Below are positions 1-40,955 of a DNA stretch of 40,955 nt, piece by piece. The number at the start of each line of letters is the position of its first letter. The stretch's first letter is position 1. The position numbers were made by a program, and so were the translations under genes. The stretch is from NCBI GenBank assembly GCA_007695015.1, contig REEN01000036.1, forward strand, positions 1-40,955, in the 5' to 3' direction. The notes under the pieces are model-generated. The model worked only from the letters and a program-made list of their open reading frames with translations, searched no databases and was not told the DNA's origin. This DNA comes from Marinilabiliales bacterium (GTDB lineage: Bacteria > Bacteroidota > Bacteroidia > Bacteroidales > PUMT01).

Positions 1-28
1 GCCTGCCCGGATTGCTGAGGGCCGGTCT

Positions 29-697
29 TCAGACCGCTGTGAAGCGCACCAGGTTGTTGCCGTAAATTTCAGGCAGAAAGGAGAAATTTTCACCGATCCA
101 GGTGATGCCTTCAGGAGTGTAGAAAAAGACATGAGTCTCGTCATTCTTGTACCACCATTTCCCAAAGTCGGTGCCGGGAAGCAGCAGTCCGCTCATACAG
201 AAGAGATTGCCGCCTTCGTTGAGCAGCGACCTCAGCAGCCTGAATTCGCCGGCGGGGTTATGAAAATGCTCCATCACCTCACAGCAGATGATAAAATCGT
301 ACTTTACCTCCAGCTTGCCGGGGTCGTTACAGAAGAAAGGGTCGTACAGCGAAATATCATAACCCTGTTCAACCAGCATTGCAGCAGCAACCGGACCCGT
401 ACCAGCCCCGAAATCGAGTCCCCGTTCACCCGGACCGTGATGCATGGCAACCATCTCAACGAGAGGCCGGACAAAAGCTCTGTACCCCTGGTCATTGATG
501 TCATTGTTATGCTTTTCATACCTCTCCTTTTCCCTTTCGGGGGAAGGGCGGCAGGCCGGCTCCATGAAGACCCCTGTGCAGCCATGGCACCTGCGGTACC
601 CGGTATCCCTGAAGTGCAAAAGGAATGAGGAAGCAGAACCGCAAAGAGGGCAGCCTGCACCTTTATCCTGCCTGTTTTTGTCGTTACCGGTTTGCAT
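29..697 (-). CDS. Class I SAM-dependent methyltransferase with N-terminal zinc ribbon
   Basis: Encodes about 222 residues. Near the N-terminus are two Cys pairs, C16/C19 and C37/C40, spaced like a zinc ribbon. A Rossmann SAM-binding motif LDFGAGTG follows at residues 94-101, and a post-I acidic/aromatic stretch FIICCEVMEHFHNP later. This is the layout of the methyltransf_12/23 type, cytoplasmic, with unknown substrate. I chose the ATG at 697 because AAAGGA lies about five bases upstream; the open frame extends to 1033, but that part has no recognisable domain and runs into the divergent promoter region of addA. No neighbour on the same strand lies in the window to the left, so its operon context is not visible. 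The family assignment is firm; the acceptor molecule cannot be read from sequence. Confidence 0.85.
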   Translation of the reverse strand: MQTGNDKNRQDKGAGCPLCGSASSFLLHFRDTGYRRCHGCTGVFMEPACRPSPEREKERYEKHNNDINDQGYRAFVRPLVEMVAMHHGPGERGLDFGAGTGPVAAAMLVEQGYDISLYDPFFCNDPGKLEVKYDFIICCEVMEHFHNPAGEFRLLRSLLNEGGNLFCMSGLLLPGTDFGKWWYKNDETHVFFYTPEGITWIGENFSFLPEIYGNNLVRFTAV

Positions 698-1019
698 GAT
701 CATCCTTTTATAGGGTTTTTCCTTTGCCGTGGACAGCCTGCTGCAGCAGACAGGGTCTCCGGTGCCGAAAGAAGTTGCTGCCGGGAACAAAATTATCATT
801 TTCCTGCGACACTTCACAGCCGGCCGTCTTTTGCGCTGAACATACGGCCGTTCCGTTTGGGAAGAGTCAAAAATTATGCAGGGCACACATCCGCATGATA
901 AACCGCAGCTTGAGGTCATGGTTTTTTTTCCTAATTTCGTCAATGATACAGAGGTTGCACAATGCACTCTGCAAACCGGCAGCTTTTCCACCGGCAGACA
1001 GGTTACCATACAGTTCCTT
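698..1019. other. Divergent intergenic region, 322 bp
   Basis: This gap separates the minus-strand methyltransferase from the plus-strand addA-like gene. Open frames cross it in several phases, but none shows a domain or a credible start. It must hold promoters for both genes; one candidate for addA is listed separately. I see no RNA gene, repeat or strong hairpin in it. Confidence 0.6.
910..939 (+). promoter_or_regulatory. Candidate promoter of the addA operon
   Basis: TTG at 910-912 is followed after 19 bases by TAATTTCG at 932-939. This fits the Bacteroidota pattern of a -33 TTG/TTTG and a -7 TAnnTTTG with one mismatch in the -7 box. Transcription would start about 75 bases before the chosen start codon at 1020, which also argues against the longer frame start at 876. 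Confidence 0.35.
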
Positions 1020-4000
1020 ATGAACAATCTCATAGTCTACAAAGCTTCAGCCGGCTCCGGTAAAACGCACAGGCTTACCGGCGAGTATATGAAGCTTGCC
1101 TTTGCGGGCGATTTCAGGCACATCCTGGCCGTTACCTTTACCAACAAGGCCACCGCCGAGATGAAATCGAGGATCATTTATGTGCTTCACCGGCTTGCCG
1201 CGGGAGCTGAAAGCGACTACCTGGAAATGCTTGCCGGGCATCTGGGCACTGACGAGCAGGCAGTAAGGCGCAGGGCAGGAGAGATACTGAACTCCATTCT
1301 GCAGAACTACTCAAGGTTTTCGGTGGGGACAATAGACAGTTTTTTCCAGCGGATAATAAGGGGATTTGCAAGGGAGGCCGGACTGCAGTCCGCTTTCGAC
1401 CTCGAACTTGATAACAGCAGGGTGCTCGACCGGGTCCTGGATATGATAATAGCTGATTGCGCCGCTGATGACGAGCTGCAGGGATGGCTGATGGATTTTG
1501 CCGAAAGCAGGATACGGGAGGGGAGGTCGTGGAATTTCAGGCAGGAGCTGGGCCGGCTGGGCCGGCAGGTATTCAGCGAGGAGTTCATGCAGATGAGGGG
1601 CGAGATGACCGGCAGGCTGTCCGATCGCTCATTCCTTGGTGAATACATGGGACAACTTCATGCCGTGGCTGCCCGCTACGAAAAGAAAATGGAAGAAGCA
1701 GGCAGGAAAGGGCTTGATATGATAGGGGGTAGGGGACTGGAGGTGGGTGATTTCAAGTACGGAAGCAGCGGGGTGGCCGGCTATTTTGAAAAGATAGCCG
1801 TTAAGAAGGAGTATGCACCCGGTAAGAGGGTGGCCGGGGTTAGCGGGGTAGGGGACTGGTTCGCGAAGAACTCGCCTAAGAGTGAGGAGATAGGGGCGCT
1901 GGTGGAGGGTGGACTTCAACAGGTGCTCGATGAAGCTCTTGATCTGTACAGTAACGGGCACCCGCTATGGGTCTCGGCAAGACATATACTCTCCAGCTTC
2001 TATACGCTGGGCATACTGAACGACATCGCCCTGCGCGTTCGTGAGGATGCAGCCGCCACCAATACCATGCTCCTGACGGAGATAGCCTCACTGCTTCGGG
2101 GAATTATCGGGAGCAATGAGGCTCCTTTCATATATGAGAAGACCGGGTGGTTCTACAGGAACTATATGATTGACGAGTTCCAGGATACCTCAAGGGTGCA
2201 ATGGCAGAACTTCATACCGCTGATAATAGAAAGCCTTGGAAAGGGGCAGCGCAACATACTGGTGGGTGATGTCAAGCAGTCCATTTACAGGTGGAGGAAC
2301 AGCGACTGGAACATACTGGCTTCGGAGGTCGAAGAGGCCGCGGGAAGGCATGGCTGCCTTGTCGAGACCCTTGGTTACAACTGGCGCAGCAGGAGGATGG
2401 TAACCGGTTTCAATAATGCCCTCTTCGGCGATGCTCCCCGGCTCATGACAGATCAGCTGGGCAGGGAATGTGCCGTTGCAGGATTCGGCGAAACGGAAAC
2501 TGCCGCCCTGCAGGAGCAGATCAGGAACGCTTACGCCGGCCATGCTCAGATGGTCCCCGAAAGGGCTGACCGTGAAGGGGGTTACGTGCAGGTAACCTTT
2601 GGCGACAACAGCGCCGGTAGCTTTAGGGAGGAGGTGCTCAGCCGGCTTCCCGGAATGCTCCTGGATATATTGTCAAGGGGTTTTGATCTGAGAGATATCG
2701 CCATCCTGGTCAGGAACAACCGCGATGGCAACGAGATAGCCAGCATGCTGCTGGAATGGCAGGCGTCGCACAGGGAAGGAGGGAGCAGCCTTGCCTTCAT
2801 ATCGGAGGAGTTCCTGCTTCTTAACGAATCGGTGTCGGTGCGTCTCCTGCTTGCACTGATACGGTATATTGCCGATCCGTCGGAAAAGCTTGACAGGGCT
2901 GTCATTATAAACGAATATTGCAGGTACCTGGAGCAGGCCCCTGCAGGGTATGGCAACGACCACCTGCTGTTCGGGCTTCAGGACAACTACCTGGACGAGG
3001 GATGGGACAGGCTAATGCCGCCCGGGTTCACCGGGGGACTTGCTGAGCTCGGCAGACTCTCCATCTATGAACTCGTTGAGCAGCTTATCAGTTGTTTCGG
3101 TCTTGACAGGAGGGAGAGGGAGATTCCCTTTTTGATGGCATTCCAGGATGCCGTGGTCGACTATTCCCGGAGGGAATCCGGCAGTCCGGCCGCTTTCGCG
3201 CAGTGGTGGGAGGAAAATGGGGCAAGGCTTGCGGTGAGCAGTAACGATAACCAGGATGCCGTACGCATCATGACCATCCATAAGTCGAAGGGACTGCAGT
3301 TCAGGGTTGTAGTGGTGCCTTTCGGGGACTGGCTCACTGATCATAATACGTTGTTTGACAATTTCCTGTGGTGCAGACCACGTGTGCAACCGTTTGACGG
3401 GTTGCCGCTGGTGCCGGTAAGATACAGGTCCGACCTGGCTGGCAGCATTTTTGCTGCCGATTATTTCAGTGAGAAGATGCAGGTGTTCGTAGATAACCTG
3501 AACCTCCTGTATGTGGCGCTCACCCGTGCGGCCGACGAGCTGTACGTGCATGCTCCCCTGCCAGGAGAAAAACGGATTGAAAGTGGTGATATAAAGAGCG
3601 TGTCGGATTTGCTCTATTTTGTTTTGCGGCAGAAACCGAGGGGGGCAGGAAGTGGCGGGATGGAACCGGTGGAAAATACCGGCAGTGTGAAGTTCCAGGG
3701 GAAGGAGCCGGTGGAAATACCTGACAGTACAAAGGTGCAGGAGCAGGATGGCGGTGCCGGGATGCCCGGACAGTGGGATACCTCGGGTGCCGTCTACAGC
3801 TGCGGATCGAAGCTGACCGTCGAGCCTTCCGCGAAGGATCGCCCCGGGGAGGCACTTGTTGCAGAAAGATACCGTGTGCATGATGTGGTTAACAAGCCGG
3901 GCCTGCGTCTTGCAGGGACACCCCGGGCTGCCTCTGTCGCCGACAGCGACGACCCGGCAGTGCTGGGAAGACTTATACACGATATCTTCGCCGATATTGT

Positions 4001-4385
4001 GGTGGCGGGAGATATTGAACGGGCCGTGATGAAACGGTGTTTTGAGGGACGCCTCAGCTCAGACCGGGCTGAAAGGTTATCGGCCGGCATTGCATCTCTT
4101 ATTGAAAAGAGCGGTGCAGCTTCCTGGTTTGACGGGAGCTGGAAGGTGATGAACGAGGCGTCGGTGCTCCTTCCGGGCGGCATGACACGAAGACCCGACA
4201 GGGTCATGATAAGGGACAGAGAGGTTGTGGTGGTGGACTACAAATCGGGCGCCGGGGAGTCTGAGCAGCACGGCGCGCAGATGCGCGGCTATATCAGGGA
4301 TATTGAGAGTATGGGGTATGACAGGGTCAGGGGATTTCTCTGGTATACGGGTAAGGGAAAAATCGTTGAAGTAAAAACCGGCTGA
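1020..4385 (+). CDS. addA: AddA/RecB-like ATP-dependent helicase-nuclease
   Basis: A UvrD-type superfamily 1 helicase of 1,121 residues with a C-terminal PD-(D/E)XK nuclease. It carries the Walker A motif ASAGSGKT at residues 9-16, the Walker B-like motif DEFQDTS from residue 385, GDVKQSIYRWR, IMTIHKSKGLQF and the motif VI stretch ALTRAADELY. The tail has GRLIHDIF (His987) and VVDYKSG (Asp1073, Lys1075), the expected nuclease residues. Together with the addB-like gene it should process double-strand DNA ends for RecA-dependent repair. A short imperfect repeat lies in the linker between helicase and nuclease. The ATG at 1020 starts just before Walker A, as usual in the family. Its stop overlaps the next start in TGATG, indicating translational coupling. 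Confidence 0.9.
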   Translation: MNNLIVYKASAGSGKTHRLTGEYMKLAFAGDFRHILAVTFTNKATAEMKSRIIYVLHRLAAGAESDYLEMLAGHLGTDEQAVRRRAGEILNSILQNYSRFSVGTIDSFFQRIIRGFAREAGLQSAFDLELDNSRVLDRVLDMIIADCAADDELQGWLMDFAESRIREGRSWNFRQELGRLGRQVFSEEFMQMRGEMTGRLSDRSFLGEYMGQLHAVAARYEKKMEEAGRKGLDMIGGRGLEVGDFKYGSSGVAGYFEKIAVKKEYAPGKRVAGVSGVGDWFAKNSPKSEEIGALVEGGLQQVLDEALDLYSNGHPLWVSARHILSSFYTLGILNDIALRVREDAAATNTMLLTEIASLLRGIIGSNEAPFIYEKTGWFYRNYMIDEFQDTSRVQWQNFIPLIIESLGKGQRNILVGDVKQSIYRWRNSDWNILASEVEEAAGRHGCLVETLGYNWRSRRMVTGFNNALFGDAPRLMTDQLGRECAVAGFGETETAALQEQIRNAYAGHAQMVPERADREGGYVQVTFGDNSAGSFREEVLSRLPGMLLDILSRGFDLRDIAILVRNNRDGNEIASMLLEWQASHREGGSSLAFISEEFLLLNESVSVRLLLALIRYIADPSEKLDRAVIINEYCRYLEQAPAGYGNDHLLFGLQDNYLDEGWDRLMPPGFTGGLAELGRLSIYELVEQLISCFGLDRREREIPFLMAFQDAVVDYSRRESGSPAAFAQWWEENGARLAVSSNDNQDAVRIMTIHKSKGLQFRVVVVPFGDWLTDHNTLFDNFLWCRPRVQPFDGLPLVPVRYRSDLAGSIFAADYFSEKMQVFVDNLNLLYVALTRAADELYVHAPLPGEKRIESGDIKSVSDLLYFVLRQKPRGAGSGGMEPVENTGSVKFQGKEPVEIPDSTKVQEQDGGAGMPGQWDTSGAVYSCGSKLTVEPSAKDRPGEALVAERYRVHDVVNKPGLRLAGTPRAASVADSDDPAVLGRLIHDIFADIVVAGDIERAVMKRCFEGRLSSDRAERLSAGIASLIEKSGAASWFDGSWKVMNEASVLLPGGMTRRPDRVMIRDREVVVVDYKSGAGESEQHGAQMRGYIRDIESMGYDRVRGFLWYTGKGKIVEVKTG
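3663..3746 (+). repeat. 42-bp imperfect tandem repeat in the addA linker
   Basis: Two adjacent 14-codon units begin EPVENTGS and EPVEIPDS. They lie between the last helicase motif and the nuclease domain, in a Gly/Glu-rich stretch that looks disordered. It probably arose by local duplication within a flexible linker. Confidence 0.6.
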
Positions 4386-5359
4386 TGATCAAAGGTGAAC
4401 AGACATACGCATGGGGCAGCAGGCGAAGGTTCAACTCGCTGGCGGACTACTTCAAAAGAGAGTTTGGCGGGAGGGTCCAGAAGGTATCAGTAAATGCCGG
4501 CTTTACCTGTCCTAACCGTGACGGAACCGTGGGCACCGGCGGATGCACCTTCTGTGACAGCACCACCTTCGTGCCGGCGTATTGCCTGCCCGGGAAGTGC
4601 GTGAGGGAGCAGATTGAAACAGGTATAAGGTTCCACGCCAGGAGGTACCGGCGGGCAGAAAGCTTCCTTGCCTATTTCCAGTCGTATACCAATACATACT
4701 CCGATACAGCGACTCTGGAGCGTATCTGGAACGAGGCCCTGTCGGTGCCTGGCATCAGGGGAATAGTGGTGGGCACCAGGCCCGATTGTGTTGATGATGA
4801 TGTACTGTATCTTATGGCTGATATGGCTTCTCGCTGCTATTTTGTTGCCGAATTCGGTATCGAGTCCTGTAACGACCAGACGCTGAAAGATGTTAACAGG
4901 GGACATGATTTTGCCACCGCTGTGAGAGCCATAAAAAAAACTTCCGCCTTAGGGATAAAGACCGGGGGGCACATGATATTCGGACTTCCGGGAGAGACCC
5001 GGGAGGAGATGCTGGCATCAGCACCGGTACTCTCGGAGCTTCCGTTGCACAGCCTTAAGTTCCATCAGCTGCAGATAGTTAAAAATACACCGATAGCGGA
5101 GCTTTACAGCAGGGATCCGGGAAGGTTCAGGCTGTTCGAACTGGATGAGTACCTGGATTTCATAGCCGGGTTTGTTGAAAGACTTAACCCTGCCATAATC
5201 GTCGAGAGGTTTGCGGGAGAGCTGCCGCTCCGGAGCATTGCAGGCGGCATAAGGTGGGGGGTGAGGAATGACAGGATCGCAGCTATGTTTGAAAAGAAGC
5301 TGGAGGAGAGGGACAGCTGGCAGGGGAAATACTACAGGGGCGCTGGCAGCGATGCCTGA
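4385..5359 (+). CDS. TIGR01212-family radical SAM protein (YhcC-like)
   Basis: A 324-residue radical SAM enzyme. The cluster motif is C42-X11-C54-X2-C57 within TCPNRDGTVG and GGCTFC, the spacing that marks the TIGR01212/YhcC family rather than the classic CX3CX2C. The radical SAM/Elp3-like barrel continues with FGIESCNDQTL and GGHMIFGLPGETREE. The reaction of this family is not established to my knowledge. The start codon overlaps the stop of addA by one base, and addB begins 15 bases after its stop, so the three genes should be one transcript. That position suggests co-expression with end processing but does not prove a role in it. Confidence 0.88.
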   Translation: MIKGEQTYAWGSRRRFNSLADYFKREFGGRVQKVSVNAGFTCPNRDGTVGTGGCTFCDSTTFVPAYCLPGKCVREQIETGIRFHARRYRRAESFLAYFQSYTNTYSDTATLERIWNEALSVPGIRGIVVGTRPDCVDDDVLYLMADMASRCYFVAEFGIESCNDQTLKDVNRGHDFATAVRAIKKTSALGIKTGGHMIFGLPGETREEMLASAPVLSELPLHSLKFHQLQIVKNTPIAELYSRDPGRFRLFELDEYLDFIAGFVERLNPAIIVERFAGELPLRSIAGGIRWGVRNDRIAAMFEKKLEERDSWQGKYYRGAGSDA

Positions 5360-5374
5360 TAAAAACAGAGCTAT

Positions 5375-8272
5375 ATGCAACCATTTCTGAAAAGTGTGGC
5401 CGAGTACCTGTACGGCAAGTACGGTGAAGAACTGGGTGATTGTGCCATGATATTTCCCGGAAGGCGTGCCGGCCTTTTCTTCAGGAACTACCTCGGCGGA
5501 CTGGTGAAAAGGCCACTTTGGATGCCGGGGGTGATGACCATATCGGACCTGATGGGGGAGCTGAGCGGGATGCAGGCAGCAGACAGTATTACCCTTAACC
5601 TGAAGCTCTACAATGTTTTCAGGTCGGTTACCGGCAGTACCGAGGAGTTTGACCGTTTTTACAACTGGGGGGAGGTGATGATAAGGGATTTTGATGAAGC
5701 AGACAAATACCTTGTTGATGCAGATAAGCTGTTCATGAACATCAGTGCACTGAAGGATATTGAAAACCACTTTGATTTCATGTCGCCTGAGCAGGTTGAA
5801 CTGGTCAGGCAGTTCTGGGGCAGTTTCAACCAGGGATCCCCCTCCGGGCATCAGAAGGAGTTCCTCTGGATATGGGAGGCGCTGTATAATATATATATGA
5901 AATACAGGGAACTTCTTTCCGGCGAAGGCATGGCCTATGAGGGTATGATCTTCAGGCATGTGGCGGGACTGGTGGAGGATGACAAACTGCCCGGCACCGG
6001 TGCCGTAAAATATTTTGTTGCCGGCTTCAACGCCCTTAACGAGTGTGAGAAGAGGCTTTTTGACCATCTGAAGAAGGAAGGGAGGGTGGAGTTCTTCTGG
6101 GATTACGACGAATACTACACAAATGACGGATTGCACCAGGCGGGTCTTTTTATGAGGGAAAACATCAGGCGGTATCCTCATGACGGATATGAAGGGGATA
6201 CCGGAAACCTGTCAGTTACCCCGCCTGATATCGACATAGTTGCAGTTCCCTCCAATACCGGGCAGGCCAAGATAATGGAAGAGGCGGGACTTGATCCGGG
6301 TGCCGGCGATGACCCGTTGAAGTCGGCCATCATACTTCCCGACGAAAGCCTTCTGATGCCCGTGCTGTCGTCTCTGCCTGATGAGGCGGGCAGCGTCAAC
6401 ATTACCATGGGATACCCGCTGAAGGAGACAAGCCTGTTCGGTTTTGCCATGCTTCTGGCCGATATGCAGCTGGCGTCACACACCGGCAGCAAAGGAAAAC
6501 TCACATTTCCGGGGAGGGAGGTGATCTCACTGCTGCGTCACCCCGAATACCCTGCAGAGGCGAGGGAGGAGGCCATGCAGCTTGTAAGCGCCATCAGGAA
6601 AAATAATATGCTGCGCGTTGAAAGCCGGATTGCAGGGCGGGGTGAGATGGGGCGGCTTGTATTCAGAAAAGCTGACGGCGGCATGGAATTGCTGCATTAC
6701 CTGCTGGAGATCCTCGAATACATGGAGAGGCTGCGTTCACCCGGCAACGGAGAAGGTGATGACGATGGATTGCCTGAAAAGAGTGACGTTGTCATCCCCG
6801 GAAGGGAATTCCTGAGCAGTATGTGCACTGCACTGCGACGGCTGAGGGATACCGTTGCCGGCGCAGGTACGGCAATCGGTTCAGCGACCATGGTGAAGCT
6901 ACTAAAGAGGGTGCTCTCATCGGTCAGGATACCGTTTCACGGTGAGCCGCTGGGCGGGCTACAGGTTATGGGGGTGCTGGAGACCAGGGGACTTGATTTT
7001 GAGAATGTGCTGTGGCTGTCGATGAATGAGGGCGTGTTCCCTTCTGTGATGCCTGCCCCCTCGTTCATACCCTATACACTGAGGGCGGCATACCGGCTGC
7101 CGCGCCATGAACAGCACGAGGCCGTCTATTCCTACTATTTTTACAGGCTGCTGCACAGGGCAAATAAGGTTACTCTTGTTTACAATACACGCAGCGACGG
7201 GTTATACACCGGGGAGGTGAGCAGGTACATCCATCAGCTACAATACTCGGGTCTTTTCAAAGTCCGGCAAAGGAACCTTGTGTTCAGCCTCAGTCCCCCT
7301 GACCAGCGCCCGGTTCTGATTGAGAAGTCCCCCGACATCATGGAGAGGCTCCGTGAGATTGCCGGTGCCGGCAGATCACAGGGATACCTGTCCGCCAATG
7401 CCCTGAACAGCTACATGGATTGCTCCATGAGGTTTTATTTCAGGTATATTGCGCGACTGCAGGAGCCGGAGAAGATGACGGGCGGGATCGATATGGCGGC
7501 CTTCGGCAGCCTTCTGCACAGGGCGGCCTTTTTCCTGTATGAGCCGCTGGCCGGGAAAATGGTGACAGTTGATGATATTGACCGGATGACAGGAAAAAGC
7601 GGCATTACAGAGAATTGTGTCGAGCGGGCTTTCCTTGACCCCGGCGGAGATGAACCTGGTTACCCGTTGCCGGAGACTGACGGACTGGCAAGGATAGCCG
7701 GGGGAGTGCTTGCATCATATCTGAGACAGATTCTGGAAAGGGACAGGAGGGAGGCACCTTTCGAAATTGTCGCACTGGAACAGAGGTACCGTAATAATAT
7801 ATCTCTTTCCGGAGGACAGGGTGAAACGGAGATCGCCACGGGAGGCATAATTGACCGTATTGACCGCTCACAGGGTGTGACAAGGGTTGCCGACTACAAG
7901 ACAGGTGGTGACGACGCGATATACCGGACCATGGAGTCCCTTTTTGAACGGGAGGATCCGAAAAGGAAAAAGGCGGTGTTCCAGACCTTCTTCTATTCCT
8001 GGCTCTATATAAGGCAGGGGGGAGGCGGACCTGTAAGGCCTCTCATTTACCAGGTCAAAAAGTTGTTCTCTGATGAAGAGATGGTGATAGGAGAGAAGCC
8101 TGACAGGAGTCCGCCACGGCCGGTGAACGATTTCAGGGAGTATATGGGCCCTTTTGAAGAGAACATGACGCTTCTGCTGGAGGAGATCTTTGATGAGGGA
8201 ACGCCCTTCAGGCAGGCCGGTGAAAGGAGTATTTGCAGGTATTGCCCCTACAGGGTCCTGTGTCACAGGTAA
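5375..8272 (+). CDS. addB: AddB-like PD-(D/E)XK nuclease subunit
   Basis: A 965-residue partner of the helicase-nuclease upstream. The N-terminal part resembles an inactive UvrD fold: the position where AddB of Bacillus has a P-loop reads IFPGRRAGLFFRNYL and lacks GKT. The C-terminal nuclease has FGSLLHRAAF, IDRIDR, VADYKTG and QTFFYSWLY. Four cysteines, C683 and C954-X2-C957-X5-C963, match the iron-sulfur staple pattern of AddB (established knowledge of the family). It should form a heterodimer with AddA that degrades and loads at broken DNA ends. The ATG at 5375 lies shortly after the radical SAM stop. Length and motifs argue for an intact gene. Confidence 0.87.
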   Translation: MQPFLKSVAEYLYGKYGEELGDCAMIFPGRRAGLFFRNYLGGLVKRPLWMPGVMTISDLMGELSGMQAADSITLNLKLYNVFRSVTGSTEEFDRFYNWGEVMIRDFDEADKYLVDADKLFMNISALKDIENHFDFMSPEQVELVRQFWGSFNQGSPSGHQKEFLWIWEALYNIYMKYRELLSGEGMAYEGMIFRHVAGLVEDDKLPGTGAVKYFVAGFNALNECEKRLFDHLKKEGRVEFFWDYDEYYTNDGLHQAGLFMRENIRRYPHDGYEGDTGNLSVTPPDIDIVAVPSNTGQAKIMEEAGLDPGAGDDPLKSAIILPDESLLMPVLSSLPDEAGSVNITMGYPLKETSLFGFAMLLADMQLASHTGSKGKLTFPGREVISLLRHPEYPAEAREEAMQLVSAIRKNNMLRVESRIAGRGEMGRLVFRKADGGMELLHYLLEILEYMERLRSPGNGEGDDDGLPEKSDVVIPGREFLSSMCTALRRLRDTVAGAGTAIGSATMVKLLKRVLSSVRIPFHGEPLGGLQVMGVLETRGLDFENVLWLSMNEGVFPSVMPAPSFIPYTLRAAYRLPRHEQHEAVYSYYFYRLLHRANKVTLVYNTRSDGLYTGEVSRYIHQLQYSGLFKVRQRNLVFSLSPPDQRPVLIEKSPDIMERLREIAGAGRSQGYLSANALNSYMDCSMRFYFRYIARLQEPEKMTGGIDMAAFGSLLHRAAFFLYEPLAGKMVTVDDIDRMTGKSGITENCVERAFLDPGGDEPGYPLPETDGLARIAGGVLASYLRQILERDRREAPFEIVALEQRYRNNISLSGGQGETEIATGGIIDRIDRSQGVTRVADYKTGGDDAIYRTMESLFEREDPKRKKAVFQTFFYSWLYIRQGGGGPVRPLIYQVKKLFSDEEMVIGEKPDRSPPRPVNDFREYMGPFEENMTLLLEEIFDEGTPFRQAGERSICRYCPYRVLCHR

Positions 8273-8322
8273 AAGATTACATAATATAACCAGTAAAACA
8301 GTAATTGTAAAAAAGAAACGGT

Positions 8323-10386
8323 ATGATCAACAAACATCTCACTGATCCGCGCAGCATAGTCGTCGTGGGTGGCTCCAATGATGTCAGGAAACCAGGGGGC
8401 AAGGTAGTAAAGAATATAATTGACAACGGGTATACAGGCGACCTCTTTGTTGCCAATCCCAAAGAAGATACTGTGCAGGGTGTTAAAAGCTACAGGAATA
8501 TGGAGGACCTCCCCGGGGCCGACCTTGCAATTCTGGCCGTTGCCGCCCGTCACTGCCTGCCTGCGATAGAGCTGCTGGCAAAAAAGAAGAGCACAAAAGC
8601 ATTCATAATACTTTCTGCCGGTTTCTCTGAAGAGAGTGCGGAGGGAGCAGAGATGGAAAGGAAGATAGTGGAGGTGATCAACTCAGCAGGTGCATGCCTT
8701 ATCGGTCCCAACTGCATCGGTATGATGAACGGCAGGCATGCAAGTGTCTTTACCACTCCGGTCCCCCGGCTGCATGAGGGGGGGGTGGACTTTGTTTCAG
8801 GATCTGGCGCAGTGGCGGTCTATACGATGGAGGCAGGTTATGATGTTGGACTTTCCTTCGCGTCGGTCTGGTCGGTAGGTAACAGCGCCCAGACCGGTGT
8901 GGAGGAGGTGGTGAAGTATCTGGATGAGACTTTCGACAGGCGTTCAAGCTCCAGGATCAAGCTGCTCTATATGGAGAGCGTGAAGAAACCCGATATGCTG
9001 CTCAGGCATGCTTCATCGCTTATCAGCAAGGGATGCAGGATTGCCGCAATAAAATCGGGATCATCGGAAGCGGGCAGCAGGGCTGCTACTTCGCATACCG
9101 GAGCTCTTGCAGGTTCTGATGCGGCAGTAAGTGCGCTGTTCCGCAAGGCGGGGATTGTGAGGTGCCGCAGCAGGCAGGAGCTTATTAACGTAGCAGGGGT
9201 ATTCATGCACAGTCCGCCGGCAGGTAACAGGTACGCCATAATAACACATGCCGGAGGTTCGGCGGTTATGCTTACCGACACCCTTTCGGAGGGCGGACTT
9301 GAGGTGCCGCCTATCGAGGGGGAGCACAGCCGGGAGCTGCTCTCCATGTTGTATCCCGGATCCTCGGTTGCCAATCCCATCGATTTTCTTGCCACGGGAA
9401 ACGCTGAACAGCTCGGCCATATCATTGACCATTGTGAGGAGAAGTTTGACAATATCGATGCAATGGCGGTTATTTTCGGGAGTCCCGGTCTGGCACCCGT
9501 GTTTGATGTGTATGACCTGCTTCATGAAAAGATGGATAGCTGCAGTAAACCGATATATCCTGTACTGCCTTCTGTAATAAATGCAGCAGAGGAGATCAGG
9601 GCCTTTACTGAACGGGGACGTTTCTGTTTCAGGGATGAAGTGGCGCTGGGGCAGGCGCTTAACATCGTTTCTTCGACGCCGCATCCTGTCCCGGCAACCG
9701 TTACATTGCCGGCCCTGGATAACGCAACGATCAGAGAGGTTGTGGAGAGTAATCCTGCAGGATACCTTGAACCGGGAGAGATCAACAGGCTGCTTGATGC
9801 AGCGGGGATCCCAAGGGTTGCAGAAGCCGTGACAAATGATCCCGGAGATGCCGTTTACAGGGCGGGGTTGTTCGGATACCCTGTCGTGATGAAGGTGGTA
9901 GGACCCCTGCACAAATCGGATGCCGGTGGTGTTGTGCTGAATATTGAAGATGAAGACCGGGTCAGGCATGAATTCGGCAGACTGATGTCAATTGAGGGTG
10001 CTGTGGCGGTCATGATACAGCCTATGTTGTCAGGCACCGAAATATTTGCCGGTGTCAAGCAAGAGCCCCCGTTCGGGCATTTGGTGCTTGGAGGACTTGG
10101 TGGAATTTTTGTCGAGGTTTTCAGCGATGTTGCCGGGGGACTGGCGCCATTGCACCAGGAAGAGGCGCTTGATATTATCGGTCGGATCAGGGGAAAAGCT
10201 GTTCTTGAGGGCACAAGGGGCCTGAAAGGGGTAAACACCGGCATGTTTGCCGATATACTGGTCAGGCTTTCTGCACTGGTGCAGGCCGCCCCCGAAATAG
10301 CTGAAATGGATCTGAACCCACTTCTCGGCACTCCCGACCGGGTGATAGCGGTGGATGCACGTATAAGTATAAATAAAACTACCTGA
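8323..10386 (+). CDS. ADP-forming acyl-CoA synthetase (fused alpha-beta type)
   Basis: A 687-residue protein of the ADP-forming acetate-CoA ligase family. The N-terminal CoA-binding Rossmann domain begins TDPRSIVVVGGSND, and two succinyl-CoA synthetase-like domains follow. SHTGALAGSD contains His258, the expected phospho-histidine. The C-terminal third is an ATP-grasp domain. The enzyme converts acyl-CoA, ADP and phosphate to the free acid, CoA and ATP, and is typical of fermentative organisms. The 50 bases after addB hold no obvious terminator, so it may be read through from the addAB operon or have its own promoter. It could accept acyl-CoA from the 2-oxoacid oxidoreductase at 18.7-21.4 kb; that link is inference. 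Acyl preference cannot be told from sequence. Confidence 0.88.
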   Translation: MINKHLTDPRSIVVVGGSNDVRKPGGKVVKNIIDNGYTGDLFVANPKEDTVQGVKSYRNMEDLPGADLAILAVAARHCLPAIELLAKKKSTKAFIILSAGFSEESAEGAEMERKIVEVINSAGACLIGPNCIGMMNGRHASVFTTPVPRLHEGGVDFVSGSGAVAVYTMEAGYDVGLSFASVWSVGNSAQTGVEEVVKYLDETFDRRSSSRIKLLYMESVKKPDMLLRHASSLISKGCRIAAIKSGSSEAGSRAATSHTGALAGSDAAVSALFRKAGIVRCRSRQELINVAGVFMHSPPAGNRYAIITHAGGSAVMLTDTLSEGGLEVPPIEGEHSRELLSMLYPGSSVANPIDFLATGNAEQLGHIIDHCEEKFDNIDAMAVIFGSPGLAPVFDVYDLLHEKMDSCSKPIYPVLPSVINAAEEIRAFTERGRFCFRDEVALGQALNIVSSTPHPVPATVTLPALDNATIREVVESNPAGYLEPGEINRLLDAAGIPRVAEAVTNDPGDAVYRAGLFGYPVVMKVVGPLHKSDAGGVVLNIEDEDRVRHEFGRLMSIEGAVAVMIQPMLSGTEIFAGVKQEPPFGHLVLGGLGGIFVEVFSDVAGGLAPLHQEEALDIIGRIRGKAVLEGTRGLKGVNTGMFADILVRLSALVQAAPEIAEMDLNPLLGTPDRVIAVDARISINKTT

Positions 10387-10390
10387 CACC

Positions 10391-10405
10391 CGGGGCTCTG
10401 CCCCG
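10391..10405. terminator. GC hairpin between convergent genes
   Basis: A perfect 6-bp stem, CGGGGC/GCCCCG, with the loop TCT lies in the 26 bases between the convergent stops of the acyl-CoA synthetase and the antiporter. There is no T-tract, so it is either a weak terminator for both strands or only an RNA 3' end stabiliser. Confidence 0.45.
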
Positions 10406-10412
10406 TCATAAC

Positions 10413-13412
10413 CTATTGATTGGTTTCTGTGGCACCTGAATCTTTCCTGCCCTCTTTATCCTGGTAGGGGGGGCAGATGTAGATCTTCGCATGGTCCTTG
10501 ACCTTGACCACCGGAGCATAAAGCATGGCTGGGGCATCGATAGGTTTTTCCCTGCTTGTTACATACACATGACCCTGCATAAGTATGCCTGTCTTATCTT
10601 TAATGGTGACGCTTTCTTCGTCGCCCGGGAAAATCACCTCTCCTGTGGATATCCATTTTTTCAGCTTGTTTCGCCTCCACTTGTTGTAGGGCTCCATTTT
10701 AGCCAGGTAGTTTTCAACAAAACGGCTGCCGGCTATCTTCCATAACCTCAGCTCCAGCTCGGGTGACTCCTTCATGAGCTTCTCCATCATTTTGACAGGA
10801 AGCTTCAGGGCAGTCACCGGCTGTTCGGCAGTGACGGTGGCAGTGCGGGAAACACCCATAAGTGGAGCCATTTCGCCTATAACGGTGCCCGGGCCGAGGA
10901 TGTCGATTACCGAATTGCCCATCTCAACTATTACATTTCCCCTGAGTATGACAAACAGGCCTTCGCCTGATTTGTCCTGCTTTGAAAGCTTTTCGCCTAC
11001 CGAGAACACCCTTGTTGTAAAGGATGCAACAACCTTATTGAATACTTCAGGCTCCAGCCCCTTGAGCCATTCAGCCTCATTAAGCATTTTCATCGCTTCG
11101 GGAGCTTTATACTGCGGCGGCCGGTCAATGAGTGATTTCATCTGGGCTTCAATGCCGCCAAGCATCTTGGCTGCCTCGTCCGGCTCTATTCTGCCGCCCT
11201 TGAGAAGCCTTTTTACGGTGTTTCGCTGGTGGTTCAGGGTCGATCTGATCGCCTGCCTTGTTTCGATGGCATTATAGATCTCAGGGAAAGCCTCTTTGAG
11301 GTTTCTCAGGAATGTAAGACCCTGAATGCGGTTTTCGGCTATTTCGTCTTCAATGATGGTCAGGTTGCGTGCTTCCTTGCTGTCATCGCCGGCATCGGAG
11401 CTGACCGACATATGAAGGCTTGCCACCAACTTCTCAACCTCTTCCTGGGCCGTCACAAATCCCCTGGCGGAGTCATAACTGACTGCCAGCCTTTCGAAGA
11501 AAAAGCGTTCGGCAATTCTTCCAACCACAGGAATGGACTGCATAATGTTCATGTACCTGGGCGTTTTCCAGAACTGCTCAAGGTCCTTTCTCTGTGAGAG
11601 GGATATATTGCCTCCGGCATCAAGCAGAACGTCAATATCATCAGAAAGCTGCTGTACAGCGGCGGGGCCCAGGAGTCCCTCACTGAACTGCCGCCAGTAG
11701 CTTGCCTTCTCTTTCTGAAGGAGCCGTTTCCTGGTTTCTGATATTGCTTCCAGCTGTAACTCCTTCTGTTCATCTTCTGCTTCCTGATCATCAGGTTTTT
11801 CAGGCAGGTACTCTTTAACGGCATTCCAGTTTGCACCACTCATAAACCTGTCTTCTTTAAGTTTTTCTATTGCATTTTCCGTACTTCTGTGGATATATCT
11901 TTTGGCACTCTCCACCATGGCAAGTTTTGCCGAGCCAACGCGTGTGAGTCCCAGTTTCTCAACCAGGGTTTTTATGGTTGTGGCATTGACAAGGGAGTAC
12001 AGGATCACCATACCGGCAGTAAGCGAAAGGATCTCGTTACGGATATTTTCGGCTATGCTCATTTCCGAAGCGACAATAAGCGCCAGTGCCAGTGAGATGG
12101 CACCCCTTAGTCCGCCCCACCAAACCACTACCCCATCCTTTTTTGAGAGGCCGTAACCAACCCTGGCCATAAGCGGGTAGAAACCGGTTATAACCAGAGC
12201 CCTGATAATAATGGTTGCAAAATATAGTATCAACAATATCAGCAGGTCGGAAGGGGCAAAGGTAATGCTCCGGGCTATGACAACGCCAACGATGAGGAAT
12301 ATCAGTGTGTTGGCTATGAAGGCGGCAAGCTCCCAGAATTCGTGGAGGAAGTGTCCTACCTCCGGACTGATGCGGGTGCGCCCGGCACCTGCCATAATTA
12401 CCCCGAATGCAACCACCGCAAGAATTCCCGATACATGAAAAAATCCCTCGGCAACGAAAAAGGAGAGGTAAGCGGCACCGATTATGACAGTTATTTCGAA
12501 GAGGGCATCATTGAAAACCCTCTTTACCCAGTTAATAACTATAATACCGATAAGGATCCCGATAAAGGTGCCTCCAAGGGCAACCTTTATGAATTCGAGC
12601 AGTACAGGCGTGTCACTGCCGGCGCCGGTTATTGAAAGCAGGAGCACCATGAAGATAACGATGGCTGTACCATCATTCAGTAGCGATTCGCTCTCAATAA
12701 GGGTCCCCAGCTTTTTGCTGGCCCCTAGCTCCTTGAGGATGGATACAACGGCCACAGGGTCGGTGGCGCAGACTATAACGCCAAATAAAAGGGCCACGGG
12801 CCATGTCCAGTGATGCAGTCCGAGTCCCAGTCCCTTTATTCCCATGGCCGTTGCTCCGGTAAGGACAAGGGCCACTATTATTCCCGGTACGGCAAGTATA
12901 AACCCGTTTCCTACCGATTTTTTGAAAGTATGAATATCAAGGGCGAAGGCAGCCTCAAAGAGGAGTGCCGGCAGGAACACAAACAGTATGATGTGCGGAT
13001 CTATGTTACCGGCCCAGTTAACGGACTGGGCAAGGATACCGAGATCGATACGGAAGGATCCGAAGCCGATTATGCCAAAAATGCCGAAACGGCTGGCAAA
13101 TCCCAACAAAAGCCCGAATACAAAAAGGGTGATGGTAAAAGGAAGGGGACTTTTCTTGAGGAAGTGCCTGGTTGCTGTTCCTATAAAAAGGGCTAGTATG
13201 ATAAAGAAAAGCGGGCTCATATCGCCATCATGGTGGTCGGCGCCTGAGTGGTCGTGTCCGCCTGCTGTCCCCTCGGCATACATTTCATAAATTTCTGAGC
13301 TATGCCACGGTGCTGATTCTCCGGGCGGGGCTGCAAGGGAAGATTGGGAAAAAAATAAAAAAGGCAGGGAGAAAATAATTCCGGCAAATAAAAAAGTTGT
13401 GAACTTTTGCAT
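10413..13412 (-). CDS. CPA1-type cation/proton antiporter with cyclic-nucleotide-binding-like domain
   Basis: A 999-residue membrane protein, much longer than a bare NhaP-type exchanger (about 400-550). Residues 1-28 look like a signal peptide. Next comes a His/Asp-rich stretch (residues 53-64, GHDHSGADHHDG), then 12-13 hydrophobic segments to about residue 480. The CPA1 motifs are present: CATDPVAVVSILK around 215-227 and ESLLNDGTAIVIF at 242-254. A long helical cytoplasmic region follows, and a cyclic-nucleotide-binding-like domain at about 785-905 with GEMAPLMGVSRTA (Arg856), the phosphate-binding cassette pattern. The layout resembles plant SOS1 Na+/H+ exchangers. It should expel Na+ or K+ in exchange for protons under control of the soluble tail. 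Ion and ligand are not resolved by sequence. It is transcribed alone, convergent with the acyl-CoA synthetase. Confidence 0.88.
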   Translation of the reverse strand: MQKFTTFLFAGIIFSLPFLFFSQSSLAAPPGESAPWHSSEIYEMYAEGTAGGHDHSGADHHDGDMSPLFFIILALFIGTATRHFLKKSPLPFTITLFVFGLLLGFASRFGIFGIIGFGSFRIDLGILAQSVNWAGNIDPHIILFVFLPALLFEAAFALDIHTFKKSVGNGFILAVPGIIVALVLTGATAMGIKGLGLGLHHWTWPVALLFGVIVCATDPVAVVSILKELGASKKLGTLIESESLLNDGTAIVIFMVLLLSITGAGSDTPVLLEFIKVALGGTFIGILIGIIVINWVKRVFNDALFEITVIIGAAYLSFFVAEGFFHVSGILAVVAFGVIMAGAGRTRISPEVGHFLHEFWELAAFIANTLIFLIVGVVIARSITFAPSDLLILLILYFATIIIRALVITGFYPLMARVGYGLSKKDGVVVWWGGLRGAISLALALIVASEMSIAENIRNEILSLTAGMVILYSLVNATTIKTLVEKLGLTRVGSAKLAMVESAKRYIHRSTENAIEKLKEDRFMSGANWNAVKEYLPEKPDDQEAEDEQKELQLEAISETRKRLLQKEKASYWRQFSEGLLGPAAVQQLSDDIDVLLDAGGNISLSQRKDLEQFWKTPRYMNIMQSIPVVGRIAERFFFERLAVSYDSARGFVTAQEEVEKLVASLHMSVSSDAGDDSKEARNLTIIEDEIAENRIQGLTFLRNLKEAFPEIYNAIETRQAIRSTLNHQRNTVKRLLKGGRIEPDEAAKMLGGIEAQMKSLIDRPPQYKAPEAMKMLNEAEWLKGLEPEVFNKVVASFTTRVFSVGEKLSKQDKSGEGLFVILRGNVIVEMGNSVIDILGPGTVIGEMAPLMGVSRTATVTAEQPVTALKLPVKMMEKLMKESPELELRLWKIAGSRFVENYLAKMEPYNKWRRNKLKKWISTGEVIFPGDEESVTIKDKTGILMQGHVYVTSREKPIDAPAMLYAPVVKVKDHAKIYICPPYQDKEGRKDSGATETNQ

Positions 13413-13503
13413 GATCTGAAGAAGTTTAATGGTTATTTCAGTCTTCTGACACGATCACTAAAAGTACAAAAAAATTTTGTTCTCGCAGATAATAATTTAT
13501 GCC

Positions 13504-13535
13504 AAAAAAAAGCGGGCAATGAACCCGCTTTTTTT
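13504..13535 (-). terminator. Strong intrinsic terminator of the AKR cassette
   Basis: A GC stem, GCGGG at 13512-13516 and CCCGC at 13524-13528, is flanked by eight A on one side and seven T on the other. The hairpin therefore ends in a U-tract on either strand. It sits 47 bases past the stop of the minus-strand aldo/keto reductase, and upstream of the antiporter start on the same strand, so it separates the two transcription units. Confidence 0.85.
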
Positions 13536-13582
13536 CACCTGAAGGAGATGTTTTAATATGAACCTGCTGGTGCCGTATTGTA

Positions 13583-14758
13583 TTACCCTGTAAGGAATTC
13601 CCGGGGGACCATACGGATCCTGTCGATATCCCTGATCTTTTCTGCAACATCAAATCCCTGTATGCATTTCACATTGCAGGAATCGCAATTTGCACACGCA
13701 TCTCCGTCTATCTCCAGTTTATCCATGGTTTCGCGCGCAAGCGCTGTTCGACTGTATCCGTAGGCATACATGTAGGAACGCATGATCTCGTTGACAGGCA
13801 GGTCTCTTATGCACTGGTCCGCACACTTTTCACATCCTAGGCAGAACATACCGGTATCTGCCTGGTCAATCCTGAGATCCCTCAATTCATCAGGGGTCAG
13901 ACCAATGTCATGATTGACTTCAAAGTTTTCCTCAAGTTCCTGGAATGTATCCATACCCGGAATGGAAGAGTGAATGTTGGGATTCTGAAAAACATATTTT
14001 AGAGCCGCCTTTACATTGATAGGATCCTTCCTTTCCCTGTCCCAGTATGCACCTGCCATCGTCTTCATTGCAATGATGCCGGTTCCTGCAGCAGCAGCAT
14101 AGTCGATGGCTTCATTTATTTCATTGAAATGCTCCATCCGGAAGTTATATGCTGTAAAGACCACATCATATACACCGCTGTCTGCAACAGCCCGTATCAC
14201 CTCGGGTTCGTTCGAGTGAGTCGATACAGTAAGGAACCGGGCTTTACCCTGTTCCTTTATTTTGGAGAAAGCTTTAAGCCTGGTTTCATCAAGAGTATGC
14301 TCGCGCGATGCCGATGCATGAAGTCCCAGCATATCAACATAGTCCAGTCCCAGTCGTCCGAGACTGGTTTCGAACGCCTCCATGATCTGTTCTTCGGTAT
14401 CGCCTCTGAGTCTTGTTGCAATATAATATGAATCCCTGTCCCTGTTTTTCAGCACCTGGCCCAGCATCTCTTCGTTCCTGCCGTTATTGTATCCGTGGGC
14501 GGTATCAATCAATGTCATGCCCATGTCAAGCGCCAGGTTGACGATCCGGGGATTATCGGAACGCACGAAGCCAAGGTTCACGAGCGGCAGTTTGATTCCG
14601 GTTTTTCCGAGTGTCCGGTATATTATCCCGTTTTCTGCTGTCAGGGACTTACCATGGGTTGTGGCTGCCCTCAGGGGACCGGCAGCTGTGAGGAGTCCGC
14701 CGGCAGCTCCTGCAGCAGAAAGCTTAAGGAACTTTCTGCGGTCAAATGATCTTTGCAT
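13583..14758 (-). CDS. Tat-exported aldo/keto reductase with two 4Fe-4S-type clusters; catalytic Lys replaced
   Basis: A 391-residue protein. The N-terminus has a twin-arginine motif, DRRKFLK, then an Ala/Gly-rich hydrophobic stretch, so folded export is likely. The aldo/keto reductase barrel follows: Asp85 and Tyr90 in LIDTAHGY and His147 in MLGLHAS. The tetrad Lys position reads Arg116 (IATRLRG). The C-terminus has two CxxCxxCxxxC sets, C306/309/312/316 and C355/358/361/365, as in bacterial ferredoxins. The last gene of a three-gene minus-strand cassette, it is paralogous to the gene at 15763-16947, which keeps Lys. The protein may be an oxidoreductase using cluster electrons rather than NADPH, or have lost classic AKR chemistry. 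Substrate unknown. Confidence 0.88.
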   Translation of the reverse strand: MQRSFDRRKFLKLSAAGAAGGLLTAAGPLRAATTHGKSLTAENGIIYRTLGKTGIKLPLVNLGFVRSDNPRIVNLALDMGMTLIDTAHGYNNGRNEEMLGQVLKNRDRDSYYIATRLRGDTEEQIMEAFETSLGRLGLDYVDMLGLHASASREHTLDETRLKAFSKIKEQGKARFLTVSTHSNEPEVIRAVADSGVYDVVFTAYNFRMEHFNEINEAIDYAAAAGTGIIAMKTMAGAYWDRERKDPINVKAALKYVFQNPNIHSSIPGMDTFQELEENFEVNHDIGLTPDELRDLRIDQADTGMFCLGCEKCADQCIRDLPVNEIMRSYMYAYGYSRTALARETMDKLEIDGDACANCDSCNVKCIQGFDVAEKIRDIDRIRMVPREFLTG

Positions 14759-14825
14759 TCAGTTATATATTATGAGGTTAATATTAAATATCAGGTTGCA
14801 GCTGATGCTTTTTCCTGAAACTGCT

Positions 14826-15716
14826 TTAATTCCCTGAGAAAAGGGCCAGATATTTCTCCTGCAGCTCACTGTTTTCAAGATTGTAGTATCCGTAGAGCCG
14901 GTTGCCTTTCCATACTATGCCAACTTCACCGTTCCACCTGTCAGCTACCCTGTGTACACCCTCCTGCAGATCTGCATCTTGTCCGCTGAATTCATAATAG
15001 CTGGCAAGTAACTGCCGGCTCTCTTCTTTTGTCTCATTCTCAATCAGAAACAGGTTGTACCTCTCTCCCTCTCTCTCATAGGTGCTGACAAATGCACGCG
15101 ACAGGAACTGGTGGCCAAGGAAGTTGGTGTTGATGAACTCTTCGGAGAACGCCACTTTGTGTTCTTCTGGCAGACTCGTTACAATTGCGGGAAATTGCGG
15201 GTCGGGATCGATCATGTCTGAAACATGACGGGCCAGCTTATTCATTGCCTGCTCTGTATCAGCCGAGCGGTCATGACTCCTGATCTTGACGTAGCAATCG
15301 CCGACAAAGAAGTGCAGGACTCCGGGCGCCCTGTACCCCTGCACCCCGATATCAACCAGCTCGGGTGACATGGGGCGTTCCTGTGAGTATACGCCGAATG
15401 CGCGTACGGGACCTCCCTGCCTGTAAATTTCCATTACAATGTACACGCTTTCGTCTTCCGTGCTGATATATTCAGCCCAGAAGAGCTCGATGAAGTCATA
15501 TGCATAGAAAAGGTCAGCCGCCCCGTTTATGATGTCCCACAATGTTTCTGGTGTATATACATCGATATCGGACTGCCTTTCCCAGCCGTCAATTGCCGGA
15601 AAGTACCTGTCCGGTCCGGCTTTGAGGGGACCGGAAAAGCCTGAAAGGATAAGCAGTACTGCAATAATTCCCGGTAAAACCGTTTTTCTGTTGGTGAAGT
15701 AATTACGTGTCTTCAT
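14826..15716 (-). CDS. Exported DUF6599-type protein
   Basis: About 296 residues starting at the ATG at 15716, where a signal peptide begins (MKTRNYFTNRKT, then a hydrophobic core, likely cleavage near LKA-GPD). The open frame extends 13 codons further, to 15755. The stretch TLWDIINGAADLFYAYDF resembles the DUF6599 signature of an N-terminal 'IYEYINGGAELYLSYGF'-like segment; this is recalled family knowledge and not a search. Otherwise alpha/beta with many aromatic residues and no recognisable active site. It lies between the two aldo/keto reductase paralogs, 46 bases after one and 67 before the other, so all three are likely co-transcribed. Function unknown; the context suggests a periplasmic partner of the reductases. 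Confidence 0.72.
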   Translation of the reverse strand: MKTRNYFTNRKTVLPGIIAVLLILSGFSGPLKAGPDRYFPAIDGWERQSDIDVYTPETLWDIINGAADLFYAYDFIELFWAEYISTEDESVYIVMEIYRQGGPVRAFGVYSQERPMSPELVDIGVQGYRAPGVLHFFVGDCYVKIRSHDRSADTEQAMNKLARHVSDMIDPDPQFPAIVTSLPEEHKVAFSEEFINTNFLGHQFLSRAFVSTYEREGERYNLFLIENETKEESRQLLASYYEFSGQDADLQEGVHRVADRWNGEVGIVWKGNRLYGYYNLENSELQEKYLALFSGN

Positions 15717-15762
15717 ATCTTTTGTTTTTCCTGTGTTACAAAAATACCGTGCCAATATCTCT

Positions 15763-16947
15763 CTATGTTATGAATTCTGACGGGACCTGGCGTATTCTGT
15801 CAATATCTTTGATCTTGCCGGCTACATCGAATCCCTGGGTGCATTTTACCGCGCAGGAAGTGCAGCTTTCACATGCAGGGCCTATCAGGTCAAGCGAATC
15901 CATTGTTGCCCGGGAAAGGGAGAGGTCCCTGTATCCGTAGGCATACATGTAGGATCGCATCATATCGGGCACAGGTAATTTTTGGCGACATTGTGCCGTG
16001 CACTTTTCACAGCCAAGGCAGTACATGCCCGTATCTGCAGTGTCAAGCCTCAGATCGCCAATCTCACCGGGTGTCATGGATATATCCTTCATGACTTCAA
16101 AGTTGTCTTCCAGCTCCTGGAAGGCAGTAACGCCGGGAATTGAGGTGTGAATATTCTCATTCTGCAGCGCCCACTTCAGGGCGGCCCTGGTATTTATCGG
16201 GTCCTGGCGTTCCCTGTCCCAGTATGCTCCGGCCATGGTTTTCATTACGATTACACCCAGTCCGGCCCCGGCAGCTTCGGCAATCGCGTCTTTCAGATCC
16301 GGGAGATTTCCCATGTTGAAGTTATAGGCAGGGCAAACAACATCATACTCGCCGCTTTCTACGGCAGCCCTGATAACTTCCGGTTCGTTCGAGTGGGTTG
16401 TGACACCTATAAACCTGGTGCGGCCCTGTTCCCTGAGCTTCATGAGTGCTCCCAGATGTTCCTCCTGCAGCACCGCTTCGCGTGAAGAGGGGCCATGAAG
16501 GTACAGTATGTCTACATAATCCAGCTTCAATCTTTCCAGGCTTATTTCAAAGGTTGATATAAACTCTTCGGTCGACATATCTGTGCCCCTTGCACTTACC
16601 TTTGTTGCCAGGTAGAAAGAGTCCCTGGGCCTGTTTTCGAGAAGCTGTCCCAGCATCTCCTCGTTCCTGCCGTTCTGGTAGCCGTGTGCCGTGTCAAGCA
16701 GGGTCATTCCCCCGTCAAGCGCCATGGTAACGATCCTTGGGTTGTCTACTCTCATAACCCCGAGATTCACCACCGGAAGGCTCATGCCTGTCCGCCCGAG
16801 CGTCCTGTGAATTATCCCATTGGTTGCAGTGGTTTTAGAAAAGGTGGAAGTACCGGCATGCAGCGACCCGCTCCCGGCCAGAATGCTTCCGGCTGCTCCT
16901 GCTGCCGAAAGTTTCAGGAAATTTCTACGGTCAAGTGATCTGCTCAT
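15763..16947 (-). CDS. Tat-exported aldo/keto reductase with two 4Fe-4S-type clusters
   Basis: A 394-residue paralog of the protein encoded at 13583-14758. It has the twin-arginine motif DRRNFLK and an Ala/Gly-rich export segment. It keeps the full aldo/keto reductase tetrad: Asp85, Tyr90, Lys116 (LATKVSA) and His151. Two C-terminal CxxCxxCxxxC sets lie at C310/313/316/320 and C359/362/365/369, followed by QGFDVAGKIKDIDRIR, which is nearly shared with the paralog. First gene of the cassette, with the DUF6599-type gene 46 bases downstream. Probably a periplasmic oxidoreductase that can link a carbonyl or sugar substrate to iron-sulfur electron transfer. Substrate unknown. No clear promoter was found in the 287 bp upstream on this strand. 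Confidence 0.9.
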   Translation of the reverse strand: MSRSLDRRNFLKLSAAGAAGSILAGSGSLHAGTSTFSKTTATNGIIHRTLGRTGMSLPVVNLGVMRVDNPRIVTMALDGGMTLLDTAHGYQNGRNEEMLGQLLENRPRDSFYLATKVSARGTDMSTEEFISTFEISLERLKLDYVDILYLHGPSSREAVLQEEHLGALMKLREQGRTRFIGVTTHSNEPEVIRAAVESGEYDVVCPAYNFNMGNLPDLKDAIAEAAGAGLGVIVMKTMAGAYWDRERQDPINTRAALKWALQNENIHTSIPGVTAFQELEDNFEVMKDISMTPGEIGDLRLDTADTGMYCLGCEKCTAQCRQKLPVPDMMRSYMYAYGYRDLSLSRATMDSLDLIGPACESCTSCAVKCTQGFDVAGKIKDIDRIRQVPSEFIT

Positions 16948-17206
16948 AGCAAAAAAATTTTGAGGGTTTCTATCATTATATTTATATATGACAATAGTGA
17001 GTATCTATTTGCATTTTAAGATTTTGATACTCTATAAAAACGGAAAAATAACAAAATATTGGCCGTTAATAAGCAATACTTTTGCAATATATATCTGGAT
17101 TAATTATACATAACTGCGGTCTGGTTGCTGCCCCTGCAGGTTTTCTCATGACTAAAATCATGTATGTTAAGCAGCAGGAATCCCGGTTTTCAAGGTTAAA
17201 ACAGCA

Positions 17207-17214
17207 TATCTTTG
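17207..17214 (+). promoter_or_regulatory. Candidate -7 element for the aminotransferase gene
   Basis: TATCTTTG matches the Bacteroidota -7 box TAnnTTTG exactly and lies 20 bases before the start codon. No good -33 TTTG is seen at the right distance. A second exact match, TACTTTTG at 17077-17084, lies further upstream in the same gap. The rest of the 287-bp gap (16948-17234) is A/T-rich and holds nothing else that I recognise. Confidence 0.4.
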
Positions 17215-17234
17215 CTCTAATAATATCTTAAAAC

Positions 17235-18557
17235 ATGGAGAAATCAGTAACTGTAAACTGCGAAACGGTATCGGACCTTATCAAAAAAAACAACCTGGCT
17301 GACCTGGGCAAGGCGAATATCAGGGACATTGTGCGGCTTGTAAACCAGCTTGAAGCATCCACCGGTGTGAAATACATCAGGATGGAGATGGGGGTGCCGG
17401 GTCTTGATACCTGTCCGATAGGTATTGAGGCTGAAAAGGAAGCTCTCGATAAGGGTGTTGCATCAGGTTACCCCATGATTGAGGGGGTGTCAGTGCTGAA
17501 AAAGGAGGCCTCGAGGTTTGTAAAACTGTTCATGAATATAGATGTTGACCCTGAAGGGTGTGTGCCGTCAGTCGGATCACTGCAGGCAAGTATGGCTGCA
17601 TTCATGACAGTGGGGAGAGCTGACAGCAACAAGGATACCGTGTTGCTGATCGATCCCGGCTTTCCCGTGCATAAACAGCAGCTTAACGTGCTGGGCCTGA
17701 ATTACGAATGCTTTGATGTTTACAATTACAGGGGCGAAAAGCTGAGGAATAAGCTGGAGGCATACCTGTCGGCCGGAAACATCAGCTCTATTCTGTATTC
17801 CAATCCCAATAACCCGGCATGGATATGCTTTTCTGAAAAGGAGCTTGCCACAATTGGCGAACTCGCAAATAAATATGACACGGTAGTACTCGAGGATCTT
17901 GCCTATTTCGGAATGGACTTCAGAAGCGATATATCTGTTCCGGGAGAGCCTCCCTACCAGGCCACAGTTGCTTCCTATACTCCCAATTACATACTTCTGC
18001 TTTCAAGTTCAAAAGCATTCAGCTATGCAGGCCAGCGAACCGGACTTATGGTAATATCAGATTCGCTTTTCGGGAGGTCGTATCCCGGACTGAAAAGGTT
18101 CTTTACATCCGACAAGCTGGGCTATGCCATGGTTTACGGCTCATTATACTCATTGTCGGCGGGGACAAACCATTCGTCCCAGTACGGCCTTGCTGCCATG
18201 CTTAAGGCTGCCTCCGACGGCATCTATAATTTTGTTGATAATGTACGGGAGTATGGGGAGAGGGCTGCTATTATGAAAAAAATGTTCACCGGCAACGGGT
18301 TCAGGATTGTTTACGATATGGATGAGGACAGGCCGGTAGGCGACGGGTTCTATTTTACGGTCTCTTACCCGGGAATGCAGGGTGGTGAGCTGCTTGAGAA
18401 CTTACTCTGTTTCGGGATCAGTGCAATTTCGCTTGAGATCACAGGCAGCACCCGCAAGGAAGGTTTGCGTGCTTGCGTGTCGCAGATATCGCGCGATCAG
18501 CTTCCGGTCCTTGAGGAGAGACTTAAGGGCTTTAATGAGCGCTATGGAAGTGATTAG
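17235..18557 (+). CDS. Class I/II PLP-dependent aminotransferase
   Basis: A 440-residue fold-type I aminotransferase. Lys260 in LLLSSSKAFSYAGQRTG is the expected PLP-binding lysine, YSNPNNPAW carries the Asn that contacts the cofactor, and VVLEDLAYFGMDF supplies the Asp and Tyr. It transfers amino groups between an amino acid and a 2-oxoacid in the cytoplasm. It precedes the four-subunit 2-oxoacid:ferredoxin oxidoreductase by about 120 bases, so its 2-oxoacid product could feed that enzyme; this is inference from position. The downstream operon has its own candidate promoter. The amino acid specificity is not readable; branched-chain or aromatic amino acids would fit the context. Confidence 0.88.
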   Translation: MEKSVTVNCETVSDLIKKNNLADLGKANIRDIVRLVNQLEASTGVKYIRMEMGVPGLDTCPIGIEAEKEALDKGVASGYPMIEGVSVLKKEASRFVKLFMNIDVDPEGCVPSVGSLQASMAAFMTVGRADSNKDTVLLIDPGFPVHKQQLNVLGLNYECFDVYNYRGEKLRNKLEAYLSAGNISSILYSNPNNPAWICFSEKELATIGELANKYDTVVLEDLAYFGMDFRSDISVPGEPPYQATVASYTPNYILLLSSSKAFSYAGQRTGLMVISDSLFGRSYPGLKRFFTSDKLGYAMVYGSLYSLSAGTNHSSQYGLAAMLKAASDGIYNFVDNVREYGERAAIMKKMFTGNGFRIVYDMDEDRPVGDGFYFTVSYPGMQGGELLENLLCFGISAISLEITGSTRKEGLRACVSQISRDQLPVLEERLKGFNERYGSD

Positions 18558-18590
18558 GCATTTATTTCCCAAAAATCCGCATATTTGTCA

Positions 18591-18606
18591 AATGATATTA
18601 ATCATT
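18591..18606. promoter_or_regulatory. Perfect dyad overlapping the oxidoreductase promoter
   Basis: AATGAT and ATCATT form a perfect 6-bp inverted repeat around ATTA. It overlaps the -33 element of the candidate promoter at 18605-18635, which is where a repressor or activator operator would be expected. No regulator gene lies nearby. Confidence 0.35.
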
Positions 18607-18635
18607 AGTGTTTTTGGCCGGAATACCTATTTTTG
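18605..18635 (+). promoter_or_regulatory. Candidate promoter of the 2-oxoacid oxidoreductase operon
   Basis: TTAG at 18605-18608, 19 bases, then TATTTTTG at 18628-18635. The -7 element is an exact match to TAnnTTTG and the -33 element has one mismatch. It lies 44 bases before the ferredoxin-subunit start at 18680, downstream of the alternative start at 18608, which supports the shorter protein. Confidence 0.55.
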
Positions 18636-18679
18636 AAAAACATAATACAAATAAGTATAATATATTACACAGCGATACT

Positions 18680-18910
18680 ATGGCTAAACCAAAAGGTTCC
18701 ATAAAAGTTGACAGGGAGAGGTGCAAAGGCTGCGAGATATGTGTGCTGGCATGCCCTACCGGCGTCATAAGCCTTGCACGTGAGGTTAACAGCAAGGGCT
18801 ATCATTTTTCCTATATGGAAAACCCTGATGCATGCACCGGCTGCACAAACTGTGCAGTAGTCTGCCCCGACGGGGTTATCACCGTTTACAGGAAGAAGGT
18901 CAATACCTGA
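18680..18910 (+). CDS. Ferredoxin-like delta subunit of 2-oxoacid:ferredoxin oxidoreductase
   Basis: A 76-residue protein with two 4Fe-4S motifs, CKGCEICVLACP and CTGCTNCAVVCP, typical of the delta subunit of the four-subunit VOR/KOR type. It passes electrons from the TPP subunit to soluble ferredoxin. The ATG at 18680 starts just ahead of the first cluster region; the longer open frame from 18608 crosses the candidate promoter and is rejected. The alpha, beta and gamma genes follow on the same strand. Confidence 0.9.
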   Translation: MAKPKGSIKVDRERCKGCEICVLACPTGVISLAREVNSKGYHFSYMENPDACTGCTNCAVVCPDGVITVYRKKVNT

Positions 18911-18997
18911 TAATAAGTAAGTTGCTCCGGGATATGTTGTCCTGCTTTGAAAACGGGAACAAAAACTGAATACCAATTATCATATTCAATATTCAAC

Positions 18998-20062
18998 ATG
19001 AAGGAACTTAAACTGATGAAGGGGAATGAGGCAATAGCCGAAGCTGCGATCCGTGCGGGAGCCGACGCATACTTCGGATATCCGATCACCCCTCAGAGTG
19101 AGATACTCGAATATCTTATGGCCGAGAAACCACATGAGCGTACAGGCATGGTGGTACTGCAGGCTGAAAGCGAAGTGGCAGCCATCAATATGGTCTACGG
19201 AGGCGCTGCCTGCGGCAGAAAGGTGCTTACGTCCTCCTCGAGCCCCGGTATCAGCCTGAAACAGGAGGGGCTATCTTATATTGCAGGTTCGGAGCTTCCG
19301 TGCGTGGTAGTGAACGTGGTAAGGGGAGGACCCGGACTGGGTACTATTCAGCCTGCGCAGTCCGATTATTTCCAGGCGGTCAAGGGTGGCGGACACGGTG
19401 ATTACAGGTTGATAGTGCTTGCCCCGCAGTCGGTTCAGGAGATGGCCGATTTTGTGGACCTTGGATTCGAGCTTGCATTTAAATACCGCAACCCGGTAAT
19501 GATACTGACCGACGGTGCACTGGGACAGATGATGGAGAAGGTATGGCTGCAGGAACAGAAGCCGAGGATGAAAACCTTTCCTGAATGGGCCACTACCGGA
19601 AAGACACCTGACAGGGAAAGAAACGTAATAACGTCGCTGGACCTTGATTCGGCCGAACAGGAGAAATTCAACCTGAAACTTCAGGAGAAATACAGGAAGC
19701 TGGAGGCGGAAGAGGTGCGGTTTGAGCATACCGAAACAGAAGATGCGGAATACCTGCTCGTTGCTTACGGCACAAGCGCCAGGATCTGCCAGAAATCAGT
19801 CCGCCTCGCCCGGGAGAAGGGTATCAAAGCCGGACTGCTGCGGCCTGTTACTCTGTTCCCCTTTCCAAAAAAACCTCTTATGGAGCTTGCGGGAAAGGTA
19901 AAGGGTATACTGACCGTTGAGATGAGTACCGGCCAGATGGTTGAGGATGTGAGGCTGGCTGTTGAGTGCAAAGTTCAGGTGGAGCACTACGGCCGTATGG
20001 GTGGAATAATACCGACTCCGGAAGAGATAGTTGACGCCCTCGGTAATAACTTCTTAAAATAG
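18998..20062 (+). CDS. vorB: 2-oxoacid:ferredoxin oxidoreductase alpha subunit (VorB/KorA-like)
   Basis: A 354-residue pyruvate:ferredoxin oxidoreductase domain I/II protein. The N-terminus MKGNEAIAEAAIRAGADAYF, then GYPITPQSEILEYL, is the family signature, and LQAESEVAAINMVYGGA contains the conserved Glu region. With the beta subunit it decarboxylates 2-oxoacids oxidatively to acyl-CoA, reducing ferredoxin. I chose the ATG at 18998, where family homology begins. The 3-methyl-2-oxobutanoate (valine-derived) name is the usual label for this subfamily, but 2-oxoglutarate or other 2-oxoacids cannot be excluded. The beta gene starts seven bases after the stop. Confidence 0.87.
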   Translation: MKELKLMKGNEAIAEAAIRAGADAYFGYPITPQSEILEYLMAEKPHERTGMVVLQAESEVAAINMVYGGAACGRKVLTSSSSPGISLKQEGLSYIAGSELPCVVVNVVRGGPGLGTIQPAQSDYFQAVKGGGHGDYRLIVLAPQSVQEMADFVDLGFELAFKYRNPVMILTDGALGQMMEKVWLQEQKPRMKTFPEWATTGKTPDRERNVITSLDLDSAEQEKFNLKLQEKYRKLEAEEVRFEHTETEDAEYLLVAYGTSARICQKSVRLAREKGIKAGLLRPVTLFPFPKKPLMELAGKVKGILTVEMSTGQMVEDVRLAVECKVQVEHYGRMGGIIPTPEEIVDALGNNFLK

Positions 20063-20069
20063 GATCATT

Positions 20070-20864
20070 ATGGCAGAAAATACCGGCATAAAAGATATAG
20101 TAAAGGATGAAAACCTTGTCTACCAAAAGACAAGTGTTTTGACTGACAACGTGATGCACTACTGTCCGGGATGCGGGCATGGAACTGCACACAGGCTGAT
20201 TGCCGAAGTAATCGAAGATATGGATATACAGTCCGATACCTTAGGTGTTACACCGGTTGGATGTGCTGTGTTGATGTACAACTATCTTGACATTGACATG
20301 CAGGAAGCGGCACACGGCAGGGCGCCGGCAGTAGCCACTGCCATTAAAAGGCTGATGCCCGATAAATACGTGTTCACTTACCAGGGAGACGGCGACCTTG
20401 CGGCTATAGGTACTGCAGAGACAATACATGCTTGCAACAGGGGTGAGAATATTGCAATATTCTTTATCAACAACGGGATATACGGGATGACCGGGGGACA
20501 GATGGCGCCTACCACCCTTTCGGGCATGAAATCCTCTACCTCTCCCTATGGCAGGGATGTGCAGATGATGGGCAACCCGATGAAGATGACCGAGCTGGTT
20601 GCACAACTTCCCGGCACCTGGTATGTGACGAGACAGACCGTTCACACCCCGGCAAGTGTGAGGAAAGCAAAAAAGGCCATTAGGCAGGCATTCGAGAACC
20701 AGAAGCTGAAGAAAGGGCTGTCGCTGGTTGAGATAGTGTCGAACTGCAATTCGGGCTGGAAAATGTCACCCGTAGAAGCAAACAAATGGATGGCCGAGAA
20801 TATGTTCCCTTTCTATCCTCCCGGCGATATCAAGCTGGAAGGCAAACTGGTTGTTAAAGAATAA
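20070..20864 (+). CDS. 2-oxoacid:ferredoxin oxidoreductase beta (TPP) subunit
   Basis: A 264-residue TPP-binding subunit. HYCPGCGHGTAHRL supplies the CxxC cluster ligands near the N-terminus. GDGDLAAIGTAETIH with FFINNGIYGMTGGQ is the GDG-X25-30-N motif for thiamine diphosphate and Mg2+. It carries out the decarboxylation with the alpha subunit. It is translationally close to both neighbours and its stop lies ten bases before the chosen start of the gamma gene. Intact and of normal length. Confidence 0.9.
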   Translation: MAENTGIKDIVKDENLVYQKTSVLTDNVMHYCPGCGHGTAHRLIAEVIEDMDIQSDTLGVTPVGCAVLMYNYLDIDMQEAAHGRAPAVATAIKRLMPDKYVFTYQGDGDLAAIGTAETIHACNRGENIAIFFINNGIYGMTGGQMAPTTLSGMKSSTSPYGRDVQMMGNPMKMTELVAQLPGTWYVTRQTVHTPASVRKAKKAIRQAFENQKLKKGLSLVEIVSNCNSGWKMSPVEANKWMAENMFPFYPPGDIKLEGKLVVKE

Positions 20865-20874
20865 TACATCAGAT

Positions 20875-21435
20875 ATGACAGAAGAGATCATCATAGCAGG
20901 ATTCGGGGGACAGGGTGTGCTTTCAATGGGCAAGATCCTGGCCTATTCGGGTATCATGGAAGATCAGGAGGTAAGCTGGATGCCTTCATACGGGCCCGAG
21001 ATGCGCGGAGGTACCGCAAATGTGACGGTCATCATGAGCGACGAACCCATCAGCTCGCCAATAATCAACAGGTTTGACACCGCCATAATCCTTAACCAGC
21101 AGTCGATGGACAAGTTTGAGGATTCGGTCAAGCCCGGGGGACTGCTCCTGTATGACGGAAACGGCATAACAAGGCATCCCGAAAGGAAGGATATAAAGGT
21201 ATACCGTGTTGATGCGGCCGAAGAGGCTGCCAGGATGGAGTCGGCCAGAATATTCAATATGATAGTGTTGGGCGGCTTTCTCAAGATAAAGCCACTGGTG
21301 AAGATAGAGAATGTGAGAAAGGGAATTGCCGAATCGCTTCCCGAGAGGCATCACGGACTGATACCCCTGAATGAAAAGGCGGTTTTACGGGGGATGGAGA
21401 TAGTAAAAAAGGTGTTTGAACCCGCCCCGGAATAG
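20875..21435 (+). CDS. 2-oxoacid:ferredoxin oxidoreductase gamma subunit
   Basis: A 186-residue pyruvate/ketoisovalerate oxidoreductase gamma-domain protein. It begins MTEEIIIAGFGGQGVLSMGK and has SWMPSYGPEMRGGTANVTV, both family hallmarks. It completes the delta-alpha-beta-gamma set. The start at 20875 is preferred over the in-frame codon at 20851, which overlaps the beta gene and adds eight residues not typical of the family. The operon ends here, before a strong hairpin. Confidence 0.9.
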   Translation: MTEEIIIAGFGGQGVLSMGKILAYSGIMEDQEVSWMPSYGPEMRGGTANVTVIMSDEPISSPIINRFDTAIILNQQSMDKFEDSVKPGGLLLYDGNGITRHPERKDIKVYRVDAAEEAARMESARIFNMIVLGGFLKIKPLVKIENVRKGIAESLPERHHGLIPLNEKAVLRGMEIVKKVFEPAPE

Positions 21436-21441
21436 TTTCTG

Positions 21442-21470
21442 TTGCGCCCCCTTTTGGGGGAATGCCGCAA
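21442..21470. terminator. Long interrupted hairpin between convergent genes
   Basis: An outer stem TTGCG/CGCAA encloses a perfect inner stem CCCCC/GGGGG with the loop TTTT; a 5-base bulge (AATGC) interrupts one arm. It sits in the 49 bases between the gamma subunit stop and the nadD stop, so it can act on both transcripts. No downstream T-tract is present. Confidence 0.5.
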
Positions 21471-21484
21471 TGGGGTATGAACGG

Positions 21485-22105
21485 TCACCTGTAGAGGCCC
21501 TTCTTCTCAATAAAATCGTATGCCGCACCCGGCACGAATGCCCGCATGTCGCGTCCCTCGCTCAGTGAACGCCTTATAAACGAAGAAGATACGTCAATCA
21601 TAGGTGCTTTTACAAGTTTCGCACTTATGAACCCTTCAATGGCCCCGGCATCGCTCTCCGGCCTCGGATAAACCAGAAAATCACACACTGCTATAAGCTT
21701 ATCGCCATCCTTCCATTTCCTGATACTTCCAATATTGTCGGTGCCTGTTATGATACTGAATTCCCTTCCGGGGAAGTCAACGGTAAGCTTTTGCATAGTA
21801 TCATAAGTGTAGGAGGGAACAGGCATACCAAATTCCACGTCAGACGCCCTGAAAGATTTATAAGGTTCTATGGCCAGCTTTACCATTTCAAGCCGGTCGG
21901 CCGGATCGGCAAGGCTGTCCTGTCTTTTAAAAGGGTTTTTAGGGCTCACGATAAACCATATCTCCTCCATGCCTGCAAACTCCTTCATGTAGGCAGCGAT
22001 GGCAATATGGCCAATATGTACCGGGTTGAATGAACCGAAGAGAAGTCCGGTCCTTATGGTCTTGTATTTTCTGGCAGCGTTCATTATTGCTGATGGTTTT
22101 GACAT
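21485..22105 (-). CDS. nadD: Nicotinate-nucleotide adenylyltransferase
   Basis: A 206-residue nucleotidyltransferase that makes deamido-NAD from nicotinate mononucleotide and ATP. GLLFGSFNPVHIGHIAIA holds the HxGH-type active site, and IDVSSSFIRRSL is the C-terminal ISSTxIR-like motif. The start at 22105 is preferred because AAGG lies just upstream; longer in-frame starts would overlap gmk, and a shorter one exists at 22084. Last gene of the yicC-gmk-nadD block, an order common in Bacteroidota. Confidence 0.92.
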   Translation of the reverse strand: MSKPSAIMNAARKYKTIRTGLLFGSFNPVHIGHIAIAAYMKEFAGMEEIWFIVSPKNPFKRQDSLADPADRLEMVKLAIEPYKSFRASDVEFGMPVPSYTYDTMQKLTVDFPGREFSIITGTDNIGSIRKWKDGDKLIAVCDFLVYPRPESDAGAIEGFISAKLVKAPMIDVSSSFIRRSLSEGRDMRAFVPGAAYDFIEKKGLYR

Positions 22106-22142
22106 TAACCTTACCGGGCCAGCCTGATCCCGGCGGGTTTTG

Positions 22143-22718
22143 TTATTCCTGCGGGTTTTCAAGAAAACGGCTGACGGTTTCGTACAGTTCTTTCTTTGCC
22201 GTGTCGAGGACTTCGTTTACTATGATAACATCAAATTCGGCGGCACGTTTCATTTCAGCACCGGCTTTTTCGATTCTCCTGGCAAGGTTTTCAGGGCTCT
22301 CGGTTGACCGTTTAACCAGTCTCCGCTCCAGCTCTGCCACCGAAGGGGGCATTATGAAGACTGCCAGTGCCCGATCTCCAAACTGCCTTTTGATGTTAAG
22401 TCCCCCAACCACATCGACATCGAAAACAACATGCATGCCCATGTTCCAAATACGCCTTATCTCACTCTTCAGTGTTCCGTAAAAATGGTCCTGGTAAACC
22501 TCTTCCCACTCAACGAATTCACCCTTATCAATTTTTTCCCTGAACTGAGCGGCTGACAGGAAATAATAATCCTTCCCTTCTGTTTCGTGCGGCCTTTCGG
22601 GGCGGCTGCATGCTGATACCGAGAAGGCGAGAGGCAATTTCCGGTTCAGCAGGTAACGCACCAGCGTTGTTTTGCCTGAACCAGAAGGGGCAGAAATTAT
22701 GACAAGTTTCCCCTCCAT
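22143..22718 (-). CDS. gmk: Guanylate kinase
   Basis: A 191-residue kinase converting GMP to GDP with ATP. The P-loop is ISAPSGSGKTTLVRYLL near the N-terminus, and SRPERPHETEGKDYYFLS is the GMP-binding region. The ATG at 22718 follows the yicC stop by two bases; an alternative GTG at 22724 would overlap yicC by four bases. The gene is co-transcribed with yicC and nadD. Confidence 0.95.
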   Translation of the reverse strand: MEGKLVIISAPSGSGKTTLVRYLLNRKLPLAFSVSACSRPERPHETEGKDYYFLSAAQFREKIDKGEFVEWEEVYQDHFYGTLKSEIRRIWNMGMHVVFDVDVVGGLNIKRQFGDRALAVFIMPPSVAELERRLVKRSTESPENLARRIEKAGAEMKRAAEFDVIIVNEVLDTAKKELYETVSRFLENPQE

Positions 22719-22720
22719 GA

Positions 22721-23602
22721 TCACAGGATGTTAAGGGATTGTTCCTTTATCTTTTCCAGGTCATCCTTCATCTGGACGACAAGTTTCTGGATATTGAAAT
22801 CATTTGCCTTTGAGCCGATAGTATTGATCTCCCGGCCTATCTCCTGGCAGATGAACCCTATCTTCTTGCCGGCCGTCTCCTTCCCCGAAAGGGTCTCCCT
22901 GAAATATGCCATATGGTTTGACAGCCTCACCTTCTCTTCGGTTATATCCAGCTTTTCGAGGTAAAAAAGTATCTCCTGCTCAAACCGGTTTCGGTCAACA
23001 TTATTGTTGCCAAGGAACTCGTTGAGGTTTTGCTGCAGCCTTGCGCGGATTGTTTCTATCCTCAGGGCCTCAAATTGCTCAATTTTGCCGAGGTTCTCTT
23101 CGATATCAGCAATTCTCCTGACAAGGTCGGTCTTCATTGCTTCTCCTTCGTCACCCCGGTATTTGTCAACCTGCCCGAGCGCCTCCCTGAAGCTGCCGTA
23201 TATTTTCGCCCACTCATTTTCATCGGCACCGGTGCGGCCCGTGATCAGTATATCGGGCATTCGCATGGCAAGCTTCATGAGCTCGAGGTTGTGGTTGCCG
23301 GTAATTCGCAGATCGGCGGCTGTCTTGCTGAGCTCTTCAAAATAGTGCCTGACGGCGTTCCTGTTGATAACCGGAATATGTTCGGTGCCGGTATGATCAA
23401 TTGTTACTACGACATCTATTTTTCCGCGGCAGAGCACCTGGGAAATATCGCTGCGCAGCAACGCCTCCCTGTCCCTTAAAATACCGGGCAGCTTGATGTT
23501 GATATCAAGGTTCCGGCTGTTCAGCGAGCGCATCTCAATCGTCACCTTTTTTTCAGGTAGTTCGCAGGTTGCTTTGCCGCACCCCGTCATTGACTTTATC
23601 AT
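22721..23602 (-). CDS. yicC: YicC/YloC family endoribonuclease
   Basis: A 293-residue protein starting MIKSMTGCGKA, the hallmark N-terminus of the family, and ending with GREINTIGSKANDFNIQ and a helical C-terminus. Members are reported to be endoribonucleases. Open frame continues upstream to 23689, but family homology begins at the ATG at 23602. First gene of the yicC-gmk-nadD block. Upstream on the same strand, the MATE gene ends at 23736, leaving 133 A/T-rich bases. Confidence 0.93.
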   Translation of the reverse strand: MIKSMTGCGKATCELPEKKVTIEMRSLNSRNLDINIKLPGILRDREALLRSDISQVLCRGKIDVVVTIDHTGTEHIPVINRNAVRHYFEELSKTAADLRITGNHNLELMKLAMRMPDILITGRTGADENEWAKIYGSFREALGQVDKYRGDEGEAMKTDLVRRIADIEENLGKIEQFEALRIETIRARLQQNLNEFLGNNNVDRNRFEQEILFYLEKLDITEEKVRLSNHMAYFRETLSGKETAGKKIGFICQEIGREINTIGSKANDFNIQKLVVQMKDDLEKIKEQSLNIL

Positions 23603-23735
23603 GGTGTAAAAAGTTACCGGTTCAGAATAATTATCTGCTAAGATATTTTTTTTATTGATACAATTCTTTTTACCCTGGCTCATTTGCAACAGCTGACATC
23701 AATTTTTATTTCCGGCCGCAATATGGGGCTCCTGT

Positions 23736-25130
23736 TTACACCTGTTCATCTGCAACGGTTTCTGCTGTATCTTCAGAAGGATTAATCCCGCCGCGGCCAT
23801 ATCCTGTAACTTTCCTGGTTTTCCATCTTCCGGTGAGGTAATAGCCGTAGGAGAGGATGGTGCCAGATATCCATCCTATAGGTATTGCCCACCATATTCC
23901 TGTCTCACCCATGGCTGGCGACAAAATGAATGCAAGGGGAATTCTAATAACCCATAAAGAGAAAAGGGTGAGGAACATGGGTACAAGCGTGTCGCCGGCG
24001 CCGCGCATCACACCTCCCACAATGAACATTACGGTAAATGTTATATAGAAGGGGCTGACTATATTGAGATAAGTTGTACCGTAATTCACCACCTCCTGGT
24101 CGGGAGTGAAGAAACCCATGATCTGTTTTCCCCATAACAGCACCAGGATTGTCACCATAACAGTTATCAGGCTGCCTATTGAGAGAGTTGACATGAACCC
24201 CCTTTTTACACGGTCGTACCTGTTTGCGCCTATATTCTGACCTGTAAAGCTGGTAACAGCCATGCCGAAATTCATGGCTACCATTGCCGCCAGGGAATCT
24301 ATACGCTGGGCGACTGAATAGGCTGCGATAACATCGGTCCCGAAAGTGTTTACAATTCCCATCAGGGCCATCATCCCAAGCGCCACGAAAGTATGCTGAA
24401 GTCCGCTCGGCACACCTATCCTGATGCTGTTATAGAAAATATTCCGGTCAAACACCCAGCCCGTAAATGAGAACTTCATTATCAGGTGTGTGCGGTTCAG
24501 ATAGATGATCGCTGTTACAAAAGCCCCGCCCTGTGCGATTATTGTCGCCCATGCCACTGCCGCCACACCCCATCCGAAGACCAGTATGAAAAGCAGGTCA
24601 AGTATGATGTTTACAACCGATGAGATGATAAGAAAATATAGGGGTGTTTTGGAGTCGCCCAGTCCCCTCAGAATGGCGCTTGTCCCGTTAAAGCCGAAAA
24701 AAACTATCATGCCTGCCATGTAAACCCTGAGATAATCCCTGGCCATGGGCATTATCTCTTCGGGCAGTTGCAGGAGCCGGAATATATCTTCGGTGAAATA
24801 TATGCCGGCCACTGATACTATGAGCGCGGCAATGAACATGAAGATATACATGGTGTCTATGGCCCGCTTCACCTTTTCGTACTCCTTGGCCCCGAAATAT
24901 TGTGCTATTATTATCGTGGCACCTGTGGCAACGCCGATTATCAGCGAGATAAGCGCGAATATCACGGGGAATGAGGCTCCCACTGCAGCCAGCGCATCCT
25001 TCCCGAGAAAGTTGCCGACAACAAGGCTGTCGACAATATTGTACAACTGCTGGAATATATTGCCGATAAAAAGCGGTATTGCAAACCTCAGTATAAGCTT
25101 ACCCTCTTTCCCTGTTGTCAGATCCTTCAC
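23736..25130 (-). CDS. MATE family efflux transporter
   Basis: A 464-residue membrane protein with about 12 hydrophobic segments in two similar halves, consistent with the multidrug and toxin extrusion family. The N-terminus KDLTTGKEGKLILRFAIPLF and FQQLYNIVDSLVVGNFLG matches the family start. The initiation codon is GTG at 25130; I found no in-frame ATG upstream with a better fit. It should export drugs or metabolites by Na+ or H+ antiport; the substrate is unknown. A hairpin separates it from the M3 peptidase gene upstream. Confidence 0.9.
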   Translation of the reverse strand: MKDLTTGKEGKLILRFAIPLFIGNIFQQLYNIVDSLVVGNFLGKDALAAVGASFPVIFALISLIIGVATGATIIIAQYFGAKEYEKVKRAIDTMYIFMFIAALIVSVAGIYFTEDIFRLLQLPEEIMPMARDYLRVYMAGMIVFFGFNGTSAILRGLGDSKTPLYFLIISSVVNIILDLLFILVFGWGVAAVAWATIIAQGGAFVTAIIYLNRTHLIMKFSFTGWVFDRNIFYNSIRIGVPSGLQHTFVALGMMALMGIVNTFGTDVIAAYSVAQRIDSLAAMVAMNFGMAVTSFTGQNIGANRYDRVKRGFMSTLSIGSLITVMVTILVLLWGKQIMGFFTPDQEVVNYGTTYLNIVSPFYITFTVMFIVGGVMRGAGDTLVPMFLTLFSLWVIRIPLAFILSPAMGETGIWWAIPIGWISGTILSYGYYLTGRWKTRKVTGYGRGGINPSEDTAETVADEQV

Positions 25131-25214
25131 TGGTCAAATTGTAAGATGCAAAAGCCGGGACGAATGAACACACAAAGTGTCGACTCCTGGCATGCCTTCA
25201 ATCGATAAAACAGT

Positions 25215-25243
25215 CAGGGCCGCCGGTTTCGTGGGCGACCCTG
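25215..25243 (-). terminator. Probable terminator of the M3 peptidase gene
   Basis: On the minus strand CAGGG, a mismatch and CGCC pair with GGCG and CCCTG around a 9-base loop, followed by ACTGTTTTA. The hairpin lies 25 bases past the peptidase stop and before the MATE start. The U-run is short, so efficiency is uncertain. Confidence 0.5.
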
Positions 25244-25267
25244 CAAACAGTCTGTTACCGTTATTAA

Positions 25268-27361
25268 TTATTTAAGTCCCCTCTGCCTGAGCAGCGGGCC
25301 TATCTCGGGTTCCCTGCCGCGGAAGTTGACGTACATCTCCATTGGCTCCATGGTGCCGCCCCTTTCGAGAATATTGGTCCTGAAGCTTTCTGCGGTCTCC
25401 CTGTCAAACAGGCTGGTCTCCATGAACGCCTCAAAGGCATCGGCATCAAGCACGCCCGACCAGATATAGCTGTAATATCCTGCAGAATACCCGCCGCTGA
25501 ATATATGGCTCAGATAGGTGCTTCTCCAGCGGGGCACTATCTCGGGTATCAGACCTATCCGTCCGGTTGTCTGATCCTCAAAGCTTATGGGATCCAGTTC
25601 TTTCTGCTGCTCAAGCGTGTGGTAGTCCATGTCGATAAACGCAGTGGCAAGATACTCGACAGTCGCAAAACCCTGGTTAAAGTGCCCTGCTGCCGTGATC
25701 CTGTCAATAAGATCCTGCGGGATAACCTCGCCTGTCTCGTAGTGACGGGCGAACATGGTCATCACTTCGGGGTGCCTGGCCCAGTTCTCCATCACCTGTG
25801 ACGGAAGCTCCACGAAGTCCCTCGGGACCGAGGTCCCTGCAAGTCCGGGATAGGTTACATCAGACATCAGTCCGTGCAGCGCATGCCCGAATTCATGGAA
25901 GAAGGTGGTATATTCATCGAAAGTCAGCAATGATGGCTGTCCCCCGGTGGGCCGGCTGAAGTTGCAGTTTATGGTGATAACAGGGTGTATGAATTCGCCG
26001 TCTGTGACCGACTGCCCCCTGAACCTGCTCATCCATGCGCCCCCGCGTTTACTGGGCCTGTTGTAGTTATCCATGTAAAGGATGCCAAGGTGTGAGCCGT
26101 CAGCTTCAAGCACCTGGTACACCTCTGCATCATCGTGATAGGTCGGGACGTCATCAAGCTTCACAAACCGGAGTCCCCAAAGCTTTTCAACCACCATGAA
26201 AGTACCCTCAATCACATTATCCATTGAAAAATAGGGCCTCGTTTCGGCCTCGTCGAGATCAAACTTCTCCTTGCGAACCTTCTCGGCATAGTACCTCCAG
26301 TCCCACGGCTCAAGCGTGAACCCTCCGCCTTCGCTGTCGATCATGGCCTGCAGTTCCCTGACCTCATCTTTGGCTACCGGCAGGGCCGCATCCCATAATT
26401 CATCAAGGAAATCACTGACCCTTTCAGGTGTGCCGGCCATGTTCTCTTCAAGCACATAGTGTGCATGGGTAGGGTATCCGAGCATTCCGGCCCTTTCTAT
26501 TCGAAGGTTAACTATCTGCCTGATGTTTTCCTTGTTGTCGTATTCGTTGTCGTTGTTGCAGCGGTTGATATAGGTCTTTTTCATCTTTTCGCGCAGATCG
26601 CGGTTGTCGGCGTAGGAAAGGAACGGCATCACGCTGGGGTTGTGGTGTGTGAACACCCATTTACCTTCATGTCCCCGCTCCGCAGCGACCTCGGCGGCGT
26701 TGCTGATCAGATCAGAAGGGAGACCCGCAAGGTCGGCTTCATCTTCTATAACAAGTTCGAAGCTGTTTGTTTCATCACGTATATTATCACCGAACTGAAG
26801 GGTTAACATTGACAACTGCTGGTTGATCTCCCTGAGCCGTTCCTGCTTTTCGGGGTCAAGTCCGGCACCCCCGCGTACAAACCTCTTGTATGTTTTATCC
26901 AGGAGCATGGCCTGCTCGGGGTTAAGGCCGAGGTTATCCTTCTGGTTGTGTACGGCCTCTATTCTTTCAAAAAGGGCGGCGTTCAGCAGGATGTTCGTGG
27001 AATGTGCCGACAGTTTGGGGGTTATCTCGCGAGCAATCTGTTGCAATTCTTCGTTGGTATGCGAAGAGTTGAGGTTACTGAAGATACTCTGCACCTCGCT
27101 CAGCAAATAGCCGCTGTAGTCAAGTGCTGCAACAGTATTCACAAAAGTTGGAGGCTCGGGATTGCCGGCAATAGCATCAATTTCATTGTTGTGCTCTTCC
27201 ATGGCCTTATCAAAGGCTGGAATGAAATGTTCGCTTTCTATCCTGTCAAACGGTGGCAGGTTAAACGGAGTGTTAAACTCGGCAAGAAGAGGGTTCTCCT
27301 CAACCACCGTGCAGGAAGAAGCAGCTGTTATCATGATCAGAATTAAGATTATTTGTCTCAC
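25268..27361 (-). CDS. M3 family zinc oligopeptidase (Dcp-like), lipoprotein
   Basis: A 697-residue thimet-oligopeptidase-type enzyme. The zinc site is HEFGH at residues 489-493 (TFFHEFGHALHG), with the further Glu ligand in FVELPSQVMENW. It should cut short peptides, releasing dipeptides if Dcp-like. The start is a GTG at 27361: it gives a short lipoprotein signal (MRQIILILIMITAASSC, Cys at 17), and a near-perfect promoter lies 35-66 bases upstream, inside the longer open frame from 27526. The protein is therefore probably anchored in a membrane facing the periplasm. It carries an Asn/Asp-rich loop, CNNDNEYDNKEN. Downstream are a hairpin and the MATE gene. Confidence 0.88.
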   Translation of the reverse strand: MRQIILILIMITAASSCTVVEENPLLAEFNTPFNLPPFDRIESEHFIPAFDKAMEEHNNEIDAIAGNPEPPTFVNTVAALDYSGYLLSEVQSIFSNLNSSHTNEELQQIAREITPKLSAHSTNILLNAALFERIEAVHNQKDNLGLNPEQAMLLDKTYKRFVRGGAGLDPEKQERLREINQQLSMLTLQFGDNIRDETNSFELVIEDEADLAGLPSDLISNAAEVAAERGHEGKWVFTHHNPSVMPFLSYADNRDLREKMKKTYINRCNNDNEYDNKENIRQIVNLRIERAGMLGYPTHAHYVLEENMAGTPERVSDFLDELWDAALPVAKDEVRELQAMIDSEGGGFTLEPWDWRYYAEKVRKEKFDLDEAETRPYFSMDNVIEGTFMVVEKLWGLRFVKLDDVPTYHDDAEVYQVLEADGSHLGILYMDNYNRPSKRGGAWMSRFRGQSVTDGEFIHPVITINCNFSRPTGGQPSLLTFDEYTTFFHEFGHALHGLMSDVTYPGLAGTSVPRDFVELPSQVMENWARHPEVMTMFARHYETGEVIPQDLIDRITAAGHFNQGFATVEYLATAFIDMDYHTLEQQKELDPISFEDQTTGRIGLIPEIVPRWRSTYLSHIFSGGYSAGYYSYIWSGVLDADAFEAFMETSLFDRETAESFRTNILERGGTMEPMEMYVNFRGREPEIGPLLRQRGLK

Positions 27362-27395
27362 TTTTAATTGAGTTAGGTTAGAATTTTTACAGTTG

Positions 27396-27427
27396 CAAAA
27401 ATAGCTATTCTTTAAGATTATGTCAAA
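27396..27427 (-). promoter_or_regulatory. Near-perfect Bacteroidota promoter for the M3 peptidase
   Basis: Read on the minus strand, TTTG, 20 bases, then TATTTTTG: both elements match the consensus TTTG-N19-21-TAnnTTTG exactly. Transcription would begin roughly 30 bases before the GTG start at 27361, which is strong support for that start over the ATG at 27526. Confidence 0.72.
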
Positions 27428-27569
27428 TATGCCCTTACAGATAGTCACAACCCTCTGTTCAACTCGCCAATCCCACAATTTAAGCAATCCTGCTAAAAAA
27501 TAAATATGGTTGGATGAAACCCGCATCAGCCTTCAGCAGAAATATTAACATGATTGCTGAATTGTTGAG

Positions 27570-28916
27570 CTATTGTCTTCCCAGGTGCCTGTCGCAGAAG
27601 TCCATCCACGCCTCCCATTCAATTGCCGTCATGTCATGGCGGCCGGGACGTATAAAAAACCCAAGCCTTGAACTTACCAGTTGGTTCTGGGGAGGCATCA
27701 GGTTTGTTTCAATACCTTCAACACCCAGAAGTTCATAAACAGGTGTTGCCGCTACAAGCATATTGAACTGCCCTCCCGGGTCGGCCCACTCATCGTCAGT
27801 TGCATTGGTAAGCAGTAAAGGCCTTGGAGCTGCCAGGGCAATGAGCGAATGCTGGTCAAAGGGCAGCCTTTCAACATGATTGTTGAACTCCTTGAATGCA
27901 TCATTGAACCAGTGCGGGAAGACGGTGTTGATCCTTTCAACGCTCTCGCCCACGTTGAACCTGTTTGGAGAGGTGCCGCCCGACCCGGCCTGCGAGGGTA
28001 TTATAATATCAATCCTTTCATCAAAAGCGCCTGCCACCATGGCCGCCTTTCCCAGCCTGGAGTGCCCGATAACAATAATTCCGTCATTGTCAAGATCAGG
28101 ATCCTCAACAATATAATCCACCCCCCGCTTGATGCCCCATGCCCATGCAGACACAACACCCCATTCGTGGGGCCCCGGACGTTCCTGCTGTTCGGTGAAA
28201 TAACCCCTGTGTACTCCCTCTGTAAAGCCGCCGTCATAATCGGGAGATATTTCGCCGGCATATATGGTGGCTACGGCATATCCACGGTCAATTACCATCT
28301 CGTAGGGCCATCTCCATTCCCTTATACCGCGCTGGTCGTCATGGGCCCTGTTGTCGGTAGCACCTGTCCAGCTGTTGTTGACCCATGCCCCGGTAAGAGG
28401 TATTTCGGGAAAATCAGCTGTGGTATGATTTCCTGGGAAATTTAGCCCGAAAAAAACAGGGACCGGCCCCTCCCTGTCGTTTGGAATAACGATCATCATG
28501 GAAACCTCGGGAGTGCCCGGGGGACCAAACCTGAGAGTGACAAGCTTGAGGGTAGCCTTTCCGTCGAATTTCGTGTTGTCTGTATAATCGATGGTATAAG
28601 AAAAATTTTCAGGCGGGGCAGGGGAGTAACCATACATGTAGTGCTTAAACAGTGAAATAAGCTCTGGTCTGCGTTTCTCCTTCCAGTCCCCGACCGAAGT
28701 CACCGGCGTTCCGTCAAACATCACCAGCGGGTCGGGCAGCTGTCTGATAACGGGCAGTCCGGAGACCGGCGGCCAGCTTTCAGGCAGGGAACCGCAAGGC
28801 AAAGAGCCGGTTCCTGAGTCATGTTGCAACCCGTTTGATTTCAGATAACTGCACGACAGAAAAAGGATGCATGTTATAATTGTAATTCTCATTCTCATTC
28901 TTATTTGCATTCTCAT
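27570..28916 (-). CDS. CE15-type glucuronoyl methylesterase lipoprotein
   Basis: About 448 residues from the ATG at 28916, first of several clustered Met codons. The N-terminus is a lipoprotein signal with lipobox FLSC (Cys22). The alpha/beta-hydrolase fold carries GHSRLGKAAM with Ser286 as nucleophile, and His427 in RPGRHDMTAIEWEAWMDF. These are CE15 features: enzymes that hydrolyse esters between lignin and 4-O-methylglucuronate on xylan. The position usually filled by the canonical acid reads PSQAGSGG (Ala instead of Glu); acidic residues in ATDDEWADPGG could replace it, as reported for some bacterial members. It fits the GH10 xylanase and other wall-degrading enzymes on this segment. Surface or periplasmic location is inferred. 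Confidence 0.82.
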   Translation of the reverse strand: MRMQIRMRMRITIITCILFLSCSYLKSNGLQHDSGTGSLPCGSLPESWPPVSGLPVIRQLPDPLVMFDGTPVTSVGDWKEKRRPELISLFKHYMYGYSPAPPENFSYTIDYTDNTKFDGKATLKLVTLRFGPPGTPEVSMMIVIPNDREGPVPVFFGLNFPGNHTTADFPEIPLTGAWVNNSWTGATDNRAHDDQRGIREWRWPYEMVIDRGYAVATIYAGEISPDYDGGFTEGVHRGYFTEQQERPGPHEWGVVSAWAWGIKRGVDYIVEDPDLDNDGIIVIGHSRLGKAAMVAGAFDERIDIIIPSQAGSGGTSPNRFNVGESVERINTVFPHWFNDAFKEFNNHVERLPFDQHSLIALAAPRPLLLTNATDDEWADPGGQFNMLVAATPVYELLGVEGIETNLMPPQNQLVSSRLGFFIRPGRHDMTAIEWEAWMDFCDRHLGRQ

Positions 28917-28955
28917 GGGTTTTGGTTTACGGACAGAAGTCCAGGTCGAATATAG

Positions 28956-28988
28956 CAAATTTAACGGATATGACCGGGATACCTGAAA
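28956..28988 (-). promoter_or_regulatory. Candidate promoter for the CE15 esterase
   Basis: On the minus strand TTTC, 21 bases, then TAAATTTG, an exact -7 match with one mismatch in the -33 box. It lies about 40 bases before the start at 28916 and partly covers the longer open-frame start at 28958, which supports the inner start. Confidence 0.5.
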
Positions 28989-29074
28989 TTTGACGCATCA
29001 ATAAGTAACTATTTTTAATAAATTGCAGGCTTATGGATAATATTTGTATTTTTCAGTATTAACCTGATAGCATT

Positions 29075-29965
29075 ATGAACAGAAGAGAATTTACCAGAAA
29101 GTCAGCCCTGGCATCGGTACTGCTCTGCGCCATGCCATTGCCGGGCATTGCCTCACCGGGATCATCCCGCGCTATAAGGAAAGGTATTATGTGGGCAACG
29201 ATTGGGGTGGGGGAGACGGTTGCCGCAAAGTTCGAAGCCGTAAAAGAGGCAGGGTTCGAAGGGGTGGAGGTCATGAGCCACATGGACAGGGATGAGGTTC
29301 TTGCCGCAGCTGGGCGGACCGGACTAAAGATACCAAGCGTGTGCAACGCCTTGCACTGGGAGTATCCTCTGTCTCATCCCGACCCCGCCGTACGTGAAAA
29401 AGGCGTTGATGCGCTCGTGCATTCACTTGAAGATGCAGCAGCATTTGGCGCGGATACCGTTTTACTCGTTCCCGGCCGGGTAAGCGCCGAAGTCACTTAC
29501 GACCAGTGCTGGGAAAGGTCTGTTCCCGCAATCAGGAAGGCCCTGCCCGTTGCCGAAAGACTGAGGGTAAACATTGCTATCGAGAATGTCTGGAACAATT
29601 TCCTGCTGAGTCCCCTCGAGGCAGCCAGGTACGTTGATCAGTTCGGGAGTCCCTTTGTGAGGTTTTACCTTGACTGCGGCAATATCCTCCTTTATGGCTG
29701 GCCCGAACAATGGATAAGGATACTTGGCAGCAGGATTGCCAAGGTCCATATCAAGGAATTCAGCATGCACCTGGCCAACACAGAGGGCAGGGGAGCCGGC
29801 TTCAGGGCCCCGCTGCTCGAGGGAGATGTCAACTGGCCCGGGGTCATGAAGGCGCTGGATGAAATTGGTTACACCGGGTGGGCCATTACCGAACAGTCAG
29901 GCGGCGACACTCCCGAAGGCCTTGCCGACCTGGTCTCCAGGCTTGAGAAGATTCTCAAAAGCTGA
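29075..29965 (+). CDS. Tat-signal sugar phosphate isomerase/epimerase-like TIM barrel
   Basis: A 296-residue AP-endonuclease-2-type TIM barrel. The N-terminus MNRREFTRKSALASVLL, then a hydrophobic core ending near GIASPGS, resembles a twin-arginine signal. Metal ligands expected of the family are present: Glu170 (IAIENVW), Asp200 (YLDCGN), His225 (KVHIKEF) and Glu273 (AITEQSG). Such proteins isomerise or epimerise sugars or 3-keto-sugars, often with Gfo/Idh/MocA partners. Divergent from the CE15 gene and single on its strand. The natural substrate is unknown; 'phosphate' in the family name should not be taken literally for an exported protein. Confidence 0.85.
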   Translation: MNRREFTRKSALASVLLCAMPLPGIASPGSSRAIRKGIMWATIGVGETVAAKFEAVKEAGFEGVEVMSHMDRDEVLAAAGRTGLKIPSVCNALHWEYPLSHPDPAVREKGVDALVHSLEDAAAFGADTVLLVPGRVSAEVTYDQCWERSVPAIRKALPVAERLRVNIAIENVWNNFLLSPLEAARYVDQFGSPFVRFYLDCGNILLYGWPEQWIRILGSRIAKVHIKEFSMHLANTEGRGAGFRAPLLEGDVNWPGVMKALDEIGYTGWAITEQSGGDTPEGLADLVSRLEKILKS

Positions 29966-30143
29966 ACAGCAGTAATTCCATAATTCACTTTCCTGCCGGC
30001 TAATTGTCCGCCTCCCTGTTATTAACATCACTTTAATAGCTTGGCATACAGGCTTGTAAGATTTGTGCATGTATTGTATTCTGGCACGTAAATTGTTATT
30101 GGTGTGAAGATCTTTATTAACTTAATTAACCTGCTTTATACAG

Positions 30144-30884
30144 ATGAAAACAAAAGAAAGCCTTTCGTTTTTTGTGCTTGCCCTTTTTGGGGCCGCTATA
30201 CTGGTTTTTAGCGGTTGCAAGAAAGATGACGATGATCTTAACGGAGATCCTGACTCAGTGAAAGACTATGATGGCAATGTCTACAAAACTGTAACCATTG
30301 GCAGCCAGGTATGGTTTGCTGAAAACTTGCGTACTACAAAGTACCGTAACGGCGATGCTATTCCGACAGGGCATACCAAAGCAGGATGGGCCGGTTTAGC
30401 CACAGGGGCCTACGCCGTTTACCCACATTCAGAAATTGATGGTTTTACATCCGGCGCGGAGGTGCTCCAGGGCTATGGCGCCCTCTACAACTGGCATGCA
30501 GTAAAAACAGGCAAGCTATGCCCTGCAGGCTGGCGCATACCAACCGACGGGGATTGGACAACCCTTACTGACCACATTGGCGGCTCAGGCATTGCGGGAG
30601 GCAAACTTAAAAGTACCCGCACCACACCCGTTGCTCACCCCCGCTGGGAAAGCCCCAACCTGAACGCAACCGATGAGTACGAATTCTCTGCCATTCCCGC
30701 GGGGCTTATTTCTAATGATGGAGAACCCCTGTTTAACGGGTATGCCGGTTACTGGTGGTCCTCAACTGAACAGGAGACAATTGGTGCCTGGTACAGGGCA
30801 ATGATCTGGGAGAATGGTGAAGTGATCAGACCGGTAGTAGATAAGAAATTCGGCTTCTCCGTTCGCTGCATCAAGGAAAACTGA
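30144..30884 (+). CDS. FISUMP-domain surface lipoprotein
   Basis: A 246-residue protein with a lipoprotein signal ending LVFSGC (Cys25), followed by KKDDDD. Acidic residues right after the Cys resemble the lipoprotein export signal that directs Bacteroidota lipoproteins to the cell surface. The body is a Fibrobacter succinogenes major paralogous domain: DYDGNVYKTVTIGSQVWFAE, GALYNWHAV, CPAGWRIPTDGDW and the C-terminal GFSVRCIKEN. Function of the domain is not established; it is abundant in fibre-degrading bacteria, and an adhesion role is a guess. Convergent with the next gene. Upstream 178 bp hold only weak promoter-like boxes. Confidence 0.85.
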   Translation: MKTKESLSFFVLALFGAAILVFSGCKKDDDDLNGDPDSVKDYDGNVYKTVTIGSQVWFAENLRTTKYRNGDAIPTGHTKAGWAGLATGAYAVYPHSEIDGFTSGAEVLQGYGALYNWHAVKTGKLCPAGWRIPTDGDWTTLTDHIGGSGIAGGKLKSTRTTPVAHPRWESPNLNATDEYEFSAIPAGLISNDGEPLFNGYAGYWWSSTEQETIGAWYRAMIWENGEVIRPVVDKKFGFSVRCIKEN

Positions 30885-30919
30885 TAAGACTGGCGCCAGG
30901 CAGACGAAAAGTTTCTAAA

Positions 30920-31849
30920 TTACATAAACACTTTCCTTGCAAACTCAATATTGGCTTTTGTATCCTCTTCGAATCTGTTTTCCCGTCCGCTTGTCTCCAG
31001 TATCAGCCATTTGTCATAACCAATATCGCGCAGGGCAGCTGCGCATGCTTCCAGGTCAACCTCTCCCGTTTCATCAAAAAGGTTCTGGTTCCACCTGGTG
31101 TTTTTGAGATGTATCTCGCACATGCGGTGATTGCCGATCATCCTGATCTCTCCGGGCACGTCATATCCGTTGTTCCATGGATTTGCGGTATCGTAGTATA
31201 TCTGTACCATGGAGGAGCCTATCTCATCTATGATCTGAAGATTCTGGCGGGCAGTAAGGGTGTTCTCAAGTCCGATGACTACTCCAAGGTCTTCGGCACG
31301 GGGAACAATCTGTTTGATGACGGCAATTACCCTCTCAACATCCTTTTCCTTCCACTTGTATTCAGGGAATTTTCCTGTCGAGATATTTATGTAACTGCCT
31401 GATTCGTCTCTTTCGAGGAGGTCGCCGTTGCCAAAGAAGGCAGTCAGAATATTTGTTGAACCCAGCGCTGCTGCAGCCTCGAGGGCGTCTACCACGAATA
31501 TGGCGGACTGCGGTTCGGTGGCAAGGGGTATCTCATTGAGGATGCTGCCTGCTGCCACGGAGGGAAATACGATGCCATGCTGTTTGCCCAGATCAAGGTA
31601 CTTTTCCCTCACGGCTTTTTCACGCAACGGCATATTGCCGGGCGATGTTCCAACGCTTACCTGGATCGCTTCCAGTCCGACCCCCGCCGCCCTTGGAATA
31701 TAGGAAGGATCGGCTGACCGGCCCAGGTTCCAGTCACATATCCCGATGCCGGCAGGCCCGGGATTGCTGCATGAAGCAAGAACGGTTGAAGGAAGTCCTG
31801 CAATAACCGCAGCTGCAATGCTTTTTTGAATAAATGATCTTCTGTCCAT
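30920..31849 (-). CDS. Tat lipoprotein sugar isomerase/epimerase-like TIM barrel
   Basis: A 309-residue protein related in fold to the one at 29075-29965. MDRRSFIQKS is a twin-arginine motif and STVLASC supplies a lipobox with Cys27, so it may be a Tat-exported lipoprotein. Metal ligands: Glu195 (VIGLENT), Asp220 (YYDTAN), His247 (CEIHLKN) and Glu285 (LILETSG). It starts 74 bases after the GH74 gene on the same strand and may be co-transcribed with it. The likely role is rearrangement of a sugar or keto-sugar in the periplasm; substrate unknown. Confidence 0.85.
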   Translation of the reverse strand: MDRRSFIQKSIAAAVIAGLPSTVLASCSNPGPAGIGICDWNLGRSADPSYIPRAAGVGLEAIQVSVGTSPGNMPLREKAVREKYLDLGKQHGIVFPSVAAGSILNEIPLATEPQSAIFVVDALEAAAALGSTNILTAFFGNGDLLERDESGSYINISTGKFPEYKWKEKDVERVIAVIKQIVPRAEDLGVVIGLENTLTARQNLQIIDEIGSSMVQIYYDTANPWNNGYDVPGEIRMIGNHRMCEIHLKNTRWNQNLFDETGEVDLEACAAALRDIGYDKWLILETSGRENRFEEDTKANIEFARKVFM

Positions 31850-31923
31850 ATGAATTCAGTTTTTTTCCTGCCTTTAAGATTTGAATATTGATCGTCCAAA
31901 ATAACAAAAATTACCCTTAAAAA

Positions 31924-34380
31924 TCAGTTAATCACAAGAAATCTGGCACTGCCTGCCGGATATCCCATGTTCAGGACCCGTAATATATAGATTCCTGATT
32001 GTAGATTTGCAGTGTCGAGAATCTCCGATGATTTACCATATATATTGTGTGTTTGCACCATTTTTCCGCTATTGTCAAATAGATGGATGCTGCCTGTTTC
32101 AATTGGTTTGGCAAACTCAATAATCAGTAATGATCCATATGACGGGTTGGGAAAGATCCTGAGTTCCGGCAATTGTGATTGGTTTGTAAATGATATGGAT
32201 GTGGGAATGTCTGCTCTGCCATACATTATTCCGCGTCCTCCTGTTGCACAATATACAAGCCCTGCTGTGCGGAGGTCTCCGCTAATATCCCTTACCCTGC
32301 CTGCAGGCATCTCTCCCAGTGAAATATTTGTCCACGTTTTCCCGTAATCAGCCGAAAGGTATATTGCTTCAGTACCTTCAATCACTGCAGCTATATATAT
32401 TGCAGGATCTTCCGAGTGTGGCATGGGTTTTCCAAAACCTATGCCTCCTACTGATGATACTCCTGGAACTTCTGACCATGAAGAGCCATAGTCTGTAGAG
32501 TGAAAAAGCTTACCCCTGTTGGTGTGGAAAAACAGGTGTCCCTCCCTGAATGGTACGGCCTTCAGCTTGCACTGATAATGCTGTGGCAGGCCGGAGTAGA
32601 CTTTTGAGAAAGTTTCGCCGCCATCATCACTGCGGTAAAGTGCTCCTCCGTCATTTTGAAGATAATAGTAGAAGTAGTCACCATTCACCCTGTCTGATGC
32701 AAGAACCAGGCTTTGCGCCCAGTGGTGGGTGGCACTGTTGCGGATTGCCGGGATCCCTGATGAAGGGTGCCAGGATTCTCCTTTATCATTTGTATAATGC
32801 ATCTGCACAATAGGCACTGAGGAAGCATCATTATGAGGAGCCCATACCCATCTGCTTTCATCTGTGGCGGAGATAGCGATATTGCCATTATTGAAATCAG
32901 CCGGTATTGACGGAAAAGGCCTCCAGCCTTTTCCGTTGTTGGTGGTATAGAGATGACGTTCTTCGGCTACATTATGCATCTGGCTGCCAACTATCACAGA
33001 TACCGACGGATTGCCGACACAATAATCCATACCGGTCCCTATACCGAACTGATCGCCGAAGATTGATTTTGATGGCACCTGATCGACATTGTCGTGAGCG
33101 AAGGCAATCTTGTCCATTACCAGCGAGAAGACTGCCTTGCCATCGGTTACCGGCGGCACATGTACCTGTCCGGCAACCAGCTCCTCGAGGTTGTCCATCC
33201 GGGTTACCCATTGAGGGTTTGCGGCTTGAATATTACTTGTAACATAAACGCCGAATCCATTCGGTTGCCACACCTTGTCTGAATTAGCTTTGTCAAACAT
33301 TATGTGGGAGGTATAGGTCCACGGCACATAGGTGGGATACCATGACGGTTCGCTAAGATTGCTGAAGCGCACCGGCTTCCAGCTCTCACCACCGTTCAGA
33401 CTGAGGTGGATGCCTTTCTCATATCCGGGCTTCCACTGAATTGCAATAACTTTGTCAGGGTCATCGAAAGCAGTGTCAATACCACTGAACCCTCTCCCGT
33501 TATTATCTGCGGGTGTTACATCAATGAGCCTTCCCCCTGAATATCTGTAAATCCTTCCATCTTTGCCGTCATGTCCCCATTCGGATTCCTGGTCGGTATA
33601 GGTTACAAACAGGGTCCCGTTTGTTGAGACTGTTCCCGAAACCGGTCTGTGAGTCAGGGAATCTGGCCCGCCCGGCAATATTTTCCAGTTTTCCCCCGCG
33701 TCGGTTGTCATATAAATGCCTTTACCCTGTACGCCAGCATAGATTATTTGAGAGTTAAGGGTTCCGTTTCCGGACCTCTTGTCTATTGCAGTAAAAATAT
33801 TTCCTCCCCCCGATCCGGGAGGGACCTCTCCTGTATCGATCTTTTGCCATGTTTCTCCTTGGTCCGGACTTCTCCACAGGCCATCCTGCTCGGAGGCGTA
33901 AAAAAGAACTTTGCCGTTATTATTTGGGTCGACCACGAGTCTCTTCCCTCCCCAGCGAAAATAAGCGGAATTCGGGTTCACATGTATATCAGGAAAACCC
34001 TCAAGCTTTTCCCATGTATCACCCCTGTCTGATGATTTAAGAAGCAGGGGGCCAGTTGTTACTGAATATAGCAGACCGGGGTCAGATTCGCTCATTGCAT
34101 CACCTGAAACACCTGGAGCATTAAAGGCATCCATGAGTGGTATCCATCTGTTGTTTTCAGGATCCCAGCGGTAATTTCCACCAACATCGGTTCTGGCAAC
34201 CACATAACCGGGGTCAGCAGGATGGGCATTGATGCCAGTGACAAACCCCATTCCCTGGAATTTTACATTATCCCAGGTAAATGATTGGGCATGGCCTGTC
34301 AGAGGGCAGATAAGAAGGATGAAAAATGTAAGTAACAAAAACCGTCTCTCAATATTTTTCGCATGAGTCATATTAGTCAT
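31924..34380 (-). CDS. GH74 xyloglucanase with T9SS sorting domain
   Basis: An 818-residue secreted enzyme. After a signal peptide (cleavage near GHAQ-SF, residue 32) comes a two-part seven-bladed propeller with BNR/sortilin-type repeats such as SSDRGDTWEKLEG and SPDQGETWQKID. Catalytic aspartates fit Asp65 in ARTDVGGNYRWDP and Asp443 in SIFGDQFGIGTG, as in GH74. The last 75 or so residues, beginning LPELRIFPNPSYGS and ending GIYILRVL then FLVIN, are a type A T9SS sorting domain, so it should reach the cell surface or medium. Endo-xyloglucanase action is the family norm. Two ATGs (34380, 34371) are possible starts. Divergent from the GH5 gene. Confidence 0.87.
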   Translation of the reverse strand: MTNMTHAKNIERRFLLLTFFILLICPLTGHAQSFTWDNVKFQGMGFVTGINAHPADPGYVVARTDVGGNYRWDPENNRWIPLMDAFNAPGVSGDAMSESDPGLLYSVTTGPLLLKSSDRGDTWEKLEGFPDIHVNPNSAYFRWGGKRLVVDPNNNGKVLFYASEQDGLWRSPDQGETWQKIDTGEVPPGSGGGNIFTAIDKRSGNGTLNSQIIYAGVQGKGIYMTTDAGENWKILPGGPDSLTHRPVSGTVSTNGTLFVTYTDQESEWGHDGKDGRIYRYSGGRLIDVTPADNNGRGFSGIDTAFDDPDKVIAIQWKPGYEKGIHLSLNGGESWKPVRFSNLSEPSWYPTYVPWTYTSHIMFDKANSDKVWQPNGFGVYVTSNIQAANPQWVTRMDNLEELVAGQVHVPPVTDGKAVFSLVMDKIAFAHDNVDQVPSKSIFGDQFGIGTGMDYCVGNPSVSVIVGSQMHNVAEERHLYTTNNGKGWRPFPSIPADFNNGNIAISATDESRWVWAPHNDASSVPIVQMHYTNDKGESWHPSSGIPAIRNSATHHWAQSLVLASDRVNGDYFYYYLQNDGGALYRSDDGGETFSKVYSGLPQHYQCKLKAVPFREGHLFFHTNRGKLFHSTDYGSSWSEVPGVSSVGGIGFGKPMPHSEDPAIYIAAVIEGTEAIYLSADYGKTWTNISLGEMPAGRVRDISGDLRTAGLVYCATGGRGIMYGRADIPTSISFTNQSQLPELRIFPNPSYGSLLIIEFAKPIETGSIHLFDNSGKMVQTHNIYGKSSEILDTANLQSGIYILRVLNMGYPAGSARFLVIN

Positions 34381-34402
34381 GTTTTGACAGGTATTGGATT
34401 TT

Positions 34403-34434
34403 TTTGCTTTATTCAGCTAAAATAACTATTTATG
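34403..34434 (+). promoter_or_regulatory. Candidate promoter for the GH5-GH9 genes
   Basis: TTTG at 34403-34406, 20 bases, then TATTTATG at 34427-34434. One mismatch in the -7 box. It lies 36 bases before the GH5 start, in the short divergent gap shared with the GH74 gene. Confidence 0.48.
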
Positions 34435-34470
34435 CCTCTTTAATAATACCCTGGATTGAAAAGTTTTGAA

Positions 34471-36060
34471 ATGAAGGTGACAGCCCTTTTGGTTTTTCTG
34501 TTTCTCATTACTCCTCTAACAGCACAGAGAATTTACGTTGACGGTAATATTTTTAAGGTGGACGGGAAGCAGATCTGGATAAACGGAACCAACACTCCAT
34601 GGAACAGATGGAATGAATTCGGCGGCAATTTTGATGAGGAGTTCTGGAGGGAGGAGTTTGAAAGACTTACTGTATATGGTGTCAATTCCACCAGGGTCTG
34701 GTTGTCATGTGATGCAGACGGACATATCCGGATAACTGACAGCGGATACGTTACAGGTCCTGCAGACAAATTCTGGACCGATCTTGACAAGCTGATGGAG
34801 ATTGCTGAGACTTACCAGATATATATTATGGCAACCCCCATCTCATTTGATCATACCCGTCAGGGAAGAGACAGAGATGCCTGGAGAAATATGTATGCAA
34901 GTGCGGACAACCGTCAATCATTTGTTGAAAATTATATTAAAGATTTGGTTATCAGGTATAATGACAACCCGTGGTTCTTTGCAGTTGATGTTGCAAATGA
35001 GATTGAATGGGTTTGGGAAAATCACGGGGTTGATCGCGATGATGTTATTGATCTTATCGCCAGGGTAGCAAACGCTGTACATGATAACAGTGATATTCTC
35101 GTGACCCAGGGAATGGGAGCGGGGCCGAAATACTGTTCTTCTGTTTTTCCTGACGGAAACCTGGTAAGCGACGAGTCACTAAGTTCAAAACAACCAGGAG
35201 CTTATCTTGATTTTTACAAATTGCACTATTATGAATGGCAGAACCAATGGTTTTCGAATCCGTTTGACAGATCCCCCGGGGATTGGGGAATAGATGATAA
35301 GCCTTGTGTTATTGGCGAATGCAGAGCAAATGGCACGAATGCCGGTTATACCTATCGGGAAGCTGTATTCCGGGCGTTTGATCTTGGATGGCAGGGGATT
35401 ATGCCATGGACCTCTAATCCAATCGGCCATCTAGGATCAATTTACGATCACGGCCCGGGAAGCCTTGCTTTTACCCGTGCCTACCCTGAACTGGTTTATC
35501 CTGTAGATGGGCCTCAGACAGTTGCGGTTACAGGAGTGCAGATAATACCGCCGGAGGATACAATGATCGTTGGTACCACTCTCCAGTTAACTGTTTCTTT
35601 TCTCCCGGAAAATGCATCCAATACCTATGTTTCATGGAACAGTAGAGATGAAACAATTGCAACGGTTAATTCCGGTGGACTGGTAGCCGCTTTAACCCCG
35701 GGAAACGCATCAATTGGCATTGAAACTCATGATGGAGGTTATAAGGCTAATGCCGAAATCACTGTAATTGATGTTGCAACAGTTATACCGGGGTACTCAA
35801 CCGGTGATGCAAACGGACTTAACCGGGAGGATATTTTAATAGCACCTAATCCTGCAGGAAATTTTGTTACAATAAAAACTCCTGTCGATGAATCAGGTTT
35901 TCGAGTGGCAATAGTTGATATGAAAGGGACACTTATCAGGAAGGGAACTCTTAATGCAGGGGAAAACCTGCTTTGCCTTGATAATTTTGAACCCGGAATA
36001 TATTTTATTAGGATCTCCAATAAGCGGGATTCTTATACTACGAAGCTTTTGATCAAATAA
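34471..36060 (+). CDS. GH5-like endoglycanase with Big2 and T9SS domains
   Basis: A 529-residue secreted glycoside hydrolase. The signal peptide MKVTALLVFLFLITPLTAQ supports the ATG at 34471 over the TTG at 34456. The (beta/alpha)8 domain has Glu177 in DVANEIEW as likely acid/base and Glu283 in CVIGECRANG as likely nucleophile, as in clan GH-A. A bacterial Ig-like (Big2) domain follows (VAVTGVQIIPPEDTMIVGTT), then a type A T9SS sorting domain starting ILIAPNPAGNFV. The target may be mannan or beta-glucan; family number and substrate need a search. Two hand-counted 60-base stretches are about 40% GC, lower than one 53% stretch in the GH9 gene. GH9 follows after 41 bases. Confidence 0.82.
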   Translation: MKVTALLVFLFLITPLTAQRIYVDGNIFKVDGKQIWINGTNTPWNRWNEFGGNFDEEFWREEFERLTVYGVNSTRVWLSCDADGHIRITDSGYVTGPADKFWTDLDKLMEIAETYQIYIMATPISFDHTRQGRDRDAWRNMYASADNRQSFVENYIKDLVIRYNDNPWFFAVDVANEIEWVWENHGVDRDDVIDLIARVANAVHDNSDILVTQGMGAGPKYCSSVFPDGNLVSDESLSSKQPGAYLDFYKLHYYEWQNQWFSNPFDRSPGDWGIDDKPCVIGECRANGTNAGYTYREAVFRAFDLGWQGIMPWTSNPIGHLGSIYDHGPGSLAFTRAYPELVYPVDGPQTVAVTGVQIIPPEDTMIVGTTLQLTVSFLPENASNTYVSWNSRDETIATVNSGGLVAALTPGNASIGIETHDGGYKANAEITVIDVATVIPGYSTGDANGLNREDILIAPNPAGNFVTIKTPVDESGFRVAIVDMKGTLIRKGTLNAGENLLCLDNFEPGIYFIRISNKRDSYTTKLLIK

Positions 36061-36101
36061 ATCTGAATAATATAAGATAAACTTTCAAACATTGATACAC
36101 C

Positions 36102-39035
36102 ATGAAAAACATTAGACTTAAGGTAAGGACATTGATAATTCTACTTTACCTCTTTATTCCTGTCATGACTGCAGGCCAGTCTGATTCGCCATTCATCATT
36201 GTCGATCAGTACGGATATCTGCCTGATGCGCCCAAGATTGCCGTAATTAAAGATCCCCAGGTGGGTTTCGATTCTGATAACTCTTTTACCCCCGGTTCTC
36301 TTTATGCAGTCGTCAACAACGCAACGGGTGATACGGTTTTTACCGGTACACCTGTATCATGGAGGGACGGGGGGACAAACGCTTCGTCGGGCGACAGGGT
36401 GTGGCACTTTGATTTTTCAGAGGTTTCGGCTACAGGCACCTATTTTGTGGCAGATGTTGAAAAGAATATCCGTTCCTACAGGTTCAATATATCACCCTCG
36501 GTTTATAACGAGGTGCTGCGGCAGGCCATGCGAACTTTCTTTTACCAGCGCTCTGGATTTGCAAAGGAAGAGCCTTACGCCGAGCCCGGGTGGGTTGATG
36601 GGGCAAGCCACGTCGGACCGGGACAGGATTTGAATGCCCGCCTGTTCAATGCAACAAACGATCCGGAAACCGAAAGGGATGTAAGCGGGGGATGGTATGA
36701 TGCAGGCGATTACAATAAATATACACGGTGGAACGCAAGCTATATCGTGTTAATGATGCAGGCCTATCTGGAAAGGCCGGAGGTGTGGACAGATGATTTT
36801 AATATCCCTGAGTCAGGCAATGGGATACCCGACCTGCTTGATGAAGCGAAATGGGGCCTTGATCACCTGCTCCGGATGCAGGAAGAGGATGGCGGGGTGC
36901 TGAGCGTTGTGGGGGCCGCTCATGCCAGTCCCCCCTCTGCCGCAACTAACCCCAGCCGATACGGTCCGCCCAGTACTTCCGCCACATCGGCGGTCGCAGG
37001 TGCTTTTGCCATAGCATCTGGAGTTTACCGCTCAATAGGCATGGAAGATTATGCTGATCTGCTTGAAGAAAGCGCAATTGCGGCATGGGACTGGGCTGAG
37101 GCCAATCCAAATGTGATATTCAGAAATAATGACCCGGCTTTCGGCTCACAGGGACTGGCTGCAGGTCAGCAGGAGACCGATGATTATGGCAGATTGATGG
37201 GAAAGCTGAGGGCGGCATGTTTTCTGTTCGAGTTGACCGGCGACGAAAAGTACCGTGAGTTTTTTGACAATAATTATCGAAAGGTCAATATGTTCGCATG
37301 GAATTTTGCTTTCCCTTTTCAGTCCGAAAACCAGGATTTCCTGATTCATTATACAACGATTGATGGGGCAACTCCTGATGTTGTAAACGATATAAAAAAG
37401 GTATACGGCAGCGCTATGATGAACGGCAGTGAAAACTGGCCGGCAATTACCGGTAAAAAGGATCCATATATGGCACATATAGCGGACTATACATGGGGGA
37501 GTAACGGTGTTAAGAGCCGGCAGGGCATGATGTTTTACAGCCTCTTCCAGTACGGTTTCGACCTGCTTGACTCTGCGCGTATTGCCGATGCAGCCATAGG
37601 TTACATTAACTATACGCATGGCGTCAATCCGTTAAACTTCAATTACCTGTCAAATATGTTCCGCTTTGGCGCGAATAACGGGGTGAGGGAGTTCTATCAC
37701 ACCTGGTTCAGGGATGGCAGCAGAACATGGGGCAGGGCGGGCAGCTCCACTTACGGGCCGGCGCCAGGCTTCCTTACCGGAGGCCCCAATCCCGGCTACG
37801 ACTGGGATGACTGCTGCCCTACAGGTTGCGGATCCACTTCAAACAACCAGCTATGCTATTCAGAGTCTATCTATCCGCCGAAAGGCCAGCCCGACCAGAA
37901 ATCGTACAAGGATTTCAATGCTTCATGGCCGCTGAACTCATGGTCGGTTACCGAGAACAGCCTTGGTTACCAGCTTCCATACATACGCCTTCTTTCCAAG
38001 TTCGTCAACCCCGAATATGATTGCAACGGCGACCTGAACGGTGAGGCGTTCTATGATGCCTGCGGCATCTGTTCAGGCGGGAATACAGGCCGCGAACCTT
38101 CAGATGATCCCGGCAACTGCGCGGTACACCGGCTGGAGGTTATTGCAGAGAATGGATCGGTTACTGTTCCCGCACCTTCGGACGGAGAACTTCATAATCA
38201 TGGCCGGATAATGAGGGTAACCGCCACTGCCGACAGCGGGTATGTCTTCGCAGGGTGGACCGGAGATGCCAGTGGAACTGACAATCCCCTGACAATAGTT
38301 ATGAACGTTGACAAGGAGATCATTGCGAATTTTGCCGAAACTTTTACGCTTACGGTAAACAACGGCAGCGGCAGCGGTGATTACGAGGAAGGGGCCCAGG
38401 TTGAGATTGAAGCTGATACACCTCCTGAGGGGCAGATCTTTGATGTGTGGACAGATGATGTTGAACATGTTGCTGATGTAGGCAGCAGCAGCACCACAGT
38501 CACCATGCCTGCAGAAGATATAACCGTTACGGCTGTTTATGCTGCCAAACTGTACAACCTGACTGTAAATCATGGCAGTGGCAGCGGTGATTACGAGGAA
38601 GGGACACAGGTTGAGATTGAAGCTGATACACCTCCTGAGGGGCAGATCTTTGATGTGTGGACCGGTGATGTTCAGACGGTGACTGATATTGACAGCAGTA
38701 TTACTACCATCATAATGCCGGCTGCCGATATTTCCGTTACGGCTACTTTCATGGATGATACCCTTAGCGTGGGGATCATATACCCGGGCACCGGCCAAAA
38801 GGAGGTTACACTCTATCCAAACCCTGCTGCAGGGGAGGTGAGGATCATTGCTCCGGGTTTTGACGCGGAGGCTGTTGTGAGTCTGTTTGACATAAACGGG
38901 GCCATCGTAAGGCAGGAGCTTCTGGGTTCCGGAGGTGAACTGCTGATCAATACTTCATCCCTGCCCGGGGGAAACTACCTGATACGGGTATCTTCAGGCA
39001 GTAAATCAGTGTATGCAAGGATGATCCTGCTTTAA
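36102..39035 (+). CDS. GH9 cellulase with Cys-rich linker, repeat modules and T9SS domain
   Basis: A 977-residue secreted endoglucanase. After the signal peptide comes an N-terminal Ig-like domain (about 28-125), typical of GH9 theme enzymes. The (alpha/alpha)6 catalytic domain has GGWYDAGDYNKYTRWN near 195-210 and Glu618 in SVTENSLGYQLPY as likely proton donor. A Cys-rich segment, DCNGDLNGEAFYDACGIC then SGGNTG, follows. Next are three InlB/Flg_new-like beta modules at about 675-890, the last two nearly identical. A T9SS sorting domain (VTLYPNPAAGEV) ends the protein. It should cut cellulose or mixed-linkage glucan outside the cell. Probably co-transcribed with the GH5 gene 41 bases upstream. 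Confidence 0.92.
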   Translation: MKNIRLKVRTLIILLYLFIPVMTAGQSDSPFIIVDQYGYLPDAPKIAVIKDPQVGFDSDNSFTPGSLYAVVNNATGDTVFTGTPVSWRDGGTNASSGDRVWHFDFSEVSATGTYFVADVEKNIRSYRFNISPSVYNEVLRQAMRTFFYQRSGFAKEEPYAEPGWVDGASHVGPGQDLNARLFNATNDPETERDVSGGWYDAGDYNKYTRWNASYIVLMMQAYLERPEVWTDDFNIPESGNGIPDLLDEAKWGLDHLLRMQEEDGGVLSVVGAAHASPPSAATNPSRYGPPSTSATSAVAGAFAIASGVYRSIGMEDYADLLEESAIAAWDWAEANPNVIFRNNDPAFGSQGLAAGQQETDDYGRLMGKLRAACFLFELTGDEKYREFFDNNYRKVNMFAWNFAFPFQSENQDFLIHYTTIDGATPDVVNDIKKVYGSAMMNGSENWPAITGKKDPYMAHIADYTWGSNGVKSRQGMMFYSLFQYGFDLLDSARIADAAIGYINYTHGVNPLNFNYLSNMFRFGANNGVREFYHTWFRDGSRTWGRAGSSTYGPAPGFLTGGPNPGYDWDDCCPTGCGSTSNNQLCYSESIYPPKGQPDQKSYKDFNASWPLNSWSVTENSLGYQLPYIRLLSKFVNPEYDCNGDLNGEAFYDACGICSGGNTGREPSDDPGNCAVHRLEVIAENGSVTVPAPSDGELHNHGRIMRVTATADSGYVFAGWTGDASGTDNPLTIVMNVDKEIIANFAETFTLTVNNGSGSGDYEEGAQVEIEADTPPEGQIFDVWTDDVEHVADVGSSSTTVTMPAEDITVTAVYAAKLYNLTVNHGSGSGDYEEGTQVEIEADTPPEGQIFDVWTGDVQTVTDIDSSITTIIMPAADISVTATFMDDTLSVGIIYPGTGQKEVTLYPNPAAGEVRIIAPGFDAEAVVSLFDINGAIVRQELLGSGGELLINTSSLPGGNYLIRVSSGSKSVYARMILL
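38371..38662 (+). repeat. Near-identical 82-bp direct repeat in the GH9 gene
   Basis: Positions 38371-38452 and 38581-38662 match at 80 of 82 bases, 210 bases apart, in frame. They encode SGDYEEGAQVEIEADTPPEG and its copy with T in place of A, within two InlB-like modules. The high identity against diverged flanks suggests a recent duplication or gene conversion. Confidence 0.85.
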
Positions 39036-39091
39036 CAGGCAACTTCGCATGTTACAATAAATTTTAAACAGATCACCCGGCATCCATTACC

Positions 39092-39104
39092 GGTAAAATT
39101 TACC
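39092..39104. promoter_or_regulatory. Short dyad upstream of the xylanase gene
   Basis: GGTAAA and TTTACC form a perfect inverted repeat around a single A, 31 bases before the GH10 start. It could be an operator or chance in an A/T-rich 100-base gap. Confidence 0.2.
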
Positions 39105-39135
39105 TGAATGCAGGCTGGTCAAAAACATAATACAG

Positions 39136-40578
39136 ATGAAAACCGTAATTTGCCTTTTTATCAGCATCATGTTACCGTTTTGCACAGCTCTTTTTGATAC
39201 AGGGATATCTTACGGTCAGCCCACCAGTGAAAAGATCAGGGAGATGGAATCCCTTATCGGGTCGGGGAGCTCCGGGGAGTTGCTGTCAGTTAAACAGGAG
39301 ATAGAAGAGGATTACCTGTCTGTGGCCAGGCATAATATCGAACAATACCGAAAAAGTGGTGCGGTACTGGTGTTTACCGGCGCGAACGGGCAGCCGCTTG
39401 AGAACATTGAGGTGAAAATTGACCAGGTTTCGCAGGACTTCCTTTTTGGGGCACTTCTTTTCGAGATTGCCGGCCACGCTTCAGCCCGGCCATATAAAGA
39501 GGATGAATTCAAAGATAGATTCAAAGCCCTTTTCAATCTTGGGATACTGCCATTCTACTGGGCAAGCTACGAAAGGACAGCCGGTAACCCCCTGTGGCAG
39601 CGAAACCAGTCCGCTCTGGAATGGGCGCTTGAGAACGGCATTACATTAAAGGGACATCCGCTCGGCTGGACAAGTCCGGCCGGCACGCCGCAGTGGTTGC
39701 TGGGGCTTCCGCCGGAAACGGCAACAGACCTTTACAAGGCAAGAATCCAAAACAATGTTATCGGTTACAAGGGGAAGATCGACATATGGGATGTTGTGAA
39801 TGAGCCGGTAAATACCGTTCCCTGGGATGTTGCACTGGCAGACACCGACAATGACAACAGTCTGAGATATAACGTGACCGGATATACAACTGACGATTTT
39901 GCCGGCTGGGTTGAGCAATCCTACAGGTGGGCCTATGATGCAAATCCTGATGGCGATTATATATTAAATGAGTATTTCACACTGGCAATACCGGAGATAC
40001 GGGACCGGTTTTATGATCTGATCAGTGAACTGGTAAGAAGGAATACACCGATAAGCGGAATAGGTATCCAGGGGCATGAACCGAGGGAGATGTGGTTCTC
40101 ACCTGTTGAGATGTACAAAACCTTTGATCTTTACAAGCAGTTTGGCCTTCCTCTTCATATTACCGAATTCATTCCGCAGTCATCCGGAAAAGATATCACA
40201 GGCTGGCGTGAGGGGGTGTGGACAGAAGAGACCCAGGCGGAATTTGCAGAGCAGTTCTACACCCTGGCATTCGGGCATCCTTCGATTGCTTCAATAACAT
40301 GGTGGGCATTTACAGACCGCAATGTCTGGCTCGAGGGCGGGGGATTGCTGGATGCGGAATACAACCCCAAACCTGTATATGACAGGCTGAAAAAGCTTAT
40401 TAAAGATGAGTGGATGACAAGGAATATTCACCTGGTAACTGATCCTGGCGGCAGTATCTCCTTCAGGGGATTCTTCGGGAGATACGACGTGTCGGTCACC
40501 AAACCCGACGGCAGCACGGTAAAATTTGATGTACACCTTCAGGAAGGAGAGACCAACTACTGGCAGTTTACCTTATAA
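39136..40578 (+). CDS. GH10 endo-beta-1,4-xylanase
   Basis: A 480-residue enzyme with a signal peptide likely cleaved after YGQ. An N-terminal helical stretch and small beta module (VLVFTGANGQPLENIEVKID) precede the GH10 barrel. GHPLGWTSPAGTPQWLL matches the substrate-binding loop, Glu223 in IWDVVNEPV is the acid/base and Glu344 in HITEFIPQ the nucleophile. The C-terminal stretch ISFRGFFGRYDVSV is a small beta tail seen in some Bacteroidota GH10 enzymes. No T9SS sorting domain is visible, unlike GH74, GH5 and GH9, so it may stay periplasmic or be released by the general route. It acts on xylan and pairs naturally with the CE15 esterase. Convergent with the partial gene at the right edge. Confidence 0.9.
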   Translation: MKTVICLFISIMLPFCTALFDTGISYGQPTSEKIREMESLIGSGSSGELLSVKQEIEEDYLSVARHNIEQYRKSGAVLVFTGANGQPLENIEVKIDQVSQDFLFGALLFEIAGHASARPYKEDEFKDRFKALFNLGILPFYWASYERTAGNPLWQRNQSALEWALENGITLKGHPLGWTSPAGTPQWLLGLPPETATDLYKARIQNNVIGYKGKIDIWDVVNEPVNTVPWDVALADTDNDNSLRYNVTGYTTDDFAGWVEQSYRWAYDANPDGDYILNEYFTLAIPEIRDRFYDLISELVRRNTPISGIGIQGHEPREMWFSPVEMYKTFDLYKQFGLPLHITEFIPQSSGKDITGWREGVWTEETQAEFAEQFYTLAFGHPSIASITWWAFTDRNVWLEGGGLLDAEYNPKPVYDRLKKLIKDEWMTRNIHLVTDPGGSISFRGFFGRYDVSVTKPDGSTVKFDVHLQEGETNYWQFTL

Positions 40579-40653
40579 AGCTCAGTCGCCAGGGGGCCGT
40601 CGCCGGCGTCGGATCATTTCAACTATGCCTTGCCGTTACGGCGAATCTCACAC

Positions 40654-40955
40654 TCAGGCTCCAGGGGCAGTACCCGGCACCGGTGGTTCAGGCTTTATGT
40701 CGACAGGCCCCATGACATATTCACGCGGACCGAGACGCATGCCCGATTCCATCATTTCAGCCCATGTCACATCCCTGCCGGTATAGGCAGATTCTCGGCC
40801 CATGATGCCCACCAGGGTGGATGATGCAACATTCAGTGCTTCGTTTACCGGGTTGTTGGTCCTGATAGCGGTTACCAGGTTAATGATCTCCTGGTCGTAG
40901 GGGTTGACGGCCACCCTTGACATCTCCGAACCGGTGCCTTCAACGGGATAGTCAT
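40654..40955 (-). CDS. Gfo/Idh/MocA family oxidoreductase, C-terminal part (cut by window edge)
   Basis: Only the last hundred or so residues are inside the window; the frame stays open to the edge. The stretch NPYDQEIINLVTAIRTN, then NEALNVASSTLVGIMGRESA and YTGRDVTWAEMM, is typical of the C-terminal domain of exported Gfo/Idh/MocA proteins of Bacteroidota. The protein ends with a Pro-rich tail. Such enzymes oxidise or reduce sugars with NAD(P), and often sit near TIM-barrel isomerases like those at 29-32 kb. The N-terminus and cofactor motif lie outside. Confidence 0.82.
   Translation of the reverse strand, partial: DYPVEGTGSEMSRVAVNPYDQEIINLVTAIRTNNPVNEALNVASSTLVGIMGRESAYTGRDVTWAEMMESGMRLGPREYVMGPVDIKPEPPVPGTAPGA

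Follow-up and report, generated by a model that had tools for sequence, protein, structure and literature searches.

A probable plant-cell-wall degradation locus with T9SS-tagged glycoside hydrolases and Tat-type sugar-modifying neighbors in a Marinilabiliales bacterium

Gene content of the locus

The window analyzed here is the whole stretch of 40,955 nucleotides from the uncultured Bacteroidota organism Marinilabiliales bacterium. It constitutes an entire contig (C36), and a gene's absence from it therefore partly reflects the limits of the assembly. The open reading frame (ORF) list contained 74 ORFs of at least 100 amino acids, most of which overlap the 26 ORFs taken into the Pfam scan. 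Five genes for glycan-active enzymes (CE15, GH74, GH5-like, GH9, and GH10) were found clustered at positions 27570–40578, and the four glycoside hydrolase (GH) genes are intact ORFs. The features are as follows.

18947–21435, 2-oxoacid:ferredoxin oxidoreductase subunits (Pfam scan)
27570–28958, minus strand, CE15 glucuronoyl esterase (PF22244, 4e-36; leader judged by eye)
29075–29965, plus strand, iso1, AP_endonuc_2 TIM-barrel protein with a twin-arginine-type leader (PF01261, 8e-47)
30144–30884, plus strand, FISUMP-domain lipoprotein (PF09603, 2e-39)
30920–31849, minus strand, iso2, AP_endonuc_2 TIM-barrel protein with a twin-arginine leader and a lipobox (PF01261, 5e-28)
31924–34380, minus strand, GH74 xyloglucanase with a C-terminal T9SS type A sorting domain (phmmer; PF18962, TIGR04183)
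34456–36060, plus strand, GH5-like beta-mannanase with Big_2 and a T9SS type A sorting domain (mannanase similarity; PF18962)
36102–39035, plus strand, GH9 protein with a CelD_N Ig domain, InlB-type repeats, and a T9SS type A sorting domain (PF00759, 1e-50; PF18998; PF18962)
39136–40578, plus strand, GH10 xylanase-like protein with a Sec-type leader (by eye), without a sorting domain (PF00331, 1e-36)
40654–40955, minus strand, Tat-lipoprotein Gfo/Idh/MocA oxidoreductase, C-terminal 99 codons and stop (remainder on contig C58)

The CE15 protein is similar to solved CE15 esterases, the closest being MZ0003 (PDB ID: 6ehn, 7e-108). The GH74 protein resembles xyloglucanases over its full length; its best phmmer match was 6p2m (2e-74, residues 31–722), and the other matches were also xyloglucanases. 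Both PF00759 and CelD_N were found in the GH9 protein. The GH10 protein matched the beta-xylanase 8b73 (3e-50), and its PF00331 match begins at profile position 47. In the case of the GH5-like protein, identification through PF00150 was rejected because the model gives no match. Its Pfam matches were Big_2 and the sorting domain, with Apiosidase (PF13204) below its cut-off. The nearest solved relatives are the beta-1,4-mannanases 3vup (5e-17) and 2c0h (2e-13), a group that we take to be GH5 subfamily 10. N181–E182 and E288 are invariant in all six aligned sequences and presumably include the catalytic Glu pair. An in-frame ATG is located at 34471 of this ORF. A true PF00150 GH5 with a sorting domain is present on contig C23 of the same genome.

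The cluster genes lie on both strands, indicating several transcription units. A scan for the −7/−33 pattern, which we take to be the Bacteroidetes promoter consensus, gave one match (27396–27427; 0.69 expected) and none at the GH genes. In the approximately 27 kb left of the CE15 gene, Pfam detected no glycan-linked genes up to the contig end, and the flank beyond that end lies outside the data. The earlier note on this DNA suggested an anaerobic member of the phylum. A search for COX1 gave no match, and this absence and the 2-oxoacid:ferredoxin oxidoreductase subunits are compatible with an anaerobic host.

Sorting domains and secretion machinery

PF18962 and TIGR04183 matched above cut-off at the C-termini of the GH74, GH5-like, and GH9 proteins, confirming an initial observation that these three proteins, encoded near GH10 and CE15, end in type A T9SS sorting domains. 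No match to either model was found in GH10 or CE15. Across the genome (3.42 Mb), PF18962 gave 28 matches at E 0.001, of which 25 exceeded the cut-off. If the genome is assumed to contain 2,900 genes, finding three tagged proteins in the 25 genes of the window corresponds to a hypergeometric P of about 0.0016. The secretion machinery itself, proposed earlier as a check (porU, gldKLMN, and sprA), is encoded in the genome, where SprA, PorU, and PorP-GldK-L-M-N all scored above cut-off. Domain content thus supports assignment of three of the four clustered GHs as predicted T9SS type A substrates. N-terminal leaders were judged by eye from the translations.

Right flank and conservation in the genus

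The right end of C36 and an end of contig C58 share an exact 55-base overlap. Joining them completes a 448-amino-acid Tat-lipoprotein Gfo/Idh/MocA ORF, whose C58 part is 95% identical over 366 amino acids to the intact gene of a genome of the same genus (G004). C58 also encodes a Tat AP_endonuc_2 protein, an MFS permease, and a GH2 protein with mannosidase domains, followed by a PAS histidine kinase gene.

The gene order in G004 is CE15–iso1–iso2–[hexokinase]–GH9–GH10–Gfo, with iso1 and iso2 being 91% and 90% identical to their orthologues. The neighborhood was therefore inherited and is no assembly accident. No match to the FISUMP lipoprotein was found between iso1 and iso2 in G004, and GH74 and the GH5-like gene are missing at the syntenic place. 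Close relatives of these two genes were found in only one of 12 same-genus genomes (G005), and the set of four GHs is consequently no fixed unit. The GH5–GH9 adjacency is common to G005, a genome in which neither GH74 nor the first GH9 carries a sorting domain.

SusC/SusD in the genome and beside GH9 relatives

In the Pfam scan of the 26 window ORFs, SusC, SusD, sensors, and sigma factors were all absent, as the earlier note had stated, and none of the genome's SusC or SusD matches falls on C36. On C58, SusD gave no match and SusC none above cut-off. A SusCD pair just beyond the right end was therefore rejected; the flank inspection proposed earlier is answered for that side only. Elsewhere, the genome contains eight SusC proteins above cut-off and ten SusD matches, and SusC–SusD adjoins T9SS-tagged proteins on three contigs (C73, with GH13; C56; C46).

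The GH9 relatives used were the 80 best among 565 stretches that were confirmed, a set that may omit this species, and were split by hand from record titles into 37 Bacteroidota and 43 other loci, the former into 18 Bacteroidales-type loci and 19 others. Among these 80, three loci (L160, L194, and L142) have a GH9 relative that carries a sorting domain within a run of same-strand genes that includes SusCD, and the SusCD-linked relatives belong to Tannerellaceae, Flexithrix, and Cyclobacteriaceae. Fourteen of the 37 Bacteroidota loci have a SusC/SusD-model match, with an adjacent pair in five. The SusC model matched at 12 loci, at least two of which (L122 and L123) have weak or unusual matches, and L135 has a truncated SusC that scores under the TIGR04056 cut-off. 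The locus had been described as built on T9SS rather than SusC/SusD. The T9SS tags and machinery and the lack of SusCD in the window and on C58 agree with this description, but the either/or is too strong, because the genome has SusCD loci with T9SS-tagged neighbors and SusCD occurs beside GH9 relatives.

AP_endonuc_2 and Gfo/Idh/MocA neighbors

To the left and right of the GHs lie members of two families, AP_endonuc_2 (three genes) and Gfo/Idh/MocA (one gene). No PDB sequence match to iso2 was found at E 0.001. The structure models of iso1 and iso2, built from two-row alignments, are weak (pLDDT 66.7 and 53.7, respectively). The Foldseek neighbors of the iso1 model were mostly ketose 3-epimerases, with the 3-keto-d-glucoside 4-epimerase YcjR at rank 33; this search places the predicted fold, not the reaction.

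Both families are common in the genome, with 29 Gfo/Idh/MocA and 15 AP_endonuc_2 matches, and 19 of 27 Gfo proteins matched a crude pattern for a Tat-like leader. For the neighborhood test, the Gfo/Idh/MocA search model was built from 29 sequences (27 from the 29 places in the genome, C26:16479 being one of the two left out, and two from relatives), and the AP_endonuc_2 model from 14 of the 15 genome places and one sequence from a relative. The expected rate came from this one genome, and contig ends cut loci. Over the 37 Bacteroidota loci (from the best 80 of 565), no enrichment was observed (eight versus 7.0 expected; within 5 kb, seven versus 4.0, P 0.115). The 19 loci not of Bacteroidales type had none (4.1 expected), whereas the 18 Bacteroidales-type loci had seven within 5 kb versus 1.8 expected (P 0.0026), although these loci are not independent and the excess comes mostly from one syntenic-looking group. 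The AP_endonuc_2 proteins of that group belong to another subfamily, and one is below the Pfam cut-off. A general link between the GH9 lineage and these families is thus not supported by the 37 loci, and the 18 loci are suggestive only.

Proposed function and alternatives

The gene set reads as xyloglucan, mannan, xylan, and beta-glucan degradation. The earlier label "cellulases" is too narrow, since GH74, the mannanase-like GH5, GH10, CE15, and the neighboring GH2, with its mannosidase domains, suggest hemicelluloses. Here, we propose that the locus probably serves outside-in degradation of plant cell wall (xyloglucan, mannan, beta-glucan, and glucuronoxylan), with no dedicated SusCD found adjoining. 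The GH74, mannanase-like GH5, and GH9 proteins would cross the inner membrane via Sec, as suggested by leaders judged by eye, and the outer membrane via T9SS. The sortase PorU processes the T9SS tail. Once exported, the tagged enzymes would work either at the cell surface or in the medium. Fragments may cross the outer membrane via a SusCD pair encoded elsewhere or a general porin, and GH10, CE15, and the flanking GH2 would act on them, with their leaders and the lack of a tag suggesting a periplasmic or lipoprotein location. The three Tat-type AP_endonuc_2 proteins and Gfo/Idh/MocA probably modify the liberated sugars within the periplasm, and the adjoining MFS permease may bring small sugars inward.

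A split polysaccharide utilization locus (PUL), in which the T9SS enzymes make oligosaccharides for import by a SusC/SusD pair encoded elsewhere, is possible but not favored. The genome's complement of SusC and SusD matches would allow it, and its SusCD loci already have T9SS-tagged neighbors. The T9SS GH9 on the SusCD strand in the three named relatives among the best 80 of 565 also speaks for it, as does ChiA of F. johnsoniae, a T9SS enzyme within a SusCD locus (PMC5127042). However, the partly annotated SusCD loci showed no hemicellulose enzyme among the eight proteins scanned, a weak objection; their companions are GH97 (C56), GH13 (C73), a subtilase (C46), a glucoamylase-like protein (C43), and fasciclin (C91). 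That GH genes arriving by horizontal transfer simply accumulated by chance next to housekeeping genes, with no joint function, is very unlikely. It would fit the GC content of the GH5-like gene (0.436, the lowest among 25 window genes) and the absence of this gene and GH74 from the syntenic place in G004, but the GH9–GH10–Gfo and CE15–iso1–iso2 orders kept in G004, the GH5–GH9 adjacency in G005, and the complementary predicted substrates argue against it.

The Tat-type Gfo/Idh/MocA and AP_endonuc_2 proteins possibly perform oxidative (3-keto) glycoside cleavage. A paper in Nature in 2024 reportedly described an "alternative broad-specificity pathway for glycan breakdown." That the endo-enzymes feed an oxidative route that replaces hydrolysis and specific import, with the putative Gfo/Idh/MocA enzyme oxidizing the glycoside C3 and AP_endonuc_2 proteins cleaving or hydrating the 3-keto sugars, is unlikely. 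The position of the four genes on both sides of the GHs and YcjR among the iso1 neighbors are in its favor. The glycoside beta-elimination operon of A. tumefaciens comprises an oxidoreductase, two isomerase-like proteins, and a Gfo enzyme, which carry out such chemistry, the evidence for the hydratase being preliminary (PMC10628242). It shares with the present genes the pairing of a Gfo oxidoreductase with two proteins resembling sugar isomerases, of which at least one is a TIM barrel, but was studied on plant natural-product glycosides, and the word "polysaccharide" is absent from the text (PMC10628242). The abundance of both families and of Tat-like leaders in the genome, the lack of enrichment over the 37 loci, and the origin of the 18-locus excess in one group with a different AP_endonuc_2 subfamily weigh against this route. 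Its fullest form is more doubtful still: a SusCD-free fiber locus in which T9SS endo-hydrolases are coupled to Tat Gfo/AP_endonuc_2 enzymes that would cleave oligosaccharides by periplasmic C3 oxidation and elimination, with monosaccharides entering via MFS and no glycan-specific outer-membrane oligosaccharide importer needed after the first step.

Comparison with known systems

The closest known system is the GH5 cellulase cluster of Candidatus Paraporphyromonas polyenzymogenes, in which three of four clustered endo-glycanases are T9SS-tagged and one is a lipoprotein, no SusCD is named, and a sugar symporter of the inner membrane is accompanied by a finishing enzyme in the periplasm (PMC5831590). 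That cluster has four GH5_2 cellulases, GH3, GH94, and an outer-membrane beta-barrel candidate, whereas the present locus has GH74, GH5-like, GH9, GH10, CE15, MFS, GH2, and Tat-type enzymes. The Ca. P. polyenzymogenes genome is said to lack archetypal PULs (PMC5831590), whereas the present genome has SusCD loci. In Cytophaga hutchinsonii and Sporocytophaga, GH5 and GH9 cellulases are likewise linked to T9SS, and disruption of a SusCD-like pair in C. hutchinsonii gave no cellulose phenotype; these are aerobic soil cellulose specialists, and a CE15/GH74/Tat-enzyme cluster is not mentioned in the sections of the paper used here (PMC6247017). The F. johnsoniae chitin locus shares a T9SS-secreted key enzyme and an inner-membrane transporter, but has two SusCD pairs and a two-component system of its own (PMC5127042). 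The arrangement itself belongs to a known kind. Some of its sugar-modifying neighbors are unusual, and this Tat-type Gfo/Idh/MocA and AP_endonuc_2 company sets the locus apart from the closest known system.

If the Tat enzymes do constitute a 3-keto route, fiber hydrolysis would be tied to oxidative deglycosylation. The locus adds a hemicellulose-directed case to those T9SS-linked degradation loci that do not follow the SusCD model. Within one genome, as among the GH9 relatives, T9SS tags are found both with and without SusCD pairs and vice versa, which speaks against a division of Bacteroidota into "PUL" and "T9SS" degraders.

Glycoside hydrolases of the locus and their sorting domains

Four glycoside hydrolases are encoded within 31924–40578 of the window, which comprises all of contig C36 in a genome of 3.42 Mb (118 contigs, 98.5% complete). 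GH74 matched solved xyloglucanases over its full length, GH9 matched PF00759 and CelD_N, and GH10 matched PF00331. The earlier note assigned T9SS tags to GH74, GH5, and GH9; all three tails indeed matched PF18962 and TIGR04183 (GH10 matched neither), but the "GH5" protein had no PF00150 match in Pfam. This GH5-like protein is closest to solved β-1,4-mannanases, and the two glutamates that are catalytic in this clan do not vary in an alignment of six sequences. The interval between CE15 and GH74 encodes a FISUMP lipoprotein and two AP_endonuc_2 proteins, each with a twin-arginine-type leader.

27570–28958, CE15
29075–29965 (+), AP_endonuc_2 protein iso1
30920–31849 (−), AP_endonuc_2 protein iso2
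40654–40955 (−), 3′ part of a Gfo/Idh/MocA oxidoreductase (Gfo)

In the translation of GH9, two almost identical tandem InlB-type repeats were read at 38340–38770. Elsewhere, at 13583–16947, a DUF6599 protein is flanked by two aldo/keto reductases (below the Pfam cut-off) that have Tat-like leaders and weak 4Fe-4S matches.

Extension to contig C58 and the secretion machinery

At its right end, the window shares 55 bases with contig C58, as an exact reverse complement of that contig's end. C58 is 112 kb long, and its genes were read one by one over the 40 kb closest to the window. Joining the two contigs gives an unbroken Gfo protein of 448 residues with a twin-arginine leader and a lipobox. 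Its portion on C58 (366 residues) shows 95% identity with the intact gene of the same-genus genome G004, where Gfo comes after GH10 on one contig. Past Gfo, C58 encodes, in the order of the window:

1st, AP_endonuc_2 protein with a Tat leader
2nd, TonB_C-domain protein
3rd, MFS permease
4th, GH2 protein with mannosidase domains
5th, PAS histidine kinase

SusD had no match on C58, and the three hits of the SusC model there are weak fragments ~80 kb off; a SusCD pair just past the right end is therefore excluded, given a correct join. The genome has eight SusC over the cut-off and ten SusD matches, none of them on C36. SprA and PorU, together with PorP, GldK, GldL, GldM, and GldN (consecutive on C60), are all over their cut-offs, and the T9SS genes presupposed by the earlier note are thus present. 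No COX1 match was found in the genome, which is compatible with anaerobic life without proving it.

Comparison with same-genus genomes

The gene order in G004 is MATE, M3 peptidase, CE15, iso1, iso2, hexokinase, and then GH9, GH10, and Gfo, on two contigs sharing 121 identical overlapping bases inside GH9. Its locus contains no GH74, GH5-like, or FISUMP gene. Among 12 same-genus genomes, which are 74–95% complete, GH9 at ≥68% identity occurs in three (G003, G004, and G005), and close GH74 (64%) and GH5-like proteins (78% over residues 15–436) occur in G005 only. The GH5-like gene also has the lowest GC among the 25 window genes. Based on these observations, CE15, AP_endonuc_2, GH9, GH10, and Gfo are the core common to the window and G004, and GH74 and GH5 look like additions, or like losses elsewhere. 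In G005, neither GH74 nor the leading copy of a tandem GH9 pair has the sorting domain. The G005 locus L091 (C342, 55–5969) has the GH5-like gene, whose product carries an additional Big_2-like stretch, followed by this GH9 pair with its untagged first copy.

Tat enzymes and a possible oxidative route

The combination of AP_endonuc_2 and Gfo/Idh/MocA resembles the oxidation–elimination of glycosides described for an Agrobacterium operon (PMC10628242), and such a route may exist in this locus. The modest model of iso1 has a ketose 3-epimerase fold, and YcjR, a 3-keto-D-glucoside epimerase, ranks 33rd among its structural neighbours. Against a special link, such genes are numerous genome-wide (29 Gfo/Idh/MocA and 15 AP_endonuc_2 matches). 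Among the best 80 named GH9-relative loci, 37 are Bacteroidota by title, and these have 8 Gfo/AP_endonuc_2 genes versus 7.0 expected; 19 of the 37 have 0 versus 4.1 expected. The 18 Bacteroidales-type loci of this set do show an excess within 5 kb (7 versus 1.8 expected, P 0.0026), but it comes largely from a single syntenic-looking group with a different AP_endonuc_2 subfamily. A second pairing of a T9SS-tagged enzyme with Tat-type Gfo/Idh/MocA in the present genome is locus L116 (C95, 3052–10953), where two such genes lie near a tagged PL14 lyase.

T9SS tags together with SusCD

The locus belongs to the same type as the cluster of 'Ca. P. polyenzymogenes', where mostly T9SS-tagged GH5 cellulases accompany GH3, GH94, and an inner-membrane symporter and the genome reportedly lacks archetypal PULs (PMC5831590). 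The present locus is predicted to target hemicelluloses, and the present genome retains SusCD loci too.

The description of the locus in the earlier note as T9SS rather than SusC/SusD is too strong as an opposition. In this genome, SusC–SusD is followed by a GH13 bearing a T9SS sorting domain at L106 (C73, 6378–15348), accompanied by a sorting-domain protein, a hybrid two-component regulator, and GH97 on C56, and found with a tagged subtilase on C46. Across the 37 Bacteroidota loci among the best 80 named, the first GH9 ORF carries a sorting domain in 31 (by a model made here), and an adjacent SusC–SusD pair was found in at least five within the fetched flanks, a lower bound because contig ends often cut the flanks. 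SusC, SusD, and tagged GH9 lie on the same strand in three GH9-relative loci (L160, L194, and L142), with SusC confirmed by TIGR04056 and the GH9 tails by PF18962; SusD is Pfam-confirmed in L160 and L194 and matched in L142 by the model made here only.

In L128 (10010–13465), GH9 and a PF00150 GH5 domain are joined in one protein that also carries a sorting domain, giving an enzyme with two catalytic domains. The sorting-domain model also matched in 6 of 43 non-Bacteroidota loci, counted per locus (L189–L191 and L195–L197; by title three Fibrobacter, one Chitinispirillales, and two Fibrimonas-type).

Since T9SS tags stand beside SusCD both in this genome and in the GH9-relative loci, T9SS export and SusCD import are combinable parts, not alternatives.
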